Shown here: in pieces, positions 1 to 64,000 of the stretch
Layout of the letters: the number at the start of each line of letters is the position of its first letter
How positions within the stretch are numbered: position 1 is the stretch's first letter
NCBI GenBank assembly: GCA_963930775.1
Contig: OZ005690.1
Span: 11,372,411 to 11,436,410 of the forward strand
Source of the DNA: Cliona cf. orientalis
Taxonomy: Eukaryota; Porifera; Demospongiae; Clionaida; Clionaidae
DNA length: 64,000 bases
Reading direction: 5' to 3'
Program-made: the position numbers and the translations under genes
The notes under the pieces: model-generated
Told to the model about the DNA's origin: nothing
Database searches by the model: none
What the model saw: the letters and a program-made list of their open reading frames with translations, nothing else

Positions 1-540
1 CTTTGGGAACGGGCCTCTTGTCCTTTGTTCGGAGGTTGTCCCTATCTCGGAGGTTCATGATTTTTCAACCCATTTTGATTGTATTACTTTAGTAAATGCA
101 CTGAAATGCATGATAAACCAGTACTAAGAGATGATAATCAAGTGGTTGGTATGTTCTGTTTTCAGTATCAACATAGCACAGACTGAATTTTTTTGTTTCT
201 GAAGTACTGGCTACTCCAAAATCATTATCTGGATTCAAGGCTAATATTATTATCGCGCATGCAGCATAATATCGCGACCGCTAGATTGCGACAAAGGTGG
301 GCGTGGCATCCCTAATTTAAGGGCGTGGTTTCCGGATGTCCGCTATTTAGAGGCAGTTTTGCATTGAAAAGTCACGTTGGGAGCTTGGATCTTGTCCGCT
401 GTCCGGAATCGAGAAGCGTCCGCTTCTCGGAGGTTGCTAATATACTATAACTATGCTAAATTCAATCGGTAACACGGCACTTGTCCGCTGTAGAGAGGTT
501 GTCCGCTTCTCGGAGGGTCCGTTATCGGAGGCTCGACTGT
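1..540. repeat. TCTCGGAGG-motif repeat cluster, cut by window edge
   Basis: The motif TGTCCGCTTCTCGGAGG and close variants recur, for example near 30-55, 414-436 and 497-520, with further GTCCGCTGT copies between them. This looks like the end region of an interspersed element whose other end lies outside the window. No ORF of note. Confidence 0.4.
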
Positions 541-1776
541 ACCACGAGATCAAAGTGTGTACATTTACTTAGATATGCGGTAGGTAATGGTCATCATCAA
601 ACTTGTCTCATACCCTTGCACTACCGACAAGGAGTTAGGCGGTAATTGGCTGTGCCATGCGCTACACACGTTAACATTAATTAGCACCAATTATTAGCAA
701 CCGGCAGATCCGATATGGAAAAGATCGTCACTAACTATTGTACCTCAGTGCCCGTCTCCGAGCATAAATGAATCTTCTGCTTCGTATAATTACAGCTATG
801 TCGCATTTATAATGATTATGCATGAACTCATCATGTGGCACATTAATATCCAAATAGGGAAGAGCTGTTTATGATCAGTAGTACCTTTGGAATAGCTGGC
901 CATGGGCCAGTGTGAACTGAAGTGAATCTATATAGCAAGAGTACATCTAAACCTGTATTAATGTTTATGACTGCACCTGCATGTATTATAATTATAATGC
1001 CATAACTTAGTTGTCGTGTACATAGATAATTACTATGATACAATCAATGAACTGTAACGAACCATGTAATTGACATAAATGCAGCAAGCCCACCTGCAGA
1101 CATAAATTTTGTGTATTTTCGTATGTAATATAATATTATTATTACAGAAAGATACATTATAAGCCGTGGCCGTGTAAAATTAATGTTATTTTACTATTCC
1201 CTAGCTAACATAGCTGCTCCAAGTTGAAAGCTCGATAAGCATATTATGTTAGCAAACTATTAAATAGAATCTTTAATATGCACCAATGTAGTACTGATAT
1301 CCAAAGTAGCAACACAGCTAACAGTCAACGATTTACATGCAGTGACAACATCAAGTTCATGTGGCAAAAATAATATTATGTCACTGCGTTTTCTAGAGGA
1401 CACTACTATAGCTATTATTTTATATCAATCGTGACAGTAATAGTCGAATTAAAACTATTAAATATTGCAGGTGCACGTACTTTCATCCCATGTATAATAT
1501 TATATATTATATAATATTATAATAATATTATAGGCCATGTGACGGCTAATTAGAGCGCATACCAATACACGATGATAAGGGGCGTGGCCACAACGATACA
1601 TGAACGGGATATCGACGTGCGTAATATAGTTCCTTATTGCATAATTTACGCACATACTACTAATTAATCCGACTGAACCACGGTTTAATATACTCAAAGA
1701 TATAGCTGTATTATTATAGTACCGTTCGCTACGTGTACTGGTGTAGGTGTAAATACGCGTATACGTCCCAGAAGAG
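541..1776. other. Intergenic, no gene seen
   Basis: AT-rich DNA with several ATAATATTAT-type palindromes, the longest around 1497-1540. The short minus-strand ORFs here show no recognisable family and no splice context. It is the upstream region of the receptor gene starting at 1777; no core promoter element could be assigned. Confidence 0.5.
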
Positions 1777-4700
1777 ATGAAACGCTTTGATCATGAATTC
1801 CTGATGCTATCGTGCTTTATTTTCACATTGGTTCTGAGCTGCTGCAGTATTCTGGTAACAGCTGACACAATGAAAGGTACTAGTAGATCTATGCAGTATC
1901 ATCAGTGGCTGCATGCATGCACTAGTATAATAGTAGTATGATTATTGTATACAACTCAAGCTCATTCAATATCCCTTTTATTATAGTATGTCCTGAAGAG
2001 CAACTAACACTTGAATGTCAAAGTTCCCTTCAAGATAAATTTGTATTGGAATGGAATGTTTATGTTCCTTACCACAACAAGATGCCCCACAAACTATATT
2101 CAATAAATGGGGTCCGAGATACTAAAACAGCTGAAATCGAATCTATGGTCACTCTGAGTTTTAATCGCATTTCTGAATCTGGAGACCTTCCACTAGTTTC
2201 GCAGCTGTCAATCAACAATGTATCTGTGAACTTAAATGAAACAAGGATTAACTGTACAGAACGTGACGACGACAATAACAATAATATTATACAGACAGTC
2301 ATCCATATCATTGACAGTGATTTTGGTAAGTAAACTGGTATCAATTTTCTCAACAGAATATCAATTATTATATTATACAGAGTATCCTCATTCTCCACAA
2401 ATACAAAGCACGGTTGAAAAGTCAAATGAAAATAATGCCACTGTAATTTTGGAGTGGATTCAGGACGTTGGTGTATCGTATAATGTTAGCGTTACTCCCA
2501 ATCCACTGGAGAGCAGTTCAAGTGGGACTACGAGTCAGTTGGTGGTACTCTATAACACTTCATATCATGTGAATATTGTAGCCACGCTTTGTGGAAACAA
2601 TATGAATTGGACAACCATTGATGTATCTGTTGATCAACCAGGTGCGTTTGACAAAATTATGTAAATCATTATTATCCAATAGAAGGGTATCATAATGTGA
2701 TGATTGAAGGACTGCAGGGGTGAAGCTATGATGAATATGAAAACATGTCATGTAAACAACCTTGTGATTCTTCTGCATGTAGCTCACACATTTAAACAAA
2801 CAGCAAACAAACTAATACAACGTTGAGAATTGATTCATGCACCCCAGTAGTGCTAATACTAGCCTTAAATTACTGTAACAGTGAGATTACCGAGTAATCG
2901 ATGATACTGATAACGTGTATGCTGAACCACATGCAATAAGAATAATTATTATTATACCACACATGACATGCAATTAAGGTGAGCTTGCTGTTCCCAATTT
3001 TGCTGCAGTGTTTACTGCTGCTCGGTAAACAGCACAGTGCTTGCTACAGTGTGTAACCAGTAGGCCTGAGCTAATTATTCACTTAAATTTGCCTATTATT
3101 CAAATATTTTATTCACAAATTTGCTCCCTATTATTCAATAATATGTCCCTATTATTCAAAAATAATAGGGACCGTACGGCATTTTCCTCGAGTAGCCTCA
3201 CGGAAAGCGTCTAGTGAGAGGGATGGCAGCACGCAAAAAAGCCTTCAAAAGTCTTCAAAACCTTGAGCCTATATACACATACTGACTCATTGGTAGAGTT
3301 TCACCAACACATGCAGGGTGGTGCTCAGCATCATAGATCCTCAGACTGTCAATGATAGTTTGGTCTTTAGCTTTACTTGTCCTGACCTTCTCCTTGCTTG
3401 TCCAGTGCTTCTTGCAGGCGGTGATAATGTTCTTTCTCGGACTTAGCTCTTCCCTACAGGCACTGCAAAATAGTTTTCCACCTCTACTAACAGTCAAGCA
3501 CTCGTCAAGAAATTCATTCACTCGACTCTTTTGCACTGACGGACTTTGGCTCACTAGAACTTGACCTCTGGACCTCTTTTGGCCAACGGGCGGATTCGAG
3601 TCAGTCTTCCTCTTTCTTGTTAGGTCAGATGCTTGGGGAGCTTTGCGAACGTCTAGCAGCGATCGAGGACTGGCCATAGAGACTAGCAGAAGTACAAAGT
3701 CTAAAGTAGCACGCGTTGACAGCAGTCTGCGCATGCGCAGTATTTCGTTGAATACTTGAAGAGCCTATTATTCAACTTCTGCAAAAAGCTGCCTATTATT
3801 CAAAAAATTATTCCTGAATAATTAGCGCAGGCCTAGTAACCAGTGTACGATGAAGTACAATTTCTGTTTTATAATAATACTATAATACATGCAACTTGCT
3901 CTCTCTGATAAGATTCTCATGTATACACACACGATTCTACTGGCCTATATATAGCTTGCTTTGGCTTATGCAATATCATGCGTAAAGGGGTAGCTACTGA
4001 GCACGTGGACGACATAATAATTATATTATTATGTATACATATAAATGCTCGCATGCACATACATGATACGTAGTAGGTACGACTCCCTGGTATAATATAT
4101 GAGTGACTTATGTGGGGCTCGCTTTGGCTCACCCATGGCCACTCACATAAATCACTCATACGATAAAACTGCTGTACTTACTGTATATGTGCAGCAGCTA
4201 TCAGTATAGCCTATAGTTTCTATTGCAGAATTAATTCAAGTCCTATCTGCATGGGAGGGGGCCCCTGACCATTAATATTATTGGCAGTGTTAATCAAGAT
4301 CTTTAATAACTTTGTGCATACATTCTACACGGAGTTTTACATCATTGCGCATGCATGGACAGTCAGCCTAAGCTTAAGCTTTTCATAGGAGTATTATCTA
4401 AAATTATTATTATTATGACTTAATATAACAGCTACTTGCCAGTATCCAGCTATCAATGGATCTTCTTTGCACATTTCGGATGCTAGTGGTGTGGCAGTTG
4501 TAGGAACAATCCTTGCTTTTAGTTGCTCAAAACCGGGAGAAGTAATTGTAGGAGCGAATACATCAACATGCATGGACAATGGTGAATGGGCACCAGACCC
4601 AAATCAAGTACATTTGGAGTGCAAAGGTATTATTAACCCAATATAATATTATAACTGTTACAATGAAAGGTCAAGAACCACAATGTCATAGCTATAGTAT

Positions 4701-7700
4701 TAAACACTGGACCAAAGTTAAGATTTCCTAATATCGTACCAAACCATGAGCTTTCCTATACATTTGGCAGTGGATAGGGCAGAATATTTGTAATTACATC
4801 CTAAGTGGGAAGAAAAGTAAAATCAATGTAATGTAATATAGTGTAAGTAAACTCAGCCCCAGAACATGCATGCTACGAAGATAATTCAAAGACCAGCAGA
4901 TAGAGCATAAAAAAACAAAAATTTATACGTTCCAGAATTTTCAATTTCATTTTCATTATCGAGTTATAAGCAAAAATGTTCTTGTCAAAACACAAAAGCC
5001 ACATGCAGCTATACTACTGTCCAGATGGTCTAATGGTTAAGCTCTGAGTCTGCCAGGCAGTGTGAAATGCGCGCCCCGGTTCGAATCCCGCGAGGGCCGA
5101 TTTTTCTTCCAACTCTTTTTAACAGCCAATGATGCCGGGAAAGGTTGTCTTACATGTATATTGGATAATAAAAGATTAAATACTGGTATGTATACTGATG
5201 CATCATCATCAATACACAGTTTAGGCCGCGTCAATGACAATATTTACCATAGCTAAATACTAGAGTGAAGTAAAGTTAGGTAAAGATCGTCATTGGCTGC
5301 TTCATGCTCTAGATAACATCTAAATTTGTTAAATTCAGTTTGTTCCTCCTAATGCAGATGTTTTTCTAGCTAAATGAACACACTTTCTTCCACTTAGGAT
5401 GCAGTTAGTCTTCTTGAATAAATGAAAATTTAATACCGTGTTTATGCTAATAGAACGCATGATCCAATTACCGCAAGAAAATTCAATTCCAGGAATTTTC
5501 TGTATTCTATTAGAACGGAAGCGACTGTCTGTAATTATTTTCTATGAATCCAATTAGCGCAATAGTGCTAAGGTGAGGCTATTGCGCATGCTCAAACCGC
5601 GTGCTGCACGGTTAAACCACACCTGCTTGCGTTCTGGATATCTCGCTCTGTCTCTCGGACTCGTTGCTAGCTATAGCTAACCAAATCACAAGTATCGTTC
5701 GTCGTTCATGAGGGTACTAAACTACACTCGGGACTGACCTTAGTTGGAACTGCACTAAGTCCAGCAGCCAGGGCCTCAGGCTGCGATCAACACGATTCAG
5801 TGGCATCGTTAACCATGCGGCGCGGCTGTCAGAAGGCCTTTCTCAGGCTACCCTCGTGATGATCGCACAGGTACGATACCATCGATAGCCACTATTCATC
5901 GTCGCTCAAAGCTATGCTAATTGTTCTATTACAACGCAACATCTAATTAACGCAAGAAAATTCACTTCCTGGAATTGTTTTGACTCTAATTGTGCGCAAA
6001 CCAGATTTGAAATTATTTTTTTTGCTTGCGTTCTATTAGCATAAACACGGTAATAATTATGTAGAAAAATATTCCCTATCCTACATATTTCCTACGTGCA
6101 TGAAATCCATATTTTTGTCTAGTGGAAGTCAAAATTTTTAGCTAGCTGATTCTCAGCCCTTAATTCACTGAGTATATTATTAATAATAAATAATATTATA
6201 AATGTATCTAATACAGTATCATGTGGAGCACCTGAGATTGACGATAGCATCAACATGGTATCATCGAGCAATAATTATTCAACCTTGGAAGGATCAGTTG
6301 TCAAATTTTGGTGCACTGGTCGTGGTCGCCTTGGCAACGGTACCAACACATTCTTGTCAGTGTGCCATCGAGATGGAAACTGGACGCCTAATCCTGTCAA
6401 TCAGTGTACCACTCTACTACCTGAAGGTATTAATTAACATTTATTTAACCAGACCACAAGTTAATTGCATCCATGGATAGCATTACATCACATTATTAGC
6501 ATAAATCATAGTTTGCCCAGCTGGTCTGAGATATTATGGTTAATTATTTAGGCATACTTGCATCCTGCCATAATTATTATACAGTGCAAACTGCTATATA
6601 ATTATAGTGAGCTCATGCAGGCAGCTTACTATGCTGAGGGTCTTGCACAATAATATACAATTATTATTAAGTATAGATGGTCTGTCATCATTATTTCAGA
6701 TGATCATGGTATATTGAACCAGGGAGCAGTTATTGCTGGTGCTTCCATTAGTGGAGCCACGGTATTAATACTCTCAACCCTTATGATAGTTGTGGTTATG
6801 AAAAGAGGTTAGTTTTTTAAGGATAAAGCTAGTCTATGGATCATTCCTATGACCTTATCAAAGCCAATAATTAACTTCAGCTTATACATGTACAGTTTCG
6901 AGCTGGAATAATGTGAACAATTTGACGTAAGACAAAATATTTGTAATACACAATTATGACATTATTCGCCAATTTTCAGGTTTAATGCTGAACTTGATGT
7001 AGATCATGACTATGTTGTACATGAACGCAATCACCTGCAACTAAATGATGTACCGGTAAGAATGTATAGGATTTAATCCAGATTGAATTACTATCATATA
7101 TGCATTAAATTTGTACACTTTCATAATGCACATACATGTACATAGGGTACAACAGAGAATACTATACTTACGTATGCTGATATTAGACCACCACCTGCTC
7201 GACCCCTAGGCAGTGGTTCTGCTCTCATTCTCGACTGGGATGGGGACAGGGTTCAATATTCACAACTCAACTATAATAATGATCAGGGTTCCAACATACC
7301 AGTACCGGCATCAGCACTACATGATTCAACAAATAAAGGTACAGGTATTTAGATCCTACTTGTAACAATTACTGTGATCTGATTGGTTAAACTGAAGTAT
7401 CTATCCTTCATAGAAAATTATGTAAGCTCAGTAGAAAATCATGTAAAGCTCTGTAGAAAATCATGTAAATTTTCTTGCCTATGGTTAGGGTTGTTGCTAG
7501 GCAGCATTTTATGTGTCTAGCTTTTGGGCATTGTTGCTAGGATCTAAACATGTTAGACACTGCTTAGTCGGTTTCTACGTGCTTTATATAGAAGACCTCA
7601 GGGCTCAGTAGAACCCTTGCTTTGCTCGGGATTCTACACAGAGCCCTTCGGTCTTCTAAATCACGTAGAAACCTCCTAAACAGTGTCTAACTATTATATA

Positions 7701-8534
7701 GAATACCATAATGGGAAATTTTGCCAAGGTTTTTAATTAGGCAGTTTGGTGAATTCAGTACAGATTGCCAAAAAAAATTCGCCAATTGAACTTAATCCAT
7801 GTGCACCTATGACAGTAAGTAAGGCTTCAGATCACCAGATTTAAGCTTTGGCAATACCAATGGAGAGCCATTTCGTCGAAATTGAGGGCTGCCAAAGTTA
7901 TCAATGGTAGTCAAATTAGCAATAATTAAGGATACATGTCATCTGGACATAGTAATAAAATCATTATTACATTGTGTACGTGTATGCGTGTACATATGGG
8001 TGCATGTACATAACACGAGTTCACACGTAATCAAACTTATAATACTATTTCCTATACCAGCATACTCCTATTCTCTATAATAATAGAATCTGACATCACT
8101 CTAAATCTCGATAGTCTGCTGATTCAGCTACAAGATAAGGTCACTGAGAAATGGTATCAGTTTGGTGAAGCTCTTGGAATAGGGAAGGAGATCCTGGATC
8201 GATATCTCGAGTACTCCTCAGAGCAGAATATCATAGAAATACTCGATTACTGGCTGAGGAATGGAACCACGATAACTTGGAGTGAAGTAGCAAGAGCCTT
8301 GCGGCGAATTAATTATCACCAATTAGCAACGATGACTGAAAATATTGATAAGACGGGTAACAAAATTTAATTCACTCTGTGCCCATGCTAAGAATTATTA
8401 TTATTTCACTAGGAAAATTTCCAGTTGAGGTAAATATGACAGATATTGACATCCCTGAAGGTGTGATTCATGGAATTGATCAATTCATCACTACTAGTGA
8501 TGAAATACCACCACCAATACCACCAAGAATTTAA
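1777..8534 (+). CDS. Ig/FN3/CCP receptor with two ITIM-like motifs and a Death domain
   Basis: Eleven exons: 1777-1876, 1987-2325, 2381-2641, 4432-4626, 6217-6426, 6700-6807, 6896-6926, 6980-7055, 7146-7338, 8087-8356, 8413-8534. All junctions are GT-AG and the phases close into one 634-residue frame. Order: signal peptide (1-30), Ig-like domain with Cys...Trp...Cys (about 34-146), FN3-like domain (147-233), two four-cysteine CCP/sushi domains (234-298, 299-368), transmembrane helix (about 378-398), and a cytoplasmic tail. The tail has LTYADI (Tyr450) and VQYSQL (Tyr478), which fit the ITIM consensus. A Death domain follows (about 506-590; KWYQFGEALGI, then YWLRNG and TWSEVARAL). The last residues PPPIPPRI form a PxxPxR SH3-ligand motif. 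Extracellular exons are all phase 1-1, as in shuffled domains. ATTAAA at 8626 may be the poly(A) signal. ITIM function is inferred from motif only; ligand unknown. Confidence 0.85.
3061..3835. mobile_element. hAT-type element in receptor intron 3
   Basis: The ends are near-perfect inverted repeats, TAGGCCTGAGCTAATTATTC at the left and the complement of TAGGCCTGCGCTAATTATTC at the right. The element is flanked by an exact 8-bp duplication, GTAACCAG, at 3053-3060 and 3836-3843. An 8-bp duplication is typical of hAT elements. The TGCCTATTATTCAA motif repeats inside both ends. At 775 bp it is too short for a full transposase but holds a zinc-finger ORF on the minus strand. Confidence 0.82.
3255..3734 (-). 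CDS. Zinc-finger ORF (BED-like) within the hAT element
   Basis: An open frame of 159 codons fills most of the hAT element. A Lys/Arg-rich middle (RKRKTD, QKRSRGQ) is followed by LFCSACREELSPRKN, then CKKHWTSKEKVRT, a Cys-x2-Cys...Cys/His arrangement like the DNA-binding finger at the N terminus of many sponge and cnidarian transposon proteins. No catalytic DDE core or dimerisation region follows. It could be a truncated hAT transposase N terminus kept as a small DNA-binding protein, or a decaying remnant. A start further in, at the second Met (MASPRS), is possible. It lies antisense to the receptor gene. Confidence 0.55.
   Translation of the reverse strand: MRRLLSTRATLDFVLLLVSMASPRSLLDVRKAPQASDLTRKRKTDSNPPVGQKRSRGQVLVSQSPSVQKSRVNEFLDECLTVSRGGKLFCSACREELSPRKNIITACKKHWTSKEKVRTSKAKDQTIIDSLRIYDAEHHPACVGETLPMSQYVYIGSRF
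4098..4160. repeat. Short hairpin repeat
   Basis: TATGAGTGACTTATGTG near 4098 pairs imperfectly with CACATAAATCACTCATA at 4144-4160, with a GGGCTCGC-type loop between. Related GGGGCGAGCC...GAGCCCCAC blocks recur near 9900, 14792 and 14899. Probably a small fold-back element in receptor intron 3. Confidence 0.4.
5019..5100 (+). repeat. tRNA-derived SINE head or degenerate tRNA
   Basis: An A-box-like TGGTCTAATGG (5026-5036) and a perfect B box GGTTCGAATCC (5078-5088) are spaced as in a tRNA. The presumed acceptor and T stems pair badly, so this is not a functional tRNA gene. A T-rich run follows at 5100. It sits in receptor intron 4. Confidence 0.5.
5434..6052. mobile_element. MITE, TACCGTGTTTATGC family, copy 1
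   Basis: The left end TACCGTGTTTATGCTAATAG is mirrored by CTATTAGCATAAACACGGTA at the right. The outer TA can be read as the target duplication. A second copy, inverted relative to this one, lies at 56161-56769. No coding capacity was seen. Inserted in receptor intron 4. Confidence 0.8.
7552..7691. repeat. Fold-back element in receptor intron 9
   Basis: GTTAGACACTG at the left is mirrored by CAGTGTCTAAC at the right. Inside it GGTTTCTACGTG, TAGAAGACC and AGGGCTC have matching complements, giving a nearly continuous hairpin. Just downstream (about 7695-7830) is a fragment of the TACCATA...GGGAAATTTTG MITE type also seen at 24152. Confidence 0.6.
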
Positions 8535-9954
8535 AATCTTGACAGCATTATAGCTGTTTGAAAATTTACAGTAATATTGGAAATTTATTAGTACACCACA
8601 CACTTAATAACCATAGAACGACTAAATTAAATTTATAATTGAGGTGGGTGATAATTAATATAATCTAAGATTTGTGTGGTTAATGATGCTAACAATGTAT
8701 GTATGCATTGTTTAGTAGTATGTATTAAATTTAAATACTGAATACATGGAAATTTTCACCAGGAAAAAATTTTCGCCAATGCTCTCATTTGGCAAGAATT
8801 AATATACCACATTAATTTTTTGTCCTCCGTTAATGATTGCACAGAGGATTTACCACAAAGGAGGAAACTTATTCTACTGACCTTTCAGTCTGCAATACAA
8901 AGGTATAGCAAATCCAGCAAAATTTAAAAAAATTAATGATTGGGTTTTTATACTTGTTATTTCCTGATGATTCAGTGTTAAGTACAAATGAATGTGTTCT
9001 TGATGGATTAGATGGCATATCTAAGGAACATTTCTAGATCATTAGATCTCAAAATCCACTCATTGATTCTTTTTGGGGTGCATAAAATTTAATTGTTTCC
9101 TGTCCATACCAAGATGCATGCGGACTGGTGGTTATTATTCAGTATACAGAATCAATAATATTCTGTCTGTTTCGTAAACTTCAATCGATTTCATTACAGC
9201 TAACTTCCATCGCAGTACACTAGTGGGTATAGCCTCGATCGGATGATGAATCCTTTAAGCACTCAGTGCGGCATATTAAACCGTGGATCGGGATTCAGAT
9301 GGTGACATGAGCGAAGTGCACGAGAAGCTGCTGACACCAAATTTGTTGTTTTTTGAGAGAAACTATCCCGGCGTTATATACCAGGCCAGTCGATCTGTTT
9401 TCTAACGGATTTTCTGCTGAAGTACATGTATATGCTTAGGTAGCAGTATAATAGTTCTGTAGCCAGAGAATTTATAAGACTATTGCAGGGGATCAGCAGT
9501 GCCACCAAGTATACGGATTTGCCAGTATCTTTTTTACTGAATTCTGATTATAAATTCTGATAAAATCGACATTTGAAGTAGTACATCACAATTATTATCA
9601 TGGAGCTCTGTAAAAATGTATGAATAATTATGAAGGCACTGCCCACCCCTGGGGGAAGCTCTTATGATCAAAAGACACACCAATCCCCACCTGTATATGC
9701 TGGTGGCTGTAGAGCACAAAAGGAACCCGGGCATGGCAAGTCATTAATACAATAACCTACATTTTTATTGCTGATTTTGACTTTTTAGGCCATGTTTAAT
9801 AAGCATGCCCCAACCTCTAGCTACCCAGGCTTAGCCCTGGTAGCTATGCCCTGGCCTGCAGCCGCCTATGCCTGTAGTATACTACCAAGAGTATATAATT
9901 GGGGCGAGCCGAAGCGAGCCCCACACAAGTGATGTCAATCCGGCGAGATTTTCC

Positions 9955-9994
<40 letters not shown>
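8535..9994. other. Intergenic, no gene seen
   Basis: AT-rich DNA downstream of the receptor gene with scraps of TTTTCGCCA-type MITE sequence near 8750-8830. A GGGGCGAGCCGAAGCGAGCC block lies near 9901 and a long (TA)n tract at 9957-9994. No ORF with recognisable content. Confidence 0.45.
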
Positions 9995-9996
<2 letters not shown>

Positions 9997-10092
9997 GAGG
10001 CTCTCTTTTCACCCAATCCCATGCGGATGACGTAATGAGCGCGGCGCGCGCGCAAGCGCTAGTACGTACGTACGTACATGCGTTTCATGGTA

Positions 10093-11821
10093 CACTGCAA
10101 AAACTGATGGGTGAAGTTCACTCCAAAATTGGAGTGAAATACTTGCCACAGGGAGCACTCTTTTTTTGGGAGTGAATGCCACTCCTCATCTTAGACTATG
10201 GGTGATCTCCACTCCTAAATTAAGGTGGCCGTCACTCCCTACTAACAATATAGTATACACTGTAGTATTCCAGTATTATAATCAATAGGTGGTATACAGT
10301 AAATACACACACACTATAATAGCAACACAACAAAATATCTCGACTTCTTAAAGTTCTGTTGGAGTTCAACGTAGGGAGTCACAGACGAGAAAGCCATCCA
10401 GGCTGACACAGGACCTTTAGTGCTTCTGTAGTTCAAACATTGTCTGCTATCTTTCTTCCTGGAAATTGAATGTAGAAAAGTACATTACCACTGATTCAAA
10501 GTACTTATGTACATATTAAATTGTCAAAAAATATGCACCAATAATTTTAGCTCCCACCCCCACTAGCCTTAACTTCTCCACATCCCTCCCACTCACTCTT
10601 TTCTTCCCTCCCTCTCCCTCTTTTTTGAAACCAGAAACTCGATTAAGTTTACTGCGTGCATACTAAAATAGTTACTGTAGCAAGGCCTAGCAAGTTATTT
10701 TTTTAGTACTTACATTATTCAAAGCTTTATCCTTCTTATCATGAAGCGACTGGACTCGGATTCAGCAATCATTTCGTCCCAGTCTTTCAGTACCAACAAT
10801 GCCTGGAAATTTATCAGTCAGTGTAAGATTTGCCAAATGGCTAGGGCCATGCACCGCATTTCACTCACCCCAAAAAAGCTTCCACGAGCTTTTTCTTGGA
10901 CTCTTCAATTTTCATCGATGTATTTTGTTGAAAAGGACTCCAAAGACAAGCTTCTTCGGCGGCCGATAGGCAAGAAAATGGCTCCTTCTTTTGTCTACTT
11001 TTTGAAAAACGCCTGCAGCTGCTCCTAGTACCGCCCACCAGTCACCTTTGAACCCCATAGTGTTTGTAGTGTCTTAGTCATGTGATGATCACGTGAGCGG
11101 TACACGCTATATTATGGCTATATAGATCTATAGTGCAAAGAGACTGGAAATTCACCTATTTGAAAGGTTAGTTACTCAGTTAAACTAGTATACCAGTGCT
11201 ACCAAGATGCCTAAATTCTTTGAATAGTTTTCTGCTAGGCCCCATCTTTTGGCAGTGGTCTGAGTCATTGGAACTAACTTGACTTTAACCGTGGCATCAT
11301 AGGTGTGAGTATCCTGCCAAGATGCTCCATCTTTTGGGAGCTCAGTGGTTGGCATTCATCAAGTTAATATGACTCCATCCTCGTGTTGCAGTAAACTATA
11401 GCTACCACAACTTTAGACCATAGCTACTGTCAGTTTGAATTTCAGGGAAGTTCAAGTCCGAATCAATGAGATAAGATTCCAAGAAATAGCTATAGCAGCC
11501 ATTGGACTAGTCTTGTTAATTACTTAACCACAAAAGATATCAATATTAATATTCAGATAGTTTATGAGTGAAAGTACAAAATGGGTGAAATCACTCCTCT
11601 ATAACATGTCACTCCACGCCTGGATGTATTATGAGGGTGAAGTTCACCCATTTTAGGAGTGAGCGCTGCGTCACTCCTCAGGAGTGATTTCTAAAAGAGT
11701 GAACTCCACTCATCTTTGGAGTGAATTCACTCCTTTGATGCGTCACTCCTTTGGAGTGACAGACTGGTAGAGTGAAGTGCACCCATTTTTGGAGTGATAT
11801 CACCCCAAATTTTTTGCAGTG
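10093..11821. mobile_element. CACTGCAAAAA-ended element with GGAGTGA subterminal repeats
   Basis: The ends are CACTGCAAAAA and TTTTTTGCAGTG, flanked by TA on both sides. Both subterminal regions are packed with GGAGTGA/TCACTCC heptamers in both orientations (about 10110-10240 and 11570-11810), the pattern expected of transposase binding sites. The middle has a weak 95-codon plus-strand ORF and, on the opposite strand, short open stretches next to GT-AG signals; neither is recognisable. It lies just upstream of the CXXC-OTU gene and may supply part of its 5' region. Confidence 0.65.
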
Positions 11822-11961
11822 TACCGGTATCGCGTATCGGCCTCTGACTGGACGGTGTGTGGGTTGACACGACCAGCTGGTCAACTTTGAAGCGCGCGCG
11901 GGAAATTTTGTAGCTTAGCCTGGTTTGAAATACCCGTGAGCTTTCTTGTCAGGAGTACTGA

Positions 11962-13752
11962 ATGGCGAAACCCAAGTGGGCTGAAGGTCACAATCTTGAA
12001 GCATGTGGCCTATACTATCAAGGATTTGTCAGCAACAGCTACGAAGAAGTACTAACTCAACATCGTTTGTGTACTGTGACATCCTATGGTATACGCAGAT
12101 CAAGAACAACTGCTGCATCTAAACTACGTCAGGTACTAAGAAATTACTTATTCCTAAGTATAGCCTATAATTTATGTACACCAAATTAATACCTAGTCTT
12201 TTGAAGAGAAAAAAAAACCTAACAAGGTTGCACTAAAGCAAGCATCAAAAAGCAAGTCGGAAGCAACAAACATTTCAGGTTGGTCAATACGCGTGTTTTG
12301 CATAATGATTATCATTGAATATGCACATCCATACATACAGCACACAATAACAGAAAAAGGCGCAGAGGCAGGTGTGGTGAGTGTGATGGCTGTCAAAAGG
12401 AGGACTGTGGTGAGTGTATCACATGCAAGGATATGAAGAAGTTTGGAGGAGCAGGACGACTTAAGAAGGCTTGCAAACAAAGAATATGCACTAATACTTT
12501 GCCTAGCCACTCAGACTGTGCTAGCAATACACCTCCTCCGAGTATTTCAGAGACGATAGCAAGACTGAACTCTTTGGCTGACAAATATAGTAAGCCTTGT
12601 TATTTATACTGTAATCAATATACTGAGTACTCGAGTGGCTGCCTTTTGCAGTTTGCTTAAACATATACAGGCAATGGAATATGGCTGTGGTTTGGGAGTG
12701 GTATACTAGCTCGGACAGTGAACCTACTCACTATACATGTATATGCTTTTTCTTTTAATACCAATACTCACCTGCATTTACAGGAAGCAACTGTCATATA
12801 CCACAAAAAGAAAAGTTTCTGACAAGAGATGAAATCCTACAGGTAGATATAATAATATTATTATAGCATTACTCACAATTATAGTGGCACAGTAACCAAA
12901 GTTCAATATAATGCATAATCGTTACATTAGGGAATTGGAAGTGGCAGATTCATACTACCTCCGGGGGTAACTCTACCAGCCAGACTCGTACCTGCAGCAC
13001 CACCAAAACTGCTAGATATCACTAACTCTACCAGAAAAGACCAACCAGAGATGAAATTACCAGTACATCATAAAGGAAGTGCCCTAGCCGACAAAAACAA
13101 ATGCTCTATTACGGTATCATCAGACAGGTCTATCACCCTCTTTACCACTCCACCCACCGCATCAAAAGCAGCCAAAGGTGAACAAAAGTGCTCACCAGTG
13201 ACGGTCGTTGAGTTTCTACAGTATCAAGGGAGATCTGTTCACCGTGTGCTTGGTGATGGTAATTGCATGTTTAGAAGCTTATCTCATCAGATCTACGGCA
13301 CAGAAGATGAACACTTAAACATTCGCTTAATTTTACAACAAGTATTGGAAGAAAATTTGGAAACATACAAAAAGTTCTGGATCCAAACAGATGTTCCTTT
13401 CTCTGTACACGTACAACAGTTAAAGAACGAAGGAGTGTGGGGTACACACGTAGAGCTGTTGGCTGCTACTGATTATTATCAGATTCCTGTTTATATACTG
13501 TGTACTGTCCACGGATCAACTGGAAAACTAACGTGTACATGGCATATGTTTAATTCACAGCCATCAAGATATTCACCCTCTACCTCTCTCCGTGCTAACC
13601 GTCTACCCTTGCCTTTCACTAAGGATCACATTGAACTTGCACACAGTGCAGACCACTACGATAGTGTTGTGCCCTGCACAGGTGACCAGACCCCCCTCTC
13701 TCTTCCCAATATCATTACTAAAGAATCTGATACTATATTGATGTTAGAGTAA
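11962..13752 (+). CDS. CXXC zinc finger - OTU domain protein
   Basis: Five exons (11962-12132, 12197-12278, 12341-12589, 12784-12842, 12931-13752) join in phase to 460 residues without a stop. Residues about 92-136 are a CXXC finger (CGECDGCQKEDCGECITC, then KFGGAGRLKKAC), the DNA-binding type of DNMT1, MBD1 and KDM2 that recognises unmethylated CpG. Residues about 285-435 are an OTU cysteine protease core: GDGNCMFR with nucleophile Cys299, and DHYDSV with the likely catalytic His429. OTU enzymes cleave ubiquitin chains. The N-terminal exon (57 residues) is unrecognised; a Lys-rich linker precedes the CXXC finger. Predicted role is a chromatin-targeted deubiquitinase; this is inference. The acceptor of exon 3 was chosen at 12341 because the nearer AG breaks the CXXC frame. 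Confidence 0.85.
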
Positions 13753-13917
13753 CTTACTTCATGGACTGTCAGAATCTCGTTTTGTATAGTACACAGTTCA
13801 CAATGCAATATTTGCTGACACAGCAGATGCGGCGCGCGTCTCACCGCTACATAGTACGGCCGGACGGATGCAATTATTACGTCATCCGCATGGGATTGGG
13901 TGAAAAGAGAGCCTCCC

Positions 13918-14850
13918 ATATATATATATCTGCCGTCCGTACGTCATTCCGTATATACCCGTCTTCTATTTCAACGATATACAATATTTCTTCCGTTACG
14001 CGCATGCGCATACGACGTAGGGACACGGTACGGGAGCACCGAACACTGACATCGAGGGACTAAAAAAGAAGAAAGACTGAGAAAACGCAGAAACAGAAGG
14101 TTCAAAAGGAGAGCTGCCGAGACTCAGACTGAGAGGGGCAAGGCTACAAAAAATAAGTATGTCGTTCTAGGCAGGCAGAGCGAAACATTTCCAGTAGATA
14201 CAGCCGGATGGTCCACTCCAAATTCAAGGCCCTAAAAACAAGTGACTGTTGCTAGCAAAACTAGAGCTCTACAGAGCACATACCCCGCGCGCTGCAGCGT
14301 CGATTTTGAACTCTCTAGCTATGCATGCCACCCAGTGTAGGCTGTTGCCGACCTTTACCTACATATTGTGCCAGGTTGTGCGCATGAGCAGAAAGCACAT
14401 GGTGGGAAGTGTTAATAGGCGTGGCCAACAAAAATGCAGTATTTGCGACGCTCGTGGACCTTGCCAAACGATTCGAAGCATAATGAAGCCAGTTTTTTGA
14501 CGATATCGACGGATAAGTTGTATTTACGAGTCGCTCAGATGTCTAGATCTCCAGATCTGGCGATTTTTGTGCTAACGACAGACAGACAGACAGACAGACA
14601 GACGACAGACAAAACCGATCACATTACCCCTTGCGCATGCGCGCGGGGTAATGATCATCGATATGAGGCTACACTGAACTATGAGACCATGCACTATCCA
14701 AGTAGCTACAGACACGTTCTAACCGTAGGCGTAGTTTCCACTCTCTCGAGTCGATCATAAATTTCCAAAATAAAATCATTTGTACACCACTTGTGTGGGG
14801 TTCGCGGAGGCTCGCCCCATTGATGTTAAAACATCGTCTCTAGTAGAGAC
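13918..14850. other. Repeat-derived intergenic stretch
   Basis: About 14060-14150 one frame reads KEERLRKRRNRRFKRRAAET, an Arg/Glu-rich stretch of the kind seen in sponge mobile-element proteins, but it is short and broken. About 14440-14650 is a GACA-repeat-bearing element whose frame reads TDRQTDRQ then ITPCACARGN, a translation of the repeat. No gene called. Confidence 0.4.
14575..14609. repeat. (GACA)n microsatellite
   Basis: Pure GACA repeats, about eight units, directly followed by the palindrome-rich GCGCATGCGCGC. Confidence 0.8.
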
Positions 14851-15685
14851 AGTATAGTACAGTGTAACAGCAGTTAGGCAAGGTTATAACCTTTATAATT
14901 GGGGCGAGCCTGAGCGAGCCCCACATAAACGGTACAGCTGTGCGCGAATTATATATTATTATTATTATGGTACGTCGGTCACGCGAAATTATATACCCAG
15001 TGATGCTCTACGGACATAAACGCGAAATATTCTATTGCGCATTCTCGTGCCTGGGACACGGGCCGTATATACGCCGTTCTAATTTAGCGAATTGCAAATT
15101 TACACTCGAGCTTGTATTGCGCAAGCTGCCGTACCGCGCCGTACAGAAGCAAGCAGAAGGCTCCAAAGGAGGAGACTCTGAGCGAGATAGAGCCTGTCAT
15201 CAGCTCAATAGCGCAAGCACCAGCTAAGAACACGATAAAGATAGACTAGACGTGCTGCTGAGGCTCACTGATGACTCTGATAACAGAGGCAATAGTAAAA
15301 CGTTGTACGTATTGACTGTCAGGCACTGAAGGATGGAGGGGACTATCATGCAGCTGTAGACCTACAGGCCTACACGGCACTATAAGACTGTCTGTCATTA
15401 TTTGCTTGGATCTGTATCAGTGGTCTTCAAGATCTATCGTGCTATGGCTTTATTAAAGTTTTTGAGTCTCAGCTAGCTACTGACAGAGACTTTCAGAGGC
15501 TCAGCTCAGGCTCGCCCCCAACAGGCCCTGCATGTCACTAGTCATATTCATATCTAACAGTTTACACAAGCTGTCTGCTAGTACAGTGTAGTGTGCACGC
15601 TAGCGCCCTGCATGGCTTCCCACAGGCATGAATATGATTATAAAGGTCATAACCTTGCCTAACAGCTGTTACACTGTACTAAACT
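14851..15685. mobile_element. MITE with ~50-bp imperfect TIRs
   Basis: The left arm AGTATAGTACAGTGTAACAG and on through AGGCAAGGTTATAACC is mirrored at 15634-15685 with few mismatches. A GGGGCGAGCC...GAGCCCC block lies just inside the left arm. No clear target duplication and no coding region. Confidence 0.6.
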
Positions 15686-16330
15686 GGAGTAGGATACTCT
15701 CCTCTCTCTCTATTATATACTCTTGATACTACTGAAATGCGGAGTGGCCACATATATACCCGCTGTACTGATACCCGCAACCGGGATCAAAATTTGATCG
15801 GGACCATTTTTGGACCTTGATCACTTGATTGCCAACTGGGGGTGGGCGGGGTGTGGGTGGAGTCAAATAACAGGACCAATCTTAACCTTGATTCGAGCAG
15901 CACAAATGGACATCTTGATCACTTGATCGTCTCCAATTTTACAGCTAGACTGCTTGATCTCATTTTGATCCCTGTTGCGGATGTCAGTATAGCATGTATA
16001 CATGTATATGTGACCAACCCCTTGCAGGTGCTTGTGAGGTGCATTAGTGAGCCTCATGCTTGACGTGCAAGTTTACATTGTACTCACTTAAGTATTAACC
16101 AAGGTTACAACTTGAGGTCTTGTACTGTATGTACTAATGTTACAGTGTCACTGTATATCGTCTAGAGTAAGGGTATTTTTAGTAAGTGCTCCAGACTAAG
16201 GGAAATTCCCTATGTGGCATGACATAATACTTGCATTGTATTATGTCTACCTCACTGACAACTGTGCTGAAATAATATGAACACCATTGGTGCTAAACCC
16301 TCGGCGCTGTGAGATTTATTGCAGTAGTGA

Positions 16331-16558
16331 CAGTGGTGTGTCCAGGATTTGAAGGAGGGAGGTGCTAGGCCAATCGCGCGCGGAGCGTGCGCGTCTTACG
16401 CCACTAAGTCTAAAGCACGTAAAGTCTAAAAACACCGGAAACGAAATTAATAAAAAGATTGCGCATTTCCGGTGCGCAGTGATAAAGCCTGGGCGAGGCC
16501 GCTTGGGCATTTGGCCTGGGCCTGTGCCCTGGTAGGCCCTGGTGTAGCTACGCCACTG
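16331..16558. mobile_element. Degenerate CAGTGG...CCACTG element
   Basis: It starts CAGTGGTGTGTCCAGGATTT and ends CTACGCCACTG, resembling the better-preserved copies at 41723 and 55534. No matching flank was found, so it is old or rearranged. Confidence 0.5.
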
Positions 16559-16579
16559 CTTCCACGTACAACTATTCTT

Positions 16580-16733
16580 TACCATGAGCTGGAGGAGGAG
16601 GAGGACTTGGTGGAATTGACCCCATTGCCAGCAGAGAGGATCGCAGAGCTACTTCAGCTCTGTCTGAAGTCAACCTACTTCAGCTACAACGGTGAGTTGT
16701 ATGAGCAGAGGCAGGGCGCAGCCATTGGCTCCC
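16580..16733 (+). pseudogene. Penelope-like reverse transcriptase fragment
   Basis: About 50 codons read LPAERIAELLQLCLKSTYFS then YNGELYEQRQGAAIGS. This matches the motif of Penelope-like reverse transcriptases (LCL...TYFxFxGxxYxQxxGxAMGSP) just before the catalytic region. The frame is cut at GAAIGS by the element at 16734-17144; after it only a few codons (PLYGLN) continue before a stop. No GIY-YIG domain or further RT motifs are present, so this is a dead scrap. Confidence 0.65.
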
Positions 16734-17144
16734 TAGTCTATCAAGCTAGACCCCTTTTTCGCCCGACGACCTTTACCTACTCTCTCCACACGCAAAAAAA
16801 GGGTCTAGCAAAGGTCAGGTTTAATCAAATTTTGTCTGGCCAATCAGATTCAGCTTTTGAAATTCATGCAAGCAATTTATGCGTGGGTGTAGAGTAGCAG
16901 TTGGCAAAAACAGGCACTAGACCAGGCCTACTATGCTTTTAGTGTTTTTAGAGCTTACTTTCAAACATAATAACATCAGACTGGGCCATCTGCTGCTGTT
17001 CTCTTGCTTTTGAGCCAAGCGCGTACTCGTATGGCTTCACCTAATGAATTACATTCCAACACTGACCTTTGCTAGACCCTTTTTTGCGTGTGGAGAGAGT
17101 AGGCAAAGGTCGTCGGGCGAAAAAGGGTCTAGCTTGATAGACTA
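16734..17144. mobile_element. TAGTCT-ended element, 9-bp target duplication
   Basis: The ends TAGTCTATCAAGCTAGACCC and GGGTCTAGCTTGATAGACTA are perfect inverted repeats, and the similarity continues inward for about 85 bp. TTGGCTCCC is duplicated at 16725-16733 and 17145-17153. It shares terminal TAGTCT...AGACTA and 9-bp duplications with the elements at 42223-48097 and 47158-47252, so it is probably mobilised by the same kind of machinery. Confidence 0.75.
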
Positions 17145-17342
17145 TTGGCTCCCCTGTATGGTTTAAATCAACCTTGAGTATAAAACTCCATTAATTTGAG
17201 ATTTCTGTGGATGTTTACGGAAGTGTCAATGGATATTTATACTCAGTAATGTTGGCCAGTAGCTACCATAAGTCTAAATTGAAATTAATTTTATCTATGA
17301 CCATACATCTCAAAGCTTAATGAAGGCAATATAAAGTTGATC

Positions 17343-17560
17343 ATTCATGTTTTAGACTTATGGTTCAGAAAGATGTTAAGTATAAAAATTAATGTTGAGA
17401 CCTGTATAAACAGTCAGTCTGGAGCATAATTCTTAGTCTATTTTATATCTTGCAGCGGAGTTTTATACTTACAATGTCTGCCTGAACCATAAGTCTAAAA
17501 CCGCAGCAAATAGGAAATTATTAACTTTAGACTTAATTCTCTGGCCGATATCACTACTGG
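17343..17560. repeat. Diverged copy of the ~200-bp hairpin unit
   Basis: TTTTAGACTTATGGTTCAG at the left is mirrored by CTGAACCATAAGTCTAAAA, and TTAACTTTAGACTTAATTCT follows with CTCTGGCCGATATC, as in the arrays at 32838-33438 and 52494-53440. A single unit with many substitutions. Confidence 0.6.
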
Positions 17561-18960
17561 AAGCCAATTCTATGAAAAGTGTAATGAAAGTATGAGAAAA
17601 TCATATGTGCTGAGTTCTTAGAGCTGGAATAGTCTTGGAAATTGGGGCCAGAGCCCAATTTTTTGGTGTGTAACTGTGGGAAATTATTTCACAGTGTTGG
17701 AATAATATATTATCACTTGGAGTACATGTGATAAATGTTGGAAATCTTTTTCTAAGTATAGTCTATAAAAAGTATAGTAATTTTTGATGTGTTGTTAATA
17801 TATTGGAAATTTTTCATATACAATTCTAAAGTATTTGTAAAACATCGAAATAAATGTGCGATAGTTTTCCAACGTCTACAAATAGTATTGTAATCTATAG
17901 ATTGTGTTTGAAAGGTGTGTTAATTTTTTTGTATAAAATTCCAAGGCTATGCAAAGTATCTGAATAAATTCATGATTTTCAGATGTAGCTATATGAATAA
18001 TGTCAGATTTTAAGCTTATATTGGAATTAAACCCAGACTATCAGAAAAATATCTGATATTACTACGGTCACATGACATACATGTGATAAAAATTCAAAAA
18101 ACCAAGTTCAAGCATGCAAGTTGTATAGCTAATCTCAAAAGAAAGGACCAAATGGATGGTGCTCATGACAACCTAATAATGACTTCTGGAAGTAAGTTTG
18201 GCATGCCTGCTTTTCAAGTTGCTGATCAAGTGATATCTAAAATTTGTGTCCCTGCAGCTGGCACCATGCTGGCACAGCCATACTGATGTTTACTCCATCT
18301 CTTCTGACTCAGCTCACTGGTTAATCAAAGGATTGCACCAGCCTTCTGGTAAGCAATTTAAGATAGCTAGTTACGTACAAGCCAAAGAATATTTAATAGA
18401 GTATAAGCTATTCTGATCCCCTACATGCATATCAAGGACACAAGGGCATCATTGAGGTATTACTGACAAAACACATTAGACACCTTTTAAGCCCTTGATA
18501 TAGCTATTAAATATATTATAGCTGCTTGCCAACCATGAACCATGACCCATGATACTAAAATTAATATGCTGGAGTTTCTGATAGTGGCTATATTAATTTA
18601 AGGTTTGGTAGCACTCGGTTCTCTAGCTACCGTATTCACTCGAACAGACACCTCTCTTGATTAGTCGCCGCATCTCCGGAAGTATTGAACGAAAATTAAT
18701 AGCTGCCGCTCTTGAATAGTAGCTGTACCACACGCATTTAAACATGACTCACGACTCATTCTAAGTAACTAAATACTTAGCAGTCTTCTAGAACAAGCTG
18801 TAGCCTTCTACATCGGCAAAGGGGTCCGAATCAGTGGTGTCAATTAACCATTTCTCTATGGATTGCCTCTCTGGCAGCTACTGGTATTAATAAACACCGC
18901 TCTCAAATAGAAGTCATCACTTTCGAATTAATACCACACAAACTTGGGTAACGAAATAAA
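17561..18960. other. AT-rich stretch, no gene seen
   Basis: The 67-codon plus-strand ORF at 18083-18286 has no recognisable motif or splice context. The rest is AT-rich with short repeats related to the fold-back sequences near 25860-26110. Confidence 0.4.
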
Positions 18961-19571
18961 TACCATATAGCTCCAAATTTTTGTGGTTAAAAATTTTTGT
19001 GAAATTGCTGAAAATCCCATGATTGAAAATTTTCGTGATAAAAATTTCGTGATCGCCAGATTTTTTCATGATTACCACCGCGCCACGGCATCGGTGCGGA
19101 CAATTTACCTTGTTGCTCTACCCACAATTGCACGTGGCTCAGCGTTAGGCTAGCATGCTAGTGTGGACGTGAAGAGAAAAAACTAGACAAGACTTATACT
19201 GGCCTCTCTTTCTGCCTTTAGCACCTTGTCTGTTTGGCCATTTCTTCAACGTGGTTGTTGGCGGATTCGATACAAGATGAAGGATGTTATTTGGACAAAG
19301 ATCCTTGCAGATTTGGTAGGTATCTTTTGCTCATTTTCTGAAAGTAAGCGTATAGAGTCTGTACATCGTTAGCAGCGATTCACAGTTCAGGCGTTCATTA
19401 GCTGACTAGTATCGCATGCGTACACGTACGCACAATCGCACTTGCGATGCACATGTGCACACAGAATGTAGCCACACTCACAATGATACTAAATTTTTGT
19501 GAAGGAAATTTTCGTGATCAGAACTCAAATCACGAAAATATTGTGCCATGAAAATTTGGAGCTATACGGTA
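18961..19571. mobile_element. MITE, TACCATATAGCTCC / GGAGCTATACGGTA
   Basis: The inverted ends TACCATATAGCTCCAAATTT and AAATTTGGAGCTATACGGTA bound 611 bp. AAATTTTTGTG and AATTTTCGTG motifs repeat just inside both ends. It belongs with the group of TACCGTA-ended elements at 24152, 51503, 57423 and 63543. Confidence 0.7.
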
Positions 19572-20950
19572 GGATCAAGTGAACACTGTATCTGGCTGTG
19601 TGCCATACACCCAGCCCAGATAGCCGGCCACTACATAAACCCCTTGGGCATCTGAACATGTCATCAACCCACTGATGCCCTTATACCTTCTATGATAAGC
19701 ACTCTTATCCCGACTATAGCACAGGAAAAGTAGTCCACGTAAGCGGACTAACGCGGTCCACCGTAGTGACAAAAAAACGGGCGCCACACTACAAGTGGAC
19801 GGCCTTCCTTTAACGCGGACTCAGTCAGTGCCCCGTATATGCACAGCACGGTAGCCACGGTCTCCGTTGCTTGCACGGACACCGTACCGTCCCCGTACGT
19901 GGCGAATGACGGACTCCGTTGCTACACCTAGAATGACTCCACCCTAATGCCACGCCTACATATTATAAGGATACGCTGAGCCTCCGCACGCGCCGGCACA
20001 TCAAGCCTTTCTGCGCATGCGCATATGCATTGCCTGCCAGGCGCGCTATACGACAATCAAAGAGGTGTGGTTTTAAAGTTAACGAGCAGACAGTACTAGA
20101 AGGCTACAACAGCAAGCATGGACATTTGTGGGTTCTCAGAGCAAGTCCTCATATCGCCACAAAAATAGCCGAGAATGGCCGAAGGAACAACCAATGAATA
20201 AGAGTCTAGTCTCGGAATCTGGACATACTTCAGTTTGCTGAGATAGTCTCGACGACCCATCGCCGCACAGCCAAGTTCAACGGTCCATAACTTGGATGGG
20301 ATGTGTAAATACAGGTATGGCCATACTGTTTAAGTTGCTACTGGCATAGATACTTCTGCTTGATAGAGCTGGTTCAGTTTTGTTTGAAGATAGAGCCGGC
20401 GCGCCAAATAATATTATATTTAAAAAGCTAGCTAGCAACCAACATTAATTTTAATACAGTTTCACCTCCTGCCTACACAGGTTTCTAAGCGATCACAGTT
20501 GAAAATTTCCAATGATCACTCGTAAAAGGATTGAAAGTTAAGTGTTTGTGTGTAAAGCCATAAGGGAATGTGTGTTGGTTTGATTGTTCTTGCTAGCTCC
20601 ATACTAGCTATAGACTAGAGGTGCACTCTGCACATAGCTACTAATATTGTGCACCTGGTATGATGGTTAGCTAACAATAGATTCTGTAATTGAGCTAATA
20701 AGCGTTATCTGTCTGATGATAATCACTCAATAGTTTATCATTCTACTTGGTGTTTACTATGTGACTAGACTGGACAGTAGAATAATAATATTATTATATT
20801 ATGCGTATAATAATTATTATGTTGGAGAGTGTCATTTAGGTATGTAGCTGAAAGAGCATAAAGGTTAATTAAGGTTATGTGTGGATAATAAGATGTACAT
20901 GTATGTGTGCGGAATTTGAGCCTGTTCGTGAGTGATTCTGAGTGAGCATA

Positions 20951-21484
20951 TACCGTACCCTCGCGAAAGAGGGCCCACTACGGAATGTCCGCCCACCCCC
21001 CACTTTGGGCTCAATTTCCTGCTGAGGTCTAGTGTTTACTCGAATATGCGCCCATGTGTAGCTGCCCTTAAAAACGCAGTTCAAATGGCGGGTTAATGAG
21101 GACTGAACTTCGTAAGATCGATAATTAACGTGCTAAACAGCTGTAAAACTAAGCCTAGCTAGCTTTATTCCACGTTTCAGCAGAAATAAACTAACGCACA
21201 CGGCTAGCGATCATAGCCACGCCCACTTAATAGAGCTGCACTCAATGACACACGCTGAAGAATCGCGGCTGCCCTTGCTCTGAATTGGTAACCGTGCTTG
21301 AATAAGGCTGAAATCAATAGTAAGCGCTGCTACTATTCATATTATGAAGCCATCGTGGGTAACTTACCTGGGCGCTCTTTCGCGTATAAATGCGATACTG
21401 ATACCTCGAATATCGGCCCACCCCCCATTCTTGCCCCAATGTAAGGTGCACCGCCCATGGGCCCTCTTTCGCGAGGGTACGGTA
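20951..21484. mobile_element. MITE, TACCGTACCCTCGCG family
   Basis: TACCGTACCCTCGCGAAAGA is perfectly mirrored at the right end (TCTTTCGCGAGGGTACGGTA). It interrupts the first unit of the minisatellite: unit sequence TGAGCATA stops at its left edge and TCTAGCCTGCTGTAAG resumes at the right. Confidence 0.8.
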
Positions 21485-23990
21485 AATAATATTGTCTAGC
21501 CTGCTGTAAGATGGCACATCTTTCACAGCAAGACTCAGCTAAGATGGCACATCTTTAAGCTGAAAGAGAATAAGGGTATGGGTACATGTATGTGTGGATA
21601 TTTTGTGTGTGTGGAGCTTGAGCCTGTTTGTGTCTGGTTGTTGGTTCTGAGCGAGCACATAGTTATTTAGCCTGGTGTAAGATGGCACATCTTTCACAGC
21701 AAGACTCAGCTAAGATGGCACATCTTTAAGCTGAAAGAGAATAAGGGTTTGGGTACATGTAGCGTAAAATACCAATTATCGGCACCTATATTTATCCCGC
21801 GCATATTTATCCCGCTATGTATGGATATTTTGTGTGTGTGGAGCTTGAGCCTGTTTATGTCTGGTTGTTGACGAGCACGTAGTTATTTAGCCTGCTGTAA
21901 GATGGCACATCTTTCACAGCAAGACTCAGCTAAGATGGCACATCTTTAAGCTGAAAGAGAATAAGGGTAGCGTAAAATACCGATTATCGGCACGTATCAA
22001 TTATCGGCACCCGCGTTTACGGCGAATTTTACGGGAAATTACAGACCCGTTTGCGGTCCTGGAACAAAAACTCGCGCTATCTCTCGAAAGGAAGTAAACA
22101 GGACGTTTTAAGGCCAACAGTCGTTATGTAGGCGTGGCAACGGACCCATAGAGCCCGAGAAAGTGACCTTCGACCCCCAGTTTGCTAGCTGAATTTTAGG
22201 GATCGAGTTTTTAGCTATTTTGTTGTCTGGTAGTCTTCACTGAGTCTTAAAGTGGCTGTTTATGAGTTCTATAGCTTCAGACTATTGCCAGGAGCTAGAA
22301 TTTAGCCTACAAAGTGTCAGACAAACGCCAATCATATCTAAGAGAAAATTTTGTGTATTTTTGGATGTAATTTCGGCTATTATGTAGCGAGTGGAAAGAT
22401 TCGCTCTCTTTAAATGCTACTGTTAATGGAGCACATCGAAAGGAACCTGTGGAATTTTCTTCAGAATTTTCCAAGTAAGTAGTAATTGTAGAGATACACG
22501 AAAGCTCGCTGGTGCCGATAATTGAGTATAGGCAGTACTAGGGGGGGCCGATAATACGTACGGGGTGCCGATATCTGATTTTTTGATACCTTGGCTATAC
22601 TGCCCATAGTTCTGTGAAGAACTGTATCTATAGCCTTGGATTTGAGATGTAGTATATTGAGTTAAAAACCTATCCTTTGGTGCAAGAACCATCATCATAG
22701 GTTGTTCTGCTGGTAAGTTATGCGCGGGACAAATATAGGTGCCGATAATTGGTATTTTACGCTATGTGTACATGTATGTGTGGATACTTGTTGTGTGTGT
22801 GTGTGGAGCTTGAGCCTGTTTGTGTCTGGTTGTTGATTCTGAGCGAGCATGTAGTTATTTAGCCTGCTGTAAGATGGCACATCTTTCACAGCAAGACTCA
22901 GCTAAGATGGCACATCTTTAAGCTGAAAGAGAATAAGGGTATGTGTACATGTATGTGTGGATATTTTGTGTGTGGAGCTTGAGCCTGTTTGTGTCTGGTT
23001 GTTGATTCTGAGCGAGCATGTAGTTATTTAGCCTGCTGTAAGATGGCACATCTTTCACAGCAAGACTCAGCTAAGATGGCACATCTTTAAGCTGAAAGAG
23101 AATAAGGGTATGTGTACATGTATGTGTGGATACTTGTGTGTGTGTGTGGAGCTTGAGCCTGTTTGTGTCTGGTTGTTGATTCTGAGCGAGCACGTAGTTA
23201 TTTAGCCTGCTGTAAGATGGCACATCTTTCACAGCAAGACTCAGCTAAGATGGCACATCTTTAAGCTGAAAGAGAATAAGGGTATGGGTACATGTATGTG
23301 TGGATATTTTGTGTGTGTGGAGCTTGAGCCTGTTTGTGTCTGGTTGTTGATTCTGAGCGAGCACGTAGTTATTTAGCCTGCTGTAAGATGGCACATCTTT
23401 CACAGCAAGACTCAGCTATGATGGCACATCTTTAAGCTGAAAGAGAGTAAGGGTATGGGTACATGTATGTGTGGATACTTGTTGTGTGTGTGTGTGGAGC
23501 TTGAGCCTGTTTGTGTCTGGTTGTTGATTCTGAGCGAGCACGTAGTTATTTAGCCTGCTGTAAGATGGCACATCTTTCACAGCAAGACTCAGCTAAGATG
23601 GCACATCTTTAAGCTGAAAGAGAATAAGGGTATGGGTACATGTATGTGTGGATATTTTGTGTGTGTGGAGCTTGAGCCTGTTTGTGTCTGGTTGTTGATT
23701 CTGAGCGAGCACATAGTTATTTAGCCTGCTGTAAGATGGCACATCTTTCACAGCAAGACTCAGCTATGATGGCACATCTTTAAGCTGAAAAAGCATAAGG
23801 GTATGGATGGATGTATGTGTGGATATTTTGTGTGTGTGTGAAGCTTGATCCTGTTTGTGTCTGGGTGAGTGATTGTGAACGAGCATGTAGATGGATATCT
23901 ATTATAGCCTGGTGTAAGAAGGCACATCTTTCACAGCAAGACTCTGCTAAGAATCGTATGGCACAGTTAACATATTATAGCACATCTTGT
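21485..23990. repeat. ~172-bp minisatellite array
   Basis: The landmark TAAGATGGCACATCTTTCAC starts at 21507, 21678, 21898, 22870, 23039, 23213, 23384, 23561 and 23732, with a degraded last copy at 23914. Where uninterrupted the period is 169-182 bp, the variation coming mostly from a (GT)n run. Each unit has two ATGGCACATCTTT copies. A partial unit also lies at 20840-20950, left of the inserted MITE. Confidence 0.9.
21970..22762. mobile_element. MITE GCGTAAAATACC inside the minisatellite
   Basis: GCGTAAAATACCGATTATCG is mirrored by CGATAATTGGTATTTTACGC with TA on each side. A deleted relative lies at about 21762-21816, also within a repeat unit. Related ends (GCGTAAAACC) occur at 54269-55066. 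Confidence 0.8.
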
Positions 23991-24151
23991 TGGCCATGCG
24001 TAGCCTGTAGACAGTGCCGGCCATGTGCTTTCTACTCGTGTGCATATGAGCACCTGCATGACAAGAGAGTATTATGCAGTTAAAGTTTGGCAGTTAGTAT
24101 TAGCATATCTGTTTAGATTCGAGTTCAGTATGTACGCGGGATATGCATAAT

Positions 24152-24622
24152 TACCGTATAGCGGGAAACTTTGGCAAGGTTTTTAATTTGGCGATTTGCC
24201 AATATTTAAATAACGTAATGACTACGTGTGCGCATGCGCATGTTAACAAGAGTAGTGCGAATTCTGCAAAATTAGATTGCTTGCTCGCACGCAACCTTGG
24301 TGTAAAACAGAATCGTTTGTCAGGAATCAATGTCACTGCTCGAGTTCTTTCAGGTTAAACATCCGACGCTACCTTCGTCATCAACATGTGCCTACTTGTC
24401 TCTCAGCAGGAAGGACCTCGACCACACGAACAAAGAAGTGAAGCGCGTTCTTGCTGTAGAGAACATCAGGTGAATGGAGTGGCTGGCCGGCCAGCTGATC
24501 CATGCATTACATCACTTGTTTATTGCGTCATGCGCTTGTGCTCACAATTTGTCAAGTCGCCAAATTTAAATTCGCAATTATCTTTAACGGTGTGATTTGC
24601 CAAATTTACCCGCTATATGGTA
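24152..24622. mobile_element. MITE, TACCGTATAGCGGG type
   Basis: TACCGTATAGCGGGAAACTT is mirrored by TTACCCGCTATATGGTA. TTTGGCAA/TTGCCAAA motifs repeat near both ends. Confidence 0.65.
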
Positions 24623-25366
24623 TGTACTCCGTACACTTATACAGTTTAGTTATATATTATTATTGTTTGATATACAACACTTGGTATGCAGATTATTATG
24701 CAAATCAATTATTAAATTTTGTAGAAGCAGTCCATAGCTACTGCGAAGGTCGTCGGAGGATATTTAGTGATAACTACTTCAAGAGTCAAGACTGGAACTT
24801 AAAGACTATGGAACTTGCTGAGTGACAATGTAGTAGTTGTAGCAAAGCTGGTGATTAATTTTGTTGTAGACTAGGCAGCAGCTCTGAGAGCTGTAGCAGT
24901 GAACCTGAATAAATAATATTATGCAAATCATGTCATTATTGCCAATTAATAATTAATTTTAATAATATGAATAATTCATGCACTATATGAGGCGAGCATA
25001 GGGAGCAGCGAATACTGAACGGGGTAGGACTGACTGGAACGAGGTCGCTAGACGGAGTCGATACGTGCTAGAAGACGGTGGCGGCCGCTCGAGAAAAGGC
25101 AAGAGACGGACTCAACTCGGAAGAGACGGAGTCACTTGACGGACAAGGACGGATTAAACGAATTATGTAGGCGGTCTGCGACGGTCTCTGCACGGATCTG
25201 ATAGCGGACTCAGTATAACAGTCCGTAAAAAGTGGTCCCAATACGGGCGACAGCGGTACTCGTTGTCCTGGACATCGGAGTTTCCGTTCAAAGCTCGTCT
25301 ATGCGGTGAACGCGGGCGTAGTTCTCCACGTATACTGTGCAGTGCACGCGGCTAGGTTTCCCTGTG

Positions 25367-25928
25367 TAGATTATTATTATGATTTAGTATATCCCCTCCC
25401 TGTCTTACATTTCGTAACTACAATAGTGTCGTACTCTGCCCATCCTGGCGTGTTTTTCAACATGCAATGTTGAATAACATGGGATGTCCCTGGTACAAGC
25501 TCAAGGCTACGCTAAAGCATGATATAATAAATTAATATGCATTATTTTTTGTTGTACAGGTTCTACAATGCCATGATGACCCACGGTTCTAGAAGATGAT
25601 ATTGTGACTTATGTACTAATTGGTGTAAGCCTCAAGTACTAAAATTAATGTATTGTCGAAATTCTGTATTCATAATAATTACTACTCATCATCTAAGTTT
25701 GATTGTGTTCTGTTGTCATTAATTTTTATCATTTTTTATCGTTGGTTTCACTCTTATTATTTTAATTATCAAGTTGATTGGTTTTATTCATCAACTTTTC
25801 TAATATTATTATAATATTCACAAGTGAATAGTTTTACCATACTAAACCTATACTATTATGGAATTTCCCACACTATTCCAATCTTATAGGTGGGAAAGTG
25901 TCAGCATAAATAGTGTTGGAATAGTATA
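25367..25928. other. AT-rich stretch, no gene seen
   Basis: Short open stretches only. About 25860-25928 resembles the GGGAAATT-rich hairpin that follows. Confidence 0.4.
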
Positions 25929-26062
25929 GGTAATGTATCTGAGAATTTGACCCCGTTTTGTGGGAAATTGCTCAAAAGTGTTTGGGAAAGTATTGCAATA
26001 CTTTCCCAAACACTTTTGAGCAATTTCCCACAAAACGGGGTCAAATTCTCAGATACATTACC
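25929..26062. repeat. Perfect 134-bp palindrome with no spacer
   Basis: Bases 25929-25995 and 25996-26062 are exact reverse complements, 67 bp each, with the centre at TATTG|CAATA. It starts GGTAATGTATCTGAG. Such structures extrude as hairpins and are unstable in cloning, so it is either a very young fold-back or an assembly artefact. Confidence 0.9.
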
Positions 26063-26149
26063 AGTACTTCTTTGATGATATGAAATGGATCATACGCACA
26101 CACACTTTCCTATATTCTTCACATCATTTTCTTATACCTACTTTCCAGT

Positions 26150-26371
26150 AGTGTATCAAGTATAAATCTCCATAGAGATGTATATTCATTTTTTTAGACT
26201 TATGATTTATTAAGTATAAAAGTCCGTTGAGACTTCTGTGGATGTTTATAGTAGCCTCAATGGAATTTTATACTTAACGTCAGCCTAAACCATAAGTGTC
26301 AATTGGAAATTATTAACTTTAGACTAAATTCTCTGGCCGATATCAAGTATAAATCTCCATAGAGATGTATA
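26150..26371. repeat. ~200-bp hairpin unit, left-most copy of the array
   Basis: It carries TTAGACTTATG...TTATACTTAACGTCAGCCTA and the unit tail CTCTGGCCGATATCAAGTAT then CTCCATAGAGATGTATA, where the element at 26372 begins. The array resumes at 32839. Confidence 0.8.
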
Positions 26372-27181
26372 GACGGGTTGCCTTAATGTGATTCATGACA
26401 TGAAAGTTCAAGCCACATGAACATGCGGCCATGATTAGGAAAATCAATACCATCAAGGCTTGTTGCTATGGCAATGAATGTTTTTTAATATGTGACCCTC
26501 CACGAGGAAACCAAGCATAATGCGCTGGATATCAATCTGAGATACAGGCCAAAATAGTTGCCCAAGTTGATAATTATCGTTTTTCACTTTTTGGTATAGA
26601 TCGATAGAGGAATCATTCCTCTACACAAAAATATGCTTCGTAGCTTCTAGAACGCTATACTTACCGAGTTATGGCTCGAAGAAGTCGGCCGTGTAGCTTA
26701 CATTGATCGTCCATGATACGGAGCCGTTGCCATAGTTGCAGCTAGGCAAGCACGGCAGCTGCACAGAAAACACTCTCCAGTCACTTCTTTCTTCGATTTT
26801 GTGTACTAACGATCTATAGACACGCTTATCTTTTCGTTCTTTTCCGGCTGCTGCTCTCTTTCCAACGTTTGGCAGCCATCTGGCTCTTTGACTTAGTGGG
26901 CGGGGCCATGTATTTACCATAAACGGCGAATATACGGACTTCCGGGTGCAACGTACGTAGCAATGTTCATTACAATTTTTTGCAATACTTTAGGGGTTAT
27001 TGCATAAGGCGGCCTTATGGCGCATGGCCCTATGGCACTGTGGCCTTATGGCCTTGTGGCCTTAATGTCCATATATGGGCATTATGCATTCTCTGTGGTC
27101 TGCAGCCCGCGCGCGGGAAGAGCGCGTAGATCAGTCTTGTGCGGAGTGAGCTACGTTGCAGCAACCGTGAGCACACGGGCC

Positions 27182-30100
27182 ATGCAGATCATGGATTCAT
27201 CAACAGAGCTAGAAGTGAGCAGCTGCAGTGACGGGACAGACAGTGATTACGGAACCGCTAGTTTTCTGGACAATAGAAGGTGAGCGACCACCATCTCAAT
27301 TTGAATATGTGGCTGGCTGATACAATACAGTATTTGAAACGTGCTTGATCGTGTTGATAGTACTAGTACATTTTTTTTCCTGTACAGGTTATTAAGTGAA
27401 GCAAATGAGAAAAGGTTCGAGCAAGCACCGCGCAAACAAGCAAAAAAGAAGCCGCGTAGTCACAAGACGGACTACCACTTTCCGAAGCCGATCTGGCCAA
27501 AAAAGCCTGAAGAAGAAGGTTGCTACTCCAGACACAGGGAAAACAGTAAAGGAAGAAGAGTAAGCACGTTGCAGCCATGCATGCAACTAAGCTATGTGTG
27601 CATCCAAGTCTAATCAGCCATTTGGGGGGGGGGGGGGGGGGGGGGGGGGGAATTCTGACCTCTAGCCAACACCATAATTTAATTGTGTGCATGTGGGCAC
27701 TGTTGGGGGGGGGGAGCTATTAGGGTAGTATTTAATATATCATAATTATGGCATCTAGTCCAGTAAGCATGACATTATGAGGGCGGATTATTTGTCTGTT
27801 TAATAGTTCAGTATAACATTACGTCGTGTACCTTTACTTGTTCACTTGCAGCATTGATTACCTATTGACCCAAGTGAAATCATCCTCAAAAGCTGTTCCC
27901 AATCAAGGTATGCTAACATGCAGTCATAGTAAAATATTGCATGTACAATGTAGATCAAAGAAGCAGCAACCACTGTCTGCCCCTACTCTAGGGCTGCTTC
28001 AATTATTTTGGATAGGGCATACATGTACCTACACCACAGCTGGGCAGCTATACCTGCAAGGTGTTGGTGTACAAAAGGTGACTGTCAGAATACTAACTGT
28101 AGGGTAGTGGCTCCAGGGTGCTTAATTCAGTTAATGGCTTTCAGTTTGGATAGTTACATAGTGGCAGGTGCCTTTCCTACTACTAGGTTCATAGTGACTT
28201 GGACTGTGTTACAGCATTATCCTGGTTCCCTTGGAAGTGCCCTTCTCTGTATAATATATGACTTCTACTATGTGTTTGTGAATGTGCATGGATAAGATGT
28301 GCTACCAGTGCTATATTGTTACTGTAGGGATTCCATATTACATTGACCTCACTCAAGATTCAGATAATGAATCTCACACCAGCCTGTCTCCAGCTCCTGT
28401 AATAAGCAGTGATGAGTCACCAGCAGATAGTGATGAATCATCCAGGTAAGGTGTTCAATGGTGCATGCATGGCAATGACAGAAGAGATCGTTATAATATT
28501 TTTTGACTAGGAGTGTAAGTGACCCTGCCTTTAGCATAATTCAGGCAGGGTAGGCATAATTATCCTCATGTTTAGAATTACCATAGTGTCCTGGGCAAGC
28601 ACCCATGCACTGCGTTTCATGGGATCAGTGTAGCAGCCTCCATTACAAGTGTCCATGCGGGCCAAAATTATGAGTTATCGTAGAAGTTTTCATGTACATA
28701 CATGTATAATTTTAATACAGTGAATCGTCCAATGATTCCAATGTTGAATACTTCAATGGAGATATTGAACTACCGATAGTATCGCGTCAGAACCGCATAC
28801 GTACATCTTCACTTCATACTGTTAGAGCAATACTGGATACACCACGAGATCTAGTTAGTACAAAGCATCCAACTCAAATAAATATCAATTGTGCTTTTGT
28901 CGTTGATGCATCTAAGTTGCAAGATTCTGGTGATACAAAATGTGATGACTGTGGTGCCTGGAAACAGACCAAAACAGCAACTACCTCTCTCCACATTAAT
29001 CATGACGAAGATGGGAGTGTAGCGTCTGTTAAATGCTGCCCAAGTACCAGTAAAAAGAGATATTACACACTAGTGCGTCGTCACTACACCTGCAAATCAT
29101 CGCCTGATTTATCCAGACATATATCTATCCTATCAGATCCTTCTGGCCAGCAAAAACCATGTCAATTTATACAATATCGCTTTTCTGGTATAGAACATTC
29201 TGTTGTTGTCAAACCACATGGTAATTCAAAAAAGAGGAAGAGACCATACAAACGTACCTGCCCAAGTACACTAAAAGATTTAGAAACAGAATTGAAGCAA
29301 CACCCTCCTAAACGAGCAGTATTTAGAGTGGAGCAGAAGAGGGGCGGCATTCTTAGTGCTTCATGTGTGGGAGATTTGCCGAGAAATTCACTACAAGCCT
29401 CTCGAATACGATGTAAGAAGAAAACTTATCAAGAGGCAGGTGTATCTAATCCAAATGATCCCTTGCAAGCTCTTGTTGTCAAATTTAAGGAAGAGAGTAG
29501 AAATCCTGATCAGTATGTACAGTCGATTCGTCTAGTTCCAGATCCAACCATCGTTCTGTTCAATGATACCCAGCTTAATGATATGGAACAATTTTGTGCA
29601 TCATCTGATAAAGCTAGCGTGCTTGGTATTGATGTTACTTTTAATCTTGGACGATTCTATGTTACACTATGTACATACCAAAACTTTAAGGTAGTTAATG
29701 AGCGAGGAAGGCATCCAATAATGGTCGGACCAGCTCTTATTCATTCATCTAAAGACCAGTCCAATTTTGACATACTTTTTCAAGAAATTACAAACCGAAA
29801 GCCAGCACTAGCCACATCACTGAGAGCTTATGGTACAGATGGTGAACAAGCACTCTCCAATGCTGCTGCCTCTGCTTTTCCTTTTGCCACACACTTAAGA
29901 TGTGCAAACCATTTGAGAGATAACATTACCACTCATTTGCGTAAGCAGCTCCTTCCAGAAGCTGTAATAAAGGAAGTGCTAAGTGATACTTTCGGTACAG
30001 CCAGTGAAAAAGGTCTTATTCATGCGTCTGAAAAAGAATTTGATGATAAAATGAAATTGCTACAGAAAAGATGGGACTTGCTTGAGAAACAGCACAAGGC

Positions 30101-31784
30101 TACAGGTGCAGCTGTGGTTTTCAAATGGTTTAGACTACATGTTGCACCCATAATTCGTGAAAACATGCGGTGTGAACTGCTCCGTGATCTTGGGCTAGAG
30201 GAAGAGAAATACACTCAGAATAATTCAGAATCTCTGAATGCTTTAGTGAAACGATATGTTAATTTTCAGAAGCAAGATGTGTTCCAGTTTGTAAATGATC
30301 TTGAAGAATGTGTTCGAGAACAACAAAATGAAGTAAACAAAGCTACCATAGGACTTGGAAGGTGGACATTATCACCCAGTTGTAGCCATGTTAGTCAGAA
30401 CACAAGTGATTGGTTTCGTTCAATGTCTCATATTGACAAACAGAATGCTATCTCAGCACTGCAGACCAGCTCAGCGATTTCTTCCAGCTCATCTACATGT
30501 AATAGTGGATCATCCACTTCTTGTCCATCTTCAGAAAGCTCACTATCCATGCCATATACCATCTTGACAGAAATTCTTTCAGATGGTCAGTTAGAAGCCA
30601 TGTGGACCAAAGCATCACGTTTATTGACAGAAAAAAAGGTGATTAAGCCACCAGATCCTAATCCAAAAACTAGGTGGGTTGTTAGTGACACAGCGTCATC
30701 ACCCCATGTCGTGACAACCATGAAGGCTAACCAGCTGAGATATATTTGTGATAAGCAGTGCATAGGTTGGAAAACTCATAACATATGTGCTCATTGCATT
30801 GCTGTTGCAGAAGACAATAATGAGCTGGAACAGTTCTTGCTTTGGTTTGTTTCCTCCAAAGGAAAGGATTGTAATTTGACTAATGCTGTCTATCATGGAA
30901 CCTATAAACATGCAGGATCAAAGAAGCCACCAAGAAGGAAGTATGGTGATGTTACCCACTTACCGGTTGACCACAAAACTGATAGACTTCCCCTTGGTGA
31001 CATTTCTAATGTACAGCTCCAGGCAATACATAATGATCATTCATATGCCAAGGCACAGTGTCATGCTTCACAGCAGAGCACAGATTCATCAAGCTTGGCT
31101 GGACCAGTCATATGTCCCCCAGGAAATGCAACGGAACACTGTGTGACAGGGTGTACAAGTAATAATACCATGAAAACAGGACAAAATTGCATTACCGTTG
31201 ATTCTGTAGGTGCAATGCAGCCTCTTCAGCTTTGCTCAACTGCGCAGAGTGTTGGAACTGTTAACATTGGTACAACTACATCACAGTCGCTTCTTCCTTC
31301 CCTTTCAGCCACACTAACGACACCCTTGGCTTCACTTTTATCCTCTATTGTGCCACACCTCAACCTCCAGTCAAACTCCCAATCATTTATAATCCCTGGT
31401 ACTCCTAGCAATGCCACACCAAGTGCATATCAACAGAAACCTCCTACTGTGAAATCTAATCAGCCATTTTTCGTTGCTATGCTCACTAATCGAATTAAAA
31501 AATGCTCTGGCTGTGGTGCACTATTTCGTGAGCTCAGTGGATTGCAGTCTGACTACATTTTGGGTCATATGGAACGAGACTGGTTTCCACAGAATGGTCA
31601 GTGGCAAATAGGAAAACTCCAGAACAAATATTACCATCTGCGAAGGAGCTGTGTTCTTCAGCGATGCCCCCTGTACAGCATTCCTCGTGATTTTTGCTCG
31701 ATGGAATCAAAACTGGACACTCTCTTGCCTCCTTCTGTTCAAGGAATTGTTTTCAAGGAGTTTGGAGTCAAATTCAATCCTTAA
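27182..31784 (+). CDS. MULE-type transposase with SWIM-like zinc finger (MULE-1)
   Basis: Exons 27182-27279, 27388-27559, 27852-27907, 28328-28445 and 28721-31784. The last exon is open for over 1000 codons. A DDE core is visible: Asp at 29631 (GIDVTFNLGRF), Asp at 29838 (GTDGEQALSNA, then CANH), and Glu at 30228 (NNSESLNALVKR). A SWIM-like finger follows (ICDKQCIGWKTHNICAHC, about 30740-30810), then a Ser/Thr/Gln-rich linker and a C-terminal Cys/His domain (KCSGCGALF ... YYHLRRSC). Exons 3-5 agree in phase; exon 2 read in the frame set by exon 1 leaves phase 0 while exon 3 needs phase 2. Exon 2 is open in a second frame that would fit, so a 1-nt change or a missed exon is likely near the N terminus. 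Early residues are acidic and Ser-rich. An earlier in-frame ATG exists at 27017 within the TIR. Confidence 0.8.
27624..27650. repeat. Poly-G tract in MULE-1 intron 2
   Basis: An unbroken run of 27 G. Its true length is probably uncertain in any assembly. Confidence 0.9.
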
Positions 31785-32201
31785 CTATACTTATTATTAT
31801 CGATATAGTTTAGTAATCATGGTCCACTGGACTACATTTGTTGTTAGATATCAATAATATTATTCTGAATCGTGGACTACATACATTGATTTGATATTCA
31901 TGACCAGCTGGATGATAATTACGGTAGCTAATATTCTGCGCTACCGCTATGCGCATTATTTAATAATTTCGCGTAAGGCCATAAGGCCATAGGCCATAGG
32001 GCCTTGCGCCATACGGCCGCCTTATGCAATAACCCATACTTTAGTACGGGCGATCCGGGTATATTTTTGCTCATATCTCCATGACTACACGGGCTAGAGA
32101 CTTCAAATTTGCTGGAGCAATAGTTCAAAGGTTGTAGTTGGTAATGGTGGCCTTAACTCTTTCCGCGCATTATGCTTGGTTTCCTCGTGGAGGGTCACAT
32201 A

Positions 32202-32437
32202 TAATGCTATTGACCCATGTAATCATCACACCAACTTTGAGACTTGTCTGATCTATTGCTGATTTTATAAAAATCCTAGAAGTGAGCAATTTTCCCATAT
32301 GTTTGTATGGCAGTAGGGCAAAATGTGCCCTACCGCAATACAAACATATGGGAAAATTGCTCACTTCATAAAATCAGCAATAGATCAGACAAGTCTCAAA
32401 CTTCAGTGTGATGATTACATGGGTCAATAGCATTATC
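32202..32437. repeat. Long fold-back with ~110-bp arms
   Basis: ATGCTATTGACCCATGTAAT at the left is mirrored by ATTACATGGGTCAATAGCAT at the right. The inner part GTGAGCAATTTTCCCATATG is also mirrored, around a centre near GCAAAATGTGCCC (about 32315-32330). It is part of the outer GACGGG element. Confidence 0.75.
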
Positions 32438-32838
32438 TAAAAAAAATCATTGCCATAAGGCCACCCAGAATTAAATGTTTGTTTGAACTAACCCGACCGA
32501 CTGTAAAATTTAAAGTATCCAATAGCTGAGTTTACTGCAGGCATATATACCGACTCAGACTTTTAATAGGACTGTCTTAAAAATGTATTTTTAAGCTACT
32601 ACACAGCACAAACCTCTAGACAGCTGGAATACTACAAGTTTACATAGAAACACTGACACTTGTAATTAAAATTCTTTGGTTAAATTATCATCCGCCCGAC
32701 CGACCGACCCTATACTATTTTGTGGTCATGTTAGTTCAAACAAACAATTTATTCTGTGTGGCCTAATGACATGTCTTGAGGGTACTGATTTTTCTAATTT
32801 ATGACCTTGCCATGCTAATCATACTAAGGCAACCCGTC

Positions 32839-33438
32839 TATATATTATTCATTTTTTAGACTTATGGTTTAGGTCGACGTTAAGTATAAAAGTCTGTTGA
32901 GACTTCTGTGGATGTTTATAGTAGCCTCAGTGAATTAACGTCAGCCTAAGCCATAAGTCTAAAACCACTGTCAATTGGAAATTATTAACTTTAGACTTAA
33001 TTCTCTGGCCGATATCAAGTATAAATCTCCATAGAGATGTATATTCATTTTTTTAGACTTATGGTTTAGGTCGACGTTAAGTATAAACGTCCGTTGAGAC
33101 TTCTGTGGATGTTTATAGTAGCCTCAATGGATTTTTATACTTAACGTCAGCCTAAGCCATAAGTCTAAAAACCACTGTAAATAGGAAATTATTAACTTTA
33201 GACTAAATTCTCTGGCCGATATCAAGTATAAATCTCCATAGAGATGTATATTCATTTTTTTAGACTTATGGTTTAGGTCGACGTTAAGTATAAAAGTCCG
33301 TTGAGACTTCTGTGGATGTTTATAGTAGCCTCAATGGATTTTTATACTTAACGTCAGCCTAAGCCATAAGTCTAAAATCACTATAAATAGGAAATTATTA
33401 ACTTTAGACTAAACTCTCTGGCCGATATCAAGTATAAA
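32839..33438. repeat. Tandem ~200-bp hairpin units, left block (3 copies)
   Basis: GACTTATGGTTTAGGTCGAC starts at 32859, 33056 and 33263. Each unit has a TIR-like pair (TTAGACTTATGGTTTAGGTC and CCTAAGCCATAAGTCTAA), so the repeated unit is itself a MITE plus a tail ending CTCTGGCCGATATCAAGTAT. The third copy stops at TATAAA, where the 19-kb element starts. Confidence 0.9.
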
Positions 33439-34145
33439 CACTGTAAAAAACTGGCAGTATAAGCTAGTATATGTATGGTAGTATATGTTTGTTATTCAGC
33501 TGTTATAAGTCCGCTTATATGTAATAGTGACATAAGCTTGTTTTAAGCTAGCTTATTATGGTTAGAAGGATATAAGCTGGAGCCAATAACACTCTTATAT
33601 TGTTAGAGGGTATAAGCTGAAGTCAATAACACTCTTATTTCAATCTCATATGGTATATGCTTGCTATAAATATATGCTTATATCAAACCCTTACTTACTA
33701 TCAGTACCTGCCCCTCCCATTCCCTGCTGGTCCTAGCCCCTCCCTCTCTCTCCAGCTGGGAGGGGGTGGGGCTAGGTTATAATTTCATCGTGGAGCTATG
33801 ACATCATTAAAACTCGACATTAATACCTTCACGAAGATCTTTCTTGCATTGACGCTACGAGTACTGTCGATGTCAGTCACTGACTGTCACAGAGAAGATA
33901 TCTGATCACCGCCAGTGATCACGCGGCTGCTTTGCCGAGTCAGGCTCGATCCCGCCCGAGTACATACCCCGAGTCGCCGGGAGTGTATAAACGGTGGACT
34001 GGAACGGTGGACTGGAACAGTGGACTGGAATACTGGACTCAGTATTATACTGCGCATGCGCATTCTGGCAACGTAAAGCACGTACCTCTCCATGTATGAT
34101 ATCGCTGCCTCGTGGTGTTTTACAAAATCTGGCTCAATCGTGATA

Positions 34146-37100
34146 ATGGAGGATTATAGCTCACCACGGCGTGAAGGAGACTGTGCATCTGTCCCTATCT
34201 TGATTGCAGATTCGCCAGAGGATAGTCCCAATGACTTACTAGGCGCGGTGCAACGATCTCCGTTTAAGACTGTCAGTGATCGAGGACGAAAGGACTCTTT
34301 CAGGTTGGTGAACACGTGAAAGCAATTTTTTTGGTTTTTGAGCTCTACATTTATATTTGTATAGGAAGCTAATCGAAGAACTAAGCGATCAGAGCGACCT
34401 CAGTGATGACGATGACTCAGCACCGGCTAACCTTGTCACAGGCGTTTCATTTGAAGCAGACGTGTCCGCCGAGCCCTTTCAATCGTAAGTTGCTAGTTAA
34501 TCAATCAGTACCAGCAAATTATAATATTTGTGCATGTAAGGTATATAATTGGCATTGACATGCCTCTTATGATTATGCTTGGCCTACACAGCATGATAGG
34601 ACCCAAGGGTAGGATAGCTAGTTTTAGTATGGGGAAGCACCCCAAAGGATTGTGGCCTGTCATACTATAAGTGGTCCCCCCTGAAAGCGGTCCCCCTGGA
34701 CTGTCCATAGCAACTATGCATAGTCCCCCTGCCATTTACGAGAGGGGTTAGGGGCTAGGTTTCAGGCATAAATGGTTATCAGGGTTAGTCTCAAGGTTTG
34801 TATCGCAGGGTTAGATTCCAGAGTCTGTATGGCAGGGTTAGTCTCCAGGGTTTGTCCTGGGGGACCAAATACGGCGCAGTGGACAGTCTGGGGGGACCGT
34901 TGACAGCGTGACAGGCCAGAGGAGATTTGGCAGGGTCAAAGGTCAGCAATAACCCCTGTAACGAGTTTTTTGTACTTTGACTCTGAAGTTGAACACTAGT
35001 TTACTGAGTATTTTTGTATCCTACGTGGCTTGGTGCATGCGCTGCTGGTATGTACTAGTCCTCATGCATGGGAGGGGCTAAGGAAAGGGTATTGAAGCTA
35101 TAGTTGTACTAAACCAGTTTATTGTATACAACACCAATTAAATGCAGATTGGATGGATTTCCTGTTTATGAGGTGCCACCAGAGAAGTATGCAGCAGAAC
35201 GAATTATTAAAATTTTGCTGGATCCAAAAATTGATGATAGAAAGATATGCAAGCAGCGCCCACTTAACATTGAGTCAAGTAGCACGTTTGTCATCGATCT
35301 GAACTCTCTAAAGGATCCTGATGACGTCAAAAAGGATAACTTTGGTGTTTGGCATCATAATGGATCTCATAACCAGACCTTTGAATGCTGTATCAGTTCC
35401 AGTGGAGATGTGCAGATTGGATACAGTGCCTTTAGCCCACCTAATGCTCAGTGGGAGCAGTATTCTCTGCGCAGGCTTCATAGCAAGCACCCAACTAACT
35501 GCAGATTCAAACGAATGTTGTGCTTCATAACAGGTATATAGAAGTATGTTGTAAGAGCCCTTTATAAATTATTCTTGTATAACTTGATGCCATATACGAA
35601 ATATGTTTCACCATGCAGGAGATTTTCATGTATTTTGCCACTTCACTGGTGAAATTTTTATCTTACTAATCATTTATTGTCCTAGATTAAAATTGCATAG
35701 AGGATATACGACTTTTACAGCATTGACTAAAATGCTCCACTAACTTTTTCTGCCAAATTTTTATCCAGCAAAAATTTTCATGTATATGGTATTGCTAAAA
35801 TCAACACAAGAGTGCTATCCTTGTGGTAGTGTAAACCATGGTGCAGCTGTGTACTTTGTACTTAGTAGCATGAGTGTTAAGCAAGCCTCACCACATTAGG
35901 ATTAATATGTTATGCCAATGTAGATGTCATCTGTGCATGAATTGTCCTTTTTATTGTATTGCAGATTCCAAAGCAATTCCACATCACCTGTGCTTGCTCG
36001 TCTATCACATTCCAAGAGATTTTGTACCATTTTCATTACCTCACGGAAATGCAAAATCTTCTAAGCCATTTATCCCAACATGGCCGAGCACAATGAAAAT
36101 GATCAAAAACGAAATACACCAGAGTGGGCCTAAAGATGTAGTGGCATCTGTGTCGGCACAAGTCGGTGGTATTCTTCAAGCATACGCTCCTGGTGAACTT
36201 CCTCGGGGGGAGAGACAAGCAATAAATGCAAAGCGCTCTCTAAAGTTCAAAGGTGAAGATGTCGACGAATTGTTTACCATGATGCAAAAGTCAAAGACAG
36301 GTGACAGCTATGTACGAGACATCAAGTCATCGCCTGATCCAGCTATTATTATTGCCTCTGATGGACAGCTGGATGATCTCGTAAGATTTTGTGCATCATC
36401 AGCAGGTGTTGAAACTTGTATTATGACGGTTGACCCAACATTTTGTCTTGGGGAGTTTGAGTGTACCCCCATTACCTATCGACACCTTCTAGTTGTTACC
36501 CGAAGGAACAAGACATCCCCTGTGTTCATTGGACCAACTCTCATCCACTACAGAAAGAATTTCGCATCATTTTTATTCTTTGCTTCATCTCTGGTGTCTC
36601 TAAGGCGAGAACTTCAGTGCTTGCGATCGTTTGGATCTGATGGAGAGAAGGCTCTTGTGGATGCTTTTGTTCATGAGTTCCGGTTTGCAATTCACCTGTA
36701 TTGCTCAATACATGCACGCAATAATATCAAGAAAAATTTGAGGGATCGCAGATTCCCAGAAAGTGTAGTGAATGAAATTGCCGATGATGTGTTTGGCAAG
36801 CAGGTGGGCACAACCTACTGTGAAGGTTTAGTCGACGCTGAAAGTGAAGAAGTATTCTACCAAAGGCTGGAAGAGAAAAGACTGCTTTGGGAGAAGAAAG
36901 AAAAGGAGCACCCTGGTTGTTCTACTGGGTTCTATGATTGGTTTTGCCAGTATCAGTGCGAGGTGATTGTCTCTGGAATGCTGAGACATGTAAGGGAAGA
37001 TGCTGGCTTAGGTGTACCACCATTACCTTTTACAACGAATGCAAGTGAATCCCTCAATGCTGTTCTAAAGAGAAAGGTCAACTATAGGAAGCATGAACTT

Positions 37101-38417
37101 CCTGAGTTTGTGAAGCATTTGAAAGAATTGATCGATGAGCAGCAGCGGGAACTTGAACGTGCCATAATTGGCCGGGGAAAGTATGTGTTTAAGGACGAGT
37201 ATAAACACCTTGAGATATGTGAAACAGACTGGTTTCGGATGACTAAGCAACAGAGAGAGAAACACATTCAAAAGATTGCTAATGCTAAATTGAAGTATGA
37301 AGGTGGCCCTGAAGATGATATCAATCAACCACAGTCAACTTCCCTTGCCATATCTGCTGAGCAATTTCATTCTGATGATTTGAAGATACCCCTAAGTTCC
37401 ATAAAAGGCATATGGACGAAAGCAGAGGAACTGCTAATACAGACAGATTCTATTGTTGCTGCACCAGGTTGTGAAAAAGGAAGCAAGATGGTTAAAAGCA
37501 GGAGTGGAAAGCGACCCCACCTTGTCAAATGTGGAAAAGGAGGAAGAGTATCATGTGACAGTGACTGTCCGAACTGGAAAGCTCTCGGTATTTGTTCACA
37601 TTGTGTTGCAGTCGCACAAAGTAATTCTTGCTTGCACGATTATCTCAACTTCTTCAGGAGATCAAAGCACCTCCCTAGCACCACCCAGCTGCTACTGACT
37701 GGTCTTCCAGGAGGTGTTGGAAACAAAGGGAACCGTGTATCACGGAAAAGAAAGCGTGTGGAAATCCAGGACCGTGTTGCATTAGCTTCAAATGGCAAAG
37801 AAAGTACAAAAAATTTACGACCTGAAAATTCTTCAACAACTAAAACAGTGACCTCGTACGACAGTAGCACTGCTACTGCATGTGGATACATGGCAAGCTC
37901 TCTACCTTACGATCCAGTCCTGCCTGGCCCATCAGGAGGTTATCTTCCTTATAGCCCTGGTGGGTACCCACAGCATCAACCACATCCACATCCTATGTCA
38001 ATGCAATTTAATACAGGAATTGGAGACATCCGAGTTCAGTCGCCTGCTCATTGGTCAGCACCGTATTGGCCACCTCATCACCCATACCCCTCTTACACTG
38101 AGACTAACTTTCGTCTTTGCTTCCGTACAGGAAATATCAGCGTTTGCAATGGGTGCAGAAATAAATTTGACAAAAAGGCAAACCCTCCATATGATATCTG
38201 TGTGCAGCATGAAGAGTGGCGCTCATACACGTCACCCACAACAAATTTACCTGATTCAAGATTTGGAAATGCTTATTATCATGCAAACCCAGCATGCATT
38301 ATGAGCAAGTGGCCCTCATTCCACCCACAGTCATTGTTGATCTCCGATGAGGTGAAAAATCAACTGCAAGCAGATCATAAATCACTTTTGTCTTCGGTTT
38401 TTGGTATCTATCTTTAA
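34146..38417 (+). CDS. MULE-type transposase with SWIM-like zinc finger (MULE-2)
   Basis: Exons 34146-34303, 34365-34484, 35148-35533 and 35965-38417 join in phase to 1038 residues with no stop, so this copy appears intact. DDE core: Asp at 36432 (TVDPTFCLGEF), Asp at 36639 (GSDGEKALVDA, then CSIHARNN) and Glu at 37047 (NASESLNAVLKR). A SWIM-like finger VSCDSDCPNWKALGICSHC follows (about 37550-37610), then a basic, Pro/His-rich linker and a C-terminal Cys/His domain (VCNGCRNKF ... YYHANPAC). The N-terminal exons are acidic. The same order occurs in MULE-1, with clear but distant sequence similarity (SESLNA, EQQ.E, IG.G blocks). An in-frame ATG also lies at 34092. Predicted to cut and paste its own element in the nucleus. 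Confidence 0.87.
34652..34918. mobile_element. MITE in MULE-2 intron 2
   Basis: TGGCCTGTCATACTATAAGT at the left is mirrored by GACAGCGTGACAGGCCA, with GGTCCCCC/GGGGGACC and GGACTGTCCA/TGGACAGTC pairs inside. Confidence 0.7.
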
Positions 38418-39370
38418 TATTATTATTCATGACAATGTTTCTACTATCCAAGACTACTATAATAATATTATACTTCAACTGTGTAATCTTAAATAGACTG
38501 ATTTTTGGCCATACTGTAATGTAATAATCATTGAGAAAGTATTGTGTTCAGCAATTTCGCCAATGTTTTCTGGAAGAGTAGGTAAAGGTCATCAGGCGAA
38601 GAGGTTGATAACCTGTTCTAACAGGCACTTCAAGGGTCGAAGGTGAGTCCAGTGTTCCAGTCCAGTATTCCATTCCATTAGTCCAGTCCACCGTTTATAC
38701 ACTCCCCGAGTCGCCCCATGTTTTGAGCTACGTCTACCAACCATTGTCATGATATCCCGGCCATGCAGGCGTCAATGACGGTACGATCCAGCCCGATTCC
38801 GCCGGAAAGCCGGCTGATTACATTCATTAAGTATGCCATCTTATTGTGAATAGGTGTGCTCTTAATAGAAATACCCTCTGAGTACCTGTCCCTGCTTTAC
38901 AAGATGATCATTCTCTCCCTGGATATTGTCGAACAGATCATCTGAGACTCCAATCTCCATGGTATGTAGAATTATTATACTACGTATACCAGTATTTATT
39001 GTAGTGCACTCAGATGAGCCAATTTGGTAATGACTAGCCAGCGTACTTTTTTAATAATCACTGTCTGAGATCATACAGATCCCGATCATTGGATAAATTT
39101 ATGTGACTTGTTAATCGAGTCCCCCCACTATCACCCTCCAGTGCTAACAATATTTTAATAATGAGAGGCATTTTCTCCCAGATGAGTGTCACATATTCAG
39201 TGCCTATAGAGAAGTACGAATGGCAGTCTGAAAACACAAACACTAATAATTTATGCATCTTGAAACATATACAGCATATTATTATCATTTAATGCGGGGG
39301 GGGGGGGGGGGGGGGTCCTCATTCATTCATTCATCCTGGTTTCAGCCACTCTAATTCTACTAAAAGGCTT

Positions 39371-40000
39371 ACCAGCATGTAATCAGCCGTACACAGGTTC
39401 AAGACTATTGTCCAAACCCGTTTCAGCCAACCACAGTGCTAGTTCTAAACATAAAAGCTTATTATAACTAGTCAGACGTACCTATGGTTCAATCACCCTC
39501 TATATCAGTATGAAATCAAACACACACACAGTACCAGGAAATTACAGGCATATACCAGCATGTAATCAGCCGTACACAGGTTCAAAGACTATTGTCCAAA
39601 CCCGTTTCAGCCAACCACAGTGCTAGTGTTAAACATAAAAGCTTATTATTAGATTTAATTAACTAGCCACGACGTACCTATGGTTCAATCACCCTCTATA
39701 ATATCAGTATGAAATCAAACACACACACAGTACCAGGAAATTACAGGCGTATACCAGCATGTAATCAGCCGTACACAGGTTCAAAGACTATCATAATGTC
39801 CAAACCCGTTTCAGCCAATTATACTGCTAGTTTGTTACCTATAATTCACATCCCTCACACACCTCACTTTATATGAATCAACCCTACGCTGCCCATACTG
39901 TACTAGGAAATATGATTACCAGCATGTAGTCAGCCATACACAGGTTCAAAGATTATTGTCCAAACCCGTTTCAGCCAACCACAGTGCTAGTAATACTAGG
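39371..40000. repeat. Tandem repeat, ~165-200-bp units, four copies
   Basis: ACCAGCATGTAATCAGCC starts at 39371, 39553 and 39755, and as a variant at 39919. Each is followed by GTACACAGGTTCAA and CCAAACCCGTTTCAGCC. Non-coding. Confidence 0.85.
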
Positions 40001-41009
40001 CACATTCATATTATGTAATAGCATTCCGTAAATAAATTCAAAATAAAGCACACCCTAGGATCTGTGTTGCACATAATTTGGTGTATAGTTATGTGCGAGT
40101 CAGTATAAAAATAAAGAAGTACAACCCTAGGCCTCCACTTAAAATACTAAGTAAGGATGATGATGTTCTTTTTGCAGGACTCGACAGGATGCCTATGCAT
40201 AGATGTCACTGGCGGATGATTGCACACCCCCTCCTGACGTCGACCTCGGGTGCTATTTGGGGGTAATATTTGGTGTAGCATATTGCTGTTCCACGGACAA
40301 GCAATAGAGTCAACTGAACATGTTAACTTTGTTCTCTCTACCCTTACACAATGCATTGTGAATGTTCATCACAACATTTGTCATAACTAGCATAATTTTG
40401 CCGCTATCATCACTACTAATGCATGTAGCCAAGGAATATAATACATAACTCTGACAATAAACTTCATGCTAGGAGAGAACTTTCATGAAGCGTACTTGGT
40501 TTGGTACACTTGCAAGTTTCCTGTGTAGGTGGGTGGGGCATAATAATTAACATTGGTATACAAAAAGCATGCTACACACATGATCATACAGCCACTGTAT
40601 AGCTACACACTTGAAGCTCCCGAACTACTCATAATTATTATTATTGTGAAACTTGCTCAACTTCGTTCTCCTGTCTTTAGTAGTCCCTGCTTGATACTAT
40701 TTCGCGCTCTCTTCTCGCCGGACTCCTTTAGAGGCACCCATATCATCATCTGTCCTCGAGCATTCTCATGAGCATTGTCGGGTCGAGGATTCGCGGTCAC
40801 AAGTTCGCGCCAAATTTTGCAGTCTTGTCACGGCGCGCGCTGCCATGCCGGCCGGCCATTAATACGTGCAATACGACACGTGACTACATGGATTCAAATC
40901 CTTCTGACAAAGCTGACCAGGTCGGTGGCTGTTCTGGCCCTGAGTCTCTGTGATCGACCATGACTGGTATCTCTCCGGTCGGTGTTTAGCGAGGAAACTA
41001 CTGTATACG

Positions 41010-41515
41010 TAGCGTACAGTTTTATTTTCAACAGATTGGATTCCTGGTGCGTATCTCATGTCGGATCGTAGAGGTTTAAACACCGTGTGCCAGGCTAACC
41101 CTGTAAGTGGCTGATAACGTGAATACCAGATTGTCACTCGTTTATTTCTTGCTCAGGTATCTACATAATTATATGTAGCGTACAGTTTTATTTTCAACAG
41201 ATTGGATTCCTGGTGTGTATCTCATGTGGGATCGTAAAGGTTTAAACACTGTGTGCCAGGCTAACCCTGTAAGTGGCTGATAACGTGAATACCAGACTGT
41301 CACTTGTTTATTTCTTGCTCAGGTATCTACATAATATATGTAGCGTACAGTTTTATTTTCAACAGATTGGATTCCCGGTGCGTATCTCATGTTGGATCAT
41401 AAAGATTTCAACACCGTGTGCCAGGCCAACCCTGTAAGTGGCTGATAACGTGACTACCAGGCTGTCACTCGTTTTTTTTTCTTGCTATAGGTATCTACAT
41501 ATCATGTAGCATGAA
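41010..41515. repeat. Tandem repeat, ~166-bp units, three copies
   Basis: TAGCGTACAGTTTTATTTTC starts at 41010, 41176 and 41341. Units contain GTGTGCCAGGCTAACCCTG (the third has GGCCAACCC) and end GTATCTACAT. No shared open frame was seen. Confidence 0.85.
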
Positions 41516-41722
41516 AGAAAGACCGCTCCGTAACAGAAGCTATGACGAACAATGACGTTGAACTAACATCACGTGCACCATACATAGCAATACAAGCGAT
41601 CAAAAATCGCGAGATCGAAGGCTATAGATAAGATGAGGTAAGTTTCTGAAGGTGGAGAATCGCTCTCGTATGTCTAGTTCTACACAATATTATCGTAGGT
41701 AGCTAATACGAGCGACCGTCAG

Positions 41723-42065
41723 CAGTGGCGTTCCCAGGATTTGAGGGAGGGGGGGTGCTAAGACAGTTGCGCGCGAAGCGCGCGCGCGAAATTTTTAGCC
41801 ACGCCCCCAAATGTTGACTACACCCCTAATTAAACGCGTTCTTGAAGGTAGCTGACTGACAAAGAAGGCTGTTTTAGGCCAAATAGCGATGAGAAACTGC
41901 TGTTTTGGGAGCGAATTTTAGAGGCCAGTAAGTTTATTGTTGGTAGTAGCTTCCAGTCATCGATTATCAGTAACAATATTTGTCACTGAGCTACTGAACT
42001 GGCTGTTGTGCCAGAGCTGATGGGGGTGCTCCAGCACCCTGAGCACCCCCCTGGGTACGCCACTG
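41723..42065. mobile_element. CAGTGGCG MITE, 5-bp target duplication, copy A
   Basis: It begins CAGTGGCGTTCCCAGGATTT and ends complementary to CAGTGGCGTACCCAGG. GTCAG is duplicated at 41718-41722 and 42066-42070. Copy B lies at 55534-55854. Confidence 0.78.
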
Positions 42066-42448
42066 GTCAGACCGCCTAGTGAAGCGGTAACTGTCAACCC
42101 CACAAAAATATTTCGGAGCTTTAAAAAGCCTTGTGGGCTATCTATTGTTACTATCTTACCTCGCTTGGACGCCTTAGAAGCGAAGGGCTCCACGCGTTCA
42201 ACGCTAAAACTCTGTTTTCGCTTAGTCTCGTTCCCAGACCCTCCTTCTGGTGGGTGTGGCGAGAGAGAGAGAAGGAGGGTCTGGGCGATAACCCCGGGCG
42301 GAAGTGTCCAGGAGGAATGTTGTGGTTACACAATAATTGAGCGAGTGTGTGGCTTCTGTGGTCTCGCATCGCGCACGCGCATACATACAGGAATGTGTAA
42401 TTCCCCGCCCACGATCTTCTGTACGCGCAAAGAGTTGCAGCGACGACG

Positions 42449-45400
42449 ATGGCGTTTTGTAAGGTATGCAGTGAAGACATCTCTTCGGACAGGCGTGCAA
42501 GGCTTAAGCTGAAGGGTACTGCCGCTGGTGTCGACGTCGTGTATTCTGAATTGTTTGACAGCCTCCTGGAGAGCTACGCAGATCATCCATTTTCCAGCTT
42601 GCATAACTACCTGTCTAAAGAACCAGCATTTGTCTGCAAGGCCTGCTTTGGTGTTTTCAAAAAATACTGCGATGTTAAAGCTAGCCTCCAGAGTCTGAAA
42701 CAAAAGCTACAGTCATCATAATATGGACAAACAGCTAGAAGTGTGAGTTACAGATCAACACAAATTCAATTTTAACAGTGCATGTACATGTATGTACAAC
42801 ACATCAATTTTGTGCTGTGTGGAGTGATTTAGTTTATTACTATTAAACTGTATGATGCACTACACAGTCTGGAGTGGATGCTTCCAGGAAAAGGACTCGT
42901 GATGACACTATGATGGGGGGAGAGGGTACAGAGTCATCGGCTAGAACAGAGGTTAGTGACGGGAGTGAATTATTGAGGTATCGTTGACAATATAGTATGT
43001 TATGTTTTGTAGGCAGTGTTTCTATTGGTGTTACATGTTTGTATGTACATTGTTATTTCATGTACTAGTCGGAAGTTGAAGAAGGTCCTCCTAGAAAGCA
43101 GTCTTGTTATGGCAGTACTAGCACAACCGGAGAGCCCTCAGCTCGTAGGAGGCTGAACTTTCCTCCAATGGTTGCTCCAGCTACAGCTTCACCACCTGTA
43201 ACAGTGAGTGGCATTGCAACAACAATCAGCTGTAAATTACGGCATATTGTCCTAAACTAATTAAGGTCGTTGTCAGCTACTCAAAACGAAGCAAGTATCA
43301 TTACCTCACCAGCTCCCTTAAGAAGCTTGGACGGTATGTTGGGCGTGGAAAGAACAGTTCGATTGCTCAAGCTGCTGTGGAAAATAGGACCCTTCGCCCC
43401 AAGATTGCTGTGAAGCTTGCTGCACACGTACGGCGACACGAGATCGTTCCGATTTGTTCTGATAACCACGATTCCCTTCTACGGCTCAAGTCAAGCCTGC
43501 AGTTGAGCACTTTACGTGGGAGAGTGTGTGGCTTGAGCTCCAGAAGAATGCTCCCATTCTGATGTCCCTCTTGACAAGCCTGCTACCACAGTCCAAGAGA
43601 AACAGTGAAGCATCAAAACTACCTCTATGCATGTGTGCCAGTATTCTTCTAAAGCTCCAGAATCCCAAGATGAATCTTGTCCAGAGTATGGTGTCGCTCG
43701 TCCTAAAGGCAGGGCATGCTACAAAGCAGGTATGGTAAAATGATCCCAGCTACAGCTAGATTTATGGTGTTTTTTGTGTTTGCAGACGTTCACTAGACTT
43801 CAAAAGCTGATGGTCTCCCTATCTCATTGTGGTATGATTTCATTAATGGACAATGTCGCTGAGGGGCATGACGAGGAGATACTGGAATGGCAGGACGAGT
43901 TCAGCCAGATGCTTAGTGTAGAAATAAACAAGCTCAGCACTAGTGAGGTAGGTATTATGACAAGGAGTCGAATACTTTCGTTTCCACATATATTACACGA
44001 TACATTGTTATGCAGAAGGAGACAATGTATGTTCTCACAGTCTATTGCCCCTCCTACACTGTCTTCAAGCTTACCAGCAGAGGCAATGGAAACAGAGGAG
44101 TTGATGGACACAGAATCTACCTTCAATGCGTCAGACTTTGCCTCACCTGTCCTGAACACTCCTGAAGCACCACAATTCTCTCCAGTTACACCATCAGCTT
44201 CAACTCCAGAGCAAGTGTCTACACCAGTGTCTCCATCAACTTCAAATCAACACATACCACCTCACACATCAACACCTGCAGCTCCAGTTACTCCAACCAC
44301 TACACAAGAAGAGCCAACTGGACATGGGGGTAAAAAAACTTCCAGTAAGCATGGTGCAAAGTTAGTGGGGGATAATGTTGATAAAAACTTGAGACCAAGG
44401 CACCAGACAATCGAAAAACAGACTCAATCTCTTCATTATTTTAACTGTTTTGCTTGCCTGGACCGTGTAGACCTTTCTGGATTAAGTGATCTTGCACCAA
44501 TCGTGGACATCAAGTCCATAGATATCAAAGTTGTTCTTCCCAGTAGCGAAGATCTTGATCAGCTACTCTCAAATTTTGCAGTGATAGCTACTAGAATTCT
44601 AGTGGAGCATGTGCCAGCTCTAGCAAAATTCGCTGGGATAACAACTGACCACATCAAGCATGAACGGTACGAGGAAATGTCAACAAAATCTAAAGTGGTA
44701 TGTTGCATTGATGTTGCTCATTTAGATGTTTGGGTTAACTGATTTCACTGCAGGTACCTCTTGGCATCATCATGAAGAATGAGAATCACCTGGACGAAAT
44801 GGTCGACATACTCACCACACTCCACCCATATGTTCCACTTCATGAGGTCCAGTTAGCAACTAGTGAGGCAGATGCACAGGTGGATGGGACAGCTACGGCT
44901 GAAGTTCTACACAAGGTGCTTTTTGGAGGTGATTTATTGACAGCAATTCGAGCTAAAGGGGCGCAACGGATAAGACAGAACTCGGAGCATCCTGTTGGAC
45001 GACTAGAAGGGTTCATTCCAGTTTGTGAAGACTGGCACGCGAAAGTTGTTTTGATGGAGGTATATTATCATTAATTTATCTTGTAATAATTGGCTTAATA
45101 ATGGTATCTTTGTATGCAATAATTATTTAATACTGTATTAGGTGATATGGACACGTCTTTATGGCAAAGACTCGTATGCAGAAACTGGAACTCTCCTTCA
45201 GCTCAAATCCCTAATCAACCGGTCTAATGTTCGCCCCACTGTAAAGAAAGATGTGAATGCTGCCGTGGATTTCTTACAGGTTGGTAAATACTCCCACCGT
45301 AAACAATGATTAGACTGTAATATTTGATACACTACTTTTACAGGTGATCTTGGAAGGCCATGTCCTTGCCGCATTTCTGCAACATTTTAAGTTGTCGACA

Positions 45401-46180
45401 CTACAGGATGTAGAGGAGGCACCGTTTATGCAACAGATTAAAGATGCAAATGATAAAGGCACCACACTAGAAAACCTGGTTCTAGGAATGCTAAAAGAGT
45501 TTGTGAATATTGGCACTTTCCCACAGTCAGACGTGGCGGAAGACGACGGAGTCCTAGCCTATGCCAAGGAGGTGCTTTCTCTCGCTCTTTTGTGGGCTGA
45601 ATTTGAAGATGCCATAAGAGAAGGTGATGGGCTCAGAGTTATCCGGTGTTGGAAGTTTTTCTTGCCAATATTCAAGGTCACTAATCACAAAAATTATGCC
45701 ATTGGAGCTCTCAATCTACTGATTCAGTACAATTTTTTGCTGTCTCCAAGACAACGAGAACAACTTGTATGGTCTCGCTTCATCAATACAAGGGGGAAGC
45801 CTGGAGAGAACAAGTCGTGTGACATTCATATGGAACACCTAAATCGGATCGTGAAGGCAGCAATTGGAGGGCTGAGTTCTAATATTTCTCCCAAATCAAT
45901 CACAAGGATTGGGAGGTGTGCAGGAGTTTTGATGAAAGTTTGCAACCAGTTTGACTCTGTATCAGCAGTTGTACAAAGATCCGGTAAGCACGGCGGTGCA
46001 TCTTTGGCAAAAGATGTATCAAAAGTAACGGAAGAGCTTAACAAAGTGAAAGTTTTCGAACATGTAACGGGAAGAATGCACACCTCTTTTCCACAAGTCA
46101 AGAAAAGTCTTGGTTCTAAGTTGAACATGGACAAATTTAAAACCTGGTTCAATGCTCAACTAGTAGACATATGTATGTAA
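42449..46180 (+). pseudogene. DUF6589-type transposon protein, nonsense plus frameshift
   Basis: Nine exons, all phase 0: 42449-42742, 42868-42951, 43069-43203, 43266-43729, 43786-43947, 44041-44697, 44754-45059, 45142-45279, 45344-46180; about 1025 codons. The N terminus has paired Cys motifs (CKVCSEDISS, then CKACFGVFKKYC). A Pro/Ser/Thr linker follows, then a C-terminal half resembling DUF6589: FGGDLLTAIRAKGAQR, RLEGFIPVCEDWHAK, YNFLLSPRQREQLVWSR, CDIHMEHLNR. DUF6589 proteins occur in eukaryotic DNA transposons; catalytic residues were not assigned. Lesions: in-frame TAA at 42719-42721, and exon 4 is 464 nt with a frame switch near 43470-43505 (net loss of one base). All nine splice sites remain good. 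The stop could also mean a shorter first protein; the frameshift argues for decay or sequence error. Confidence 0.8.
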
Positions 46181-46217
46181 TCATTTTTTATTATCACAAT
46201 CACAACTATTGATAAAG

Positions 46218-47987
46218 TCAAACCAACAAAAAAACATCACCAATTATAACACAATTACCACAACAACAACTTTTTGCGCAAACATCACAACAACGACATG
46301 GCATGCATGGCTTGTCAATGCGTTCAAAGTTATCGAAACCACAAAATAACATATGTCTTCGACATTCGTCTGACTTTTGGCAAAATTGTTGCATGGATTT
46401 GGATACAAGATGTCTGTCCCCTTTGCAGTGCATCAGCAATGCACAAGATAGGTAGCCATCTCTGCCCGCTCGCCCTGTTTGCTGAATCATGGCCTCCACA
46501 TCCGATGGTGCACCCCAAAGTATGGTCTGTCTCACATCTTGACAATCGAGACCCATTCCAAACGCAATGGTGGCGATGACGACTCTTAATTTACCTTTCG
46601 GGTCGCAAAAGCTCTTTATTATGGTCTCCTTCACACTGGCCTCCGTACATTTGCAGTACATGTCCACAATTCTGCTCTTTGCAAGGTCAGGGCTCCCGGG
46701 TGGTTCGGTGAAGTTATCGCCGAGATAATAACGGAAAACACCGTACATTCTGGCACATTCTGTATACCGCTTGCAAAAAATGATAAGTCGGGGCATACTC
46801 GTGCGGAGAGCGATTAAGGCTTCAGAGACAACTTTGACTAAGTCCTCCAGTGTACTTTTCTCTTTGACGATGTACATGATGTTTTTCTTGTGTGGTGATG
46901 CTGAAATAATCGCTGGGTGATCCATGCACAGAGTCGCAACTATGTCAGAGCGTGTGTCACTGGAAGCAGTTGCTGTGAGAGCCATGATGTTCACATCTGA
47001 GGGTATCAGTGCTCTTACTTCACCCAGCCGCTTGTACTCTGGTCGAAATGATTCTCCCCTACAGCCAATCGAGACATTGACAAGTTACGGACTGTACAAC
47101 CTGATTGACGTATGATACTTTTACAGTTATGTTGAGGGACTACATCATTGATGGGATTAGTCTCGAATCCAGACCCCTCCTATCTCCGCAGCGTGCTGGT
47201 GATGCAATACATCCAGCGCTGCGGATATAGGAGGGGTCTGGGTTCGAGACTATGATGGGATATTACATTGAGGTTTGTGTACACACTTTTAAAGTCTTTT
47301 TTTGAGTAGCTGTCTTTATGCTGAGGATAAATACTCTTTCATGCAATGGGGATCTACTTGATGTAAAAAATATCAATATTAACACCACTCAATGTTGCAC
47401 GATAGCACGGGCCAACTACATTGTACAGTTCTCACCATTTTGTAATGCAGTGAGCCTCATCGATTACGAAGGCTACGAGATTTTCTCTGTATGTGTTTGA
47501 CAGAAGCATTTCCCTCCACTGAGGGTTCAGAAGAAGCGCCTCTGGACTGATGTACACGACCTGGTAACGTCCACTCTCGACCCCCTTCATGGCACTTATG
47601 TCTTGTTGCAGCTCGCCAACGAACTCCGCCAATAATCCACGTGTGCACACTCTGTTCCATCATCAGAGCAGTGAGTGGAGACACACACACCACAATCGAT
47701 GGATCCTTGCCTGCTCGCAGACGGTCGAATACGGTTGGAAGCAGAGCGAAGCAGTATGACTTCCCAAAACCAGTTGGCAGCGCTACAAATACGTCCCTCC
47801 CGCTCGCAAATTCCCGTATAGCCTCACGCTGCTGATGTTTTAAACTCTCCAGGCCGAATACTTCCATTGCTGCGTCGATCGCGGCGTCGATCTGCTCTTT
47901 ACTATACTTCGCCATGTCACTTTCACGCTCGCTTCCAAGTGAGCGGTTTCGCACATTGTACTTGAGGCCAACTTTCGTAATCAACAC
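46218..47987 (-). pseudogene. RecQ-like DNA helicase of the same transposon, frameshifted
   Basis: Two exons on the minus strand, 47987-47436 and 47058-46218, joined through a Trp codon; the start may be ATG at 47915 (MAKYSKEQ) or 47987. Motifs in order: LKHQQREAI (motif 0), LPTGFGKS (Walker A), SPLTALMMEQ (Ia), VIDEAHC (Walker B) followed by the RecQ aromatic loop, MALTATA (III), IFCKRY (IV), ATIAFGMGLD (V), QTGRAGRDG (VI), then a Cys-rich tail (CMPCRCCDVCAKSC) in place of the usual RQC zinc site. No HRDC domain; about 440 residues, short for RecQ. A frame change near 47655 (net +1 or -2) splits exon 1. The 377-bp intron contains the TAGTCT element at 47158. Predicted to unwind DNA during transposition; inference. 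Confidence 0.85.
47158..47252. mobile_element. 95-bp TAGTCT MITE in the RecQ intron
   Basis: TAGTCTCGAATCCAGACCCC is mirrored by GGGTCTGGGTTCGAGACTA, with only about 30 bp between arms. TGATGGGAT is duplicated at 47149-47157 and 47253-47261 (9 bp). It shares the outer TAGTCTCG...CCAGACC with the host transposon, so it is likely a non-autonomous derivative that jumped into its own parent type. Confidence 0.85.
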
Positions 47988-48106
47988 CTGTCGCGGAATT
48001 TCTGCCTCCTGGACACTTCCGCCCGGGGTTATCGCCCAGACCCTCCTTCTCTCTCTCTCGCCACACCCACCAGAAGGAGGGTCTGGGAACGAGACTAGTT
48101 TTCGCT

Positions 48107-51100
48107 ACCTTCTTGTTCTTAGATCGCCAGTGGGCGTGGTCAATGAAACATCACTATTGTGCACGTGCGTTTGGTACAACGTCATCAAGGCGGACTTCGA
48201 CCCGTCTGAAGCAACCGGCGGAAATGTTTGCTTCCGGATTCGGCGCTCCCTGCAAAATATTCGCAGTTCCACAGATGCACTAGAATTATTAATGCATTAG
48301 GATGCATAGAATACAATATTGACTCTTAACTATGATATTCATGCAAAATTCACAACCTAACGTAAATGTACCAAATTTTCACTAAAATTTGACTATTATG
48401 GTTAATATCTCCAAGGCAGTTTGAACACGTTCTCTTTTATTTCATCCAATTCTCTTTTGCAAGATTTGGGCTAAAATTAGCCATTTTCACAGCAAGTTTT
48501 AATAAAAGTAGTAAAAATCATCCATTTCTTTAGCATGGATGCTGGATAAATGATGTAAAGTGATAGTAATTCAACAAATTGTCAAAATAAGAATGATTCT
48601 TCTCAATTCTTTCAGCAATACTACAATCTAAGAGAATACAAAGAATACCTTAAATTTTTAGGATAGCACCTAAAAAATCAACAAATATTTCTCAAAAAGG
48701 AAACACAGTTAAAAACATCCATTAGTTTTTACACTCCGTGTCCTCCCTTGAGCATCACTGCTTGAAATATCAGACAGTGAGTAGAATTTAAGTGCCAAGG
48801 CACTGAAGGCAGCTCAGAATTACAGTCTCGACACTACATAGTTGTCGATATTAAGTGTAGGTGTCCTACAGAAGAGAGAATATTGACAGTAAGGTAACCA
48901 TGGCTGTCAAAGATGTACAGATGACAATAATTTTTTGTCCAAATGGAAGCGAAATTATTAGAAGTCCTAAATATGAGGCAGCTAGATGCCAAAAATGTAG
49001 GTACTACAGTAAAATCCATAGTTACTACCTAAATTTAGGCACTACTACAATACTATATGGCCCAATAATCACATTTTGGAGCATGCTATAGGGGTAGATA
49101 CCTAAATTTAGGTACCACAATAAGATCTGGCACCTGTGGTGGCTAGCCACTACCTAAATTTAGGTACTGCTGCAATATTGTGGCCCGATACTTATATTTT
49201 GGAGGAGCAATCCATGCTATAAGGGTAGAATTATGTCAGATATGTCATGCATTTGTGTGGTAAATTATTCAGCCCCACACACTGATGCTTTAGAGATCGT
49301 TTCTAATTAAAGCACACCAAGTAGAAAACAATATCTAACTCAAAACTGTTAGGATGAATCTATTCATTCTCTATTGCCGCCCTCTACTCCACTCCATTTC
49401 TCAGCCCACTTTTAAGGGGTTCTACTATCCCGGGCCACACAGACCCATCATAGTTGTACAGCTAGCTTAGCTATAAAATGATTTTAGCCTGGGGCTAGCT
49501 CCTGGATAATGAAGCACTAAAAACGTAAAGGCTTACCAAACAGTAGGTGCAGATAATCATCCTTTTGAATCCTCTCTTTCTGCCGTCTACCGGAGATACC
49601 ACCATCGCGCTGTGACACTGAAGGTAGTCCTCGAACCCAAGCTCACTGTGAAAAAGGCAGCTGCTTTCAAGATCACGCTTTTGTAATATGAACTTTGACC
49701 CCCGAATTTTGCAGCTGTCATCGACTCGTGGCTCCTGATAATATATATTTAATTGCTAGCAGTAGGTAAGTGTACGTTTATTGTGTTCTGTATAATATAA
49801 TTATTTAAGTACAGTGGGTTACCAAACCTGCATGAATTTGAACTCAATTCGCTCAGCTTCAACTATAAGTTAATTTAGCACAGCCATGAGTCTGGCTGTT
49901 CATAGGGTTGGATTAGCATGCTTGGCAGGCCTCGAGCTTGAAATAGCTACTAGATTAGGCTATAGTGTTCAATCAGGCTAGGCCTGACACTTAGCTAGTT
50001 GAGTCAGAATGACAATATCTGTGCATGGCTCAAAGTATAATATTTAATATATTAGTGTGGATAGGCTGGCTAGCTAGCAAAGTAGGCTTGATGATAGCTA
50101 TATAGGATAATTCAGCATAGAGGCACAAGGGCAATGTCCCCCCTCCTCCCCCTCTGGTGAGCCACACATGCTATATATCCATAAGAGAAGTGCAAAATCT
50201 AAAGTTATCAATATTATAACAAACCCAACTTTAATACTGAGCAGTTACAAGTTCCATTACCACGTGTCAACAAGCATTGGACGACCGTTAATTAAGGGGT
50301 GTGGCCAACAGTTAGGAGGCATGGTCACAAAATTAAAAGTGCCGTGTGGTACACATAATATATTACAACTATATTAGAGGCAATTACCTTACCCCAGTAA
50401 CTTTTAACGTCTAGGTAACCCACAGCATGTCTTGTCCAGTAGAATACCTAAATTTAGGTAACCCACAGCAGTATCGAGTACCTAAATTTAGCGATTATGC
50501 TATGTGTGACTGTTTTTCTCTTTGATATCCAGCAGCTCAACCAAGATGCTTTCAAATCAAAGACTTTATTCTGTTATCTTTAGAAGACACTGTGATTTAA
50601 AGTGAAACTGACTGGAGTTTACAGCATCTCCTTATTGCTGCTAGCAATTTAACTAATTTCATGTGATCATTTTTGTTAAAAAATTTTTATTGTCAAAATT
50701 GCTGGATCTCTTAGCATGGCTGCTAAAGAAATAGATCAAATTTATTTGTAATCCTGCAAAAGAGAATTGGATGAAATAAAAGAGAATGTGTTTTTGTAGT
50801 TAAGGCATCAAATTTGGTACAGAAGTACAACTCAATGGTACCTACCAGCAGGCCAAATCAAGGTTCTTAACTACAAGCGAAACTCAAGAATCACAACCTA
50901 ACATAAAAATGCACAATTTTTGGACATTTTCCTCTCTAGATCCCAGACGAAAGTTCATTACACTCCATAATTTGACATGTAGATAGTCCAATCATTGACC
51001 TAACTGTGTACAAAATTGAAACTGAATACATGCAAGATTCACATGTAAAATCTGCAGAAACCACACAGTGGTCAAAATCTACTCTCTTGCCTGGTAGCAC

Positions 51101-51502
51101 TGTAGTTGAAGGTAGGTCAATTTGGCCAGGGTATACAACACCTGCTGTCACTATGATGATCATGTAAATATAGGTATGACATTGTGGCAATCTGAATTGG
51201 TTTCAGTGTATAAAAGAAATCTGGAAAAAACCTCAGGTATATTTAAACAAGTATTATGATTGCTACTAGCATCATAATTTTACCAATCTCTACATGTACT
51301 GTAGCTGGCGAGGACTTTGTAGCAATTATGATGTTATTCAAGCCCTCTGGATTGATATAAAATTTAATAGAATAATCATGTGTCTCATAAATTACTATCT
51401 TTTCTTAATCAGGCTTGAAGTATAAACTTTGGATCGAGGCACTGCATCCAACACCAATCTTGATGTGTCGGTCACTACAGGTAGATATTGCAACTAGTAA
51501 CA
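48107..51502. other. Right interior of the 19-kb element, no clear gene
   Basis: It holds ACCTAAATTTAGGT palindromes near 49026, 49099, 49151, 50446 and 50479. An inverted pair (TCTCTTTTATTTCATCCAAT near 48432 and its complement near 50760) suggests an unresolved 2.3-kb element. One possible orphan exon is listed separately. Confidence 0.4.
49537..49734 (-). CDS. Possible orphan exon, function unknown
   Basis: The minus strand is open for exactly 66 codons between an acceptor (TATCAG|GAG) and a donor (TTG|GTAAGC). The translation ends in GRKRGFKRMIICTYCL, whose two cysteines could begin a zinc site. No partner exon was found on either side. It may be a remnant of the 19-kb element's own gene, or chance. 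Confidence 0.25.
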
Positions 51503-51693
51503 TACCGTAGATCGGGATATTTTCGCCAGTAAAATATTTCACTTGTAAATTTTTCGTGTAGTCTAATTTTCGCCGCCAGGCTGAACTTGGTATAGGTCGT
51601 CATACATTACTCAAATATTTCGCGCGTTTAATTTTCGCCACCTAAGCAACTGGCGAAAAATTTTTAACGGTAAAAATTTCCCGATCTACGGTA
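51503..51693. mobile_element. 191-bp MITE, TACCGTAGATCGGGA
   Basis: TACCGTAGATCGGGATATTT at the left is mirrored by AAATTTCCCGATCTACGGTA at the right. ATTTTTCG and TTTTCGCC motifs repeat inside. Confidence 0.8.
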
Positions 51694-51718
51694 TTGCATG
51701 CAGACCTTCCATTCATAC

Positions 51719-51791
51719 ACTCTCTCTCTCTTACCCCACCATCCTCTCTCTTTCTCGTTTCACTCTCGCTCATTCACCATTCTCTCTCTCT

Positions 51792-51864
<73 letters not shown>

Positions 51865-51956
51865 CCTCTCTCTATCTCTTTCCCTCTATCTCCCTCGTTT
51901 CACTCTCACTTATTTCACCATTCCCTCTCTCTCTCTCTCTCTCTCTCTGCTATGTC
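51719..51956. repeat. (TC)n microsatellite tract
   Basis: Long runs of CT dinucleotides broken by short TTTC and CCC interruptions. The Leu/Ser ORFs across it are low-complexity translation. Confidence 0.95.
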
Positions 51957-52493
51957 ATTCTGCAGATCTGATGAGCAAATGCCATCTGGACATTCTATTG
52001 TTTTTTAAACTGATTTGGTGTATTTTGGCCGTTTAACCATTTATGGCTATATGCTATATATACATGATTATTATATCATAGTGACGCCATTGATCAAGTG
52101 CGTATATATAGCACTGGCAGTACAGCTCGCTAGTGCGGTTAATATACATTCCTCATGGCTAGCTCGCTAACCGCACGCGCATAGGCCGGCCGCATAGGAT
52201 GCATTACGTAATTGCATTTATGCGCGCGCGCAATCGATGCGTATAAGCTTTGGTATACATCTGGTATAGAGCGTTATTCGCCCTAGTATAAGACCGAATA
52301 AGTTGAATGTATATCACATGGATAAGCGCGCTTATACGGCCAAGGCTTAAACGATATCCTTAAGCCCGAATACGCACATATAAGCAACCCACCTACAGAG
52401 GTATAAGCCCAGCGGAAACCAGTCTTAATCTAATGATATAATACAGTTTTAAGCCAGTAATAAGGCTGCGTATACTCATCGTTTTTTACAGTG

Positions 52494-53440
52494 AAATCTC
52501 CATAGAGATTTATATTCATTTATGGTTTAGGTCGACGTTAAGTATAAAAGTCCATTGAGACTTCTGTGGATGTTTATAGTAGCCTCAATGGATTTTTATA
52601 CTTAACGTCAGCCTAAGCCACAAGTCTAAAACCACTGTAAATAGGAAATTATTAACTTTAGACTAAATTCTCTGGCCGATATCAAGTATATATAAATCTC
52701 CATAGAGATGTATATTCATTTTTTTAGACTTATGGTTTAGGTCGACGTTAAGTATAAAAGTCCGTTGAGACTTCTGTGGATGTTTATAGTAGCCTCAATG
52801 GATTTTTATACTTAACGTCAGCCTAAGCCATAAGTTTAAAACTACTGTCAATTGGAAATTATTAACTTTAGACTTAATTCTCTGGCCGATATCAAGTATA
52901 AATCTCCATAGAGATGTATAGCTATTCATTTTTTTAGACTTATGGTTTAGGTCGACGTTAAGTATAAAAGTCCGTTGAGACTTCTGAGGATGTTTATAGT
53001 AGCCTCAATGGATGTTTATACTTAACGTCAGCCTAAGCCATAAGTCTAAAACCACTGTCAATTGGAAATTATTAACTTTAGACTTAATTCTCTGGCCGAT
53101 ATCAAGTATAAATTTCCATAGAGATGTATATTCATTTTTTTAGACTAAGTCTTACGGTTTAGGTCGACGTTAAGTATAAAAGTCCGTTGAGACTTCTGTG
53201 GATGTTTATAGTAGCCTCAATGGATTTTTATACTAAACGTCAGCCTAAACCATAAATCTAAAACCACTGTCAATTGGAAATTATCAACTTTAGACATAAT
53301 ACTCTGACCGATATAAGTATACAAATCTCCATAGAGATGCATGTATGTGCGTAGATAAAGTTCAATTTTAGACTTATGACTTACGCCGACGTTAAGTATA
53401 AAATTCCATTCCAATTACAAAGCTGTGCAACTAATACACT
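52494..53440. repeat. Tandem ~200-bp hairpin units, right block (5 copies)
   Basis: Units begin near 52515, 52727, 52937, 53143 and 53370; the first starts mid-unit at AAATCTCCATAGAG, directly continuing the broken unit at 33438. The last copy is diverged and short. Confidence 0.9.
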
Positions 53441-54268
53441 GTGCATATGCACTTACCTGTGCTCTTTGCCATGCCCATCCTTACCAGGTGTGCAGGATTT
53501 AGAACTGTGACATCACGTTTGTACATACGGTGTCAGAGTGCTGCCTGTCCCCCCGTGTACAGTGTCCCCCCAGACACTCTGCACTAGAGCCATGTGTCCC
53601 CCCGGACATGCAGTCCTAGAGTAGAACGTCCTCTCCAGTGTTACACGTCCCCACACGAAGAAGAGCCAGCCCTGCATGCTGCAAAGCTAAGCTCCCTCCT
53701 TTTTGGAATATAAGTAATAGCCTTGTACCCAGGCCCTCAAGAGGAGGAGGACAAGGGCCTGGGTATGAGGCGAGAATATATGAGAATATACCGTATTAGT
53801 ATACTTTTTGTATGACTATCAAACTACTCTCATAAGCACTTGCTGCATGAGGGTAAAAAATGTCAAATTCTCCTGTGGGAGCATGCCGTCAGATTATTCT
53901 TTAAGCCTGAGCCCGGCCTCGCATGTACAGGTGATCATAGCAGAGGGGAAATGGGACGAGAGACCAAGAGAGTACCTTGTTACCTATGACAAAGGAGTAG
54001 TCAAACGCAATTTCATCAATTCACCAATTTGATTTCATTATGTTTGACTATTGACAACAACCAATCAGCAATTTTTGTGATCATGAATTCAAGTTCCTGC
54101 TTAACTAGCCTAGTACCCAATCATTTATGCGTGCAGGCTGAAGTTTACTGATACTGTATGGGGAGATTAGGCTGTGGGGACACATGGCCCTAGAAAGGAC
54201 ACGTGGCTCTAGTGTCCAATGTCCTAAGGAGACACCCTACTCTAGTGCAGTACGTCCCTGGGGACATA
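53441..54268. other. TGTCCCC-rich repeat stretch, no gene
   Basis: GTGTCCCCCC/GGGGACAC blocks at 53550-53660 recur inverted at 54160-54265 and near 55085, suggesting one element with the 54269 MITE inserted in its right part. A short hairpin with ACCCAGGCCCT arms lies at 53722-53772. Confidence 0.45.
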
Positions 54269-55066
54269 GCGTAAAACCTCAATTAACGGCCTGAGTTTGC
54301 GCCTCGCTTCATAACTCTCGTTTAGAACACTTTTAGAAGCCAGCTCAAAGTTCTGCATGACGAGCATTTACTCCTTCACACTACTGTATAGTTAAAAACT
54401 CTCCCAGACAAATACCTTTTGAGGTGTGGTCATGAAAAGGGCCCCTAGTCCGTCCTCGGTTATCGTCCACCACCATTCATTATCGGCCGCCCATACAAAT
54501 TTGTATTCGGCTGGACCGTTAAAATGTGTCATAACTATTTACGAGTACAAAATTACAATTTTTTAGCACCACCACGTTAACAAGCAGGTCAGACTACCCC
54601 TTACCAGAAGGTAATGGTCGATTTCTTATGTGCTATTTTTGTATGATGAGTAAAATGACAATAAATTTGACACATATCAAGCTAACTAATAACTTGTTCG
54701 GAGTTATTTGTCGATCTTTATGTCGTTCCTGACTTACATATAGGTAGAGAGACCTGAAACAAAGGTAAGTTGACAGTAAATACGAGGTTATAGCATGAAA
54801 TTAGGCCAAAATAAGCCAAAATGAACCTCTGATCGCTAACGTTCGAACTTACCTCATTGTATACAGCAGTCCAACTCTCGATCGGCCAGTTTGGAAGTAG
54901 AAGTAACTTACCAGTCCTTGAAACTAGCTTTGGAAAGCTTATAAAGTGCGAGTCTCCATCCATAAACTGTATCTGTTCTGCCTCCCTTCATAGAGTTCCG
55001 TATACTTCCCGTAAAATGAACGTAAACTGCTCGTAAATTGGGCAGCCGATATTCGAGGTTTTACGC
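54269..55066. mobile_element. MITE, GCGTAAAACC family
   Basis: GCGTAAAACCTCAATTAACG is mirrored by CGATATTCGAGGTTTTACGC with TA on each side. The terminal GCGTAAAA is shared with 21970-22762, so both probably use the same TA-inserting transposase type. Confidence 0.75.
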
Positions 55067-55533
55067 TACTGCCCTAGGCCCTAGGGTACAGTGTCCGGGG
55101 GACAACTTTAGGGGGGGGGGGGGGTCATGTGGCACTATGACAACGGTGTGTACACACGAGATCAATTCCAAGAGCAATTTTGCATGATGTCAACTATCAG
55201 GACGTTGACTCATAGGATCAACTCTGTAAGAATTCAATTCGAACTCCTCAAATCAACTAGGTATTGATCAATTGATGCACACACCGATATATCAGTTATC
55301 CTATGATGGCTGAGCCCGGTCTGGACTAAGTTTTGATCATCCTGGACCTTCTAACGGTGTTGTCCCTATTTTTATACAAAATCCCGCTTTTTTAAGCAAA
55401 CTGTCCCACTTTCTCATATTATGAGGTTGACACCTATGTTTCATTCCCGAACGTTCGCCTATTTTACTCGCTCACCGCCATAGGCGGTAATGCAAAAAAG
55501 GCCTATATAGCACTTCTTTGCAGCTGTACAGTG

Positions 55534-55854
55534 CAGTGGCGTCCCCAGGATTTGAGGGAGGGGGTGCTAAGACATTCGCGCGCGCAAAATGTTTAGCCAC
55601 GCCCCCAAAATGTTGACCACACCCCTAATTAAACGCGTTCTTGAAGGTAGCTGGCCGACAAAGAAGGCTGTTTTAGGCCGAATAGGGATGAGAAACTGCT
55701 GTTATGGGAGCGAATTTTAGAGGCCAGTAAGTTTATTGTTGGTAGTAGCTTCCAGTCATCGATTATCAGTAACAATATTTGTCATTGAGCTACTGAACTG
55801 GCTGTTGTGCCAGAGCTGATGGGGGTGCTCTAGCACCCTGAGCACACGCCACTG
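55534..55854. mobile_element. CAGTGGCG MITE, 5-bp target duplication, copy B
   Basis: CAGTGGCGTCCCCAGGATTT at the left and AGCACACGCCACTG at the right. CAGTG is duplicated at 55529-55533 and 55855-55859. The interior closely matches 41723-42065. Confidence 0.78.
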
Positions 55855-56160
55855 CAGTGGGCGTGTAATAAGTGGGGACACATTTGTCCCTCCCTGGTAT
55901 GCTAATTTAAGGTTCAATGTTACTATATTTATCATGAACCAGCTATGACCAACTTCCTGCATCCTTCCCATTGTAGTCAAAGTTGTGCAAAAATGAATTC
56001 TTACCTGGCTTCCTCCATAGACGCTAATACAAAGTAGTTCATGAATATTCATGTTCATCTTGTAAATTTTCTTGTAAATCGCTAGTCTTATCTAATCTAT
56101 AGTGCATTTGTATAGGATGTCCTCATCAAGTTGACGGTAGTAGTAGTGAGTTAGGCTATA

Positions 56161-56769
56161 TACCGTATTTATGCTAATAGAACGCAAGCAAAAAAAATAA
56201 TTTCAAATCTGATTTGCGCACAATTAGAGTCAAAATAATTCCAGGAAGTGAATTTTCTTGCGTTAATTAGATGTTGCGTTGTAATAGAACAATTAGCATA
56301 GTTTTGAGCGACGACGAATAGTGGCTATCGATGGTATCGTACCTGTGCCCCTGGCCCCGATCATCACGAGGGTAGCCTGAGAAAGGCCTTCTGACAGCCG
56401 CGCCGAATGGTTAGCGATCGTGCTGATCGCAGTGCAGTTCCAACTAAGGTCAGTCTCGAGTGTAGTTTAGTACCCTCATGAACGATGAACGACACTTGCG
56501 ATTTGGTTAACTACAGGCTACAGCTAGCAACGAGTCCGAGAGACAGAGCGAGGCTTCCAGAACGGTTCATTACTAAGCGGGTGTCGTTTAACCGTGCAGC
56601 ACGCGGTTTGAGCATGCGCAATAGCCTCACCTTAGCACTATTGCGCTAATTGGATTCATAGAAAATAATTACAGACAGTCGCTTCCTTTCTAATAGAATA
56701 CAAAAAAATCCTGGAATTGAATTTTCTTGCGGTAATTGGATCATGCGTTCCATTAGCATAAACACGGTA
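56161..56769. mobile_element. MITE, TACCGTGTTTATGC family, copy 2
   Basis: TACCGTATTTATGCTAATAG at the left and CATTAGCATAAACACGGTA at the right; it is the reverse-oriented relative of 5434-6052, 609 against 619 bp, with many small differences. Confidence 0.82.
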
Positions 56770-57301
56770 TAGCGTATAGTGAGGGTATTCTTGGTAGTTC
56801 TCCAGACTAACGGAATTTCCTATGGGGCATGACATCATAACTTGATGATAGATGTAATATGTCTACCTCACTGACAACTGTGCTGAAATATATGAAGGTA
56901 CATGTACTACTATAATAATGTTGCTTGCCTGCATGGGAAAATAATATTAGTTTAATAGCTAGCTCATAGCAAGAGTATATAATAGAGAAAGAGGGAGAGT
57001 ATCCTACTCCATATGCCACAGTGCAAACGCGTTGCGGATAATTAAAACTCTACATCCTGCCAAAACAAGCTGTGAAACCACCAAGTCCCTTTGTTCCACC
57101 TTGTAGTAGCCATTTCCAACCAAAATTTACTACACAAGCCCTAACCCTTAGCTACTAATATAGGTTATACTACAAGCACGAGTGGGATAAGCTATTTACA
57201 CCACGAGTGCGAAGCACGAGTGCAGTGTTTCCGCTACTATACTTGAAAAGGGGCGCCCCGCCCTGTTTGTGAGTGGCTGGTTTGCAAAAAATGCTGACAG
57301 C

Positions 57302-58895
57302 TGCAACAGTGGTTTGCAGAACAGTGGGCAAGTGGATTTAGCGGAAACGGACGAAAACGGAAACGAAAACGAACGCGAAAACGAAAACGAAAAGGGAAAT
57401 GGTCGTCAAGAAGGTTACAGTATACCGTATAGCGGGAAATTTTCGTATGGTGCTAATTTTCGTATGCTCCATCCCTTATACGAAAAAAAAAAACTGCGAA
57501 AATTTGAACGTACGGATTTTTTTTTCCTTTCGCGCGTGACCTTTGACCTATACGCGCCACACGCGGTCGCTAGCTGGAGGTGCTAAATGCAAGGCTAGCT
57601 CACTGAATGTCTCTTTATCGATTCTTTGCCAAGGCGTTGAAACGAAGTGACCTTTCTGATTCCAGTGGACGATTACGATCAGTGATGCAAGCGTTACCGT
57701 ATACCGCACGTAAGTGAGAGCGCTACCAGCTGCGCATGCGCGCAATCTCCCGCAGCAAGCATACGAAATTTAAAAATACGAAAATTTATCCTTAAGGGTG
57801 TTTTGGCCGATCATACGAAAATTAGCACCAACGAAAATTTCCCGCTATACGGTAGGTCGACGAACTTATAAGTCTACAAGATAGTGTGGTGCATCCAGAG
57901 ACTTGTCAAGGCAGGCTGCTCATATCCTGGGCCAACGTACACTGAAAGTTTGCCTGTCTGGAGTCCGGCAGGACCTTCCTGATCTTTGTAGCTATATTGC
58001 CAGGCGGCTATAGCTAGCTATCTGACAGGGGATTGAATGTCTATTCGTCTATGATAATTTGCACTGTCAAATGCAGTTACCGGTATTATGTTATGTCAGA
58101 TGTTAACTTTTTAACTTTATTGATAAGCCAGGGGTGGGTAGCTAGTAACATGCTGGTAGCACGCACGCCATGAGAGTCATGGCCCACCTAGCTTTTATAA
58201 GCTGAGTGAATCTGGGAGGGCACCCCGGGCCTGGGGATGAGGCTGGACTAGATGCATCACTGACGCCCTGTCAGGGAATTCTACAATCGCCCAGAGTTAG
58301 TAGATACCTTCAACTAAATACATGTAGCTAGCTAGCTTTATCATAGGTCAGTAGAGGACTACCAGATGAGGTCAAATATTGTTGAGTAGCTATCTGGTCA
58401 CGGTTCTGTAATACTAGTATTGAAGTAATCATGAATGATGACAGTACTGTAGCTACATAGTACTGTTTAGCCATGAATAGGGGTGACTCTAAGTGCTCCA
58501 GATCAGCTCAGTATCAGTACGGCTGCATAGCTGAGTCATTTTTCAGCTCATGTTGGAAGGCAGCTAGCTAGCTAGCTAGCTAGCTACCTGCGGCTAAATG
58601 CAAAGACCAGGAAGGTCCTGCTGGACTCCAGGCTGGCAAACTTTCAGTGTATGTTGGCCCAGTGCACTACATAATATATAGCTGGCATGAGAATAGCCTG
58701 CCTGTGACATGTCTCTGGATGCACCACACTACTTTGCACGATAAAGCAGCTTACAAGATCGTCGACCTATACCACAATGTGAACCTTTTTGACGACCCTT
58801 TCCTTGTTCGTTTTCGTTTCCGTTTTCGTTTCCGCGTTCGTTTTCGTTTTCGCTTTCGTCCGTTTCCGCTAAATCCACTTGCCCCAGAACAGTAG
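57302..58895. repeat. Fold-back with (GAAAAC)n arms
   Basis: CAAGTGGATTTAGCGGAAAC then GAAAACG repeats at 57328-57400 are mirrored at 58800-58880. The left arm is interrupted by the MITE at 57423-57854 and resumes as GGTCGACGA, mirrored at 58757. Confidence 0.65.
57423..57854. mobile_element. MITE, TACCGTATAGCGGGAAATTT
   Basis: TACCGTATAGCGGGAAATTT is mirrored by AAATTTCCCGCTATACGGTA. TTTTCGTATG motifs recur inside both ends. It splits the left arm of the fold-back at 57302. Confidence 0.85.
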
Positions 58896-60185
58896 TAGCT
58901 CCCAAGTGTTGTGGGTATCTTTGGCTTCCCACAATCAGCTCAGAAGCACACAACTAGTGGTTGAAATGTACTCTCTAGTGGTTGTACTAGTGTACACAGC
59001 ACATGCACACATAATATAACAAAATTTAATTATAGTACATGCATACACAGTGACTATCCAAATGCACATTGCAAAAGTAAGCCTGCATATTCTCTCTTTA
59101 TGGCCAGTATATATCCCATAATAATATTCAATGATAGTAATGTTAACCACCCTGTTTGAATTCAGTCCTAGAGGAAACACTGGAGTGGTGTAATAGCTTA
59201 ACCCACGAGTGGGCGTAGTATAACTGATTTGTACCACTGAAATGAGCTACTTTATGTCACACTGTAAACTTTTCCAGACAATTAAGAGAAGAGGTCACCA
59301 AACTAGCTCTTGCTTGCTTATTTAACCCTACAAAAACTCAGCAAGGGGCCAGTGTGATGCCAGTGCTTAGTAGTTGTGCCTAGTAGCTGTGTTTAGTTCT
59401 ACCAGTCACAGTGTATATTCGAAGATGAAGCTATTTCTCTAGCTTATTCTGTGGTGATATGGAGCCAGCCAGCTGGTTTAAAATTGATGATGGCTGGTCA
59501 TTCAAAACACTAGAACCAAGTGTGCAGAAAGTTGCTTTCACTGATGCTATGGGCTCTTGATCTGCAGCTATGGCCTGGATCGCTAGTTGGCTGTCTACTA
59601 GGATCTTCTACAGATGGTCACACTAATCTTGAGGCCAACATGCAGGTTTGCAGACTAACTGCATGGATATCATAGCAAATTAGGCCCACATGGCAGGCCC
59701 CCGAGTCCCTACCATGCACACAGTGCCTATGCTTATAGTCTGGTATATTAAAACTGTCTTGGTAACTATTCTGCTTATTCTGTGGATAGGTGGCTATTTT
59801 TGGAACTTTCTCTGATCTTTTTGACAACCCAAAAATCGGCCCTATACTTTCTACTCTGTGGCTGTAATCATTACTATTTCAATGTAGCTACTGCTTAAAA
59901 TTCAATTCTGTGAAACTAATCAGCAAACCAGCTGCAGCTAGGCTAACAAAACCACAAAGAACGTGAGGTATAAGTTGTAGTTGCTAGGCAAAACCACCAA
60001 GAACGCACCGTATAAGTTGTAGTTGCTAAGCAAAACCACCAAGCATGCACTGTATAAGTAGGGGTTAATTACTTATTCTCACCTGGTCCTATATAGAGCT
60101 ACCCACAGCCTACCAGTACTATAAGCGATTTATTGCACTGGCGGTGCCTTTGATCTCTATGGCTTCAGTGGTACAATAATAATTA

Positions 60186-61180
60186 TACTGGTTACCAAGA
60201 GTAGATTAGCCATAAGAGTGTTGAACTACTGCAGGGCCCGTGTAAACACGAAACGTCTGAATGAGGTCACGTTATCAGCCCTTGGTTGATAAGCATATAC
60301 CAGGGCTGCTGTGACATGGTGTTAAGTGGTTGATAAGCATACCAGGGCTGCTTGGACATGGTGTTAAGTGGTTGATAAGCATACCAGGGCTGATAACGTG
60401 ACCTCTTTCAGTCACGTTATAAAACCAGCCAGCAAAAGTATACCGCATCCTTTTTTGCAAGCGATTTTGACGACCATTTCCATCAAAATTACACACTTTG
60501 ACGACTATTACCACCGCCCGCCTGCATCAATTTTGAGCTTAGAGGGGATGAGAAACTACTAATTGATTTGGAGGGGCCTAATAGTGATAGTAATATATTG
60601 GCTCCATTGGCAAGTACTAGCTCCAATTAAGTTTCTGAGATCCTATTCTAACTTTACTACACAAGCCCTAACCCTTAGCTACTATAATTGAAGGATTGAG
60701 AACCAGAGTGGCTAACCCCAAATTGAATGTGGGAACTTGTCTAAAAAGCTCAAAAATGGACTAAAAACCAAACACCCTATTCTACCAAATCACTCAAATT
60801 TTCAAAAATGTGAATTTTCTATTGCTCATGAAATGCATTTTAAACATATTTTTAAGATTAGGGGGGCTAACTCAACATTTGTGGGTTAGGCCACTCTGGT
60901 TCTGAGCCCTTCAATTATACTGGTTACCAAGAGTAGATTAGCCATAAGAGTGTTGAACTACTGCAGGGCCCGTGTAAACGCGAAACGTCTGAATGAGGTC
61001 ACGTTATCAGCCCTTGGTTGATAAGCATATACCAGGGCTGCTGTGACATGGTGTTAAGTGGTTGATAAGCATACCAGGGCTGATAAAGCATACCAGGGCT
61101 GCTTGGACATGGTGTTAAGGGTTGATAAGCATACCAGGGCTGATAACGTGACCTCTTTCAGTCACGTTATAAAACCAGCC
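60186..61180. repeat. Local direct duplication
   Basis: Bases 60186-60440 and 60916-61180 are near-identical direct copies starting TGGTTACCAAGAGTAGATT. Inside, GGTTGATAAGCATACCAGGG recurs several times in tandem. The same block occurs inverted near 62165-62240 and 63770-63880. Confidence 0.75.
60684..60916. mobile_element. MITE, ATAATTGAAGG family
   Basis: ATAATTGAAGGATTGAGAAC then CAGAGTGGC is mirrored by GCCACTCTGGTTCTGAGCCC then TTCAATTAT. It separates the two copies of the 60186 duplication. Confidence 0.7.
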
Positions 61181-61260
61181 ACGTGGTGCCAGCTGTAAAC
61201 GCAAAACGTCTGAATGAGGTCACGTTAGCAGCCCTGATCAGCCCTGGTATGCTTATCAAC

Positions 61261-62162
61261 GGGTTAGTGCAAAACCTGGACTCTGGACTCTGGACTGGAC
61301 TCATGGACTGGACTGTGGACTGAGATTTGGACTCGATTTTGGACTGATGCGCTGGGCGATGACGACCATTTCCAACAACAAACTCTGTTGCGTACGCGTT
61401 GGAGGCCGATAGAATGTGCTATAAGGAGCTGCTTGTATTTATAAAGCATGTAGAGGTAGAGCTGATTATTTCCCTTGGAAAATTGGTGAAGGGTGCATCT
61501 CCTCAGGGCATTGGGCATCAAGTTGATACTCGGATGCAGTGAAAGATAGTCTCATTCCCAGCCCCCTTTCAAGCATACGGAGAGGGACTTGATAATGACC
61601 ATATATAGCTCTACAACTAAGAGATTAGGTCAAAGAAGCCTTGAACGCCGGCTGATTTTCAAGGAGCCTGAATTCGAGACTAAGTTTGAGCATAAGGTAG
61701 ATACTTTCTATATCCAGGTATTAATATAGTGTTTTTATAAATCTACTCCGACTTATCCCGAGTCTCCACATAATTTGAGCGTGAGGGTATGGGGCTATTT
61801 AATAGTCTCATTGTCCCCTTAGCCTTCGTAGGCGTCTCGGTGATATTGAAGTCCATTCCTGTGAGGAGATGCCATCCCAGCCGGGCTCACTGATTTTGCA
61901 ACTTCTACATACTTACAAGTAGCCTCCAGGCTAGCTCCTTGTGATTTAACCTCGTACCCTGAAGGGCCTGGGAACGTACGTACAAGACTGCTTGTGACTA
62001 CTAGCCTAGCTTGCAGTTGTAGCACCGTGCCTTCTTTCCATAGTCTCTTGGAAATGGTCGTCATTGCCCTGCGCATCAGTCCAAAATCGAGTCCAAATCT
62101 CAGTCCACAGTCCAGTCCATGAGTCCAGTCCAGAGTCCAGAGTCCAGGTTTTGCACTTACCC
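61261..62162. mobile_element. MULE-type non-autonomous element
   Basis: GGGTTAGTGCAAAACCTGGA is mirrored by TCCAGGTTTTGCACTTACCC, and ~100-bp arms of GGACTCTGGACTGGACT repeats follow. GCTTATCAAC flanks both sides (61251-61260, 62163-62172), a 9-10-bp duplication. The GGG end and GGACTGGA repeats resemble MULE-2's TIR. The minus-strand ORF at 61819-62211 is unrecognised. Confidence 0.78.
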
Positions 62163-62732
62163 GCTTATCAACCACTTGATAAGCATACCAGGGCTGATAA
62201 CGTGACCTCATTCAGACGTTTTGCGTTTACAGCTGGCACCACGTGGCTGGTGGTTTTGCCTAGCAACTACATGTACAACTTATACCTCACGTTCTTCGTG
62301 GTTTTTTTAGCCTAGCTGTAGCTAGTTTGCTGATTAGTTGCACAGAATTGAATTTTAAGCAGTAGCTACATTGAAGTAGTGATTACAGCCACAGATTTAT
62401 AGCTAACAAGTACAGGCCTGATTACTTTAGTGTCATGGATTATCGAAAGATCAGAGAAAGCTCCAAAACAGCCAGCTATCCACAGAATAAGCAGAATACA
62501 TGTAGTTACCAAGACAGTTTTTAATATACCAGACTATAAGCATAGGCACTGTGTGCATGGCAGGGGCCTAATTTGCTATGATATCCATGCAGCTAGTCTG
62601 CAAACCTGCATGTTGGCCTCAAGATTAGTGTGACCATCTGTAGAAGATCCTAGTAGATAGCCAACTAGCGATCCGGGCCATAGCTGCAGATCAAGAGCCC
62701 ATAGCATCAGCAAAAGTAACTTTCTGCACACG

Positions 62733-63076
62733 CAGGGGCGGAGAAATAGGGGGGGGCAGGGGGGGCTTCAGCCCCCCCACTTTGGAAACAAGGGGGGCTG
62801 AGCCCCCCCCCCCCCCCCCCCCCCCCCCCCCCATTTTATCACATGCCCATACTACAAAATTATAGCAACATAGTTCTGTCATAATTCTAGAGTGCTAAAG
62901 TAAAAATTGCTACTAAAATCAGTCCAAAAATTGGTGCCAGATTGCATCAGAAACGCTCTCAGAGAGTCGAAATTTCCAAAATTTTCTGGGGGAGCATGCC
63001 CCCAGACCCCCTAGGTGGGCTGTGGGTACATGCCCACAGCCTAACAGTTATCACAGTACACAGTCAAAGGTCTGAG

Positions 63077-63109
<33 letters not shown>

Positions 63110-63136
63110 ACTTTTGCTACCTGTTCTCCGCCCTTG
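62733..63136. mobile_element. CAGGGGCGG element with poly-C runs
   Basis: CAGGGGCGGAGAAATAGG at the left and CCTGTTCTCCGCCCTTG at the right, with ACACG duplicated at 62728-62732 and 63137-63141. The empty site can be read from the opposite arm near 59505-59530. Two long poly-C tracts (about 62804-62832 and 63079-63109) lie inside. Confidence 0.7.
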
Positions 63137-63542
63137 ACACGTGGCTCTAGTTTTTTGAATGACCAGCCATCACCAATTTAAACCAGCTGGCTCCATGTCA
63201 CCATAGAATAACTTGCTAGAGAAATAGCTAGTCATCTTCAGATATACACTGAGACTGGTAGAACTGAACACAGCTACTATATAGGCGCAACTACTGAGCA
63301 CTGGCATCACACTGGCCCCTTGCTGAGCTTTTGTAGGGTTAAATAAGCAAGCAAGAGCTAGCTAGCTTGCTGACCTCTTCTCTTAATTGTCTGGAAAAGT
63401 TTACAGTGTGACATAAAGTAGCTCATTTCAGTGGTACAAATCAGTTATACTACGCCCACTCGTGGGATAAGCCATTACACCACTCGTGCTTCGCACTCGT
63501 GGTGTAAATTGCTTATCCCACTCGTGCTTGTAGTATAACCTA

Positions 63543-63733
63543 TACCGTAGATCTGGAAAGTTTCGTGTAAAGAAACTTTCGTATGATAAATTTTCGTGTA
63601 AAAAAATTTTCGTAGGAACGATCCCTTACCGCATTAGCGATAATAGTGCATGCTAATTTTCGTAAGATTAATTTTCGTAGCCGCCATCGACTACGAAAAT
63701 ATTTTTACAACGAAAATTTCCAGATTTACGGTA
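63543..63733. mobile_element. 191-bp MITE, TACCGTAGATCTGG
   Basis: TACCGTAGATCTGGAAAGTT is mirrored by GAAAATTTCCAGATTTACGG then TA. TTTTCGTA motifs repeat in the interior. It abuts the right end of the 6.4-kb composite. Confidence 0.78.
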
Positions 63734-64000
63734 TATACAGCTGGCACCACGTGGCTGCAGGACTGTACATATCTGTTTACACAAAGTGGTTGATAAGCAT
63801 ACCAGGGCTGATAACGTGACGTCATTCAGATATTTTGTGTTTACACGGGCCCTGCAGTAGTTCAACACTCTTATGGCTAATATACTCTTGTGGTTACTGA
63901 AGCCCAGTTCACAATACAACGCTACATGATCAGGCCCGTACGTATGTAGCCTTCCTCAAAGGGGGGTTACATAGTGGGTTTGCCTCAGACTATCACTGCA

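Follow-up and report, generated by a model that had tools for sequence, protein, structure and literature searches.

An AcademH-like DNA transposon pairing a DUF6589 gene with a RecQ-like helicase gene in the sponge Cliona cf. orientalis

What kind of mobile element carries a gene for a DUF6589 protein beside a gene for a RecQ-like helicase? This question is raised by a locus in the genome of the sponge Cliona cf. orientalis, which we analyzed within a stretch of 64,000 nucleotides (hereafter the window; contig OZ005690.1, positions 11,372,411 to 11,436,410). We consider the element very likely to belong, as a DNA transposon, to the AcademH lineage, an assignment made through its helicase and its target-site duplication (TSD) as these have been described for that lineage. 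It spans positions 42223–48097 (5,875 bp; Table 1) and ends in terminal inverted repeats (TIRs) of 93 nt per arm that are 100% complementary; a preliminary description of the locus had recognized these repeats correctly and set their length slightly too high, at ~95 bp. The 9-mers abutting the element read GTTTTCGCT on both sides, which bears out the clean 9-bp duplication proposed there. Inside the TIRs and the TSD lie a DUF6589 gene on the plus strand and a RecQ-like helicase gene on the minus strand, in agreement with the self-contained element of two convergent genes that had been outlined.

The combination of any 9-bp duplication with a 12-bp TIR (at most one mismatch, arms at most 7 kb apart) occurs at six places in the window, the element under study included, and is absent from all 20 mononucleotide shuffles of the window. 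At two of the other five places, small elements have TAGTCT tips; the other three places have GGG tips, and one of these three encloses a MULE protein, the MULE element there having a 9-bp TSD.

Evidence of insertion comes from related empty sites and from sister copies. When the flanks are joined with one copy of the TSD, they have 40 scored matches in the genome (from 201 candidates) at 90–97% identity, with the top match covering 174 of 176 letters. The junction was read in one of these 40 matches (L013), where the alignment crosses it without a gap there and with a single target copy, GTTTTTGCT, the one 1-nt gap of this match lying elsewhere. Because the joined flanks match elsewhere, at L013 with a single target copy, we conclude that a dispersed repeat was the landing place and that 9 bp of it were duplicated. 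The 93-bp TIR itself has six exact matches in the 217-Mb genome, corresponding to three elements, and the three full copies are 98.8–99.4% alike in the pieces compared. The sister copies sit in other flanks than the window copy, and small indels also separate the remaining copies. As in the window copy, the TSD of copy C4 is 9 bp long (GGATAGCAG); in the flanks of copy C13 a matching TSD was not found, which counts against the AcademH assignment and is perhaps due to recombination between copies. These observations confirm the element as a real, inserted DNA transposon. The idea that unrelated repeats or a host gene pair were boxed by chance between inverted repeats could draw on the presence of two genes on opposite strands and on nothing more; it is refuted by the related empty sites, the sister copies with other flanks and the convergent pairing that recurs at 86 of the 90 best DUF6589 places, and retains practically no probability.

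Table 1. Features of the element and its flanks (positions in the window).
Feature	Position	Strand	Basis
Left TSD copy, 9 bp, GTTTTCGCT	42214–42222	.	Single copy in related empty site
Left TIR, 93 bp, tip TAGTCTCG, internal 16-bp stem (42233–42248 with 42270–42285)	42223–42315	+	
Likely first transposase exon (MAFCKVCSED...), two CxxC motifs, roughly placed	42449–42721	+	No Pfam match over cut-off
Putative transposase exon region, two overlapping frames, 1 nt short versus two sisters	43263–43738	+	
ORF over further putative transposase exons; GDNVD from 44368, candidate first catalytic Asp	43744–44742	+	
Putative transposase exon in DUF6589 match; GGD, DWH, candidate second Asp	44751–45059	+	Pfam, splice test
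Putative transposase exon flanked by GT-AG introns	45142–45279	+	Splice test
Last putative transposase exon; MEHLNR, candidate catalytic Glu; stop 46178–46180	45344–46180	+	Pfam, splice test
Helicase exon 2, Helicase_C, Cys-rich C terminus	46218–47058	-	
Helicase intron, GT-AG, placed by eye, contains nested element	47059–47435	-	
Nested 95-bp foldback mini-element, tips TAGTCTCG/CGAGACTA	47158–47252	.	
Helicase exon 1, Walker A (LPTGFGKS), DEAH; frame broken near 47649	47436–47915	-	
Right TIR	48005–48097	-	
Right TSD copy, 9 bp, GTTTTCGCT	48098–48106	.	

On the plus strand, the Pfam family DUF6589 (PF20231) matches at 44739–45074 (E = 1.7e-10) and at 45314–46177 (E = 3.2e-30), and the joined frames stay open across GT-AG introns at 45060–45141 and 45280–45343. 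The upstream exons are placed only roughly, and the Pfam scan of the first-exon stretch (42449–42721) gave nothing over the cut-off. On the minus strand, Pfam matches to Helicase_C (E = 6.9e-12) and DEAD (E = 6.9e-10) were obtained, and the top PDB sequence matches of the C-terminal helicase exon are RecQ, WRN, BLM and RECQ1. Both genes bear introns, and 37 bp separate their convergent stop codons. The mini-element nested in the helicase intron has a 9-bp TSD of its own (TGATGGGAT at 47149–47157 and 47253–47261), and the aligned pieces of all three copies continue through its 95 bp. Compared with two sisters, the window copy is shorter by 8 bp in the first helicase exon and by 1 bp in one transposase exon, and because of these gaps it probably makes neither full protein; the gene pair of the preliminary description thus stands, and the intactness of its frames does not, both genes being apparently broken in this copy.

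The partnership of the two genes extends across the genome, which contains 138 DUF6589 matches, some of them pieces of one gene. When the best 90 of the 138 DUF6589 places were compared with 105 of 138 helicase places, a helicase was found at most 3 kb downstream in 86 of the 90, on the opposite strand in all 86 and at a median gap of 260.5 bp; the 90 places include the three copies of the window family, and some are near-identical. The same neighbourhood search (3 kb) returned no helicase in the other four, which weighs against the AcademH reading. The preliminary description had regarded absence of the RecQ gene from most elements as evidence against its proposal, and absence is confined to these four of the 90 best places. 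The other 48 DUF6589 places have lower scores and, judged by their coordinates, include second gene pieces and one divergent lineage. Among these 48, reading by eye revealed helicase frames convergent to DUF6589 at L070, L071 and L073 and a C-terminal helicase frame at L072; the helicase of L073, the sole one of these four put to Pfam DEAD, matched it with E = 1.5e-9. Because the convergent pairing recurs, we regard the helicase as a regular part of the element and not as a chance capture.

The relatives also reveal how constant the length of the duplication is. For the first 22 bases of the TIR (one position allowing C or T), the genome contains 107 occurrences, versus 0 for the reversed control. 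Among 24 TIR-matching loci (L007–L030), a tip pair 150–1,700 bp apart was found in 17, representing 15 separate elements (where one locus held several pairs, the pair with a duplication was counted), and was not found in seven. Eleven of these 15 MITE-like elements have a perfect 9-bp TSD and two show a 9-bp TSD with a single mismatch; the duplication of L015, at least 14 long, falls within a simple repeat, and L012 was checked and showed no TSD, which is a point against AcademH. In 13 examined loci with more divergent DUF6589 genes, where an end pair was defined as TAG[TC]CTC plus a TIR perfect over 12 nt or more, four (L062, L070, L072 and L073) have an exact 9-bp TSD, and the end pair of L068 lies in a G run that makes the TSD length ambiguous. 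No such pair was found in the remaining eight (L061, L063–L067, L069 and L071), some of which extend past the examined stretch or are incomplete; this, too, speaks against the AcademH reading. Short pairs with other tips that arose from broader searches (e.g., at L064 and L069) were judged to be chance. Across elements, the TSD sequences are varied 9-mers. The preliminary description had held that differing duplication lengths among copies would tell against it; clear end pairs give 9 bp nearly always, with the exceptions of C13 and L012 (none), L015 (simple repeat) and L068 (G run).

TIRs are a defining feature of the AcademH lineage, and the perfect 93-bp TIRs of the present element resemble it in this respect, as do the helicase inside the element and the 9-bp TSD; among the features compared, none sets the element apart from AcademH. 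Kojima (2020, Mob DNA 11:15) reportedly described this helicase lineage of the Academ superfamily from animals and fungi. A passage of PMC10045372 gives TSDs of 9 or 10 bp for AcademH and of 3 or 4 bp for AcademX, a difference seemingly related to the presence of a helicase versus a nuclease. This split explains the contrast that had been drawn between the 9 bp seen here and the 3–4 bp of Academ, and it separates our element from AcademX, which the literature places in the same superfamily but with a nuclease and a TSD of 3 or 4 bp (PMC10045372). Models of XPG and other nucleases matched none of the nine window stretches scanned with Pfam, and the four XPG_I matches in the genome all lie far from DUF6589 places (coordinates compared by eye), so that no AcademX relative was found, a result that counts against the AcademH reading. 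In fungal fusions, the combination of DEAD and Helicase_C has been ascribed to AcademH, KolobokH or Helitron, according to a passage of PMC10799480. Because a helicase together with a TSD of 9–10 bp is the published AcademH signature, a new superfamily is not needed. The suggestion of a distinct superfamily or subgroup therefore holds for the subgroup, which differs from Academ elements with 3–4 bp, and is unneeded for the superfamily, the subgroup being on this evidence one already named, AcademH; likewise, a match to something described exists at the level of the lineage only.

KolobokH is the other carrier of a RecQ helicase to be considered here. Its target duplication is TTAA, which differs from the varied 9-mers of our elements. 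The parts of PMC9587614 that treat KolobokH report it only from fungi and describe a RecQ helicase with a DDD/E transposase, as well as, in Kolobok-1_CCri, a helicase on the complementary strand, both of which resemble the present element with its putative DDE-type transposase; the helicase downstream of the transposase domain is a difference (PMC9587614). A RecQ-like helicase is indeed present in the element, as the preliminary description had emphasized, and KolobokH is a further kind of DNA transposon for which RecQ helicases are on record (PMC9587614).

One could also suppose a separate superfamily, in which a DDE-like transposase (DUF6589) and a RecQ helicase were paired independently and the 9-bp TSD is shared with AcademH by chance. 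This would fit with DUF6589 being a family of unknown function in Pfam, of which we found no mention in the literature searched, and with our tie between DUF6589 and the Academ transposase being an indirect one; nevertheless, we regard a separate superfamily as improbable, given that the helicase and the 9–10-bp TSD are the stated signature of AcademH (passage in PMC10045372) and that KolobokH, with its TTAA target, is placed in fungi only. Under the preferred AcademH assignment, we infer that DUF6589 is the Academ transposase. Capture of a helicase by a KDZ, MULE or Kolobok element is more improbable still, and we give it very little credence. KDZ elements (Kyakuja, Dileera and Zisupton) are eukaryotic DNA transposons with comparable TSDs of 7–8 bp, namely 8 bp in Zisupton-1_PGr (Dileera) and 7 bp in two Kyakuja families (passage in PMC12730594), the MULE element of the window shares the 9-bp TSD, and KolobokH carries RecQ (PMC9587614). 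However, six stretches of the transposase region yielded two DUF6589 matches, one weak unrelated match below the cut-off and nothing in three. No KDZ, MULE or any other transposase model matched those six at E up to 1, and neither KDZ (PF18758) nor MULE (PF10551) matched the window proteins under study at E up to 1, although the same Pfam library does recognize a KDZ protein in L071 and the MULE protein elsewhere in the window.

For the AcademH-like element, an alignment of DUF6589 relatives of the kind the preliminary description had suggested did recover conserved acidic residues. GGD and DWH are invariant in 14 of 14 relatives, which were chosen for open frames; 19 of 20 relatives retain the Glu of MEHLNR, and all 20 an Asp four residues earlier. 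Farther upstream, the motif DNx[ND] is present in 31 of 36 loci matching the ORF at 43744–44742, these loci being partly copies or overlapping and hence not all independent. On the strength of these positions, we propose a catalytic triad consisting of the Asp of GDNxD, the Asp of DWH (or GGD) and the Glu of MEHLNR, and a DDE-type transposase with the corresponding chemistry is the most likely identity of the DUF6589 protein. Patterns from the 20-sequence alignment produced 100 stretches in viral contigs and 34 in contigs of other genomes, none of which was confirmed as a DUF6589 relative, and the one solved-structure match to this alignment (E = 0.31) was judged to be chance. In the mechanism that we envisage, the transposase would bind the TIRs, perhaps at paired motifs within them, excise the element by cut-and-paste and join its strands to the target at a 9-bp stagger; gap filling and repair by the host would then leave the 9-bp duplication. 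Opening or remodelling of the terminal DNA by the helicase most likely assists excision or repair.

Most TIRs compared carry an inverted motif pair, CCAGACCC...GGGTCTGG, that begins ~12 nt inside the tip. In an alignment of 15 ends and mini-elements (one end per family, with L061, L063, L065, L067 and L069 placed by a tip motif near the expected distance), this 8-bp inverted pair shows standard pairing in 94.4% of 107 cells. When the partner is shifted by 1–3 columns, pairing falls to 14–53%, a comparison biased in favour of the original register by the definition of the arms on the window sequence. Changes on both sides occur at three base pairs, which was equalled in 1 of 500 shuffles, relatedness among the sequences inflating such compensation counts; the count of further pair types is not above shuffles (500 of 500 were as high). 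The motif is absent from the L061 end and its 5' arm is partial in L062, and mismatches affect one pair in four sequences and another in two. Folded as single-stranded DNA, the window TIR has a z-score of -3.6 and the 13 single ends range from -0.7 to -6.2, with the best stems of L061, L062, L065, L066, L067 and L069 being reached by 8–76 of 100 shuffles. These shuffle and z-score results leave a hairpin common to all families unsupported; the motif pair itself is shown. The pair, which some compensated changes preserve across families from two lineages, is possibly a new detail, and either a palindromic site for transposase binding or a hairpin could account for it. More speculatively, the RecQ helicase might act on the TIR palindrome (as hairpin or cruciform), opening or resolving self-pairing ends; we rate this as rather unlikely, but if it were true, the AcademH helicase would gain a definite substrate.

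In conclusion, PF20231, an unannotated family, is now linked to a transposon that encodes a helicase and has a 9-bp target cut, and annotators could label DUF6589 genes as likely transposases. The sponge genome is rich in elements of this kind and offers a clean AcademH-like family that moved recently and for which related empty sites exist, while the motif pair in the TIRs provides a testable idea of what the helicase may be for.

Among the sequences in the window flanked by 9-bp duplications, the 5,042-bp element carries a 1,022-aa ORF (28716-31781) with a match to the MULE transposase domain (Pfam, E 1.7e-7). The 4,728-bp element encodes an 847-aa ORF (35874-38414), for which a Pfam scan at E up to 0.1 returned zero matches, and no ORFs of at least 150 aa were found in the 1,559-bp element. 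The TIR of the MITE also contains the inverted motif pair seen in the TIR of the AcademH-type transposon, with both sides altered at one pair.

Terminal inverted repeat (TIR) elements and tandem arrays in the window, and the third full copy of the AcademH-type transposon (G000, the Cliona genome searched)
Feature	Position	Length	TIR or tip	9-bp duplication
TIR element (MULE)	26994-32035	5,042 bp	TIR GGGTTATTGCAT	ATACTTTAG
TIR element	33979-38706	4,728 bp	TIR GGGAGTGTATAA	CGAGTCGCC
TIR element	57326-58884	1,559 bp	TIR GGGCAAGTGGAT	CAGAACAGT
MITE	16734-17144	411 bp	tip TAGTCTATCAAG	TTGGCTCCC
Long tandem array	22763-23952			
Long tandem array	32846-33438			
Long tandem array	52520-53339			
Third full copy	G000:C13:6472108-6477991			flanks without common duplication

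The second and third arrays, 19 kb distant from each other, share a nearly identical unit of ~207-210 bp. Elsewhere in the window, a 273-aa ORF (12931-13749) matches an OTU-like cysteine protease (E 3.3e-11).

At L071, a genomic locus with a more divergent DUF6589 gene, the DUF6589/helicase element is adjoined by a KDZ transposase ORF (L071:6203-7501; PF18758, E 4.8e-8). The third full copy of the AcademH-type transposon, which lacks a matching duplication, may have arisen when copies recombined with one another.
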